Source: a virus | DNA length: 36,751 bases | Strand: one strand, 5' to 3' | IMG/VR virus record: IMGVR_UViG_3300025769_000345 | Location: 1 to 36,751 of that record | In this document: positions 1-36,751 of the stretch, in pieces | Layout of the letters: every line of letters begins with the position of its first letter | How positions within the stretch are numbered: position 1 is the stretch's first letter | Program-made: the position numbers and the translations under genes | Notes under the pieces: model-generated | The model's database searches: none | Seen by the model: the letters and a program-made list of their open reading frames with translations, nothing else | Told to the model about the DNA's origin: nothing

Positions 1-98
1 TTCTTAAGGCCACAGTCGTAGTAACAGTATTGGAATAGTTGGTTACCGCCCTGTGTCCAAGCATGATTGAACGAAACAAATGCAAGGACACAGAGCAT
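1..98 (-). CDS. Partial small secreted protein (5' end only)
   Basis: An open frame begins with ATG five bases after the stop of the neighbouring tail gene and runs off the left edge, giving 32 codons. The visible N-terminus (MLCVLAFVSFNHAWTQ) looks like a short signal peptide with a possible cut after NHA. It is followed by a Cys/Tyr-rich stretch, QYCYYDCG. Small exported proteins of this style are common at the ends of marine phage tail clusters, but the family role is unknown to me. The position as last visible gene of the late unit fits. Only the first third or so is present, so the call is tentative. Confidence 0.5.
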   Translation of the reverse strand, partial: MLCVLAFVSFNHAWTQGGNQLFQYCYYDCGLK

Positions 99-102
99 TG
101 TA

Positions 103-603
103 CTATGGCTTAGTAGGCCAGTCAGCCTCTTCCAAGTTAGGCCAGTTAGCGTGGGTTGTAATGTCACGTAGAGCTTGACGATACGTAGTCATTTCAGCAG
201 ACATTGTTACATCTGAGAGTGCCATCCAGTCTGTTTCAGTCAGCAACCCATCACGCTTGGTGCGGTTAGCTGTGGCAGTATTGGCATCCAGTGTGGCCTG
301 ATAAGCCGCCTCATGCTCTGCCTTAGTGGTTGTTACGCCATCCTCGTCAGTCGTATCAGCAAACATATCACGGGCAACGTAGTTCTCTACCCAGTTGCCG
401 TTAGCATCTTGGACAACACCATCACGCACAGAATTCTGATATGCCGTTGTGGTAGCCGCTGGGCTGCGTAGCACTGGGTCTAGGTCTAGTGCGTCTAGTG
501 TGGCTGCTTTCCATACACGAGGCAAAGACATGTTGGGGTTAGCTGAACGCCATTGCCCCTGTGTCTTCACTTCGCCTGTTGTTCTGTTGCGGTATTCTGA
601 CAT
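103..603 (-). CDS. Tail assembly chaperone-like protein (Phage_tail_APC type), copy 1
   Basis: This 166-residue protein ends in a C-terminal module of about 50 residues (LRDITTHANWPNLEEADWP) that matches the pattern of the Phage_tail_APC family: a DW motif, then YRQALRDIT, then a WP.KP end. The same module closes the gene at 5666-6133, so the two are paralogues. The N-terminal part is not recognised. An AGGAG ribosome site lies just before the ATG. Proteins with this domain sit beside tail-fibre genes and are thought to help fibre or tail assembly; the exact role here is inferred from position. Confidence 0.7.
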   Translation of the reverse strand: MSEYRNRTTGEVKTQGQWRSANPNMSLPRVWKAATLDALDLDPVLRSPAATTTAYQNSVRDGVVQDANGNWVENYVARDMFADTTDEDGVTTTKAEHEAAYQATLDANTATANRTKRDGLLTETDWMALSDVTMSAEMTTYRQALRDITTHANWPNLEEADWPTKP

Positions 604-629
604 GATTGATATTCTCCTGTGTCAGTTGA

Positions 630-2558
630 TTATGCGATTGCGTAGAAGATGTAGGTTTCATTAAGTGCATTTGTCGCTCCAGAGCCACTTACTGCAAAGC
701 CAGATGGGTCAGGGTCTATGAAGTCTCCATAACTTTCTGCTGCGTTTGAATTTAAGGCAAGGATAGCGTCATTTCCTGTCACAATAGCACGGGTAGTATC
801 AAATATTCTCCAGTCGGATATTGAGGTGCTTCCAGAAACTTGTTTTATCATCACATACCTAGCACCAGAACTAAATCCGCAATCAATAGTCCTTTGTGAT
901 GCAGTGCCTACATAGCTCCCCACCTTCGATATGCCATCAAGGCTTGCGAAGAGGTAGGCTATGTAGTTTGAATTGTTTACCGACATATCCGCACCTAAAG
1001 AGAATACACTTGCTGTTGGGTTTGTTGATTGAAATATATCACTTTCTGCAATTGTGTTACTAGTGCTATTTAGTACGAGGTACTTTGCGTTTCCTATTCC
1101 TGTGTGATAAACAACCCATGATTCCTCAGCTCTACTCTTTACCCACATCATTTCAGGTGCAACTGTTAGATTATGGCTTACAGTCCTTGCACTTCCCGTA
1201 CCCGAAAAAGTCACCGCATCGAAATAGCCCGGCGCTCTTTTCCACATCCAAGAGTAAACACTTGAGTTTGTGGATAGTGTTTCATTGTTCCAGCCATCCA
1301 TGTAGTCAAAAGCAAACACAGGATTGCTTGTCTCTGCACTCCCGTTATCTGTGTTTAATTGTTTTCCTTGTATTAACCTACTGCCAACTGCCCAGTTAGC
1401 CGTTGAGCTAACATTTCTTGTTAATGCGAAATCAACAGGAAAACCGCTGTCAAACAATGGAGGGTCTTGATTAACCTGCGTATCAATAGCAAACACCTCA
1501 CTCCCACTCTCAGGCACTTTAGTGCCACGGCGGATTGCCATGTAGATGTAGGTGTTACCAGAGGTGTTTATTGCTGCGTTATTATCTTGTATTTGAAACC
1601 CTGTTGGTGTTGGCCCCGTGCCGTATTGAGTAACTTCGGCAGCAGATGTATTAGCACTTAAACTGGCGGTTGAGTTAGCCACTTTGTTTGGCAAGCCACG
1701 CATAATGTCCCAAACAAACCAGTCATTTGCACTAGTCGCATCTTTAACCAGCAACCACTGAGGCTCAAAACCCAAGTCAATCTCAGGGCCAGTGCTAGAA
1801 CCATTACCAGTATAACTCCCACACTTGATAGCATCTAAATCACCATCAGGGCCGAACTCACCGTCACCATCGTTGTGGGCGAAGAGGTAGGCAACAAACC
1901 GTTGACCACTCCAGTTCATACCAAGACCAGTACCTAACGTAAATTCAGTACTTGTTGGCGCAGTATCGTTCATCCAACTACCTACAGGAAAGTCGGTATC
2001 TGTTGTGTTTAACCGCAAAAACCTGCTGGCGTTGTTAGACAAACTTCTATGATAAACTTGCCATGTTGCATTACCATCTGACTGATCTAAGTTTTTAATA
2101 ATAATACACCCAGGAACAGAACCCAAGTTATGGCTAATTGTTCTAACTGTTTGGTTCCCAGTATAGGTTAAGCATGTGAAAAATTTAGGGGCCTTCCTCC
2201 ATGTCCAAGAGGCGTAGTCGTTGCCATTTGTGTTTATTGAAGCATCGTTACCACCAGAGAAGCCGTTAGCATTAAAAGATGTTACGCCATTCGTGCGTGT
2301 GGTTTCTGCACTTGTAAGGTTAGATGCAAGCCTTTTAGTCGCACCTCTTTCGGTGTCATAAAAATTGTGACCATTTCCAGCATCACGGTCTTTAATCCAA
2401 ACCAAACCACCTTCGCCATCAAGGTCAATGTCGTTTGTAATTGTTTGTGTGGAGCTATTCCCAGTATACAAATAAGTGCTGAACACATCTTCTACGTTCA
2501 GGGCAGCACCGCCAGCATTACCAGCCGCAGCCTGTAGCATCTTTTTCTTAGTAGCCAT
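630..2558 (-). CDS. Large repetitive tail fibre / adhesin protein
   Basis: A 642-residue Gly/Ser/Asn/Thr-rich protein built from repeated beta-rich modules. Blocks with the pattern W-x-VYH...LxLN...YLFA occur around residues 165-230 and again around 480-550. Blocks resembling GSYTGNGSSTGPEIDLGF appear near 247 and 557. This style is seen in marine phage tail proteins thought to form host-recognition appendages. The N-terminus (MATKKKMLQAAAGNAGG) is short and may anchor it to the tail. An AAGGAG site precedes the ATG. The receptor cannot be deduced from sequence. Similar proteins are usually annotated as hypothetical or tail fibre. Confidence 0.65.
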   Translation of the reverse strand: MATKKKMLQAAAGNAGGAALNVEDVFSTYLYTGNSSTQTITNDIDLDGEGGLVWIKDRDAGNGHNFYDTERGATKRLASNLTSAETTRTNGVTSFNANGFSGGNDASINTNGNDYASWTWRKAPKFFTCLTYTGNQTVRTISHNLGSVPGCIIIKNLDQSDGNATWQVYHRSLSNNASRFLRLNTTDTDFPVGSWMNDTAPTSTEFTLGTGLGMNWSGQRFVAYLFAHNDGDGEFGPDGDLDAIKCGSYTGNGSSTGPEIDLGFEPQWLLVKDATSANDWFVWDIMRGLPNKVANSTASLSANTSAAEVTQYGTGPTPTGFQIQDNNAAINTSGNTYIYMAIRRGTKVPESGSEVFAIDTQVNQDPPLFDSGFPVDFALTRNVSSTANWAVGSRLIQGKQLNTDNGSAETSNPVFAFDYMDGWNNETLSTNSSVYSWMWKRAPGYFDAVTFSGTGSARTVSHNLTVAPEMMWVKSRAEESWVVYHTGIGNAKYLVLNSTSNTIAESDIFQSTNPTASVFSLGADMSVNNSNYIAYLFASLDGISKVGSYVGTASQRTIDCGFSSGARYVMIKQVSGSTSISDWRIFDTTRAIVTGNDAILALNSNAAESYGDFIDPDPSGFAVSGSGATNALNETYIFYAIA

Positions 2559-2570
2559 TATTGTAGCTCC

Positions 2571-3308
2571 TTATGCTAATGCTTGACCCGCCGTGAAGCC
2601 GTACCAGTTAGTCCCACCATCCCGTGTGGTGAACACGAAGATGTCCTTCGCACTAGCAGTTGCTGTCAGGGTTGGAGCAGTTGCCGCTGGAAAGTCTACG
2701 CTTGCAGGCCATGTAACTGTGTAGCCAGAAGCTGAAGCATCTTGGATGATCTCGATGGAGAACGTGTAGGACGTGCCGCTTGCTGGTGGGTTGCTGAAGG
2801 TGAACGTGGTGTTGCCTGATAGAGTTAAGCTGAAGGAGTTACCATTGTGGCAGTTGACCGCTGGGGATGTACCAGAGAGGGCAGCGTAGGTTTCGTTGTA
2901 GCTACCTGCGATTAGTTCACCTGCTACATCTCCACTATCACTAGCTAAAGTACCTGTAATATTCACCCCTGTGCTAGTTGTGTTTAGCCTCTTGCCATTA
3001 TCATAGTACAATTCCACAGCATTATCAGCCAAGAACACAGCCATGTTCTCACCTGTTGCACTTTCAATTTGAACATTGCTTGAGCCTTGAATGTAAAGAA
3101 CGCCCTGACCTTGGTCACTGATGTAACTATTGCCGCCATCGTGATAAATCTGCAAGTCACTGCTATCGCCTAGCTGTATCTTATCGTTATCTTTTAAGTT
3201 AATGCTGCCACCATCAATGTTTACATTATCCTTATCCTGATACGCCATTGTACCAAGGTCAGCATTTGTAGGCACCTGATCGGGGTTTGTTCCAGTAAGT
3301 TTAGCCAT
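2571..3308 (-). CDS. Short tail fibre protein sharing its C-terminus with the long fibre
   Basis: A 245-residue protein. Residues 45-120 carry a motif frequent in marine phage fibres (DLQIYHDGGNSYI, then VELYYDNGKRLNTTSTGV). The last 80 residues (TFTF, TWPASVDF, TTRDGGTNWYGFTAGQALA) closely match the end of the 1,134-residue fibre at 7246-10650. It therefore looks like a shortened relative of that fibre: same tip-proximal motif and same C-terminal cap, without the long repetitive shaft. The start overlaps the upstream stop as TAATG, suggesting coupled translation. Role inferred: an accessory or alternative receptor-binding protein. Confidence 0.65.
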   Translation of the reverse strand: MAKLTGTNPDQVPTNADLGTMAYQDKDNVNIDGGSINLKDNDKIQLGDSSDLQIYHDGGNSYISDQGQGVLYIQGSSNVQIESATGENMAVFLADNAVELYYDNGKRLNTTSTGVNITGTLASDSGDVAGELIAGSYNETYAALSGTSPAVNCHNGNSFSLTLSGNTTFTFSNPPASGTSYTFSIEIIQDASASGYTVTWPASVDFPAATAPTLTATASAKDIFVFTTRDGGTNWYGFTAGQALA

Positions 3309-3691
3309 TATTCATCTCCCGCCCACTTGCGATACGGTGTCGCTGGTGCATCTACGGTTGGCAGTGAAGCCACCTGTTCATCTGTTAGCTCTTCACGAAG
3401 GTTTGCGTGGTAGCCATCAACAGCTTCCATCTCGGCATACTCCATGCCCTCACCGTCAGTCAGCATAGTGCCTGTCGCACGATACATGGTGCCGATGATG
3501 TCGAGCATGGGCGTGTCCGCCATCCACTCGTATGCGCCGCTGGGGCCATCCCACTCAGCGTCTGGCTCTAAGTCATCAGGACGACTATTGAGTGCATCAG
3601 TGGGATCATACTCTTTGTGTGCCAGCGATGCAGCTTCTAGGGCTTCCCAGAGTGCCACTTCGGAGGGGGCTTTGAGGTAATACGTTGTCAT
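3308..3691 (-). CDS. Small acidic protein of the tail-fibre cluster, unknown
   Basis: I do not recognise this 127-residue acidic protein. It is rich in Asp, Glu and Ala, has no membrane segment or signal peptide, and contains paired aromatic and acidic stretches such as AYEWMADTPMLDIIGTMYR. It is sandwiched between two fibre genes with junctions of one to a few bases, so it is almost certainly translated with them. A fibre chaperone or a small attachment protein would fit the place, but nothing in the sequence proves it. Confidence 0.6.
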   Translation of the reverse strand: MTTYYLKAPSEVALWEALEAASLAHKEYDPTDALNSRPDDLEPDAEWDGPSGAYEWMADTPMLDIIGTMYRATGTMLTDGEGMEYAEMEAVDGYHANLREELTDEQVASLPTVDAPATPYRKWAGDE

Positions 3692-3694
3692 AGC

Positions 3695-5653
3695 TTATGC
3701 CTCCGTCATGGCTTGTAGGGTGGCTGATGAAAGTGCCTTTGGGTATAGGGCAACTTTACTAATGTGCGCACATTTTCTACTTACAGCGTTAAACGTTCCG
3801 TATCCTATGGTTAGTTTAATATCATCAGGAGTTGCCGCTAAGAAGGTGATACCTCCATCGCCATTGTCAACACTTGATATTTCCCCGTTCATTGCATAGT
3901 ACACAGGAACAGTCCCAGATGTTCCTTCCCACGAGATTGCTATCCTGTTTTTACCGTTTAAGGGGCTAACTCCTGAATTAATATCGCCGCCGTGAGTTGG
4001 CTGGTAATACCCACTAGGGCTATTAGAATAACCAACACCAAGATAGTTATTATTATCCTTACCTATTGAAGCAGCAAATGCAGCCTTTGTGTTGTCTGGG
4101 TCATAGATTGCGTCAACTTGGAATGTGCCTTCAATAGTGTTGATGTAGTTCAGCATTGTAGCTTCAAGGATTTCGGCAGTATCAACCGCCCTAGTCACAG
4201 TAGACCCAGAGGTGGGGATGTATGACGTTGGAAAGGAGCCGACTTCTACTTGTGCGCCCCAGACGTAGATGCCTGAGTAGCCATCGCCATCATATGAAAG
4301 TGAACCATTTTGAGCGCATGAATATACAGCAATGTTTGGGGTTCCTGTTGAGGCTGTTGTTACTGTGATAGAGCAACGATACCACCCATTTCCCACATCC
4401 TCCATTGAAGTAGGTGGGCTATTCGTTGCCGTCCCGACAGTACCGTTCGACAAATTATACCAAGTCCAGTAAGAGGTTGATCCGCTGTAGATGTTTAATG
4501 CTAAGTAATCACGCTCTGCCTTTTTTGCGAATAAAGACAACGTGTAGGTAGTGGACGCCGACATAGGTGGGAACGTGACCATGCTGTGGCTAATGCTTGC
4601 AGTAGTGTTTTCTTGTATTTTATTGCCAGAAAGAGTGCCGTCTGGAGCAACAACTGCAGCAGTAATTAGTGAAGAATTTGAAGTAGAAAAGTTAGAAAGA
4701 TCACCAGACTGCGTCAGCAAATTCGTCCGAGCTTCCTCAATCAGCAGCCCTTTGCTTTCACCTGTCACTGGATCGTGGTCAAACCGTGCCTCACCGGATG
4801 CCGCTGTTTGCAGCACTGGCTGGTATTTCACGATGGGGCTAGAGGTTGTCGCTGTGTAGGCTGTGGCGGAACTGCGCTGTTCTAGCTGGAACCCCCAGAT
4901 AAAGAACTCAGAGCCTGACGCAATGTTAGTAGCTGGCGCACCGTTTCCTGTGCTGTCTGCAAAACTAGCGTCAACAAATATAGTTTGCGCAGTGCCTGCT
5001 GATGTCCCAGAAAACGTTACACGATACCAGCCATTGCCCACATCTGTTGTTGTTGGAGTGCCTTCATCTGTACCCACTGTAGTGCCGTCTGAAAGATTTA
5101 TTGTCCTAGCAGATATTGTGTCAATATAACCATTGCCGCTAGTCCTTGACTGCATATTTACACGAACATAATCCCAGTTTGACTTCTTCAAGTATACGCT
5201 TGCAGTGTACGCTGTTGAGGCCAATCCTACGGGGCTTTGAGCCACGTTTCGATATGGACCTTCAGTTGTAATCTCAATTGTATTAGCTGTTGTTGTTCCA
5301 TCAGGCGCAGTTGTTGTATTAGCTGTACTTGTTGTGCCAGAACCTGCCCAAGGCGAAAGTGTCGTATTCTGACTGTAGGTAATCAAATTCTCCTCTGCCT
5401 TAGCCGTGGTCTTACCATCCCAGTAAGTCGCAGTGGAGCCACGGGTAAACGTGATCCGTGGATCAAGGGTCTTGCTGTTCGCAAAGTCTAGCAGAAGGGA
5501 CGGGCGAATGTCGGGGAGGTCAGCAGTATTGTCTAGCTGGTTAAGTTCTGCAGCAGATGCAGTGAGGTCACTAATCTCTGATACACTAATAGCCCCATCA
5601 GCCAGTGGATTACCCGCTGCGATTAGGTTTGCTAAGTCTCTTGCTTTTGTCAT
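3695..5653 (-). CDS. Tail adhesin with two tandem carbohydrate-binding-like modules
   Basis: A 652-residue protein with two related beta-sandwich-like modules. Module one begins near residue 88 (ENLITYSQN) and contains YTASVYLKK, DVGNGWYRVTFSG and FIWGFQLEQ. Module two begins near residue 315 (RTNLLTQSGDL) and repeats the pattern as YTLSLFAKK, DVGNGWYRCSITV and YVWGAQVEVGSFPTSYIPT. A third C-terminal region (about 500-652) resembles a lectin-like domain and ends KVALYPKALSSATLQAM. The pattern DPRITFTRGSTATYWDG before module one is typical of phage tail proteins carrying sugar-binding domains. Binding of host surface glycans is inferred, not shown. Confidence 0.65.
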   Translation of the reverse strand: MTKARDLANLIAAGNPLADGAISVSEISDLTASAAELNQLDNTADLPDIRPSLLLDFANSKTLDPRITFTRGSTATYWDGKTTAKAEENLITYSQNTTLSPWAGSGTTSTANTTTAPDGTTTANTIEITTEGPYRNVAQSPVGLASTAYTASVYLKKSNWDYVRVNMQSRTSGNGYIDTISARTINLSDGTTVGTDEGTPTTTDVGNGWYRVTFSGTSAGTAQTIFVDASFADSTGNGAPATNIASGSEFFIWGFQLEQRSSATAYTATTSSPIVKYQPVLQTAASGEARFDHDPVTGESKGLLIEEARTNLLTQSGDLSNFSTSNSSLITAAVVAPDGTLSGNKIQENTTASISHSMVTFPPMSASTTYTLSLFAKKAERDYLALNIYSGSTSYWTWYNLSNGTVGTATNSPPTSMEDVGNGWYRCSITVTTASTGTPNIAVYSCAQNGSLSYDGDGYSGIYVWGAQVEVGSFPTSYIPTSGSTVTRAVDTAEILEATMLNYINTIEGTFQVDAIYDPDNTKAAFAASIGKDNNNYLGVGYSNSPSGYYQPTHGGDINSGVSPLNGKNRIAISWEGTSGTVPVYYAMNGEISSVDNGDGGITFLAATPDDIKLTIGYGTFNAVSRKCAHISKVALYPKALSSATLQAMTEA

Positions 5654-5665
5654 TTAGTTATCCTC

Positions 5666-6133
5666 TTATGCAGGCTTTACAGGCCAGTCAGCCTCATTAA
5701 GGTTTGGAAAGTTAGCGTGGCTTGTGATGTCCCTCAGTGCCTGACGATATGTTGCCCATGCTGTAGCATCTACGGGGGCGTCAGCTACTTGTGTCCAGTC
5801 AGATTGCATTAAAAGATTATCACGCTGCCCACGATTAGACAAAGCAACGCTATCGTCCCACGCCTGTGTCTCTTCAGCGGTCTTGCTTGATGTAGTCCAG
5901 CCAACAGTCCAAGCGCCAGCAACCAAAGATGGTGTAGCTTCCTGTTCAACCTTCTGTGTACGGTCATCGATGCTAGGCATGTCTGTATATACAACAGTGT
6001 ATACGCCATAGCTTTCAAGCATCTCACTAGGGATTTGCTTTGGGAACGAGGTGTTAGAGTTGTCACGGCGTAGTTGCCCTACGGAATAGGGGTATGTATC
6101 TACACTACCGCTTGTAATTTTGACGAGCGACAT
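5666..6133 (-). CDS. Tail assembly chaperone-like protein (Phage_tail_APC type), copy 2
   Basis: A 155-residue protein whose last 60 residues (DNLLMQSDWTQVAD, then YRQALRDITSHANFPNLNE) match the C-terminus of the gene at 103-603 almost residue for residue. The N-terminal halves differ: this one starts MSLVKITSGSVDTYPYSVGQL. An AAGGAG site precedes the ATG. The two copies bracket the adhesin genes, so each may serve a different fibre. The family assignment rests on the C-terminal pattern only. Confidence 0.7.
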   Translation of the reverse strand: MSLVKITSGSVDTYPYSVGQLRRDNSNTSFPKQIPSEMLESYGVYTVVYTDMPSIDDRTQKVEQEATPSLVAGAWTVGWTTSSKTAEETQAWDDSVALSNRGQRDNLLMQSDWTQVADAPVDATAWATYRQALRDITSHANFPNLNEADWPVKPA

Positions 6134-6151
6134 TTAAGTCTCCTTTTGTGT

Positions 6152-7249
6152 TTAACCGAAGTCTTTGTAGGCTATGCCAGCACACGTTGGGCCAGATGTG
6201 GGAAAACCAGTTAAAACGGGATCAGCATACTTGCTCCCAAAACCTGTTGTGGAGTCAAACTCATATGCGTTCATTAGTTTGGCGTTGTTTACACCAAGAA
6301 ATACGACATCTCCCGCTGTATTAAAGGCAACATTAGTGCCTGTGGCACTTGCAGGAGAGGCAGTGCTTGACAACTCTGAACCTAAAGTGCTTGTCGCATT
6401 ATCCCACGCAAAAGCCTTTACATAAGGGTAGGTGTTTGTCGCAACAACTATAGCTTTATCATCAGGTGAAAACTGTGCATCATACGGATAGAAAGAGAAC
6501 GAGGGTGACACATTTGTCCCAAGCCCCGTTACGTCATTCCATGTATAAATCAATAACCTTTGTGTAGCTGTGGCAGTCACCGCAGAAAACATTACATGGT
6601 CACCAGCACTGTTCCAACTAACACGGTACTGTCCACTTACATTAACCGCAGTGTCTTCTTCTGTACCGTAGCCAGAGCCAGTCCACTTAATAACTTTAGC
6701 ACGATTAGATACTGTACCAATCCAATTATCAGTATTAGACCAAGCTATACCTTTTGCCTCTTGCCCACCCAAAAAGTTACTTGTGTATCTAGCCCCAAAG
6801 CCACTTGAGTCAGACCATTGATAAGTGTAAAAGTTGTTGCTGCTAGTATTTGATGCTAGAGAAACAAAACTGCCAGAGTTGCTAAAAGCTAATCCTGTTG
6901 CACTACTACCTGAAGGTAGACTTGAGGGGTTACTGTATTTAGCACCCAATGCCCCTCCAGCAAAAGCGTAAGCAGACACAAGGGGTGAGTCAAAGTGAGT
7001 AAACACAATCGCACCACCATCACCTGACCAACCAACCTGACCTTGAGTAGCTGGTCTATTGGGAGGAGCTGTTGATCCTGCTGGAATATTTTGATACGTC
7101 CCAAACCCATCGTTTTTGTTAAACGGTATGACAACAAGAGAGTTCCGTAGGTCTGAAACAGTACCACTACAAGCAATCGCAACATACTGCTCTGTTTCAC
7201 CACCAGCACCAGCCGCTGCGAGTGCGGCAAGTTTACTAATCACACTCAT
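6152..7249 (-). CDS. Beta-propeller-like tail-associated protein
   Basis: A 365-residue protein made of about seven repeats of 40-45 residues, each with a pattern like vaFSnsGdfv-sla...FyvYqWsd..GFGakYs. This resembles WD40 or YVTN-type propeller blades. I start it at MSVISKLAALAAAGAGG because that ATG overlaps the upstream stop as ATGA; a longer frame starting 33 bases earlier lies within the preceding gene. Its place between fibre genes suggests a structural or receptor-contact role. The small Ala/Gly-rich N-terminus could be an attachment peptide. Function is inferred only. Confidence 0.65.
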   Translation of the reverse strand: MSVISKLAALAAAGAGGETEQYVAIACSGTVSDLRNSLVVIPFNKNDGFGTYQNIPAGSTAPPNRPATQGQVGWSGDGGAIVFTHFDSPLVSAYAFAGGALGAKYSNPSSLPSGSSATGLAFSNSGSFVSLASNTSSNNFYTYQWSDSSGFGARYTSNFLGGQEAKGIAWSNTDNWIGTVSNRAKVIKWTGSGYGTEEDTAVNVSGQYRVSWNSAGDHVMFSAVTATATQRLLIYTWNDVTGLGTNVSPSFSFYPYDAQFSPDDKAIVVATNTYPYVKAFAWDNATSTLGSELSSTASPASATGTNVAFNTAGDVVFLGVNNAKLMNAYEFDSTTGFGSKYADPVLTGFPTSGPTCAGIAYKDFG

Positions 7250-10200
7250 GCTAATGCAGCCCCAGCTTGGAAGCCGTACCATGTAGTACCGCCATCGTAG
7301 GTGATAAAGACCAGCACATTAGTCTCGCCACTAGCAGGTGAGTCAGGAGCAGTACCACCTGCCCAATCAACAGAGCTAGGCCATGTCAATGTATGTGTGC
7401 CGCCAGCCGTTACCTTGAGTGTGAAGCCAACAGAACGCCCTGAAGTAACACCAGCAAAAGTGAAAGTAGTATTACCAGATGTGCTAATAGCAAAGCCACC
7501 CGCTGTGTCAGCATCAATGCTAGGCGTAGTGCCTGACAAAGCTGTGTAACCTTCTTGAGTAGTGCCTACATAGCCAACGCCAGAAAGGTGGAGGTCTTTG
7601 AAGCGGTTGCTTGATGAGCCAAGATTTATAGCAGCATCTCTAGCGCCTCCATTAGTACCTCTTGGTACCATATGAGGGCCAGCGGGATCAAATAACAAAG
7701 TTACATCAGATTTACCAATGTAAGGTAAGCTAACGTAAGACCCAATACTCCCCACAGTGGTGCCGTCTTTGTAGAAAGTGGCAAGGTCTCCATCACTGTT
7801 AAGGCGTGACAATATTAATGATACATCATTGCTAACGGCTGACCTGACCCCATCAACACTAGATATAACAGTGCCAGCAGTATTTACGCTGTTTACGGTT
7901 TTACCAACATACAACTTACCGCTGCTGTCAATATCTACATAGGAAGTACCCGTATTAGCGTTCCTAAAACTTAAAGTTGAATCAGCATTTACGTTTGATT
8001 TACCTATAGCGTAATCGGTGCCGGGGCTTGAGCTAAATACTAAAGACCCAAAACTTGTGTTTGAGCCTGTAGCGTTTGAGTCTCTTATTGTAGCTAAAGC
8101 ACCAGATGTTGCTTGTGGAACGCCGTACAGATAGAATAATGAACTTTGGGCTGTAGTACCAATGGTGAGTTTATCAGAAACCACAGTACCTGTTACGTCA
8201 ATTCCTGTGGCGTCAGTGTTTAAAACAGTAGTTCCGTTATGTCGTAACTGTGCGCCAGCATCGTTTTGGAACAAGGCAATCGTTGACCCATCGCCGTCTT
8301 CGATGCGAACCTCATTTCCCCTAATCCGCAAGTCGCCAGTGCCTTGCTCATATATATAACTTGTTGACCCTGTATGATACACCTGCAAATCCGCAGACGC
8401 ACCAAAAGTCGCCTTCACGTTGTCGCCGTAAGCCAAGTTACCCGTCATAGTATCGCCAGCTACTTCTACGTAACGAGCATCAGCCTGTGACTTAGTATAA
8501 GTATCAGCTACTACAAATGTACCATAAGCTACAATGTCTACGCTATCACCTGCTGTAGCACCTGTAGTCAACACAACGGATGTACCACTTGTAGCAGTAA
8601 AGTCTGTACCACTGATAAGCTTCACACCGTTTAGGTATACATCTACATAGCCGGGGTCATATGTAACAGCAAAGGTAGTCTGACCAGATGTAGCTGTATA
8701 AGTCTGACGTTCAGCTGTACCGTTTACAGATGAACCAGCAGCCTGCCATCCAGAGCCGCCGTAGACATACATGATGTCAGTCGTAGTATTGAAGTACAAA
8801 GCACCAGTAATAAGTGCATCACCGTCATTGTCTAACGCAGGAGCAGAAGCCTTAGCACCTAAGTAACGATCATCAAAGTCATCGTATGATGCAGCGGCAT
8901 TGGTTGCAGAGGTTGCAGCTGCAGTAGCAGAGTTACCTGCATTAGTCTCACTGGTAGCAGCATTGGTAGCTGAGGTAGCAGCAGCAGTAGCACTAGCAGA
9001 GGCAGCAGTAGCTGAACCAAGTATACCATCTACATATGTTTTAGTTGTAAGGTCAGCAGCATTAGTTGGGGTGTGAGTAGTTGTAATTGGTGAACTGCCC
9101 ATATTAATGGAACCTGTCATGGTTCCACCAGTCAGAGCTAAGAATGTAGTGTCAGCATAGTTTTTGGTTGCTGCGTCCTGTGCTGCAGTAGGATCACCCA
9201 AGCCAGTAATCTTACTTGTACCCATAGCAATAGCACCAGTCATAGTGCCACCTGCCAGTGGTAACTTAGTAGCAATGCTAGTGGTTACAGTGTTTGCAAA
9301 GTCGGCATCATCGCCCAGCGCAGCAGCTAGTTCGTTTAGTGTGTCCAGTGTGCCGGGTGCAGAGTCAACCAAGTTAGCTACGGAGGTATCTACATACCCC
9401 TTAGTTGCAGCATCATTTGTATTAACTGGTGTAGTCAGGTTAGTGATGGTAGCTGTAGTACCAGCATTCATATTCAACGTACCATTAACCGTTACGTCTT
9501 GGAACGATGATGTACCTGTAGAAGTTACGTTACCTGTCAGATTACCTGTGACATTACCAGTTACATTTCCAGTGACGTTACCTGTTACGTTACCAGTAAG
9601 TGGACCTACAAAGCTAGTACCTGTAACGGTTGTACCTGTTATAGCTGCAGGACTTGCTGCACCAATAATAGCACCGTCAATAGCCCCACCATTAATATCA
9701 ACAGTCGCCAAGGTGGCTTGTCCAGATGTCGATACAGTCGTAAAGCTACCAGCAGCAGCACTAGAAGCACCAATAACTGTACCATCAATATTACCTGCGT
9801 TAATGTCTACTGTAGCTAGTGTAGTTGTACCAGTAGCTGACAGTGTAGTGAAAGCACCTGTAGAGGGAGTAGAAGCACCAATAGTGGCATTATCAAGAGT
9901 ACCACCGTTAATGTCTGCAGTAGCTGCAGTAAGACTTGTGTTGGCTGCAAGTGTGGTAAATGTACCAGCTACAGGTGTAGTGTTACCGATAACTGTATTG
10001 TCTGCTGCACCTGAGTTAATGTCGGCAGAAGTAATTGTTGCTGTGCCTGTGAAAGTAGACGTACCTGTTACAGCAAATGTACCGCCTACTGTAGCATTAC
10101 CTGAAGCATCCATAGTGGTAAAGTCTGCAGCAGCGGGAGTAGTCCCACCGATAGCTGTACCATCTATTGTACCACCATTAATGTCGGCAGTAGTAGCTAC

Positions 10201-10650
10201 AACAGAAGTGAATGTACCGGCAGCTGGAGTTGTACCACCAATGACTGTACTATCAATAGTACCGCCTGTAATAACTACAGAGTCAATATAACCAATACCA
10301 TCAATATACAGGTTTTTAAACTCTGCACCTACTGCACCCAAGTCTACATCATCGTCAGTTACAGGTACAATAGCACCGTCTTGAATGCGTATCTGTTCTA
10401 CTGCAGAACCACTTACCTCTGTATATACACTGATACGGTTGTTTGTTGTATCTACGACTACTTTGTTCTGAGCATCAAGATCGGCAATGAGTGGTACGTA
10501 AGTACCTTCAGCAGAAGTGCCATCGTGTTTGTGACCCGTGCTGTTATTAAAAGCATCACGGATAGCGTTAAACTCTGCGTTTACTGGTGCAGCTTTGATA
10601 ACCGCATTTGCGATAATGTCAGCTACGGACTGTCTGGTATATCCCGCCAT
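7246..10650 (-). CDS. Long tail fibre protein with repetitive shaft
   Basis: A 1,134-residue fibre. Residues 1-60 form an attachment-like N-terminus containing GHKHDGTSAEG. Residues 120-330 are six to seven repeats of about 28 residues on the pattern DINGGTIDGT-IG-TTPAAG-FTT. A run of four-residue TGNV repeats follows, then three ATKGYVDTS-type repeats near 410-540, and an Ala/Thr/Ser heptad-like stretch near 550-600. The DLQVYHTGSTSYIYEQGTG motif lies near 750. The C-terminus (TWPSSVDWAGG, then ITYDGGTTWYGFQAGAALA) is shared with the gene at 2571-3308. The shaft is probably a trimeric beta-helix. It abuts the stop of the tail-hub gene with no gap. Confidence 0.8.
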   Translation of the reverse strand: MAGYTRQSVADIIANAVIKAAPVNAEFNAIRDAFNNSTGHKHDGTSAEGTYVPLIADLDAQNKVVVDTTNNRISVYTEVSGSAVEQIRIQDGAIVPVTDDDVDLGAVGAEFKNLYIDGIGYIDSVVITGGTIDSTVIGGTTPAAGTFTSVVATTADINGGTIDGTAIGGTTPAAADFTTMDASGNATVGGTFAVTGTSTFTGTATITSADINSGAADNTVIGNTTPVAGTFTTLAANTSLTAATADINGGTLDNATIGASTPSTGAFTTLSATGTTTLATVDINAGNIDGTVIGASSAAAGSFTTVSTSGQATLATVDINGGAIDGAIIGAASPAAITGTTVTGTSFVGPLTGNVTGNVTGNVTGNVTGNLTGNVTSTGTSSFQDVTVNGTLNMNAGTTATITNLTTPVNTNDAATKGYVDTSVANLVDSAPGTLDTLNELAAALGDDADFANTVTTSIATKLPLAGGTMTGAIAMGTSKITGLGDPTAAQDAATKNYADTTFLALTGGTMTGSINMGSSPITTTHTPTNAADLTTKTYVDGILGSATAASASATAAATSATNAATSETNAGNSATAAATSATNAAASYDDFDDRYLGAKASAPALDNDGDALITGALYFNTTTDIMYVYGGSGWQAAGSSVNGTAERQTYTATSGQTTFAVTYDPGYVDVYLNGVKLISGTDFTATSGTSVVLTTGATAGDSVDIVAYGTFVVADTYTKSQADARYVEVAGDTMTGNLAYGDNVKATFGASADLQVYHTGSTSYIYEQGTGDLRIRGNEVRIEDGDGSTIALFQNDAGAQLRHNGTTVLNTDATGIDVTGTVVSDKLTIGTTAQSSLFYLYGVPQATSGALATIRDSNATGSNTSFGSLVFSSSPGTDYAIGKSNVNADSTLSFRNANTGTSYVDIDSSGKLYVGKTVNSVNTAGTVISSVDGVRSAVSNDVSLILSRLNSDGDLATFYKDGTTVGSIGSYVSLPYIGKSDVTLLFDPAGPHMVPRGTNGGARDAAINLGSSSNRFKDLHLSGVGYVGTTQEGYTALSGTTPSIDADTAGGFAISTSGNTTFTFAGVTSGRSVGFTLKVTAGGTHTLTWPSSVDWAGGTAPDSPASGETNVLVFITYDGGTTWYGFQAGAALA

Positions 10651-12189
10651 TTAGAGTCTATCTCCCACCCCGAAAGTAATCACTATGCCTTGAATGCTGT
10701 GTGATGCGTTTGTATCGTTTGTTACGTATTTAAGTGATGCCGACTTACCTGAGCCTGAAACGTTAGTACGCTGTACTGGTGCAGGGTTGCCATCAAAGAT
10801 TGCTGTACTATCATACAAGGCTTCATTATAGTAAGCTGCAGCACCTTGTGTTGTTAGTGTAAAGTTAGTTGGACTTAGTGTATCTACGTCTTCGTAGTCA
10901 TACAAGGCAGACATAACGATCTCGTTGTCACCCTCAGAACGCAAGTAAGTAGCTACAGTGTAGAATACTTTACGCTGTTCTGGGTCTTGCATGTGAAAGA
11001 ATGGTGTCTGGAATACACTAAAGATGTCCTCACCATCAAAGTCATTGCCTTGCTCTTGGCGGTGTACCTTACCGTTGCTATCACCATGTATAACAAACTC
11101 ATTCTGACCAATGTAGCCAGAGGTAGCACACGTAGTAAATACGCCAAGCATCTGACCGTACTCAAACTGTAGTCCGTTAGGTGTCTGTCTAAAGCCACCA
11201 ATAATACCCTGACCATCTGCAGCACCAAGAAAGTATCTAAACTGTGTTTTCTGTCTAATAACTACAGCGTCTAACTTATCTAAGTCTACATCAAATACAA
11301 CGTCAGTAAAGATAGACTGAATGTCTTTAGATACTGTCTCAAGGTTAACGTCACCAATTTTATCAGTACCAGTAACAGGACGCAAGCCATCCTGTGATAG
11401 GAATAGTAAGTCACCACCAATTTCAACTACACTATCCGTAGCAAGGCAACCCAAGTCATCCGTAACTTCTTGCAATACAAAGTCTGCAATGTTGTTGCCT
11501 ACAAGCTTACGGATATTGTTAGTACCAAAGACGTAGAGTGCGTCACGGAAAGACTTGATAGCTACAATAGGAAAGCCTACATTAATAACACCTGCACCAT
11601 CAGCAGGGTCAAAGTCAGTCTCTTCATAAGGGGAAGAAAACCACAGGTTAGTAGGCTCAGTAGCGTCACCTGCTAAGAATAAATGGTTTTTAAATGTATG
11701 AGATACTTTAGGTGCGCTGGGCGCATTGGCATTAGTAATCTGTGTGTAGGTTGTACCGTCATACGTAGCTGCTGGATTAACACCATCTGCGATTACTACT
11801 TTTGGTGTACCCCAATTGTAACGAGTAAAGCGTACTTTAGGGTAAGTAGATACATCTACAGAGGCAGGTGTAGTAATAGTAACCCAAGCAGATGTAGCAG
11901 TATCCCAGTAGTACAGGTAGTTGGTACTACCGTTGTCGTGTCGTGCAGCTAGGATGCCATCGTTAACACCATTAGCTACACATACGCCCAACACTTTGTT
12001 AAAGCCCGGTACAGTACCATAGTCATTGCTGTAGCCACTAATCTTACGGTAGCCACCAGTAACAGCAGGCTCGTAGTTAATCAACGAGATAGCTGAACCC
12101 GGCTGTGTCTCACCCTGTGATAGCACATCACGGCTGGTGTTAAGACCGCCTTGGCAGAAGACTTTAAAGGAGGCTAAATTATCAGCCAT
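10651..12189 (-). CDS. Tail hub / DNA-stabilisation-like protein (P22 gp10 or T7 gp12 type)
   Basis: A 512-residue beta-rich protein. Features include NYEPAVTGGYRKISGY near the N-terminus, repeated Y-x-G and aromatic strand patterns, and AIKSFRDALYVFGTNNIRKL near residue 220. The latter resembles the packaged-DNA stabilisation or tail-tube-B proteins of podoviruses, which form the tail hub below the portal. Its position directly after the adaptor gene and before the long fibre fits that role. Start and upstream stop overlap by one base (TAATG). The assignment to one exact family is uncertain, but a tail-hub role is likely. Confidence 0.65.
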   Translation of the reverse strand: MADNLASFKVFCQGGLNTSRDVLSQGETQPGSAISLINYEPAVTGGYRKISGYSNDYGTVPGFNKVLGVCVANGVNDGILAARHDNGSTNYLYYWDTATSAWVTITTPASVDVSTYPKVRFTRYNWGTPKVVIADGVNPAATYDGTTYTQITNANAPSAPKVSHTFKNHLFLAGDATEPTNLWFSSPYEETDFDPADGAGVINVGFPIVAIKSFRDALYVFGTNNIRKLVGNNIADFVLQEVTDDLGCLATDSVVEIGGDLLFLSQDGLRPVTGTDKIGDVNLETVSKDIQSIFTDVVFDVDLDKLDAVVIRQKTQFRYFLGAADGQGIIGGFRQTPNGLQFEYGQMLGVFTTCATSGYIGQNEFVIHGDSNGKVHRQEQGNDFDGEDIFSVFQTPFFHMQDPEQRKVFYTVATYLRSEGDNEIVMSALYDYEDVDTLSPTNFTLTTQGAAAYYNEALYDSTAIFDGNPAPVQRTNVSGSGKSASLKYVTNDTNASHSIQGIVITFGVGDRL

Positions 12190-12914
12190 TAGAAAGAACC
12201 GCTAAAAGAAGTATTACGTCCTTGTAAAATAACTGTAGAGCGAAGACCCAGTGGATCGTCTAGTAATACACGGCGCATAGCTTTAATGCCATCTTCAAAA
12301 TTCTTTTGGTGCATTGCTGCACTTTGTTCATTGCTACGGAAACGCATCATAAACATCATAGCACCGTCAATTAATACGTGCTTAAAACGATCCGGGATAA
12401 TTGCTATATCACTATATACAGTTAAGTCTTGTGGGTACGACCAGTAGATATACTCTACTTCATACGCAGCATTAGGAACAGGAGTAACACCAAACTTATC
12501 TTCGTATGTTTGATAAACTACAACAGGTGCGGCTTCGCCATTTACGGTATCTCCTGTATCATCTGAGGTACGGTAGTTACGAATGTATTCATCATAAGAA
12601 ATAGGGTTTAGCCTACGTGGTGCATTACTCTCAGAGGAAAGCTGTTTAATGTAAAACGTATCCCAATCTACACTAGAGTAATCTGCAGGAAAACTATACT
12701 GACGTGTACCAACGGATAAAGTTTGTGTGTACGTAGTTTTAAGAAAAGGCCACTCTTGACCGTCTTGTAAAATAAGTCGGATGCTACTGTTAATTGCATC
12801 TTTTGCTAGTGCTTGAACGTTACGTGCAGTATCAAATCCATCACCCGCAATATCAAGGGTAACTTCATTCATACGCCGTAGAAGTTCGTTCACTAGAGAA
12901 ACATACGTAGCCAT
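12189..12914 (-). CDS. Head-to-tail adaptor / tail tubular protein A-like
   Basis: A 241-residue protein starting MATYVSLVNELLRRMNEV. That ATG has a TTAGGA site seven bases upstream; a longer frame beginning 54 bases earlier lacks one. The pattern (helical N-terminus with LxxxAINSSIRLILQDGQEWPF, then a beta region with RQYSFPADY, then VEYIYWSYPQDLT) resembles podoviral adaptor proteins such as T7 gp11 or P22 gp4. These sit between portal and tail hub. It lies between the capsid and hub genes, as expected. Confidence 0.7.
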   Translation of the reverse strand: MATYVSLVNELLRRMNEVTLDIAGDGFDTARNVQALAKDAINSSIRLILQDGQEWPFLKTTYTQTLSVGTRQYSFPADYSSVDWDTFYIKQLSSESNAPRRLNPISYDEYIRNYRTSDDTGDTVNGEAAPVVVYQTYEDKFGVTPVPNAAYEVEYIYWSYPQDLTVYSDIAIIPDRFKHVLIDGAMMFMMRFRSNEQSAAMHQKNFEDGIKAMRRVLLDDPLGLRSTVILQGRNTSFSGSF

Positions 12915-12977
12915 GTTATATCCTAAATACAAAAAAGATAGAAGGGGCCAGCATGTAGCCAGCCCCAACTATTTATC

Positions 12978-14048
12978 TTAGGCCAAGTTATACTTAGCTG
13001 TGACAAGACCTTCGGGGCGCAAGATTTTGCGACCATAGAGATGCATACCACGAACAATGTCAGCAAAGCTGTCTGGATCACGGTATGTTTCTGTCTTGTT
13101 GATCTGCTCGGCAGTTGCAACGGAAGAGTCATGACCAGCTACGATAACACCGTAGTTAGTAGACTGTGCCGCTGTACCTGTTGTCGATGCACCAGTACCA
13201 ACAGACGGAAGGTTGTTTGAAACGTGTACACGGAAACCGTGGAAGTTGTTCAATACAAGACCATTCTGAAGACCTGCTCCACCGTAGTCTGCGTTCAAAA
13301 GACGTGAATCTTCGTCACGAAGTACTTCCATCATCACGGGATCAACAACAATCCAGCGACCTTGGGTAGGTACGTTTTGTGCATCAAGCAAACGTGCCAT
13401 ACGTGCAACCAGCATTGCTGGAGATACGTAAGCAGTTGGCAGTGCAGTTGCACCGGGCAAACGAGCAGCAACAGGGATAGAGTCCCCAGCTACACCTGCG
13501 GTAGTGATGTTACCAAAGTTTGGACGGGAAAGCTTGTTAGCTGCAAGCAGTTCATCTGTGCCTGCAGTTGCGTCAGCTTTAGTGCCGTTAACTTGGTCGT
13601 TCACTGTGTCGGCATTGTCATGCAGTGCAGACTGTTTGAAACCAGACAAGTAACCAAGAACTTCTTGGTCATGTTGGTCAGCCAAACGGAAGGCAGCACG
13701 ATCAGATGCAAGGGTTTGGAAATTGACGTGGCTATGAGCCTCTTCAATATCGTCCACTTTAAAAGCAAAATAGTTAGCTTTATCAATGACTAACGAGAAA
13801 TCGTTATCTGTCAAATCTTGTTGAGTGATGGTTGTACCACGAAGATACGCAGAGACTGAAATTTCAGGCTCTTTAATAATCTTCACAGTGTCTCCCATGT
13901 TGGCGATCTCGCCAAAATAATCGTTGTTAGTGATTGCGTCAACAATAGATGCCTTGCGGAATGCAAGTTGCACCTGTTTGCTGTAAATAACAGGCGAGAA
14001 GTTGCCTGAGTTCAGGTTGGTATAACCCGAAGCTTTTCCGAATGCCAT
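12978..14048 (-). CDS. Major capsid protein
   Basis: A 356-residue protein that should build the capsid shell. It starts MAFGKASGYTNLNSGNFSPV, has an extended acidic arm region (EPEISVSAYLRGTTITQQDL), a Tyr/Phe/Lys-rich stretch (ANYFAFKVDDIEEAHSH) and the pattern GRWIVVDPVMMEVLRDED near residue 235. That pattern is typical of HK97-fold capsid proteins of marine podoviruses. It follows the scaffold gene, which is the usual order. A strong GGAG site precedes the ATG. The gene has its own candidate promoter and a structured leader, consistent with high expression. Confidence 0.85.
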   Translation of the reverse strand: MAFGKASGYTNLNSGNFSPVIYSKQVQLAFRKASIVDAITNNDYFGEIANMGDTVKIIKEPEISVSAYLRGTTITQQDLTDNDFSLVIDKANYFAFKVDDIEEAHSHVNFQTLASDRAAFRLADQHDQEVLGYLSGFKQSALHDNADTVNDQVNGTKADATAGTDELLAANKLSRPNFGNITTAGVAGDSIPVAARLPGATALPTAYVSPAMLVARMARLLDAQNVPTQGRWIVVDPVMMEVLRDEDSRLLNADYGGAGLQNGLVLNNFHGFRVHVSNNLPSVGTGASTTGTAAQSTNYGVIVAGHDSSVATAEQINKTETYRDPDSFADIVRGMHLYGRKILRPEGLVTAKYNLA

Positions 14049-14214
14049 AATAATTCTCCTTTAGCATTTAGATTACAGATGCAAACTATTAATTACTTAT
14101 GCGAAGGCTATGTACTACTAGGGTGCGTTCTTTAGAAAGTTGGCCTACCTTCTATTAAACGGGCCATGAGACATTAGGTTGTTCGATAACTGTTATTATT
14201 GTTTGCTAAGTTGT

Positions 14215-14264
14215 TAGTAGTGCTGAGTAACCGTAGTTAATACCTAGCGGGGTCAGCACTACTA
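14215..14264 (-). promoter_or_regulatory. Structured leader hairpin before the capsid gene
   Basis: A perfect 12-bp inverted repeat (TAGTAGTGCTGA at 14215-14226 and TCAGCACTACTA at 14253-14264) encloses a 26-base loop. The loop can fold again through CCG/CGG and TAG/CTA pairs. No T-run follows on either strand, so a simple terminator is unlikely. It lies just downstream of the candidate promoter and upstream of the capsid gene, so it would form in the 5' leader of the capsid mRNA. A stabilising or processing element is inferred. Confidence 0.6.
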
Positions 14265-14277
14265 CATTGTACATATA

Positions 14278-14305
14278 GTTATATCATAAATAACTAAGAT
14301 GTCAA
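14278..14305 (-). promoter_or_regulatory. Candidate sigma-70 promoter for the capsid gene
   Basis: Reading leftward, TTGACA (14305-14300), a 16-base spacer and TATAAC (14283-14278) match the consensus at 6/6 and 5/6. The -10 box is preceded by TGA, so it has an extended TGN form. It sits between the scaffold stop and the capsid gene. Transcription would start near 14271, upstream of the hairpin. Confidence 0.6.
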
Positions 14306-14310
14306 TAGGT

Positions 14311-15183
14311 TTATCGGGCATTTCCCGACATATCGTAAACAAACTTTCCTGTACGGATAGATTCCATAATTTCGTCAGAAAGTTTCTCGTATTCTTGAGA
14401 AGACATTTTATTAACTTGTGACTCTGAGAAAACTCCTACTTTGCTTTCTGTGTCAGGAGCGCTACGTTCAGAACGATTACCTACGGAACGTGCAGCGTCA
14501 CGATTGTTAGATGTCTTTTTAGTTTTAATACCCATGTCAGCTTTATACAAATCAATTGCACGTGCAGCTGAACGAGCATCACTATCGTTTTCATATAGAG
14601 CATCTTGTACCCACTTGGGTTGCTCTTCTACCCACTCGTGGAACTCATCGCTATCACGAATAGTATCGAAGTCAGGGTGTGCCTGTAAGAGTTGTGCTTC
14701 CGCTTTTTCACGGGCAGCGTTTGCTCTCATCTCATCAATTTCTTTAACACGTTCTTCTAGTCCCTGCGACTGTTCACGTGCCTTTTTAACTGCAATAGTT
14801 TCTACAATTGCCGCTACATCTGGGTACTTAGTTGCCCATGCCTCAATGTCTTCGTCCGACTTAGGCAATCGCATTTCTTTACGGGTAGCTTGCTCAAGCT
14901 GCGCTTCTAGTTTAGCAAACTTATCTTCCCAAGTCTTTTCTTTTTCTTGTACGTGTCTGCGAAGATCACCGTAACGTTTCTTAAAACTTTTATCTTCTGC
15001 ATTTACAGGTTCTTGATCGTCTTCCTGTACTGCACTTTCTTTAGTTTCACCGTTTTGTTGCGCAATTAACTCGTCAAGTTCTTCTTGCTCATGCTTGCGG
15101 CGTTCTTCATTAGAGTATTTACGATTTGCAAATGCTGCAACTTTAGGTGTCTCTACTCCACCCATAACGTTAGTATCATTCAT
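14311..15183 (-). CDS. Capsid scaffolding protein
   Basis: A 290-residue, highly charged and mainly helical protein with long Glu/Lys/Arg-rich stretches predicted to be coiled coils (for example residues 70-110 and 130-170). The pattern KSFKKRYGDLRRHVQEKEK followed by helices is common in podoviral scaffolding proteins. It lies immediately before the major capsid gene in transcription order, the standard place. Scaffolds guide capsid assembly and then leave the procapsid. No protease gene is seen. Confidence 0.75.
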   Translation of the reverse strand: MNDTNVMGGVETPKVAAFANRKYSNEERRKHEQEELDELIAQQNGETKESAVQEDDQEPVNAEDKSFKKRYGDLRRHVQEKEKTWEDKFAKLEAQLEQATRKEMRLPKSDEDIEAWATKYPDVAAIVETIAVKKAREQSQGLEERVKEIDEMRANAAREKAEAQLLQAHPDFDTIRDSDEFHEWVEEQPKWVQDALYENDSDARSAARAIDLYKADMGIKTKKTSNNRDAARSVGNRSERSAPDTESKVGVFSESQVNKMSSQEYEKLSDEIMESIRTGKFVYDMSGNAR

Positions 15184-15257
15184 ATTTCAGTTCTTTCATA
15201 CTGGGGCCACCGTAGCCTGTGTTGGCAGGGGGATGAGTAGCCAGTCAAATATAGCAG

Positions 15258-15288
15258 ATTATATTTTGTTTACGTGCTGCTATGTCAC
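15258..15288 (-). promoter_or_regulatory. Candidate promoter for the scaffold gene
   Basis: Leftward reading gives GTGACA (15288-15283), a 19-base spacer and a perfect TATAAT (15263-15258) in the 136-base gap before the scaffold gene. The spacer is longer than ideal, so this is weaker than the capsid promoter. Confidence 0.4.
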
Positions 15289-15293
15289 GATAT

Positions 15294-15323
15294 TTAATTG
15301 TATATTATTAAATAAACAATTAA
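15294..15323 (-). repeat. AT-rich inverted repeat at the 3' end of the large virion gene
   Basis: TTAATTGT (15294-15301) and ACAATTAA (15316-15323) form an 8-bp inverted repeat around a 14-base AT-rich loop. One arm includes the stop codon of the 15320-17251 gene. It has no GC stem or T-run, so it may stabilise or punctuate mRNA rather than terminate it. Confidence 0.4.
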
Positions 15324-17251
15324 TCATCCCAACCACTTTTAGAACCCGCCATAGACCCTGCTTTAGTTCCTGCACCAAGACCTTTAGATGTATTTCTAGA
15401 CCTAGTAGCTGCAGCTTTTTGAGTTGTTGCGGCTGTTTTGCTTGCTTTTGATTGTTGTGTCGTACTAGTTTTAGGGGGCGAGTTATCTTTAGGAGGAGAG
15501 TTATCTTTTTGGCTTTGTCGTTGGGCAAGAGCACTTACATATCCTGTATCACCTGCCTTTTTACCACTGCTATCTACTCTTCCTGTAGTGGCTACCCCAC
15601 TTGTAGCTGCTGCAGTTTGTGCGGCAGTTGGGGCGGTTCTACCTCTTTCTTCGTCACTACCCATACTAAGTGTAGCGGCACTAGATGATGATTTTTGTGA
15701 CGCTGTTCGTTTTGCTGTAGCTGCAGCCAAAGCCCAATCCATTTGACTGACTACTTTATTTTCAATAGGCGGCGAGTTATCTTTAACTTGTTTAGCTACT
15801 GTCTTAACTTGTTCATCATCAAGACCTAGAAGATCTTTTATGCCGCCTATAATATTACCAAATATACCACCTACACCAGTACTTTCAGGAACTTTAATAC
15901 CACGCCTTTTCATTTCTTCAGTAATAGTATTTCGTGTAGAACGTGTAGCCCACGAACCAAACAAACCAAATACAGGGTTTACTGCAGTTAGACCAGCCAT
16001 TAAAGCAACGGCAGTTTGGTTTTGTGCGTATGCCTTCTTTAAATCTGCATCACTTAAAACACCATAGTCTATTGGTTCAGGTGTTTCTATAGGTGGAGGA
16101 TCATCATTACCACCTGTAACCTGCGTACTTTCAACTACGGTAGACTCTAGGTCAGAAATAGTTTCATCTACGGTTTCATCGTAGGGTACAAACCCATCTG
16201 GGATAGGTGTTACCGGACTACCGTTGTAAAAATAAAAGTCACGCTTTTCATTTGTCTCTTTATTAATATACGTAAGAGAAGTATATTTATCTTCTATTGT
16301 AGGTACAAACTTATCTTCCGTAGATGCCGTACTTACACCAGCTGTATTTGTTACGTTATTCGTAGCAGTAGTTGAAACCATATTATCGGGAAGACTACCA
16401 TCATTAAATGGAGTTGCCTGATTGGTAACAAACTTAGGCATATAGCCACCTGCAGGTGAAGGTGTAGGGGCAGGTGGTGCAACGGAACTAGGTGGAGGAG
16501 CATATGTTGAAGATGTCTGTTGACCTTGATAGATAGAAGGTTGATAGCCACCAATGCCTGTAGCAAAGGTTCCTTGGTTAGCGTACACTACACCACCCTC
16601 TGCCATTTCACGTGGGCTATCATCCATGTCACCACCGACAATAACTAAATCGGCAGGACCAAAAGGCATATCATCAGGAATAGTAGCCTCTTCACTATTA
16701 CCCATTTGACCCATAGCTTCCATTTGTTTAAGGCCCATCTTAGCTTCTTGACGTAGTTCCATAAGTTTATCTAACCCATGATAGCGTACTACGTCTGCAG
16801 GAAATACAAACTCACCTTCACTGAGCATTGCAGGAATATCGTCACGCACTTCTTTACGTGAGCTACCTACAGGAACATCATTGCCCGATTGTTCATCGAC
16901 CATGCCGCCTTCATCTTTAAGACCGCCATCTTCAAAGAGTTCCATTTGTTTTTCTAACATAGGAGTACCACCTTTATTAAACTCAAGAGAATTACTACGG
17001 CTTTGGGCAGCCTCAATAGCTTCTTCTAATTCATTATGTATACTAGTAGGTTTTATTAAACCTTCATTTAACATTTCTATTACTTGATCTTCAGAATATT
17101 GCTTGCCGCCATGTATAGTAGGAATATTGATCCACTTACCTTTATACTCTATGGTTGTAGATTTTTCAGATACCATTTCACCTTCGGCGGTTTCATAAAC
17201 GTCCCTACCTGCTTGTGTTTGTTTACCTGTTTTTTTACCTACGTCAGCCAT
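15320..17251 (-). CDS. Large low-complexity virion-associated protein
   Basis: A 643-residue protein with an N-terminal region containing DDIPAMLSEGEFVFPADVVR and YHGLDKLMELRQEAK. This motif recurs in proteins next to the portal in many marine podoviruses. A Pro/Thr/Ser-rich middle, a hydrophobic segment near 430-450 (ALMAGLTAVNPVFGLFGS) and a Ser/Thr/Lys/Ala-rich tail with repeated KDNSPP follow. The length, repeats and place suggest a structural or internal virion protein, perhaps ejected with DNA. No enzymatic domain is recognised. It overlaps the preceding small gene by eight bases. Confidence 0.65.
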   Translation of the reverse strand: MADVGKKTGKQTQAGRDVYETAEGEMVSEKSTTIEYKGKWINIPTIHGGKQYSEDQVIEMLNEGLIKPTSIHNELEEAIEAAQSRSNSLEFNKGGTPMLEKQMELFEDGGLKDEGGMVDEQSGNDVPVGSSRKEVRDDIPAMLSEGEFVFPADVVRYHGLDKLMELRQEAKMGLKQMEAMGQMGNSEEATIPDDMPFGPADLVIVGGDMDDSPREMAEGGVVYANQGTFATGIGGYQPSIYQGQQTSSTYAPPPSSVAPPAPTPSPAGGYMPKFVTNQATPFNDGSLPDNMVSTTATNNVTNTAGVSTASTEDKFVPTIEDKYTSLTYINKETNEKRDFYFYNGSPVTPIPDGFVPYDETVDETISDLESTVVESTQVTGGNDDPPPIETPEPIDYGVLSDADLKKAYAQNQTAVALMAGLTAVNPVFGLFGSWATRSTRNTITEEMKRRGIKVPESTGVGGIFGNIIGGIKDLLGLDDEQVKTVAKQVKDNSPPIENKVVSQMDWALAAATAKRTASQKSSSSAATLSMGSDEERGRTAPTAAQTAAATSGVATTGRVDSSGKKAGDTGYVSALAQRQSQKDNSPPKDNSPPKTSTTQQSKASKTAATTQKAAATRSRNTSKGLGAGTKAGSMAGSKSGWDD

Positions 17252-17468
17252 TTTTTAATACTTCGTCTCTAAGTAATTTCAATCTACGTAATTGATAGAT
17301 TGCACCTTGTGCTCTGTGTACTGCAACTATATTATCGGACTGTTCCATAGAACGATGCTGTTGAGCAATAATATAATCTAAGTATTCACTAAAGTCAGCC
17401 CACTGCTGGTGGTTGTTGACCAGCGGCTTGAGCTTGTTGAGGTGCTCCTTGTCCTTCTGCATTTCCAC
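17244..17468 (-). CDS. Small helical protein after the portal, unknown
   Basis: A 74-residue, mainly helical, basic protein (QQWADFSEYLDYIIAQQHR, then AIYQLRRLKLLRDEVLKNG). Its first 74 bases overlap the end of the portal gene in another frame. The start is either GTG at 17468 or ATG at 17462; an AAGGA lies just upstream of both. Small genes of this type directly after the portal are common in T7-like phages. The function is unknown. Confidence 0.6.
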   Translation of the reverse strand: MEMQKDKEHLNKLKPLVNNHQQWADFSEYLDYIIAQQHRSMEQSDNIVAVHRAQGAIYQLRRLKLLRDEVLKNG

Positions 17469-19518
17469 TGAATCCTTGTTCTTGTGGTGTAGGTACTTGG
17501 CCCGTACCTATGTTACCGCCACCTGCTCCAGTTGGGTCCATAGGGTTACCACCTTGTACTGGAGGTTGTTGTTGTTGAAAACCCTTCATGAGTTCAGCTT
17601 GAATTGCAGCTTCATCCATGTTATTAGTTACTTTGTCAGGGTCTAGTTCAAGAGACTTTGCAATCTCACGTATAATATACTGGAATTTTGCAAAAGGTGC
17701 AAGGGTAGGATTAGAAGAAATTTGCATAAATTGCATTAATCTTTGACTACGTACTTCATTAGCCATAAGACTTTCTGTGCCACGAGCTTTAACTTCTAAG
17801 TCACCTTTGATATTTGGATCAAAGTCAAACTGCATGTTAAAGCGAAATAGACCTTCGCCTAGTGGACGCAGTAGGTAGTCATCTACATTTTTAATAACAC
17901 TTTTAATGCCGCCTTGTGCAGCACCCATAAGCATAGAAATACCTGAAGCTGTACGTCCTACACCTGACACACCTGTTTGACCGTGTGCAAAAGATGGGAA
18001 GCCTGTGCTTTCATCTGCAAGTACACGTGCCTTATCAAAAAGCTGTAGGTTTTCGCCGGATACGTTAGGAAACTTAGTACCAAAGATAGCTTGGCCCGGT
18101 GCACCACCCTGTCTGCGGAACACTTTACCGGGGTACACTGACATGTCTTGTCCCGGTACAAGGTTAGTTTCATCTACTTCTAGGATCAAGTTACCTGACA
18201 GTACGGCATTATCTACAGCCATACGCATGAAACCATTCATAAGTGTTTGAGTATCGTCCATGTTTTCGGCAATACCTACACCAAAGAATGAGTAAGGGTT
18301 TAATTCATATGGTGCAGCCATGTAAGGAATACGTGCAGGTTTAAATGGATTAAGAACCATACGCAGCAACTTACCGTTACAAATCCAAACGTTTGCCTGT
18401 AATTCATCCACTTCAGATAGTTCATCTGGAATGTCTACGCCTTGCTCTAGTAGCATATCAACGTCTACCATACCCCAGTACTCTAAAACTTCAAAACGTT
18501 CTATACCGTGGTCAGGAGAATAATCAGATAGATCATCTTCCCAATATTCTTTAGTGTAGTTTTCACCAAGTTGAATTGCTTCATCAATTACATTAGAACG
18601 AAAGAAAGGTCTACGCTTAAGACCACGCAATTGACTACGTGACATCTTATGACGTTCAATTACGTACTGAGCTTCATCCATGTTTGTTGCATCTGGGTCT
18701 GGATAAAAGTTCCAAACTGATACATGAGATACCTGTGGAATAGTTTTAATACTAGGTGAGTATTCACCATCCTCATTCCAACTAGGGTATTCTTTGTCTA
18801 CAGCAAACGGACCCTTCATAACACCAGTACCAAACAGTGCCATCTCAAAGGCAGTACTACGCAAGTGTTTACTTGCACCGGACTCTTCTAGCTGGTCATG
18901 TATTTTCTTCTGCATCATTTTAGCGGCAACCATAGCTGGGCTAAATGTAACAGAAGTAGGTGTTTTACCTGCACCCTCACGGACGTTATCAACACCTTCA
19001 AACTTATTCTTTAGTGGGCCTAAACTTTCGGCAAGTGTCTTTGCAGTTGCACCTGCTGGTATATCACGATTATCACCGGGATAACCGTATGGGCTTACCT
19101 CTTCTTCTAAGCCTGATTCACGCAACTGTTCTGGCTCTGCAGGGTCAAAACTAACATCTGCAACTACACCTTCCGGTAGTTCAGTAGGGTCTACAGACAA
19201 TGGAAACTTTTGTGCCGCAAATAGTACATCTACAATCTGACCATACGCAGCAAGTGTTTTTGTTTTAGTAACTTTAATAAACACACGAGACTTTTCAGCC
19301 TCTGTAAACTGTACGTCTGGACTGTATAGACCACGATAGTTTCGATAAGAACGTAACCAACGTTGCTCATCTTGCTGTCGGTAGTCATCTGCACGGTTAT
19401 ATTTTTCCATAATAAATGGAATAATATTAGAAGTGTCGGCATCATCAACAGATGAATCATCACTATCTTCTAGTGCAATAGCTTCATCTTCGATAAAGTT
19501 GTCGTTATCTTCTGCCAT
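17395..19518 (-). CDS. Portal protein (head-to-tail connector)
   Basis: A 707-residue protein following TerL in transcription order. The N-terminus is acidic; the body contains the portal-like patterns NIIPFIMEKYNRADDYRQQD and QRWLRSYRNYRGLYSPDV, then WNFYPDPDAT near 270, and PYSFFGVGIAENMDDTQ near 430, which resembles the region shared by podoviral portals. The C-terminus is Gln/Pro/Gly-rich. Portal proteins form the dodecameric ring for DNA entry and exit. An AGGA site precedes the ATG. Length and order fit, so the call is firm. Confidence 0.85.
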   Translation of the reverse strand: MAEDNDNFIEDEAIALEDSDDSSVDDADTSNIIPFIMEKYNRADDYRQQDEQRWLRSYRNYRGLYSPDVQFTEAEKSRVFIKVTKTKTLAAYGQIVDVLFAAQKFPLSVDPTELPEGVVADVSFDPAEPEQLRESGLEEEVSPYGYPGDNRDIPAGATAKTLAESLGPLKNKFEGVDNVREGAGKTPTSVTFSPAMVAAKMMQKKIHDQLEESGASKHLRSTAFEMALFGTGVMKGPFAVDKEYPSWNEDGEYSPSIKTIPQVSHVSVWNFYPDPDATNMDEAQYVIERHKMSRSQLRGLKRRPFFRSNVIDEAIQLGENYTKEYWEDDLSDYSPDHGIERFEVLEYWGMVDVDMLLEQGVDIPDELSEVDELQANVWICNGKLLRMVLNPFKPARIPYMAAPYELNPYSFFGVGIAENMDDTQTLMNGFMRMAVDNAVLSGNLILEVDETNLVPGQDMSVYPGKVFRRQGGAPGQAIFGTKFPNVSGENLQLFDKARVLADESTGFPSFAHGQTGVSGVGRTASGISMLMGAAQGGIKSVIKNVDDYLLRPLGEGLFRFNMQFDFDPNIKGDLEVKARGTESLMANEVRSQRLMQFMQISSNPTLAPFAKFQYIIREIAKSLELDPDKVTNNMDEAAIQAELMKGFQQQQPPVQGGNPMDPTGAGGGNIGTGQVPTPQEQGFSGNAEGQGAPQQAQAAGQQPPAVG

Positions 19519-19528
19519 TTATTTTTCC

Positions 19529-21109
19529 TTAATAACCAAAGGTAGCATCAGCTACTCGCATTCCGTTGTAGTGTGATCCACCAGAATCAAAATCAAAAAC
19601 ACTAAAACGTGGTCTTGACATGATACCATATCTTAACGCATCGTACAAGTGGTCTTCTGCATGAGTGTCGATGTCTTCTGGATTTTTCTTATCAATTGGT
19701 AATGCAGGTAGCTGTGAAATAAGATTAGTACAATTTTTAAAAAACACTAGTCTAGGTTCTTCCGTATACTCGTCTACCTGTAAGCGTCTGTGTATTTCGT
19801 TTTTACCTGCTACACGAGAACCTTTGGAGCGATCAGATGGACGCCAACGACAGCCACGTTGTATCATTTGTTCTGCAAGACTTGGCCCTGTATCACCACG
19901 TTTGTGCCAAAGCGAACTGTCCAACACACCGTACTTAATATTACCGTCACCTGCCTCTAGTTCATTAACCATGTCGGCAAGATCAACCGCAAGTACTTTG
20001 CTAACGTATAGTTCACGGTATACAATAAGTTGTTCACTAGGGGATACAGCGAACCATATAACGCCAGAATAACTTCCATAACCATAATCACATGCCCTAA
20101 ACTTAACCCAGTTGTGTGGAATATCAAAAGGTTCAACTACGTGTACATTTCTATCGAACTCCGTAAAGGCTGCGCCCTCTTTAATATCCCAGTCACCTTC
20201 AAGCAACTGTCTACGCTGCTGCTCCGGTAGAGATAAAAGCATGGCTTCGTAGTCACCTTGCTCCGCTAGATATGGATTGTCCTTTAGTCTTGCAGGAATA
20301 AACCTACGTTTAAATAAAGGCTTACCTGCTTTAGGATGTCCAGCAGGGTACTTTAATTGCTCACCACTATCAATATCGGTAGCTATAAACGACTCACCTG
20401 CAGGTGCAGGATCAATAAACATTTTTTTAACCCAGTGATGTCCTCTGCCGCCGGGGTTAGTAGTAGCTCTCATTGACAGTGGTAAAGCAGGGTCTGCAGT
20501 ACGTAAGCGAGACCTCATGTAGTTCCACGCATAGGGCGTAGACCATTGAGTTAACTCATCAAATCCTATCCAACTAAAAGCTAGACCTTGGTAACGTGTA
20601 ACGTCTTGGTCTTTGTCTAGGTAACTTAACCACAGTGTAGCACCAGAGGGTGCAGTCCATGTCATCTTACGTTCTGACCACTTAATACCGGGCCAAATCT
20701 TTGGGTACATTTCCTGCGACTTAGTAATAAGTTCTCTTAGTTCTTCCGTAGTATGTCGTAGTAGCAAGCCTGTAAAAGCCGGGATGCCCATGTAGCGTAA
20801 CGGATCAGCCAACATGGCGTAGCTCTTACCCCCACCAGCACTGCCACCATATAGTACTTCACGCTCACTAGACGCAAGGAAGTCAGTTTGTGGTCCTTTA
20901 TTAGGCTTAAAGATTACGTTGTGTTGCTCTTCAACCTTCTGAGTAAACTCATCTACTATTACTGTAGGATTAAGCTGCTTTGTTGCTACTGTCTTTTTCT
21001 TTTGCGCCGATACGTTTACTTTCGATTTCTTCCGCTTTGGCGATTGCCTTTTTCGCATAGTCTGCCCATCTGCGTAGGCTTCCAGCTTTGTTTTTTCTTT
21101 GTCGCTCAT
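19529..21109 (-). CDS. terL: Terminase large subunit (ATPase and nuclease)
   Basis: A 526-residue DNA-packaging motor. Seen directly: a Walker A motif GGSAGGGKS (residues 88-96), Walker B SWIGFDE (179-185), a coupling motif TTNPGG (216-221), and nuclease acidic clusters ACDYGY (339-344), VLDSS (395-399) and HAEDHLYDALRYG (483-495). The first 58 residues are Lys-rich and lie before the ATPase domain. The gene starts inside the upstream HTH gene: ATG at 21109 or 21061 are the only good starts, giving an overlap of 140 or 92 bases. Confidence 0.95.
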   Translation of the reverse strand: MSDKEKTKLEAYADGQTMRKRQSPKRKKSKVNVSAQKKKTVATKQLNPTVIVDEFTQKVEEQHNVIFKPNKGPQTDFLASSEREVLYGGSAGGGKSYAMLADPLRYMGIPAFTGLLLRHTTEELRELITKSQEMYPKIWPGIKWSERKMTWTAPSGATLWLSYLDKDQDVTRYQGLAFSWIGFDELTQWSTPYAWNYMRSRLRTADPALPLSMRATTNPGGRGHHWVKKMFIDPAPAGESFIATDIDSGEQLKYPAGHPKAGKPLFKRRFIPARLKDNPYLAEQGDYEAMLLSLPEQQRRQLLEGDWDIKEGAAFTEFDRNVHVVEPFDIPHNWVKFRACDYGYGSYSGVIWFAVSPSEQLIVYRELYVSKVLAVDLADMVNELEAGDGNIKYGVLDSSLWHKRGDTGPSLAEQMIQRGCRWRPSDRSKGSRVAGKNEIHRRLQVDEYTEEPRLVFFKNCTNLISQLPALPIDKKNPEDIDTHAEDHLYDALRYGIMSRPRFSVFDFDSGGSHYNGMRVADATFGY

Positions 21110-21395
21110 TGTCCAACCGTTTCTTTAATCCTACGTGCGATATGGACCTGCCAGTATTTCTTGCAAGCCAATTAGCCACTTCTCGATATGAATACTGTTT
21201 AAGGTATTTCTTTGCTTGTTCAAGCATATCAAGTTCGTGTTCAATTGGCAAGAGAATTTGTGTATCCTCTGGATCAATTTCGTAACCAAAAGGAATGGTT
21301 CTTGCTACACGTGGGATTGGAACCCATTCATTATCTTCTTTTAGATCGGTTGGCTGTGGAAGTTTCCACGTACCTACTTTCTTAGTCATCATCAT
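20970..21395 (-). CDS. HTH DNA-binding protein between TerS and TerL
   Basis: A 141-residue protein with a helix-turn-helix-like segment near residues 72-96 (YREVANWLARNTGRSISHVG) and a Lys/Glu-rich C-terminal helix. It starts ATGATGATG across the stop of the preceding gene and its 3' end overlaps the TerL start in another frame. Its place suggests a packaging or terminase-associated role, perhaps recognising the packaging site, but a regulator is also possible. Confidence 0.65.
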   Translation of the reverse strand: MMMTKKVGTWKLPQPTDLKEDNEWVPIPRVARTIPFGYEIDPEDTQILLPIEHELDMLEQAKKYLKQYSYREVANWLARNTGRSISHVGLKKRLDNERQRKNKAGSLRRWADYAKKAIAKAEEIESKRIGAKEKDSSNKAA

Positions 21396-21756
21396 CCTGT
21401 GGGTTTTTAGCTGGCATTAACATAACACCACCCTTTGCCTCTACTTGCATCTTTTCAGTTTTAACCAAACCTGTACGATCAAGTAATTCTTTAGCTGCCT
21501 GCATCTTATCACGAATACCTAGCTCTGTAGGATCATATAGCGCACCCACCATAGCCATTGCAGCTTTGGGGGCGTTACGTGCAAGGTAACTATGTGTCAC
21601 ATCAATAATCTCTTCCTTAAGACTATTTGTAACTTCAGTGTTAGAAGTATTAGCTGAGTAACCCGCCAACATTTTAGCGGAGGTAATGTCACCACCCGCT
21701 TCATCCATAAGGACAGCTAAGAACTTTTGTTGACGCTCAGTTAACTCACGTGCCAT
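21382..21756 (-). CDS. terS: Terminase small subunit-like protein
   Basis: A 124-residue protein starting MARELTERQQKFLAVLMDEAGG with an AKMLAGYS segment. This matches the N-terminal DNA-binding helices of small terminases. The C-terminal pattern MQAAKELLDRTGLV followed by EAKGGVMLMPAKNP is also typical. An AAGGAAG site precedes the ATG. Small terminases recognise phage DNA and load the large subunit. The neighbouring HTH gene could share this role, so the symbol is moderately sure. Confidence 0.75.
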   Translation of the reverse strand: MARELTERQQKFLAVLMDEAGGDITSAKMLAGYSANTSNTEVTNSLKEEIIDVTHSYLARNAPKAAMAMVGALYDPTELGIRDKMQAAKELLDRTGLVKTEKMQVEAKGGVMLMPAKNPQDDDD

Positions 21757-21769
21757 AATACTTCCTTTA

Positions 21770-22222
21770 TTACATTAACTCGAAATGTGGGCCATCAATA
21801 AATGGTCTACGGCCTTGGCTACGGCGTAAGTCTACGTATGCCATCATTGCATCTTCAGCTGTACCTGCATAAGTACGAATGTCACCCTCTGACCAAGCTG
21901 CACCCCACTTAATGGCTACACCAAGTTCCTTAGCTGCCTCTTTCATTGCGTCACAAAGATCATCATAGACATTGAGTTCCCATACGCCCTTACCATCTAC
22001 GTAAGCCATAAGGTCTACGGCTCTACCTTCTAGGTGTTTGGACTTCATAGTCTGGGACTTACCTGCCGCTACAAGTTTCTCTTGCTCTTCTACTGTGCGT
22101 AGACCATAGATAACTCCAAAGTCTACCTTGGTTAGCTCAATAGCACGTTTGACTACAGCGACTAGTTTCTCATCTACGCCTTCCATCTTAGCTAGGCTAC
22201 GACTTGATAGTTTAAATGCCAT
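21770..22222 (-). CDS. Endolysin, M15-type peptidase
   Basis: A 150-residue enzyme of the D-Ala-D-Ala / L-Ala-D-Glu carboxypeptidase-like M15 family that cuts peptidoglycan peptides. Visible metal and catalytic motifs are SKHLEGRAVDL (zinc ligands His63 and Asp70) and DGPHFEL (His146), with GLRTVEEQ before them. No signal peptide is present, so release to the wall needs the upstream holins. It forms a lysis cassette with the genes at 22224-22822. Confidence 0.9.
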   Translation of the reverse strand: MAFKLSSRSLAKMEGVDEKLVAVVKRAIELTKVDFGVIYGLRTVEEQEKLVAAGKSQTMKSKHLEGRAVDLMAYVDGKGVWELNVYDDLCDAMKEAAKELGVAIKWGAAWSEGDIRTYAGTAEDAMMAYVDLRRSQGRRPFIDGPHFELM

Positions 22223-22223
22223 A

Positions 22224-22580
22224 TTATTTTTTACCTGTAAAGAATTTAGATACTGATCTCATACCAATGCTTGCACTTACAATACCACCCAGTGAATACT
22301 GATACCACGTAGGCATAGACTCAAGGGATGCAAAGCCAGCCTGTACAATTTGATTACCCCAGTCACCACAAAATGCAAGGATAAGAGGAATACTAAATAA
22401 CAAAGTAATCCACTCGTCCTTCCAAGAGTTCTGGGTACTGTTCATTGCAGCAATGTCCCAGTCAAGCTCACCTGTTGCTTGCTTAACACGGATTTCTGCA
22501 TTGGCTTTTTGTATTGCTACCTTACCGTCAAGGTAAGAAGAAGCAAGACCACCTACTGCACCTATGATCTGACCTATCAT
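22224..22580 (-). CDS. Holin, GTA-type three-helix family (probable)
   Basis: A 118-residue protein with a hydrophobic N-terminal segment (IIGAVGGLASSYL), a charged helix with a WDIAAMNSTQNSWKDEW pattern, a strong membrane segment (ITLLFSIPLILAFCGDW) and a C-terminal one (WYQYSLGGIVSASIGM). The pattern fits the holins of alphaproteobacterial gene-transfer agents (GTA_holin_3TM). It overlaps the membrane gene upstream (ATGA) and abuts the endolysin. It should permeabilise the inner membrane at lysis. Confidence 0.75.
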   Translation of the reverse strand: MIGQIIGAVGGLASSYLDGKVAIQKANAEIRVKQATGELDWDIAAMNSTQNSWKDEWITLLFSIPLILAFCGDWGNQIVQAGFASLESMPTWYQYSLGGIVSASIGMRSVSKFFTGKK

Positions 22581-22822
22581 TTATTATAACTCTCTTCGTG
22601 TACTACACGTGTTGGTGTTACTGTAGTCTTAGACTCTTTGCCCATCCAGATACCAAAACATCCTGTGAGAGCGCCCATACAGACTGATACAAGGCCAGAC
22701 TGTGCTACACTAGGATCAGGTAGTGACATAAACCAGTGTACCGCTTGATACGTCAGTACAGTGACTGCCAGCATCATAAGCCGAGGTAGTACTTTCCAAT
22801 CGTCTAGTACTGTATTAGCCAT
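22577..22822 (-). CDS. Small membrane protein, second holin candidate
   Basis: An 81-residue protein with two hydrophobic segments (LMMLAVTVLTYQAVHWFM and VSVCMGALTGCFGIWMG) separated by a short loop, and a hydrophilic Thr/Lys-rich tail. Topology fits a class II holin or antiholin. It is joined to the next gene by an ATGA overlap, directly ahead of the GTA-type holin and the M15 endolysin. Which of the two makes the pore cannot be told from sequence. Confidence 0.6.
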   Translation of the reverse strand: MANTVLDDWKVLPRLMMLAVTVLTYQAVHWFMSLPDPSVAQSGLVSVCMGALTGCFGIWMGKESKTTVTPTRVVHEESYNK

Positions 22823-23079
22823 TACGTCCTCCGAAAACGTTTAGCCGTTTTAGCTGCCGCTTTAGGTTGCTTAGAAAATTGTTTACCCGCTTGAGTATCT
22901 TTTCTTTTCTTAGCTGTACTTGCTGCATACTCTTTGTTAGACATAGCTTTAATAGCGCCAGCCGGAAGGTAACGCTCTCCAGTAGCTTTTGGACCTTGTG
23001 TAGAAGGTTTACCACTTTTGGTTCTCCAGTCTTGTTTCGTCCATCTATTAAGACTTTTTTGTGATTTGGATAGGGCCAT
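22822..23079 (-). CDS. Small basic protein with WTKQDWRTKSGKPS motif
   Basis: An 85-residue very basic protein. The segment RWTKQDWRTKSGKPS and the later KEYAASTAKKRKDTQAGKQF form a pattern I know from short conserved proteins in marine phages and large viruses (DUF5872-like; name from memory). Richness in Lys/Arg suggests nucleic-acid binding. A competing frame at 22815-23015 lacks any such pattern. It overlaps the next gene by one base (TAATG). Confidence 0.7.
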   Translation of the reverse strand: MALSKSQKSLNRWTKQDWRTKSGKPSTQGPKATGERYLPAGAIKAMSNKEYAASTAKKRKDTQAGKQFSKQPKAAAKTAKRFRRT

Positions 23080-23267
23080 TATTTATAGCCCCCACCTTTT
23101 GCTTTGTATTGCTTTGCAACCATTTGTGCCTTACGTGCGCTCCACTGTCCGGGCTTTCCACCTTTGCCACCAGCTTTAACAGAGGCAACAAGACGCTTGC
23201 GCATAGTAGGCTTAGTATAATTACCTGCCGCATTAACCGTTGAAGATTTTTTGGGAGATTTCGCCAC
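23079..23267 (-). CDS. Small basic protein with GNYTKP...GGKPGQWSARKAQ motif
   Basis: A 62-residue basic protein starting at GTG (VAKSPKKSS); a TTG start 12 bases earlier is possible. The motif GKGGKPGQWSARKAQM and the GGGYK end look like a companion of the next gene and are seen in similar short phage proteins. Its 5' end overlaps the DUF1127 gene in another frame by 35 bases. Function unknown; nucleic-acid binding is a guess from charge. Confidence 0.65.
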   Translation of the reverse strand: MAKSPKKSSTVNAAGNYTKPTMRKRLVASVKAGGKGGKPGQWSARKAQMVAKQYKAKGGGYK

Positions 23268-23382
23268 GTGTAATTCCAATATCTTTTAGTTCTTTATCGG
23301 ACATATTACGAAGCAACCAATAATCTGCACGGCGTTGTTGTGCTACTGCGACTGCTTCAAACCAATTAATTAACCATTTCAT
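23233..23382 (-). CDS. DUF1127 family small protein
   Basis: A 49-residue protein that starts MKWLINWFEAVAVAQQRR and continues LLRNMSDKELKDIGITRGEI. This is the core DUF1127 (YjiS-like) pattern: a basic helix with an RR pair, then LsDkeLkDIGitRgeI. I chose ATG at 23382 because AAGGAG lies eight bases upstream. In alphaproteobacteria, DUF1127 proteins such as CcaF1 of Rhodobacter bind RNA and affect its turnover. The phage copy is therefore likely to touch host or phage RNA metabolism; this is inference. It has a private promoter and leader hairpin. Confidence 0.85.
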   Translation of the reverse strand: MKWLINWFEAVAVAQQRRADYWLLRNMSDKELKDIGITRGEISQKIFNG

Positions 23383-23406
23383 GTTTATAACTCCTTGTAT
23401 CATGAA

Positions 23407-23431
23407 TGTATACTTACATATCAAGTATACA
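23407..23431 (-). repeat. Perfect inverted repeat in the DUF1127 leader
   Basis: TGTATACTT (23407-23415) and AAGTATACA (23423-23431) form a perfect 9-bp inverted repeat with a 7-base loop. It lies between the candidate promoter and the ribosome site of the DUF1127 gene. It could be an operator or an RNA hairpin in the leader. Confidence 0.6.
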
Positions 23432-23451
23432 AAGAAGTTATACCATAGTTA

Positions 23452-23480
23452 GTTATATCATACTATAGACAATAATGCAA
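23452..23480 (-). promoter_or_regulatory. Candidate promoter for the DUF1127 gene
   Basis: Leftward reading gives TTGCAT (23480-23475), 17 bases and TATAAC (23457-23452) in an intergenic gap. The box is embedded in ATGATATAACTA, the same 12 bases as at the capsid promoter. The -35 box is a weak match (3/6), but the extended TGA before the -10 helps. Confidence 0.5.
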
Positions 23481-23488
23481 CCCCGCTA

Positions 23489-23848
23489 TTACCCTACTGG
23501 GACGAAGGTCTCAGTTACAGTAAGGATAGTGTCAATATGCCCAGCGGAAGTAGGTACGTTTTGTATCTTATCGCCCGGTTGTAGTACTAGGTCAATGTTT
23601 GTAAAGGTAATGTAATCACCTGAATTTAGACTCTTGCCTGACAGAAAGTGAGATGTGTAGTTATCAGCTGCTACGTACCACTCTACATCTACAGAGTTTG
23701 TACTACCACCACCATTAACTATGTGGATGAACGTAACCTCAGCTACACAGTTAGCAGGGCATGTATATACAACCTCTGTAGCGGTGCCACTATTGTGACC
23801 ATACACAGAACGCATACGTGCTGGTTTACCTTGATTAAGTAAAGACAT
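23489..23848 (-). CDS. Beta-rich structural-like protein, unknown
   Basis: A 119-residue protein with strands alternating hydrophobic and polar residues (CVAEVTFIHIVNGGGSTNSV, then DYITFTNIDLVLQPGDKI). The composition suggests a beta-sandwich, as in capsid decoration or head-fibre proteins of marine phages. No signal peptide or catalytic motif is seen. It is in the late unit, which supports a virion role, but this is inferred. Confidence 0.6.
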   Translation of the reverse strand: MSLLNQGKPARMRSVYGHNSGTATEVVYTCPANCVAEVTFIHIVNGGGSTNSVDVEWYVAADNYTSHFLSGKSLNSGDYITFTNIDLVLQPGDKIQNVPTSAGHIDTILTVTETFVPVG

Positions 23849-23853
23849 GTAGT

Positions 23854-24432
23854 CTATTTATTCCCGTTAAGTTCATTCATATAAACTTCAAATGCAGATT
23901 TAGTTTTACCCATGTTAACTGGCAAACCAGTCTTTTTCTTTTCTGCAGGTGTCATCTTACTCCACTTAGCATAAGTTAGGTAAGGACTACTGCCCTTAAA
24001 TGGTGCAGTAGTTTTTTTATTTGCTATGTACGCTTTAGCTTTGACAAGGTTTTCCTGTCTACGTCTAGCTGCATCTGCTTTAATTTTAGCATTGGCTGCA
24101 TCTACTTCTCTCTTCTCGGCTACCGTCATGTCACCGTAACCATTACCTGCACGAGTTATTGTATCGGGACGTGCTTTAGGTCGTGTAGATTTAACTGGTC
24201 TAGCTTTAGGGCGTAAGGAAGTTTTTACTGCTGCAGCTGATTCAGATTTCTTATTAGTTTTAGATTTACCAAAATCATTGGCCCACTGAGTAAGTGTCTT
24301 ACCGGACTTCTTAAGTTCCTCTGCAGTTACTGCAAGTTTCTTTGTACCCTTCTTATCATAGAAGAATTTAGAACCTGCCTTCTTTGCAGCTGCCACTGTA
24401 CGAGGTTTACCAGCTAGTTTGTCCTTAGCCAT
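23854..24432 (-). CDS. Basic Lys/Ala-rich protein, unknown
   Basis: A 192-residue protein rich in Lys, Ala and Arg, with Pro-rich repeats in the middle (KARPVKSTRPKARPDT) and a C-terminal conserved-looking segment (SPYLTYAKWSKMTPAEKKK). It is histone-like in composition, with no enzymatic motif. It belongs to a series of five basic proteins at the start of the late unit and could bind DNA or RNA. This is inference from charge only. Confidence 0.6.
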   Translation of the reverse strand: MAKDKLAGKPRTVAAAKKAGSKFFYDKKGTKKLAVTAEELKKSGKTLTQWANDFGKSKTNKKSESAAAVKTSLRPKARPVKSTRPKARPDTITRAGNGYGDMTVAEKREVDAANAKIKADAARRRQENLVKAKAYIANKKTTAPFKGSSPYLTYAKWSKMTPAEKKKTGLPVNMGKTKSAFEVYMNELNGNK

Positions 24433-24447
24433 ATGCTATCTCCTAAG

Positions 24448-24729
24448 TTACTCTGTAGTCCACGCTTCATTCTCAGGAGTAGCAGGATCATCTTTTACAA
24501 AGTAACCCTTCTCTGTACGTGCCCGTACTTTCTTACCCGTTTTCTTTTTCTCAGTTTTAGCTGCCGTGACTTTAGAGCTAAGTATTTCTTGGACCTTACC
24601 ATCTGAACACCAGTAATCTCCATACGGATCAAAGGCTGCAAGTACATCACCTAAGCGTGTAGTTACAGCTTCTTCCGTTACAAGATACCCATGTTCTTCA
24701 AGTACGGTTTTATAATCTAAGAATTTCAT
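24448..24729 (-). CDS. Small protein, unknown
   Basis: A 93-residue protein starting MKFLDYKTVLEEHGYLV. I start it at 24729 because that ATG overlaps the stop of the tiny Cys-rich gene as ATGA; a longer frame from 24750 would run inside that gene. The N-terminal half is acidic and mixed alpha/beta, with the aromatic-rich FDPYGDYWCSDGKVQ. The C-terminal third is Lys/Arg-rich. Function unknown. Confidence 0.6.
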   Translation of the reverse strand: MKFLDYKTVLEEHGYLVTEEAVTTRLGDVLAAFDPYGDYWCSDGKVQEILSSKVTAAKTEKKKTGKKVRARTEKGYFVKDDPATPENEAWTTE

Positions 24730-24815
24730 TTCTTCTTCTTTCCCATACATTTTCCTACTGCCTTACATTTAAGAGGGGTAGGACACCCCTTACATGTTTT
24801 AAATTTAGGTGCCAT
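24726..24815 (-). CDS. Tiny Cys-rich peptide, possible zinc knuckle
   Basis: A 29-codon gene. Its ATG overlaps the upstream stop (TAATG) and its stop overlaps the next start (ATGA), the same coupling used by its neighbours. The peptide reads MAPKFKTCKGCPTPLKCKAV followed by GKCMG and four Lys. It has CxxC and CxxxxC pairs that could bind one zinc ion, with a strongly basic end. I recall similar short peptides in marine phages but cannot name a family. Role unknown; nucleic-acid binding is plausible. Confidence 0.7.
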   Translation of the reverse strand: MAPKFKTCKGCPTPLKCKAVGKCMGKKKK

Positions 24816-25576
24816 TATTTTTTATTTCCCTGTGTAGGTTTCATAGAGGCACCACAGTTAGCGTACCCACCTCTACTATACTTTTTAGGTTTGGACATTC
24901 CACCTTTAGCAAGTCTAGGCTTTGCTTTAGCTTCTTGTTTACGCAACTCTTCAGCAAGTTCTTTTTTTGTCATGTCACTTGGCTTACGTGGCGTAGTTTT
25001 TTCTGAAAGTGCCATGCTTTTATCTAAAGTTACTGGTTTAGCCTTTTTATTAGCTATGCCTTGTTCCATAGAGCGAACGTTTTTATACAGTTCAGCTGCC
25101 TCAATACGTTCTATAATAGTTTCATATTGAGATTTAGTTATAATATTATTTTTATAATCTGTATTTGCCTGTCTTGCAAAAGCGTTACGTGCAGCAGTAG
25201 GGAGCGAACGATATTTATCCATGCTCAGGGGTTTAGGACCAGCCTTAGTTAGCATAGCGGAAATTGAACCAGTAGCATTTATTAAACGTTCTTTACTACT
25301 TTGTTTTTCAGTATCCTTAGATGGTCTATCCTCTGGCATTAATACTTCAGAAATATCACCAGAATCTTTTTTCTTAGTTTTAGCCTTGGCTTTTTGGCCT
25401 AGCTTTTCATTAGCTTCACGCTTTGCTTTAGCGGCTTTAGCTTTTGCTACTTGTTCTTTAACCAAAGAATCTATGTCTTCTACTTTTTTATTACTATTCT
25501 TTTTTACATTTTTTGCAGACTTAGCTGCCTTCTTAGCTTTCATTGCTGCACGAGCAGCTGCCGACAATACACCCAT
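24815..25576 (-). CDS. Lys/Ala-rich late protein, unknown
   Basis: A 253-residue protein dominated by Lys, Ala and Glu, mainly helical. The N-terminus (ARAAMKAKKAAKSAKNVKK) is histone-like. The middle contains a less biased region (MDKYRSLPTAARNAFARQAN, YETIIERIEAAELYKNVRSM) that may be folded. The C-terminus is Gly/Lys-rich with GGYANCGASMKPTQGNKK, a style seen in phage proteins near the lysis genes. An AAGGAAA site precedes the ATG. Function unknown. Confidence 0.6.
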   Translation of the reverse strand: MGVLSAAARAAMKAKKAAKSAKNVKKNSNKKVEDIDSLVKEQVAKAKAAKAKREANEKLGQKAKAKTKKKDSGDISEVLMPEDRPSKDTEKQSSKERLINATGSISAMLTKAGPKPLSMDKYRSLPTAARNAFARQANTDYKNNIITKSQYETIIERIEAAELYKNVRSMEQGIANKKAKPVTLDKSMALSEKTTPRKPSDMTKKELAEELRKQEAKAKPRLAKGGMSKPKKYSRGGYANCGASMKPTQGNKK

Positions 25577-25593
25577 TTTAATATTTCCTTATA

Positions 25594-25872
25594 TTACCAT
25601 TTTACTTTATCTGCCCAGTAAGCTGCACTTAACTTACCACGCTTAATGTTCTTTGCATGACGTGCCTTAAAACTTGCACGTTTCTTCTTCATCTTGTCCG
25701 ATTCACCTGCTTTAGGCTTACCTGCAGTACTTGCACCTTGCTCACCAAAGCGTATCATCTTAATGGTAGTACCTTCCTTAGCAAGTACTACATGAGATTT
25801 GGTAGGATGTTTAGGTGTACGCTTGGGTTTGTTATACCCACTGAATGTTTCACCTCTATATTCAACCGTCAT
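25594..25872 (-). CDS. Conserved basic phage protein (YRGETFSGYNKPKRTP type)
   Basis: A 92-residue basic protein with a distinctive full-length pattern: YRGETFSGYNKPKRTPKHPT, then SHVVLAKEG, IRFGEQGASTAGKPK, RASFKARHAKNI and a C-terminal SAAYWADKVKW. I know this as a short family of unknown function in marine phages (DUF6321-like; name from memory). The ATG overlaps the end of the preceding gene by eleven bases. Many conserved aromatic and basic residues suggest a compact DNA- or RNA-binding fold. Confidence 0.75.
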   Translation of the reverse strand: MTVEYRGETFSGYNKPKRTPKHPTKSHVVLAKEGTTIKMIRFGEQGASTAGKPKAGESDKMKKKRASFKARHAKNIKRGKLSAAYWADKVKW

Positions 25873-26077
25873 GTCCGTCCGTCCAACCTTCCATACGCAT
25901 AGCCCACTCTACGTGCTCTAACGTAAATGATTTACCGTAGTGGGCATCCACTGCAGTCTTTACATAAAATACATCACTATGAGGAATGTGCAACTTATCT
26001 AAGTTACCATCTAATACATGTTTATAGAACTCTTCCAAAACATTGTCTGTATATAGTTTTACTGATTTTTTAGCCAT
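25862..26077 (-). CDS. First gene of the late unit, unknown
   Basis: A 71-residue acidic protein starting MAKKSVKLYTDNVLEEFYKH. I prefer this ATG over a TTG six bases upstream. The pattern HSDVFYVKTAVDAHYGKSFT followed by LEHVEWAMRMEGW is alpha-helical. No motif is recognised. It is the first leftward gene after the divergent control region, so it would be the first late (or leftward) product made. Confidence 0.6.
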   Translation of the reverse strand: MAKKSVKLYTDNVLEEFYKHVLDGNLDKLHIPHSDVFYVKTAVDAHYGKSFTLEHVEWAMRMEGWTDGHDG

Positions 26078-26150
26078 TGTCAATACTTAATTACAAATCT
26101 CTCGCCTAAAGGCAATTTTCACTTACGTATATACTACATGTAAGTGTTGT

Positions 26151-26237
26151 ACTGTACGTGTATACTTATATGTTTATATAGTTAAGTATAATTATAAGTA
26201 AGTATATATACATTTAACTGTTTCACTGTACGTGTAT
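26151..26237. repeat. Direct repeat ACTGTACGTGTAT, two copies
   Basis: The 13-mer ACTGTACGTGTAT occurs at 26151-26163 and 26225-26237, spaced by 61 bases, in the divergent control region. Each contains the near-palindrome GTACGTGTAT. Confidence 0.6.
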
Positions 26238-26275
26238 CACTTTAAGTGACCCTACCCTAACACCTAACATATATA

Positions 26276-26303
26276 GTTTTACACATTCTACAATACATGT
26301 CAA
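26276..26303 (-). promoter_or_regulatory. Candidate promoter of the leftward late unit
   Basis: Leftward reading gives TTGACA (26303-26298), a 16-base spacer and TAAAAC (26281-26276), about 200 bases before the first leftward gene. The spacing equals that of the capsid promoter. The -10 matches at 4/6, so it is a moderate candidate. Confidence 0.45.
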
Positions 26304-26371
26304 CCCCTAATCGTATAGTGTGTATGTATTGTGATATATGTTACAGCTTTGTTACACGTATGTTACTTACT

Positions 26372-26432
26372 ATTTGTGATCACGTATTAATGCCCCTACC
26401 CAAACTGTATTATACCATTTGTGATCACGTAT
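26372..26432. repeat. Direct repeat ATTTGTGATCACGTAT, two copies
   Basis: The 16-mer ATTTGTGATCACGTAT occurs at 26372-26387 and 26417-26432, 45 bases apart. Each holds the palindrome GTGATCAC. The second copy runs into TATAAT on the plus strand, so a bound protein could mask a -10 box. GATCACGT recurs once more near 27009. Confidence 0.65.
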
Positions 26433-26606
26433 AATAGGTCCACATCGGCCCTATGTACATGTAAACCAGTATATATGTAATGTGGTTAACAGTGATATTT
26501 CCTGATCTGTGTATTTGTACGTATATACTAACGTATACCCCCGGCATGGCCCCTGCCCACCCCCTCCTCAACGTGCAATTCTGCGCATAATGCAAGGTCA
26601 TGACGT

Positions 26607-26918
26607 GTGTTGAAAGCAAATATGCCATCACATTCCACCAACATACCGAAGGTATACATCAAATCAAACACTTACTTGTCTACGACAACTGTTATGCAAT
26701 CAGTTGCCACCATTTATGGTGATAGAAACAGGGAGATTTTCACATCGAAGATGTGTTGTAGATGCCGAGTACAAATACTATACCCCACCATCAGAGATGG
26801 TCATGTCACATATCCACAAGCCGTGCATAGCTCTGCCAATGGTCATTTGAAGTGTCCAACATTGGACGATACCATATACAAAGTATATGACAAATATGCC
26901 ACACAAATGGTGACCTAA
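26607..26918 (+). CDS. Possible small Cys-containing protein (tentative)
   Basis: A 103-codon frame starting at GTG (or ATG at 26622, giving 98 residues). It includes SKMCCRCRVQILYP and later GHLKCPTLDDT, which could form a metal site. Codon choice looks coding, but no clear ribosome site is seen and the family is unknown to me. The first copy of the 14-bp palindrome lies inside it and encodes CPTLD. It may be the first rightward gene or only a shadow. Confidence 0.4.
   Translation: MLKANMPSHSTNIPKVYIKSNTYLSTTTVMQSVATIYGDRNREIFTSKMCCRCRVQILYPTIRDGHVTYPQAVHSSANGHLKCPTLDDTIYKVYDKYATQMVT
26854..26867. repeat. 14-bp palindrome, copy 1
   Basis: GTCCAACATTGGAC, inside the tentative gene at 26607-26918. 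The half-sites GTCCAA and TTGGAC are perfect inverses; the centre is CA. Confidence 0.85.
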
Positions 26919-27031
26919 TCCAAGCTGGAGCCTCGCATGAGTTTAGCGCACGAACTTCGTAATTACTTGTAATTACTGCAGTCATCCGTGAAACGGCCTG
27001 CACCGAGGATCACGTCATGAGAAACCATGAC

Positions 27032-27066
27032 TTGACAACTTATACTATACTCTACTAGTTTATAAA
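27032..27066 (+). promoter_or_regulatory. Candidate early rightward promoter
   Basis: A perfect TTGACA (27032-27037) is followed by AT-rich sequence with tandem TATACT boxes (27041-27051) and TATAAA (27061-27066). None sits at the ideal 16-18 base distance, so the -10 is uncertain. Position just before the first early gene makes a promoter likely. Confidence 0.4.
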
Positions 27067-27107
27067 GAGAACTATATCTCACTATTTGTGAGAGATATAG
27101 GTTCTCT
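27066..27107 (+). promoter_or_regulatory. Long imperfect hairpin in the early leader
   Basis: Arms beginning AGAGAAC-TATAT-CTCAC pair with GTGAG-AG-ATATA-GG-TTCTCT across a TATTT loop. This gives 17 base pairs with a 2-base and a 1-base bulge. No T-run follows, so it is not a standard terminator. It lies 36 bases before the first early gene and may control its translation, or be an operator. The loop flank ACTATTTGTGA also occurs at the GTGATCAC repeats. Confidence 0.6.
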
Positions 27108-27142
27108 CATATAAACAGAGTATAGATAAAGGGACTACCGAA

Positions 27143-27715
27143 ATGACAAATTCAGCAACAACAAAAACTACCGAAGGTACTACAATCTCAGCTCTTGTAA
27201 AGGAAGGCAAAGCCTTAGCATCAATCTGGAAACAGACTAACAGTCTGAAACATACCATCAAAGCCTCTGGCTTCGACACCAGACTTGGCAAACTCTTACA
27301 AGAGTTGAAAGCTCAATCCACTTTGGATTCCGGTCAGATTAGTCGTCAAACTCTGACGATGTACGGCATCAATATCATTGATCGTCGTCGTCGTTCTGAA
27401 GCTCTGTGGTTCGTTGAAAACGAAGTAGAGTGCCGCAAGTTCATCGAAGATGGTAAGTTCAAAGGTACTTCACTTACTGCTTTGCAGAAAGCAATGCGAG
27501 ATGCAGCTAAAGCTGATGAAGAAACCACCGAAGGTGAAACGTCCAATGTTGGACAGTCTGATGCAGAACAGCCAAAGGCTGATACAACTAAGCCTCGTAT
27601 CTCTCACAAAGTGATGGTCAATACCATCATTGCTCAAGCCGAATTGAATGAGCTTGATCTTGAAGAGATCATCACTGATCTGATGGCTGCACTTGAAAAG
27701 CGTCAAGCTGCATGA
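27143..27715 (+). CDS. First early protein, unknown
   Basis: A 190-residue, mainly helical protein with a Thr-rich N-terminus, an Arg cluster (IDRRRRSEALWFVENEVE), an acidic Thr/Glu linker near residues 125-150 and a C-terminal helix (ELNELDLEEIITDLMAAL). I do not recognise it. The two-part build with a linker resembles a regulator or adaptor. As the first gene after the control region, and a carrier of palindrome copy 2, it is a candidate for the palindrome-binding factor, which is only inference. AAGGGA precedes the ATG. Confidence 0.7.
   Translation: MTNSATTKTTEGTTISALVKEGKALASIWKQTNSLKHTIKASGFDTRLGKLLQELKAQSTLDSGQISRQTLTMYGINIIDRRRRSEALWFVENEVECRKFIEDGKFKGTSLTALQKAMRDAAKADEETTEGETSNVGQSDAEQPKADTTKPRISHKVMVNTIIAQAELNELDLEEIITDLMAALEKRQAA
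27541..27554. repeat. 14-bp palindrome, copy 2
   Basis: GTCCAATGTTGGAC, inside the 27143-27715 gene, where it encodes SNVGQ. Confidence 0.85.
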
Positions 27716-27912
27716 GATACAAAGTATCTTCCTACAAAGCTAGTGTTGAGCAGGATATGCTCGACACAGCTATGGCACAGTTCTGTGAACTGGCAGAAGA
27801 AATGAACCGTCCAACATTGGACACTTTGATTGCCAACACGTTAACTCCAGAGGAGTTAAAGAAACGTATTCCCACATTAATCCACGATAGTGGATGGAAG
27901 GATTTAACATGA
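27712..27912 (+). CDS. Small early protein, unknown
   Basis: A 66-residue acidic helical protein (VEQDMLDTAMAQFCELAEEM, then LTPEELKKRIPTLIHDSGW). Its ATG overlaps the stop of the first early gene (ATGA) and its end overlaps the next start, so all three are coupled. Palindrome copy 3 sits in its middle and encodes RPTLDT. No motif is known to me. Confidence 0.65.
   Translation: MRYKVSSYKASVEQDMLDTAMAQFCELAEEMNRPTLDTLIANTLTPEELKKRIPTLIHDSGWKDLT
27809..27822. repeat. 14-bp palindrome, copy 3
   Basis: GTCCAACATTGGAC, inside the 27712-27912 gene, encoding RPTLDT. Flanks are AACC before and ACTTTG after, close to copies 4 and 5. Confidence 0.85.
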
Positions 27913-28070
27913 CCTATGCTGAAATTCGTATTGCCATTGCCGCCTATGTAGGTTGCAGCGTAGCTCTGGCCTATCTGTTGCTGGTATCCTTTGGATACAT
28001 TCAAGAGGATGGCTATGGAATATACATTCCAGATGTTGGTGGCTACCATATTTCCCCTCTTGACAAGTAG
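27909..28070 (+). CDS. Small early membrane protein
   Basis: A 53-residue protein that overlaps the previous gene by ATGA. Residues 5-30 (EIRIAIAAYVGCSVALAYLL) form one strong membrane helix, followed by a short Gly/Tyr-rich outside or inside tail (GYGIYIPDVGGYHI). It may alter the host membrane or block superinfection; both are guesses from early position and topology. The promoter at 28060-28089 begins in its last codons. Confidence 0.65.
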   Translation: MTYAEIRIAIAAYVGCSVALAYLLLVSFGYIQEDGYGIYIPDVGGYHISPLDK

Positions 28071-28089
28071 TATTACATAGTTATATAAC
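28060..28089 (+). promoter_or_regulatory. Candidate early promoter overlapped by an operator-like repeat
   Basis: TTGACA (28060-28065), an 18-base spacer and TATAAC (28084-28089). The -10 box lies within the left arm of the 13-bp inverted repeat. Same boxes as the capsid promoter. Confidence 0.55.
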
Positions 28090-28119
28090 ACTGATACTTT
28101 AGTGAAAGTGTTATATAAC
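28080..28119. repeat. Perfect 13-bp inverted repeat over the promoter
   Basis: GTTATATAACACT (28080-28092) and AGTGTTATATAAC (28107-28119) are exact inverses with a 14-base loop. They cover the -10 box and the expected transcription start. This is a typical place for an operator. It has no GC stem or T-run, so it does not look like a terminator. Confidence 0.7.
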
Positions 28120-28121
28120 AT

Positions 28122-28181
28122 ATGTTTAATACTAACACTGAAACAAACCGTCCAATGTTGGACACTTTAAAAGGATGCTAA
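28122..28181 (+). CDS. 19-residue micro-ORF, possible leader peptide
   Basis: ATG at 28122 opens a 19-codon frame (MFNTNTETNRPMLDTLKGC) ending one base before the ATG of the next gene. Its first five residues, MFNTN, and the DNA before them (TTATATAA) match the start of the gene at 28458. It may be a leader peptide or a remnant of a duplicated gene start. No good ribosome site is seen, so coding is uncertain. Confidence 0.35.
   Translation: MFNTNTETNRPMLDTLKGC
28150..28163. repeat. 14-bp palindrome, copy 4
   Basis: GTCCAATGTTGGAC, 20 bases before the ATG at 28183 and inside a 19-codon reading frame. Flanks AACC and ACTTTA. Confidence 0.85.
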
Positions 28182-28182
28182 A

Positions 28183-28416
28183 ATGCAATTGCTTTATCCC
28201 AAAGGCTACGATGGTAATGTTGTTTTCGTAACAAGAAAATCAACCATGTCAGGCGAAGAAAATTGCCGCCTCATGTTCTTTACACACCGCCAGTATGACA
28301 ATTGGAAGAATGGTGGTAAGTGCATACAGGATGCTATGCCACAATTGTCTCCAGAGGATCGTGAGTTCCTCATGACGGGTATCACACCTGACGAATGGGA
28401 TGAGGCGTTTGCCTAG
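28183..28416 (+). CDS. Conserved small phage protein (REFLMTGITPDEWDEAF type)
   Basis: A 77-residue protein with a pattern I have seen in several phage families: a beta-rich N-terminus with RLMFFTHRQYDNW, then GGKCIQDAMPQLSPEDREFL and a C-terminal MTGITPDEWDEAF. The function is not known. AAGGA precedes the ATG, next to palindrome copy 4, so its expression may be controlled there. Confidence 0.75.
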   Translation: MQLLYPKGYDGNVVFVTRKSTMSGEENCRLMFFTHRQYDNWKNGGKCIQDAMPQLSPEDREFLMTGITPDEWDEAFA

Positions 28417-28424
28417 TTGAAACC

Positions 28425-28438
28425 GTCCAATGTTGGAC
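28425..28438. repeat. 14-bp palindrome, copy 5
   Basis: GTCCAATGTTGGAC in the gap between the 28183-28416 gene and the ATG at 28458. Flanks AACC and ACTTTA, as in copy 4. Confidence 0.85.
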
Positions 28439-28457
28439 ACTTTAACGGAGTTATATA

Positions 28458-28598
28458 ATGTTTAATACTAATGAATTGCGATTGATTGAGGAAGCTATAG
28501 AAAGCTATGGCTCACGTTGCAGTAATAACGAGTGGCGTGAGTTACTTGAAAAGGTACGCCGTGAAAGGTTTGACAGTAGAATTGAGGAATTAGTATAA
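28458..28598 (+). CDS. Very small helical early protein
   Basis: A 46-residue charged helical protein (LRLIEEAIESYGSRCSNNEW, then LLEKVRRERFDSRIEEL). GGAG lies eight bases before the ATG, and its stop overlaps the next ATG by one base (TAATG). Palindrome copy 5 lies 20 bases upstream. Function unknown. Confidence 0.65.
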   Translation: MFNTNELRLIEEAIESYGSRCSNNEWRELLEKVRRERFDSRIEELV

Positions 28599-29227
28599 TG
28601 TATCAACGTGATGTAAATGAGATCAAAGCCTTCGTAAAATGGCGTGGCCCAGATGCTTTGGTAAACACTGGCCTATTCGTATTGCTAACGATACAAGCTG
28701 GCCTGTCCACCGTCCGTGGTAGCATGGTCAAGGTTGAGCGTGATTGCTATGACGCTGACTGCCTATGGGGCAAAAAGGCTGAAGGTTACAAGTACCTTGT
28801 AGACAATGCAGAGTACCTGTACGGCAAGCTGTATCACATTGCCGACAACAAAGGCTATGAAAGTGTCGAGGCATGTGCCGATGTCATACAACTGTTTATG
28901 GCTGTACCCAATCTTGGCATGGTCAAAGCGGCCTTCCTTGCCCAATGCCTTGGGTTCAATGTAGCCTGTATTGACAGCCACAACATCAAGCGTTTGGGTA
29001 TCTCACCTAACCTTGTGAAGTCCCCACCTGCCACCATGAAACCTGCCACTGTACGCAAGAAGGTTGAACAGTATGTTGAACTGACCCAAGTTGAGGGCAG
29101 CGAGTATTGGTGGAACTCATGGTGTGAGTATGTAGCTGGCAATCGTGCCAACCGTGCATTAGATACTGGTGACGTAGTGTCTAGGTATCATGTAGAATGT
29201 GTAACATATGGATTTGAACATGGTTAA
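28598..29227 (+). CDS. HhH-glycosylase-like protein
   Basis: A 209-residue protein. Residues 103-132 carry VPNLGMVKAAF, a helix-hairpin-helix-like turn, then CIDSHNIKRLG, which resembles the VDTHV.R motif of HhH-GPD DNA glycosylases; Asp126 would be the catalytic acid. The rest is helical, as in that fold. No iron-sulfur Cys cluster is visible at the C-terminus. If right, it would remove or recognise modified bases early in infection. The similarity is short, so another helical DNA-binding role is possible. Confidence 0.55.
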   Translation: MYQRDVNEIKAFVKWRGPDALVNTGLFVLLTIQAGLSTVRGSMVKVERDCYDADCLWGKKAEGYKYLVDNAEYLYGKLYHIADNKGYESVEACADVIQLFMAVPNLGMVKAAFLAQCLGFNVACIDSHNIKRLGISPNLVKSPPATMKPATVRKKVEQYVELTQVEGSEYWWNSWCEYVAGNRANRALDTGDVVSRYHVECVTYGFEHG

Positions 29228-29390
29228 AAAAGTATCTGTGGGGGTTGTAAATCCTGTGGCTAAGGCTATGCTACAAGAACGCAAAGCCCCACAGGTAGTC
29301 TTACCCAAGAAGGGTAGCAAAGCTAAACGTAACCGCAAACAGGAGAAGTACGATGCAATACGAGATGCAAAACTTCATCAAGATGACTAA
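29220..29390 (+). CDS. Small basic early protein, unknown
   Basis: A 56-residue protein beginning MVKKVSVGVVNPVAKAMLQE, overlapping the previous stop; an ATG twelve bases earlier is also possible. The C-terminal half is strongly basic (KKGSKAKRNRKQEKYDAIRD). It overlaps the next gene by 38 bases in another frame. Composition suggests nucleic-acid binding, but no family is recognised. Confidence 0.6.
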   Translation: MVKKVSVGVVNPVAKAMLQERKAPQVVLPKKGSKAKRNRKQEKYDAIRDAKLHQDD

Positions 29391-29520
29391 ACGAAAAGCG
29401 TCCAATGTTGGACAGTCCAAGTTCAATGACGATTGGAAACGTGAACGTGACAAAGAACGCAAACGTAAACAGACATTGCGTAACAGTGTAACCAATTACC
29501 GCAGCAACAAGGTAGCCTAA
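29353..29520 (+). CDS. Small Arg/Lys-rich early protein
   Basis: A 55-residue gene that starts inside the previous one; AGGAG lies seven bases before the ATG at 29353, which decides the start. The product is very basic (DDWKRERDKERKRKQTLRNS) with no known motif. Palindrome copy 6 lies within it and encodes SNVGQ. It may be a nucleic-acid-binding peptide. Confidence 0.6.
   Translation: MQYEMQNFIKMTKRKASNVGQSKFNDDWKRERDKERKRKQTLRNSVTNYRSNKVA
29400..29413. repeat. 14-bp palindrome, copy 6
   Basis: GTCCAATGTTGGAC inside the 29353-29520 gene, encoding SNVGQ, followed two bases later by a half-site GTCCAAG. Confidence 0.85.
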
Positions 29521-29522
29521 CT

Positions 29523-29915
29523 ATGTCAGTATATATGATTTACCAACGTACAAACGTAGACAGTGAGCGCATCAACAGTATGCCAACATCTGTATATGCC
29601 AAAGCGTACTTTGCATTGGGTATGCCCAACAGGGATACCGTAGAGGATGCCGTGCATGACGGTTTACATCACAATATGTATGAACCTACTATGATTATGC
29701 ACGACATTGAAGACAGGGATCGTACCCCATTTGAAGCCATCTTTGATGAAGGCAACGGATATGGTGACGGTTCCATCAAGACAGCCAACATCCGTGACCG
29801 ATACAGTATGTCGGTAGGTGATATACTTGTACAGCTAGATACAGGATATGCCCACGTATGTATGCCAGTAGGATGGCATAGCATTGACCTAACACTTGAA
29901 TTAACAGCAGCTTAA
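29523..29915 (+). CDS. Early protein with YodL-like segment, unknown
   Basis: A 130-residue acidic protein. The segment NIRDRYSMSVGDILVQLDTG resembles the h-SLSVGDV pattern of YodL-like and antirestriction-associated proteins, but the match is short. The rest contains many Met, His and Asp residues (HDGLHHNMYEPTMIMHDIED). No catalytic site is clear. It sits in the block of small early genes, where host-takeover factors are usual. Confidence 0.6.
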   Translation: MSVYMIYQRTNVDSERINSMPTSVYAKAYFALGMPNRDTVEDAVHDGLHHNMYEPTMIMHDIEDRDRTPFEAIFDEGNGYGDGSIKTANIRDRYSMSVGDILVQLDTGYAHVCMPVGWHSIDLTLELTAA

Positions 29916-29926
29916 GGAGCTATAAC

Positions 29927-30268
29927 ATGACAAACCCAACACAAAACACCCGCCCAGTAGTTAAATCCACAAACCCTGAGTTGTATGTACAGCACACATA
30001 CCACATGAAACGTGCAACTAAGTACACCTACAACTACTCATCTCTGGATGACTACATCGTGGAGAATTGGGACAACAAGTCAATCAAAGAGATTGCAGAA
30101 GACACAAACGAATACTTCAATCGTGTAGTATACCGTGTGCAACTGTTGCAGTCCCTCAATCTGCTGAAGACAAAGCGCAACATGGAGCGTGGTAAGTTGA
30201 TGCGTACTCGTAAGTACCTCATGACAAAACTAAAAGAAATAAATGCAAAGCTAGAAGGAGTCGCATAA
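29927..30268 (+). CDS. HTH DNA-binding protein (candidate regulator)
   Basis: A 113-residue protein. Residues 43-80 (YIVENWDNKSIKEIAEDTNE, then a second helix with YRVQLLQSLNLL) read as a helix-turn-helix of the type found in phage and bacterial regulators. The basic C-terminal helix (RTRKYLMTKLKEINAKLEG) could aid DNA binding or dimerisation. It is one of two candidates for binding the GTCCAA palindromes; that is inferred. AAGGAG sites flank it and its neighbour. Confidence 0.65.
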   Translation: MTNPTQNTRPVVKSTNPELYVQHTYHMKRATKYTYNYSSLDDYIVENWDNKSIKEIAEDTNEYFNRVVYRVQLLQSLNLLKTKRNMERGKLMRTRKYLMTKLKEINAKLEGVA

Positions 30269-30493
30269 ATGTTTGTAATCGTAGCAACAAAACCATTGGA
30301 CGATGGGTCACAAGGCTTTCGGTTCAACCTGTTCGGCAAGAAAGGTTTGGTGCGTAAACGTAAATCAATCTCACGAGGTTGGTTCAAGCGTCAGCGGATG
30401 GAGACATCCGTGGCGTACCACTTTGGCAAGCGTACCGTGTACCTGTTTGGTAATGGTATGAAGCCACGTAAACTAGCGCACTTTGCAGGATAG
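30269..30493 (+). CDS. Small basic early protein, unknown
   Basis: A 74-residue basic protein (FNLFGKKGLVRKRKSISRGW, then SVAYHFGKRTVYLFGNGMKP) with short beta-like strands. An AAGGAG lies nine bases upstream of the ATG. No family is recognised. Confidence 0.6.
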   Translation: MFVIVATKPLDDGSQGFRFNLFGKKGLVRKRKSISRGWFKRQRMETSVAYHFGKRTVYLFGNGMKPRKLAHFAG

Positions 30494-30504
30494 GAGATGG
30501 CGTA

Positions 30505-30678
30505 ATGACTAAGCTAGAACTATACACGAGTGAACTGTTAATGCTCAAGGATCTACTTGAGAATGACATAGAGAATACAGGGTGGGATGGGGTTGCATAT
30601 AATGACGTTGACCTGATGCAATACTACCTTGATCGTGCTAAGGTATTAGCCAAAGTACAAGAGGAGCTAGGCTTATGA
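30505..30678 (+). CDS. Small helical early protein, unknown
   Basis: A 57-residue acidic helical protein (LELYTSELLMLKDLLENDIE, then LMQYYLDRAKVLAKVQEEL). TAGGAG precedes the ATG and its stop overlaps the next ATG (ATGA). The heptad-like Leu spacing suggests a coiled coil or dimer. Confidence 0.65.
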   Translation: MTKLELYTSELLMLKDLLENDIENTGWDGVAYNDVDLMQYYLDRAKVLAKVQEELGL

Positions 30679-30947
30679 CAAAGACAGTAAAAACTGAACT
30701 GACCCGTGACGAAGTAATGATACTCTTGGAAGTATACAACACCATTGACTCACTGGTTGATGATACAATGGAGATGATGGATGTGAGACTATCACAACTC
30801 AGTGACGCACGGGACAAGGCTTATGCGTTGAAACATATGTTTGACTTCCGACCAGTCATAGGCGATGATGGTAACCCTAACCACTGGAAGCCATGCGTAT
30901 TGCCTGACGATCCTACTGCTTGGTATTACAACAGTGAGGTGGACTAA
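30675..30947 (+). CDS. Small early protein, unknown
   Basis: A 90-residue acidic protein. The N-terminal two-thirds are helical (LTRDEVMILLEVYNTIDSLV); the C-terminus is loop-like with a Trp/Pro/Tyr pattern (NHWKPCVLPDDPTAWYYNSE). Joined by ATGA to the previous gene. Function unknown. Confidence 0.65.
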   Translation: MTKTVKTELTRDEVMILLEVYNTIDSLVDDTMEMMDVRLSQLSDARDKAYALKHMFDFRPVIGDDGNPNHWKPCVLPDDPTAWYYNSEVD

Positions 30948-30949
30948 GC

Positions 30950-31186
30950 ATGGTTACTATGGCATACGATGTGACGCTTGAGATTGACGGTGTAGCGTCC
31001 GTGGTCAAGCTCGACACTACCTATCCAGCTGTAAACAGTTGGAACAGTGCAGTTGAATTTGCAATCCACATGGCTATTCATGACCATCCCGGCACAAAGA
31101 TTGAGTTCATTGACTGTGCCGAATATGTTCATGCAGAGTACACAAACTATGGATACATTCACGATGCACCTATGGTACTCCAATGA
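30950..31186 (+). CDS. Small early protein, unknown
   Basis: A 78-residue acidic protein of alpha/beta character (YDVTLEIDGVASVVKL, then EFAIHMAIHDHPGTKIEFID). A GAGGTGG site precedes the ATG. Its stop overlaps the start of the SleB-type hydrolase (ATGA), suggesting coupled expression. Function unknown. Confidence 0.6.
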   Translation: MVTMAYDVTLEIDGVASVVKLDTTYPAVNSWNSAVEFAIHMAIHDHPGTKIEFIDCAEYVHAEYTNYGYIHDAPMVLQ

Positions 31187-31575
31187 TTAGCGCAGCGTTA
31201 ATGTGCTTGGCCCTCAATGTGTATCACGAAGCACGTAGTGAACCGTTGCAGGGTCAAGCCGCTGTGGCTCATGTTGTACTCAACAGAGTTGCAAGTGGAC
31301 GATGGCCTGATGATGTATGCTCCGTAGTGCATCAAGGCTATGAGAAGGGTAAGTTCAAGTGCCAGTTCACATGGTATTGTGACGGTAAACCTGATGAACC
31401 CACAGAGATACTGGCATGGGCAAGGTCCGTGCTGGTAGCCAACCAAGTGCTGACAGGTGTAGTGCCTGACGTTACGAATGGAGCTACACATTACCATGCA
31501 AGGTACGTTAACCCGTACTGGAGTGCATCCCTATCTAAGACTGTGACTTATGGGTCACACCTATTCTACCGATAG
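31183..31575 (+). CDS. SleB-type cell wall hydrolase
   Basis: A 130-residue protein covering the whole Hydrolase_2 (SleB) domain. Seen are LNVYHEARSEPLQGQAAVAH with the catalytic Glu16, VVLNRV, KCQFTWYCDG, NGATHYHARYVNPYW and the GSHLFYR end. Family members cleave peptidoglycan glycan strands by lytic transglycosylation. There is no clear signal peptide, although residues 1-12 are hydrophobic. It is placed among early genes, far from the late lysis cassette. Possible roles: a virion wall enzyme, or a second lysin. Confidence 0.85.
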   Translation: MISAALMCLALNVYHEARSEPLQGQAAVAHVVLNRVASGRWPDDVCSVVHQGYEKGKFKCQFTWYCDGKPDEPTEILAWARSVLVANQVLTGVVPDVTNGATHYHARYVNPYWSASLSKTVTYGSHLFYR

Positions 31576-31586
31576 CTTACCGTTAC

Positions 31587-31610
31587 TAGTATAGGGGTGG
31601 ACATATACTA
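31587..31610. repeat. Short inverted repeat before the DUF932 gene
   Basis: TAGTATA (31587-31593) and TATACTA (31604-31610) form a 7-bp inverted repeat with a 10-base loop in the 81-base gap before the DUF932 gene. It may be an operator; no clear promoter is seen. Confidence 0.45.
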
Positions 31611-31656
31611 CATAACTATGGCACAGTTGCCGTACATACAATCATAGGAGAACAGT

Positions 31657-32487
31657 ATGCCGTTTGATATTCCAGAATATTTAGACTTTGACGTAGCATT
31701 TGAGGACACACGTATGCCCGACAAGAAGTACGTCATCAATCAGACTACAGGTCAACCACTTGGTATCGTTGGTAAATCTTTCCAATGTGCATCGCATGGT
31801 GACTTCTTTCGTGGTGTAGTTGAGACAGCTACGGAGACACTATCTGAGCATGACTTGGAAGATGCAAAGTATGGCTTCCGTACTGCACGTAATGGTGCAT
31901 GGGCTATGCTTGACATCACCTTGCCCAACGTAACTATGGACATCAGCACCGACAAGTTCGAGACGGAGATCGGCAATCGTATCATCAGCCTTCATGGTAT
32001 TGATGGTTCGTGCAGCAACCAAGTGTTCTTTGGTGCAATTGATTTCTTCTGTACCAATGGCATGATTACAGGAGATCACGACAAAGTTCGCAAGAAGAAC
32101 ACATCTAACTTCTCAATGGAGAGCTTCATCTATGAGCTTAACCGTGCTCGTACAGATTTCTACCAACAGGCACAGCAGATGCAGGTGTGGGCGCATACCG
32201 ATCTCAAGTATGTAGACGTAAGCTCTTTGCTTGATGATATGCTTGGCTCTAAGCGTAAGTCAGAGAAGATGTACAGTCTGTACATGCAAGAGGCATCGAC
32301 ACGTGGTCACAACAAGTTTGCACTGTATAGTGCTATGACTAACTACGCTACCTATGCAGATGAACGTAACGGGTTCAACCTCAAGAACACTGGCAACGAC
32401 ACACAGGCCATCAGTATGTGGTCACGTGAGCAAGAGGTGAGCAAGTGGATCAGTGATGACAGGTTCCGTTTGTTGGAGGCTGCATAG
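31657..32487 (+). CDS. DUF932 phage/plasmid-like protein
   Basis: A 276-residue protein with the DUF932 pattern: MPDKKYVINQTTGQPLGIVG near the N-terminus, a central FFCTNGMITGDHDKVRKKN, and NKFALYSAMTNYATYADERN near the C-terminus. The family is common on phages and plasmids; its biochemistry is poorly known. The place just before the integrase and replication genes suggests a role in DNA metabolism or recombination. AGGAG precedes the ATG. Confidence 0.8.
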   Translation: MPFDIPEYLDFDVAFEDTRMPDKKYVINQTTGQPLGIVGKSFQCASHGDFFRGVVETATETLSEHDLEDAKYGFRTARNGAWAMLDITLPNVTMDISTDKFETEIGNRIISLHGIDGSCSNQVFFGAIDFFCTNGMITGDHDKVRKKNTSNFSMESFIYELNRARTDFYQQAQQMQVWAHTDLKYVDVSSLLDDMLGSKRKSEKMYSLYMQEASTRGHNKFALYSAMTNYATYADERNGFNLKNTGNDTQAISMWSREQEVSKWISDDRFRLLEAA

Positions 32488-32490
32488 TCT

Positions 32491-33594
32491 ATGCCTAAAC
32501 TACCACGCTACGTGCAACAACGAGTGTCACCCTCTGGGGTGATCTCATACCGCTTCAACCCACCGCAGTCCCTTGTAGACGAGGGGGTGGTTAAACGTGA
32601 GGAGTACGGCAGTGACATGAAAGAGGTGCGCAAGATTGTGAAGGAACACAACGCAGCTATTGATGCGTGGAGACATGAGCAGTCTCTTGTTATACAAGTA
32701 AAGCCCAACAGCAAGGTGACTGACTTGATAAACTTTTACTATCAGTCTAATGATTTCAACATGTTACGACCTAACACTAAAGTGGATTACAGATACTTCC
32801 TAACTGTGCTCCACCAAACAATGGGTACACGTAAGTATGAATTGGTTACACCAAAGATTGCCAAGGCTGCATATGAAGAGTGGGTGAAACGTGGTATTAG
32901 CTTTGCTAATCATGCAGCTACATGTGCAAGCCGTGTGTACAACTACGCAATACAAATGGGACACACGACACAGAACCCTTGGGCTAACATCAAACGCAAA
33001 TCAGTGACACAACGTAAGGTGGTGTGGAAACACGAAGATGTTATCCGGTTTCTTGATTATGCGTACAGCGATTACGAATACAGAAACGTAGGTCTGATTG
33101 TACAGATGGCATACGAATGGTGCCAGCGACTAGGTGACATGCGTAACCTCAAGTGGGAGAACATTAGTTTGTCTAAGCGTATACTGTATCTCGAACAGAG
33201 CAAGAGAAGGGCTGACGTAGAACTGCCTATATCTGAGGAGCTTTGTACTATGCTCAACGATCAACGAAACGACTTTGGTTTCCAAGAGTACGTGGCTCCC
33301 CATCCACGGCCTGTAAACGGTACGTATGAGCCGTATGCAATGGAGAGATTATCCAAGGTAGGGCGCAGAGTAATGCGTCTTGCAGGATTGCCAGAGGAGT
33401 TACGTCTTATGGACTTACGTAGGACAGGAGTAACACAGATGGTAGATGCAGGTGTACCACTACCCCAAGTGATGTCCGTAACTGGTCATGCACATGTGTC
33501 TTCCGTGAAACCCTATCTAAAAAATACGTACCACTCTGCAAATAGTGCATTGACACAAAGAAATGTAAGTGTACAATCGAGTGGTAACGAGTAA
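32491..33594 (+). CDS. int: Tyrosine recombinase / integrase
   Basis: A 367-residue tyrosine recombinase. The N-terminal half holds an arm and SAM-like core-binding domain. Catalytic residues seen: Arg213 (EWCQRLGDMRNL), the second box LMDLRRTGVTQM with Arg310, His333 in VTGHAHVSSVK, and the nucleophile Tyr342 (KPYLK). The usual His of HxxR is replaced by Met307. The substitution is not rare in divergent family members, but activity is unproven. No attP site or repressor gene was recognised nearby. It is only three bases after the DUF932 stop. Confidence 0.85.
   Translation: MPKLPRYVQQRVSPSGVISYRFNPPQSLVDEGVVKREEYGSDMKEVRKIVKEHNAAIDAWRHEQSLVIQVKPNSKVTDLINFYYQSNDFNMLRPNTKVDYRYFLTVLHQTMGTRKYELVTPKIAKAAYEEWVKRGISFANHAATCASRVYNYAIQMGHTTQNPWANIKRKSVTQRKVVWKHEDVIRFLDYAYSDYEYRNVGLIVQMAYEWCQRLGDMRNLKWENISLSKRILYLEQSKRRADVELPISEELCTMLNDQRNDFGFQEYVAPHPRPVNGTYEPYAMERLSKVGRRVMRLAGLPEELRLMDLRRTGVTQMVDAGVPLPQVMSVTGHAHVSSVKPYLKNTYHSANSALTQRNVSVQSSGNE
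33550..33577 (+). promoter_or_regulatory. Candidate promoter for the replication genes
   Basis: TTGACA (33550-33555), a 16-base spacer and TACAAT (33572-33577) inside the end of the integrase gene, about 40 bases before the primase start. Matches are 6/6 and 5/6. Confidence 0.5.
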
Positions 33595-33617
33595 CACATA
33601 GAAGGTATATAGAACAT

Positions 33618-34382
33618 ATGAATATAAATAACATCATAAGTGATCTATCATTAGTAAATGGTGAGACAAGGCGCATGACTTGCCCATCATGTAATACTAA
33701 GAATACTTTTACTGTTACAAATAACATGGGTTCTATTGTCTGGAATTGTTACAAGGCGAGTTGCTCTGTCTCTGGTGGTACACGTACAACACTGACCGCC
33801 GATGACATTCGCAAGTCTCTTGGACATGTTGCCGAAGAGACACACACTACAACTTTCGTCAGACCTGATTGGTTTGTACGAGACTACAAAAAACTTGAGG
33901 GCTTTTGCAACCAGTGGGAGCTTGACGCACAACAACTAGGGCTTATGTATGATGTCAAGGAACATCGTGTGGTATTCCCTGTTGTGCACAATGGAGTTAC
34001 TGTAGATGCCACAGGCAGATCACTTGGTAATCGTATACCTAAGTGGAAACGGTATGGAAAAAGTGTATTGCCATACAGTTCTGGACGTGGTAAAACTGCA
34101 GTAGTCGTTGAAGACTGCATAAGTGCTGCCGTTATAGGTGATGGTGGTGTATATGTTGGGGTAGCAGTGTTGGGTACATCGTTGTCTAATGGACACAAGG
34201 AGTACTTATCGCAGTTTTCAACGGCAATAATTGCACTAGACCCTGACGCACTACCCAAGACACTGCAATTTGCAAAGGAATTACGTGGCTACGTTGACAC
34301 AGTGAAGGTGTTGCGGCTACAAGATGACATCAAATACCGAATGCCAACCGACATGGCAAACCTTTCAGCACTAGGAGACTGA
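33618..34382 (+). CDS. DNA primase (zinc-ribbon and Toprim)
   Basis: A 254-residue primase of the T7 gp4 type, without the helicase half. A zinc ribbon is visible (Cys22, Cys25, Cys44, Cys49), followed by a Toprim fold with VVVEDCISAA (Glu165) and ALDPDA (Asp208, Asp210). It makes RNA primers for lagging-strand synthesis. It ends four bases before the helicase gene, so the two act together as in the fused T7 protein. Confidence 0.85.
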   Translation: MNINNIISDLSLVNGETRRMTCPSCNTKNTFTVTNNMGSIVWNCYKASCSVSGGTRTTLTADDIRKSLGHVAEETHTTTFVRPDWFVRDYKKLEGFCNQWELDAQQLGLMYDVKEHRVVFPVVHNGVTVDATGRSLGNRIPKWKRYGKSVLPYSSGRGKTAVVVEDCISAAVIGDGGVYVGVAVLGTSLSNGHKEYLSQFSTAIIALDPDALPKTLQFAKELRGYVDTVKVLRLQDDIKYRMPTDMANLSALGD

Positions 34383-34386
34383 CCCA

Positions 34387-35610
34387 ATGGAACTATCCCT
34401 TATCCGAAGCCTAATGGACAAAACATTCTACGATGAACATCGTGGTGCACGTTGTCCTGATCGACTCTTTAGTAAAGATGTACGTAAGATCAAGCAAGCA
34501 ATCGACACAGCTATGGATCGGTATGAGCGTACCGTAACACCAGCAGAGATTGAGGCTCTGTTCATGGCGAACAACCCCACCCTCACAACGGCACAGAAGC
34601 AGGCATACAGCCACTTGTTCCAGCAAGTGAGCAAGGAGCAGCCTATGGGTAGTGACGTAGCACAGGAAGTGCTATCAAAACTATTCCAACAGGTGGTGGG
34701 CGAAGACATTGCCAACCTTGGCTTTGACTATGTAAATGGTAGCAAGTCTAGCCTTGACCCACTACGTCAGATGCTTGAGCAATACGGTGATGACTTCACT
34801 CCCAACCTCAAGGTTGAGTGGGAGGACATTGACCTAGATACAATCATTGCAATGACTGACCTTGAGTCACAGTGGACATTCAACATCCCTACGTTGACAC
34901 GTAAGGTTGAGGGCATCAACGCTGGTCACCTCATTGAGGTAGGTGCTAGACCTAACACAGGTAAGACATCCTTTCATGCCTCACTTGTGGCTGGGCCTAA
35001 CGGCTTTGCATGGCAGGGTGCTAAGGTAGTTGTACTGTGTAATGAGGAAGGCTACCACCGTGTAGCTCACCGCTACATCACGGCAGCCACAGGTATGGAC
35101 AAGCACGAGATCGTTAAGAACAAGACACAGGCTATGGCAATCTTTGCCAAGATACGTGACAAGATCATGTTCAAAGATGCAACGGGACGTGACATGAACT
35201 GGGTTGAGTCGGTGTGCAAGTCATACAAACCTGATGTAGTTATACTGGACATGGGTGACAAGTTTGCACGTACCGCTGGCTTCTCACGACCTGACGAAGC
35301 ACTCAAGGCTAACGCTATTCATGCCAGACAGATTGCCAAGCAACAAGACTGTGCAGTATTCTACATGTCTCAGCTATCGGCAGAGGCAGAGGGTAAGGTT
35401 GTACTAAACCAAGCCATGATGGAGGGTTCACGTACAGGTAAAGCCGCAGAGGCAGACTTGATGATCATGATCTCCAAGAACCCTACAGTTGAGGGGCAGG
35501 AAGAAGAAGACAACCAACGCCACATCAACGTAGTTAAGAACAAGTTGTCCGGTTGGCACGGTATTGTACACACCGACTTGGAGTACAAGATTGCACGGTA
35601 TGTATCATGA
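34387..35610 (+). CDS. Replicative DNA helicase, DnaB/T7 gp4 type
   Basis: A 407-residue ring helicase. Motifs seen: Walker A GARPNTGKTS (186-195), a LCNEE segment (217-221) with the catalytic Glu, Walker B VVILDMGD (284-291), AVFYMSQLSAEAEGK (323-337), and KNKLSGW near 384 with the trans-acting basic residue region. The first 150 residues are helical and probably contact the primase. It unwinds the phage fork. AGGAG lies nine bases before the ATG. Confidence 0.9.
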   Translation: MELSLIRSLMDKTFYDEHRGARCPDRLFSKDVRKIKQAIDTAMDRYERTVTPAEIEALFMANNPTLTTAQKQAYSHLFQQVSKEQPMGSDVAQEVLSKLFQQVVGEDIANLGFDYVNGSKSSLDPLRQMLEQYGDDFTPNLKVEWEDIDLDTIIAMTDLESQWTFNIPTLTRKVEGINAGHLIEVGARPNTGKTSFHASLVAGPNGFAWQGAKVVVLCNEEGYHRVAHRYITAATGMDKHEIVKNKTQAMAIFAKIRDKIMFKDATGRDMNWVESVCKSYKPDVVILDMGDKFARTAGFSRPDEALKANAIHARQIAKQQDCAVFYMSQLSAEAEGKVVLNQAMMEGSRTGKAAEADLMIMISKNPTVEGQEEEDNQRHINVVKNKLSGWHGIVHTDLEYKIARYVS

Positions 35611-35807
35611 TTGACGTATCAACCCTAATAGAGATTGGGTTCACGTTGTGTATAGGTTTCATACTTTGGGATCAGCACAAGCAAAGAGAGAATATGGCTA
35701 CGTTCCAGCTGGCATTACTGGAAATGATAGATAAACACAATCAACTTGCAGATGTAGTAGTTGAATTAGACGAAGCACTTGAGGAAGTAGAGGAGGCGAT
35801 ACAGTGA
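35607..35807 (+). CDS. Small membrane-anchored coiled-coil protein
   Basis: A 66-residue protein starting MIDVSTLIEIGFTLCIGFIL. The ATG overlaps the helicase stop (ATGA); a longer frame upstream lies inside the helicase gene. One membrane helix (residues 5-21) is followed by an acidic coiled coil (NQLADVVVELDEALEEVEEA). This could tether replication proteins to the membrane or be a Rz-like spanin part; both are guesses. Confidence 0.6.
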   Translation: MIDVSTLIEIGFTLCIGFILWDQHKQRENMATFQLALLEMIDKHNQLADVVVELDEALEEVEEAIQ

Positions 35808-36151
35808 TCACACAAGAGGACATAGACGCCTTTCGTGATATGACGGAAGATGGAGCACAAGATGGTTACGTATACGTAATTACAAACAAGGCTTGGCCTG
35901 AGTGGGTCAAGATAGGCAGAGCCATTGATGCAAACGATAGGTTGCGTAGCTATCAAACCAACTCACCACTGCGTGATTACTGGATTGTGTACTCTCAATA
36001 CTTTGATGATGTCAATGCAGCTGAACGCAAGGCACACTTGATTGCTGCACGAATGACAGGTAAACCGTGGAACAAGGTTGATAACGGTGAATGGTTCAGA
36101 CTAACGGAGCAACAGGCTAGAGAAGTATTGAAGGAGGTGACACGTGACTAA
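35804..36151 (+). CDS. GIY-YIG / T5orf172-type domain protein
   Basis: A 115-residue protein starting at GTG, with AGGAGG eight bases before. Residues 21-50 contain GYVYVITNKAWPEWVKIGRA and RLRSYQT, the core of the T5orf172 (MUG113) subgroup of the GIY-YIG nuclease superfamily. The first Tyr pair (YVY) and Arg47 could be catalytic. Members are common in phages and are often homing-endonuclease-like. It is small, with no extra DNA-binding domain, so it may act on DNA during replication or be a degraded homing enzyme. Confidence 0.75.
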   Translation: MITQEDIDAFRDMTEDGAQDGYVYVITNKAWPEWVKIGRAIDANDRLRSYQTNSPLRDYWIVYSQYFDDVNAAERKAHLIAARMTGKPWNKVDNGEWFRLTEQQAREVLKEVTRD

Positions 36152-36326
36152 TACAGTATGGATATTGTTGTGGCTTGTCTTAGTACCAGAGAACGGCGTT
36201 AGATATTATCATTTGGGTACATATGACAATGAAACCTTATGTAAGACTGGACTGAGAGACGCATCAGTCATGGTCAACGACAAGAATGAAACGGTAGAAT
36301 GTATTGGGGTACAGGTAGATGATTAA
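36144..36326 (+). CDS. Small protein with N-terminal membrane or signal segment
   Basis: A 60-residue protein starting at GTG; it overlaps the end of the previous gene and its own end overlaps the ThyX start. Residues 4-14 (TVWILLWLVLV) form a short hydrophobic segment, followed by a polar domain with two Cys residues (ETLCKTGLRDASV and ETVECIGVQ) that could form a disulfide. An exported small protein would fit. Function unknown. Confidence 0.55.
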   Translation: MTNTVWILLWLVLVPENGVRYYHLGTYDNETLCKTGLRDASVMVNDKNETVECIGVQVDD

Positions 36327-36751
36327 AGCGACATATATCAACCATATGGGCAATGACCTGACGGTAGCTAACGCAGCACGTGTGTCATTTGGTAAGACAT
36401 CTGAGATGGAAGACGATCCTTGGGGTCCACCTAAGCTCAAGGCCAAGGATGATAAGCTGATCCGTTACCTTGCCAAGCACAGGCACATCAGTCCATTCGG
36501 GCATTGCTTCGCCAGCTTCCACGTCAAGGCTCCGATCTTTGTAGCACGACAGCTAGTCAAGCATAAGTTTCTGCGTTGGAATGAGATCAGCAGACGGTAC
36601 GTTGATGATAAACCTGAGTTATACATGCCTGATGTGTGGCGTGGACGTAGTGCTGACAAGAAGCAAGGCTCTGAGGGTGTCGTTGATGTAGGTGACTGGG
36701 GTGATACTAACTGGGCATGTCTCAAAGCCTACAACGATCTTCTTGAGCATG
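36319..36751 (+). CDS. thyX: Flavin-dependent thymidylate synthase (3' truncated)
   Basis: The first 144 residues of ThyX, cut by the window edge; the family is usually 200-300 long. The signature is at 81-94: KHKFLRWNEISRRY, a form of RHR-x7-S with Lys in place of both Arg residues, a variant I recall from marine phages. ARVSFGK near residue 20 and HRHISPFGHC near 54 also fit. It makes dTMP from dUMP using methylene-tetrahydrofolate, NADPH and FAD, supplying thymidine for phage DNA. The ATG overlaps the previous stop by eight bases. Confidence 0.9.
   Translation, partial: MIKATYINHMGNDLTVANAARVSFGKTSEMEDDPWGPPKLKAKDDKLIRYLAKHRHISPFGHCFASFHVKAPIFVARQLVKHKFLRWNEISRRYVDDKPELYMPDVWRGRSADKKQGSEGVVDVGDWGDTNWACLKAYNDLLEH

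Follow-up and report, generated by a model that had tools for sequence, protein, structure and literature searches.

A methionine-type integrase and a proposed palindrome-binding regulator in an HMO-2011-type marine podovirus

Can a phage integrase that carries methionine in place of the box II histidine still be expected to recombine DNA, and what would govern lysogeny in a phage with no visible repressor? Both questions are raised by one gene in the stretch of DNA analysed here (the window), an IMG/VR virus record of 36,751 bp. The first-pass annotation had described an otherwise lytic-style layout with helicase, primase and ThyX, and had offered two readings: either lysogeny is controlled by an unrecognised system, perhaps acting through GTCCAA palindromes, or the integrase serves another purpose such as genome resolution. 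The main find of the present analysis is a regulator-palindrome pair that appears to be a known kind of control in a new form, with good computational support for the recognition of the one by the other.

The nearest named relatives by integrase identity are CRP-345 (75%), CRP-1 (73%) and HMO-2011 (62%), and the window represents part of a marine podovirus of the HMO-2011 type (subgroup I), following the subgroups laid out in PMC9038755 and PMC6918029. Since the named relatives measure 53-55 kb, the window is probably a fragment, and some genes may be out of view. The neighbourhood of the integrase is as follows.

31657..32487, + strand: DUF932 protein, directly 5' of the integrase; a control gene in the covariation test below
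32491..33594, + strand: tyrosine recombinase (integrase), 367 aa, ATG start and open frame, with R213, K238, M307, R310, H333 and Y342
33618-34382, + strand: primase (family match), directly 3' of the integrase
34387-35610, + strand: DnaB-type helicase (family match), after the primase
36319: ThyX, as named from the sequence in the first-pass annotation

Only 3 nt separate the upstream gene from the integrase start, and 24 nt separate the integrase from the primase start. With the integrase so tightly packed among other genes, and with the DnaB helicase and primase matches confirmed, "lytic-style" is a fair description of the layout. In CRP-1, CRP-345, HMO-2011 and the subgroup III phage CRP-3, a homologue of the integrase occupies the same position, just ahead of the primase.

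The integrase and its box II methionine

The integrase matches PF00589 with an E-value of 1.7e-18 and 67.4 bits, against a cut-off of 27.1. Arg213, Met307 (codon 33409-33411), Arg310, His333 and Tyr342 all lie where they had previously been placed, and Lys238, absent from the earlier list, is present as well. In an alignment of 92 integrases (the window, 80 IMG/VR loci and 11 named phages), R213, K238, R310, H333 and Y342 are invariant (92/92). At box II, where membership in the family would lead one to look for His, the window integrase has Met, as do CRP-1, CRP-345 and HMO-2011; across the alignment the position is Met in 88, Arg in three (CRP-3, CRP-235 and CRP-212) and Ala in one (CRP-738). 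A larger set of 109 distinct clade integrases, picked by length and flanking motifs and thereby leaving out the CRP-3 group, gives Met in 108 and Ala in one. The dN/dS ratio of the integrase is 0.05-0.11 in six pairwise comparisons. Given this near-uniformity together with the low dN/dS, the Met is not damage to the window's copy; it is an old trait, retained while the protein evolved under purifying selection. For comparison, the best 30 PF00589 loci of alphaproteobacteria have His at this position in 27 cases and are unreadable in three, as scored by a crude regular expression that is biased towards Xer.

Published work on the family shows that box II tolerates change. Cre H289A reportedly still recombines, with reduced efficiency (PMC4381057); the position is Lys in SSV1-type and Tyr in pNOB8-type integrases (PMC8371274); and box II is weakly conserved in one tyrosine recombinase subgroup (PMC8138268). 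As active enzymes without the box II His are thus described in these sources, its absence does not exclude membership among the tyrosine recombinases. The substitutions named in the sections of PMC8371274 and PMC8138268 that treat this position are those of SSV1 (Lys), pNOB8 (Tyr), IntDes (Tyr) and IntBPP-1 (weakly conserved), and the clade-wide Met seen here is not among them. The box II Met is a new but mild variant. The suggestion that it signals another purpose is not supported: Met alone is no argument for a different function, because it is clade-wide, because the other catalytic residues are kept, and because CRP-3, with Arg at the same position, is reported to integrate (PMC6918029); the activity of Cre H289A, reduced as it is, speaks the same way. 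The window integrase is intact and is expected to be catalytically competent.

A structure model adds little on the active site: the catalytic part is poorly modelled (mean pLDDT 62), and Met307 can therefore not be placed in it. The N-terminus is modelled as three strands and a helix (residues 8-68, block pLDDT 70-89), which we take to resemble an arm-binding domain.

Palindromes of the early region and the protein g2

Six exact copies of GTCCAANNTTGGAC occur in the window, where a random 37-kb sequence with equal base frequencies would contain about 0.002, and the GTCCAA palindromes noticed earlier are thus real. They lie in and around the gene of a protein that we label g2.

26854..26867: operator-like palindrome 1, 289 nt 5' of the g2 start
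26934..27013, + strand: conserved structured element in the g2 leader, with compensatory changes in 9 of 15 pairs
27143..27715, + strand: g2, uncharacterised protein of 190 aa encoded close to the start of the early module, proposed here to bind the palindromes as a regulator
27541..27554: operator-like palindrome 2, within g2, in the linker between two helical parts (linker from the structure model)
27809..27822: operator-like palindrome 3, within ORF 27712-27912
28150..28163: operator-like palindrome 4, 33 nt 5' of the ATG at 28183
28425..28438: operator-like palindrome 5, just 5' of a possible ATG at 28458
29400..29413: operator-like palindrome 6, within ORF 29353-29520

Searches of the early-region proteins scanned returned no repressor family, which upholds the absence of a visible repressor to that extent. 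No confident Pfam, NCBIfam or PHROG match was obtained for the g2 family (32 g2 proteins), and no confident fold match for g2 (best Foldseek E 0.98, best VIA Z 4.3). The AlphaFold2 model is helical; its helix 81-92 begins RRRRSEALWF, with block pLDDT above 90 there.

In relatives the palindrome takes variant forms, namely GTCCGA/TCGGAC and, in HMO-2011, GTCCGNNNNCGGAC, with clade-specific flanks. In complete or long records, sites of the form GTCCRANNTYGGAC are concentrated in the early region; one extra site lies inside the integrase gene in each of CRP-345 and CRP-1, and CRP-345 has another at 14469. There are six sites in the window, 4-7 in each of nine IMG/VR records including the window, and 5-6 in CRP-1 and CRP-345. 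All 80 g2-seeded loci carry at least two GTCCRANNTYGGAC sites, a count that includes sites within g2 itself, whereas about 0.24 would be expected over the 1.02 Mb scanned. Among 12 named phages, g2 is found in CRP-345, CRP-1 and, distantly, as gp74 of HMO-2011, and exactly these three carry a repeated GTCC palindrome. The other nine have neither g2 nor the GTCC palindrome, though weak repeats of other kinds occur. The integrase does not require g2, which is missing from CRP-2, CRP-207, CRP-603, CRP-3, CRP-235, CRP-212, CRP-738, ctYwJ313 and from a MAG phage whose integrase is 66% identical. De novo searches of phages lacking g2 gave five copies of an AT-rich palindrome in HTVC033P and four copies of one in each of CRP-603 and ctYwJ313, against 2-3 in shuffles; for CRP-235, CRP-212 and CRP-738 the de novo scan covered the first 6.5 kb only, and the whole record was scanned for the GTCC pattern only. 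The match between protein and site is not perfect in the larger set. Six loci with no detected g2 do carry a TCCAA palindrome, and these we assume to be cut contigs; conversely, of 112 distinct g2 ORFs, 13 come from loci where no palindrome reaches three exact copies, and two more from loci with only an unrelated one.

The sequence of the sites follows that of g2. Starting from 184 loci with g2, many of them repeated contigs, we retained 98 non-redundant ones with at least three sites fitting a GTCC/CCCC pattern and a g2 no shorter than 150 aa (a filter that admits no other site types), of which 50 had all four genes under comparison. Across these 50 loci, the distance between site profiles correlates with the distance between g2 proteins at a Mantel rho of 0.84, compared with 0.14 for g11, 0.32 for DUF932 and 0.14 for the integrase. 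The g2 correlation stays at 0.83 given DUF932 (permutation p 0.001), while that of the integrase given g2 is -0.04. When only sites outside g2 are used, g2 still gives 0.79-0.82, as against 0.02 for g5, which lies among the sites, 0.24 for g15, and 0.52 for g9, which carries a site and falls to 0.20 given g2.

Natural variants agree with this pattern. In two loci of one lineage (L071 and L185), the g2 segment ID[KR]RRRSEALWF has become IPDQRRSEALWF, IPDQRR taking the place of the IDKRRR or IDRRRR that otherwise precedes SEALWF, and the palindrome has become CCCC..GGGG (CCCC[AG]ANNT[CT]GGGG, five copies in each). Further pairings, read by eye from a table, join the flanks of the site to the g2 stretch that precedes this segment: QISRQ or QIPTH goes with AAC.GTCC..GGACA, RISSQRL or RIPSQRL with TAAGTCC..GGACCTAA, and GRIKSTRL with AGTCC..GGACT. 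That g2 recognises the palindromes is therefore well supported by comparative evidence, although direct binding, and the part of helix 81-92 in it, are our inference.

The leader element between the first palindrome and g2 is conserved in its own right. It is present in 53 distinct sequences, while 39 loci did not fit the search pattern. Of 440 cells, 98.6% pair, and the covariation score is 0.447 versus 0.133 when shuffled, with both sides changing at nine of the 15 pairs. G-U exchanges are entirely missing, which could mean a DNA rather than an RNA structure, and region 26000-27200 has no Rfam match. A second strong leader hairpin (27061-27115, -18.2 kcal/mol by RNA folding) stands directly 5' of g2; by eye, its sequence has changed and the hairpin has been kept in several relatives.

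Two other features of the early region may be recorded. A sigma-70 consensus (12/12, 18-nt spacer) at 28570-28599 overlaps an ORF start at 28598; promoter-like sites overall are no commoner in the window than in shuffles. A 113-aa early protein (29927-30268), present in 46 loci with a conserved NEY..R..YRV stretch, looks helix-turn-helix-like by eye; no family scored above its cut-off, and the palindromes do not vary with this protein.

Protein g2 and the integrase keep constant company. Where at least 6.8 kb of downstream sequence is available, all 84 g2-seeded loci (59 distinct g2) contain the integrase, and g2 is present in all 15 integrase-seeded loci whose upstream sequence extends for 7.5 kb or more. 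When every locus is counted in which 8 kb or more precede the integrase, g2 is missing in three of 79, and these three are repeated copies of a single MAG phage. The linkage could simply reflect shared ancestry within one clade. A closer tie is seen within the integrase gene itself, where the palindrome GTCCAAGGTTGGAC falls in the codons L-S-K-V-G-R of 28 of 117 distinct genes. Of these 28, 24 make up one clade in the protein tree, which has the exact palindrome inside the gene in every member (24/24). Of 388 four-codon windows in this clade, the palindrome alone is invariant in nucleotides, whereas 66 windows are invariant in amino acids; the pattern points to selection on the DNA at this place inside the integrase gene. 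An internal site occurs in 10 of 56 genes with a wider search pattern, against 0.24 expected, and in 0 of 51 with a pattern that was too narrow. The window's own integrase gene is without an internal palindrome. For the 24-member clade, these sequence patterns suggest that the controlled genes include the integrase.

Attachment sites and integrated copies

CRP-3 is reported to integrate at tRNA-Met (PMC6918029). The primers given there map to 2829-2849 and 3642-3662 of CRP-3, and between them, at 3170-3208, lie 39 nt identical to a tRNA-Met gene. With this attachment site, its reported integration and its Arg at box II, CRP-3 differs from the subgroup I phages. As a positive control, the CRP-3 attP stretch matches 118 of 142 alphaproteobacterial genomes (best E 4e-16). 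In one of the genomes (G146), the tRNA-Met end that it matches occurs twice, at C1:2462-2504 and 27138-27194, about 25 kb apart, as if an element sat in tRNA-Met.

Sites of the tRNA type are likewise predicted in CRP-235 (L090:2997-3035, tRNA-Met, 39 nt), in CRP-212 (L091:2810-2852, tRNA-Met, 42/43 nt) and, more weakly, in CRP-738 (L092:2952-2978, 24-27 nt, tRNA-Lys or tRNA-Asn). The comparison set consisted of 60 tRNA-gene-bearing stretches from three alphaproteobacterial genomes, and against it the window, CRP-345, CRP-1 and HMO-2011 show no such site, their best matches being 14-19 nt versus the 39-43 nt of CRP-3, CRP-235 and CRP-212. If subgroup I integrates, its site, as judged from these matches, is probably not a tRNA gene. 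Nor did a recurrent host match emerge from the 142 genomes with the window leader alone (nine matches, best E 0.0034) or the CRP-1 leader (16 matches, best E 0.0021). The whole early region of the window, with two candidates scored per genome, matched 17 genomes at E <= 0.1, one match being the phage contig itself and the rest scattered. The conserved gap after the ribonucleotide reductase in CRP-345, CRP-1 and HMO-2011 was considered as attP and dropped, as by eye it reads as coding; in CRP-345 an unannotated frame that looks glutaredoxin-like by eye occupies 18452-18823 (L280:11453-11824), and the same gap of CRP-1 has one too.

The prophages and att sites by which the integrase might be checked in alphaproteobacterial genomes have so far not turned up, in a search with thin host coverage. 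The genome-contig search with the integrase alignment, in which two peptide patterns were used, gave five loci, all in MAGs, and no integrated copy was identified among them. A 62.8-kb MAG contig, considered as an insertion, has repeated ends (57150-62825 equals 71-5734 at 99.6%) and is thus a free circular phage. Four loci (L093-L096) are the same two phage contigs in MAGs of different phyla, Flavobacteriales TMED123 and Neomarinimicrobiota MED589; these contigs look misbinned, and one is circular by its end repeats. The other end of a Rhodobiaceae contig (L182) has no match to the window's proteins. Among 289 genomes of the class of genome G010, again with thin host coverage, two gave matches at E <= 1e-30 and no integrated copy was recognised: one is the Rhodobiaceae MAG contig already found, the other a distant His-type integrase. 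The latter (L260, genome G060) sits beside a tRNA-Arg(tct) gene and is probably a true integrated element.

A proposed switch and its alternatives

We propose that g2 regulates the early region in a sequence-specific manner; its likeliest role is that of a lysogeny repressor of the stoperator kind, with repression and lysogeny inferred. The early region, including the integrase, would be under the control of this phage-encoded DNA-binding protein of no known family. It would bind the 14-bp palindromes (GTCCRANNTYGGAC with clade-specific flanks) as a dimer, contacting DNA through helix 81-92. Its sites, scattered over the first ~2.6 kb of early genes, at gene borders as well as inside genes, would let bound g2 keep its own gene and those downstream switched off. 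Such a switch, of the operator/stoperator type, would suit lysogeny or immunity to superinfection. To the whole explanation, a competent Met integrase combined with a g2-palindrome switch over the early region, we assign a probability of roughly 0.55. The idea that control runs through the GTCCAA palindromes by way of an unrecognised system is supported, by sites in every g2-seeded locus scanned, by site sequences that track g2, and by the unbroken association of g2 with the integrase.

The arrangement recalls two known systems. In L5-like (cluster A) mycobacteriophages, many short sites run through the phage genes and motif distance tracks regulator distance (PMC6550527), as is found here, and the L5 repressor, like g2, has fewer than 200 aa. 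The L5 sites, as described in PMC6550527 and PMC9283540, are however asymmetric, 13-14 bp long, present at 20-30 per genome, oriented with transcription and bound by a monomer; those of the present phages are palindromic, number about 4-7 and are confined to the early region, and g2 matches no repressor family. Bacillus phage SPbeta also has dispersed repeats (SPBRE), bound by MrpR, a phage master repressor unlike CI (PMC10516654). MrpR has a recombinase fold, whereas no such similarity is seen in g2, which is small and helical.

The main rival, to which we give about one chance in four, keeps the palindromes and g2 and changes their meaning: g2 would be an early activator, an anti-terminator or another lytic timing factor, and the phage would in practice be lytic. 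Its position at the head of the early module, the restriction of the window's sites to early genes, the structured leader element between site 1 and g2, and the lack of any lysogen in the genome contigs or the 289 class genomes all suit this account. Sites within coding regions or at gene ends (27541, 27809 and 29400 in the window, with others in CRP-345, CRP-1 and HMO-2011) would be odd for an activator, and the integrase is kept in all 84 g2-seeded loci with enough downstream sequence. Distinctly less probable, yet next in order, is that the integrase resolves genome multimers or a plasmid-like prophage, the palindromes forming a parS-like partition or replication array bound by g2. An integrase within a replication operon with no room for an adjoining attP, the lack of a tRNA attP in three complete relatives, and the resemblance of dispersed palindromic sites to centromere arrays favour it; against it stand the integrase N-terminus, presumably arm-binding, the absence of any ParA among the names in the annotations shown for CRP-1, CRP-345 and HMO-2011, and the conserved palindrome inside the integrase gene, which fits transcription control better.

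Two further accounts fare worse. The palindromes might act as RNA hairpins, either terminators or processing sites, with g2 binding RNA or being linked by chance; a scan for terminator-like hairpins found seven in the window against 2.9 in shuffles, and four of the seven are the palindromes. We regard this as improbable, as the inner A/T beside the 2-nt centre stays symmetric, though that pair would be of no use to a hairpin whose loop is 2 nt, and the covariation is with g2 and not with neighbouring genes. More improbable still is that repression is the work of the integrase-like protein, as a recombinase fold that has lost catalysis after the manner of MrpR, which has such a fold and binds a repeated element (PMC10516654). 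The replacement of one catalytic residue by Met would be in keeping with it, but the five residues R, K, R, H and Y that are invariant here are mostly replaced in the MrpR table of that paper, and such a role is unlikely because the site sequences do not follow the integrase (rho 0.14, or -0.04 given g2).

Taken together, our results leave no ground for doubting the integrase on account of its box II Met. As its sites are mapped and both site and protein have natural variants, the candidate regulator g2 makes the question of regulation testable, and g2 with its palindrome type would offer a sequence marker for predicting immunity groups in viromes. HMO-2011 subgroup I is one of the abundant marine phage groups. 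As a more tentative extension, which we hold somewhat likelier to fail than to stand, g2 may be the founder of a new family of phage immunity repressors, acting as a dimer on palindromic stoperators that are spread over the early genes and, in one clade, occur within the integrase gene as well, and forming, with a Met integrase that uses a non-tRNA attachment site, the lysogeny switch of this subgroup.
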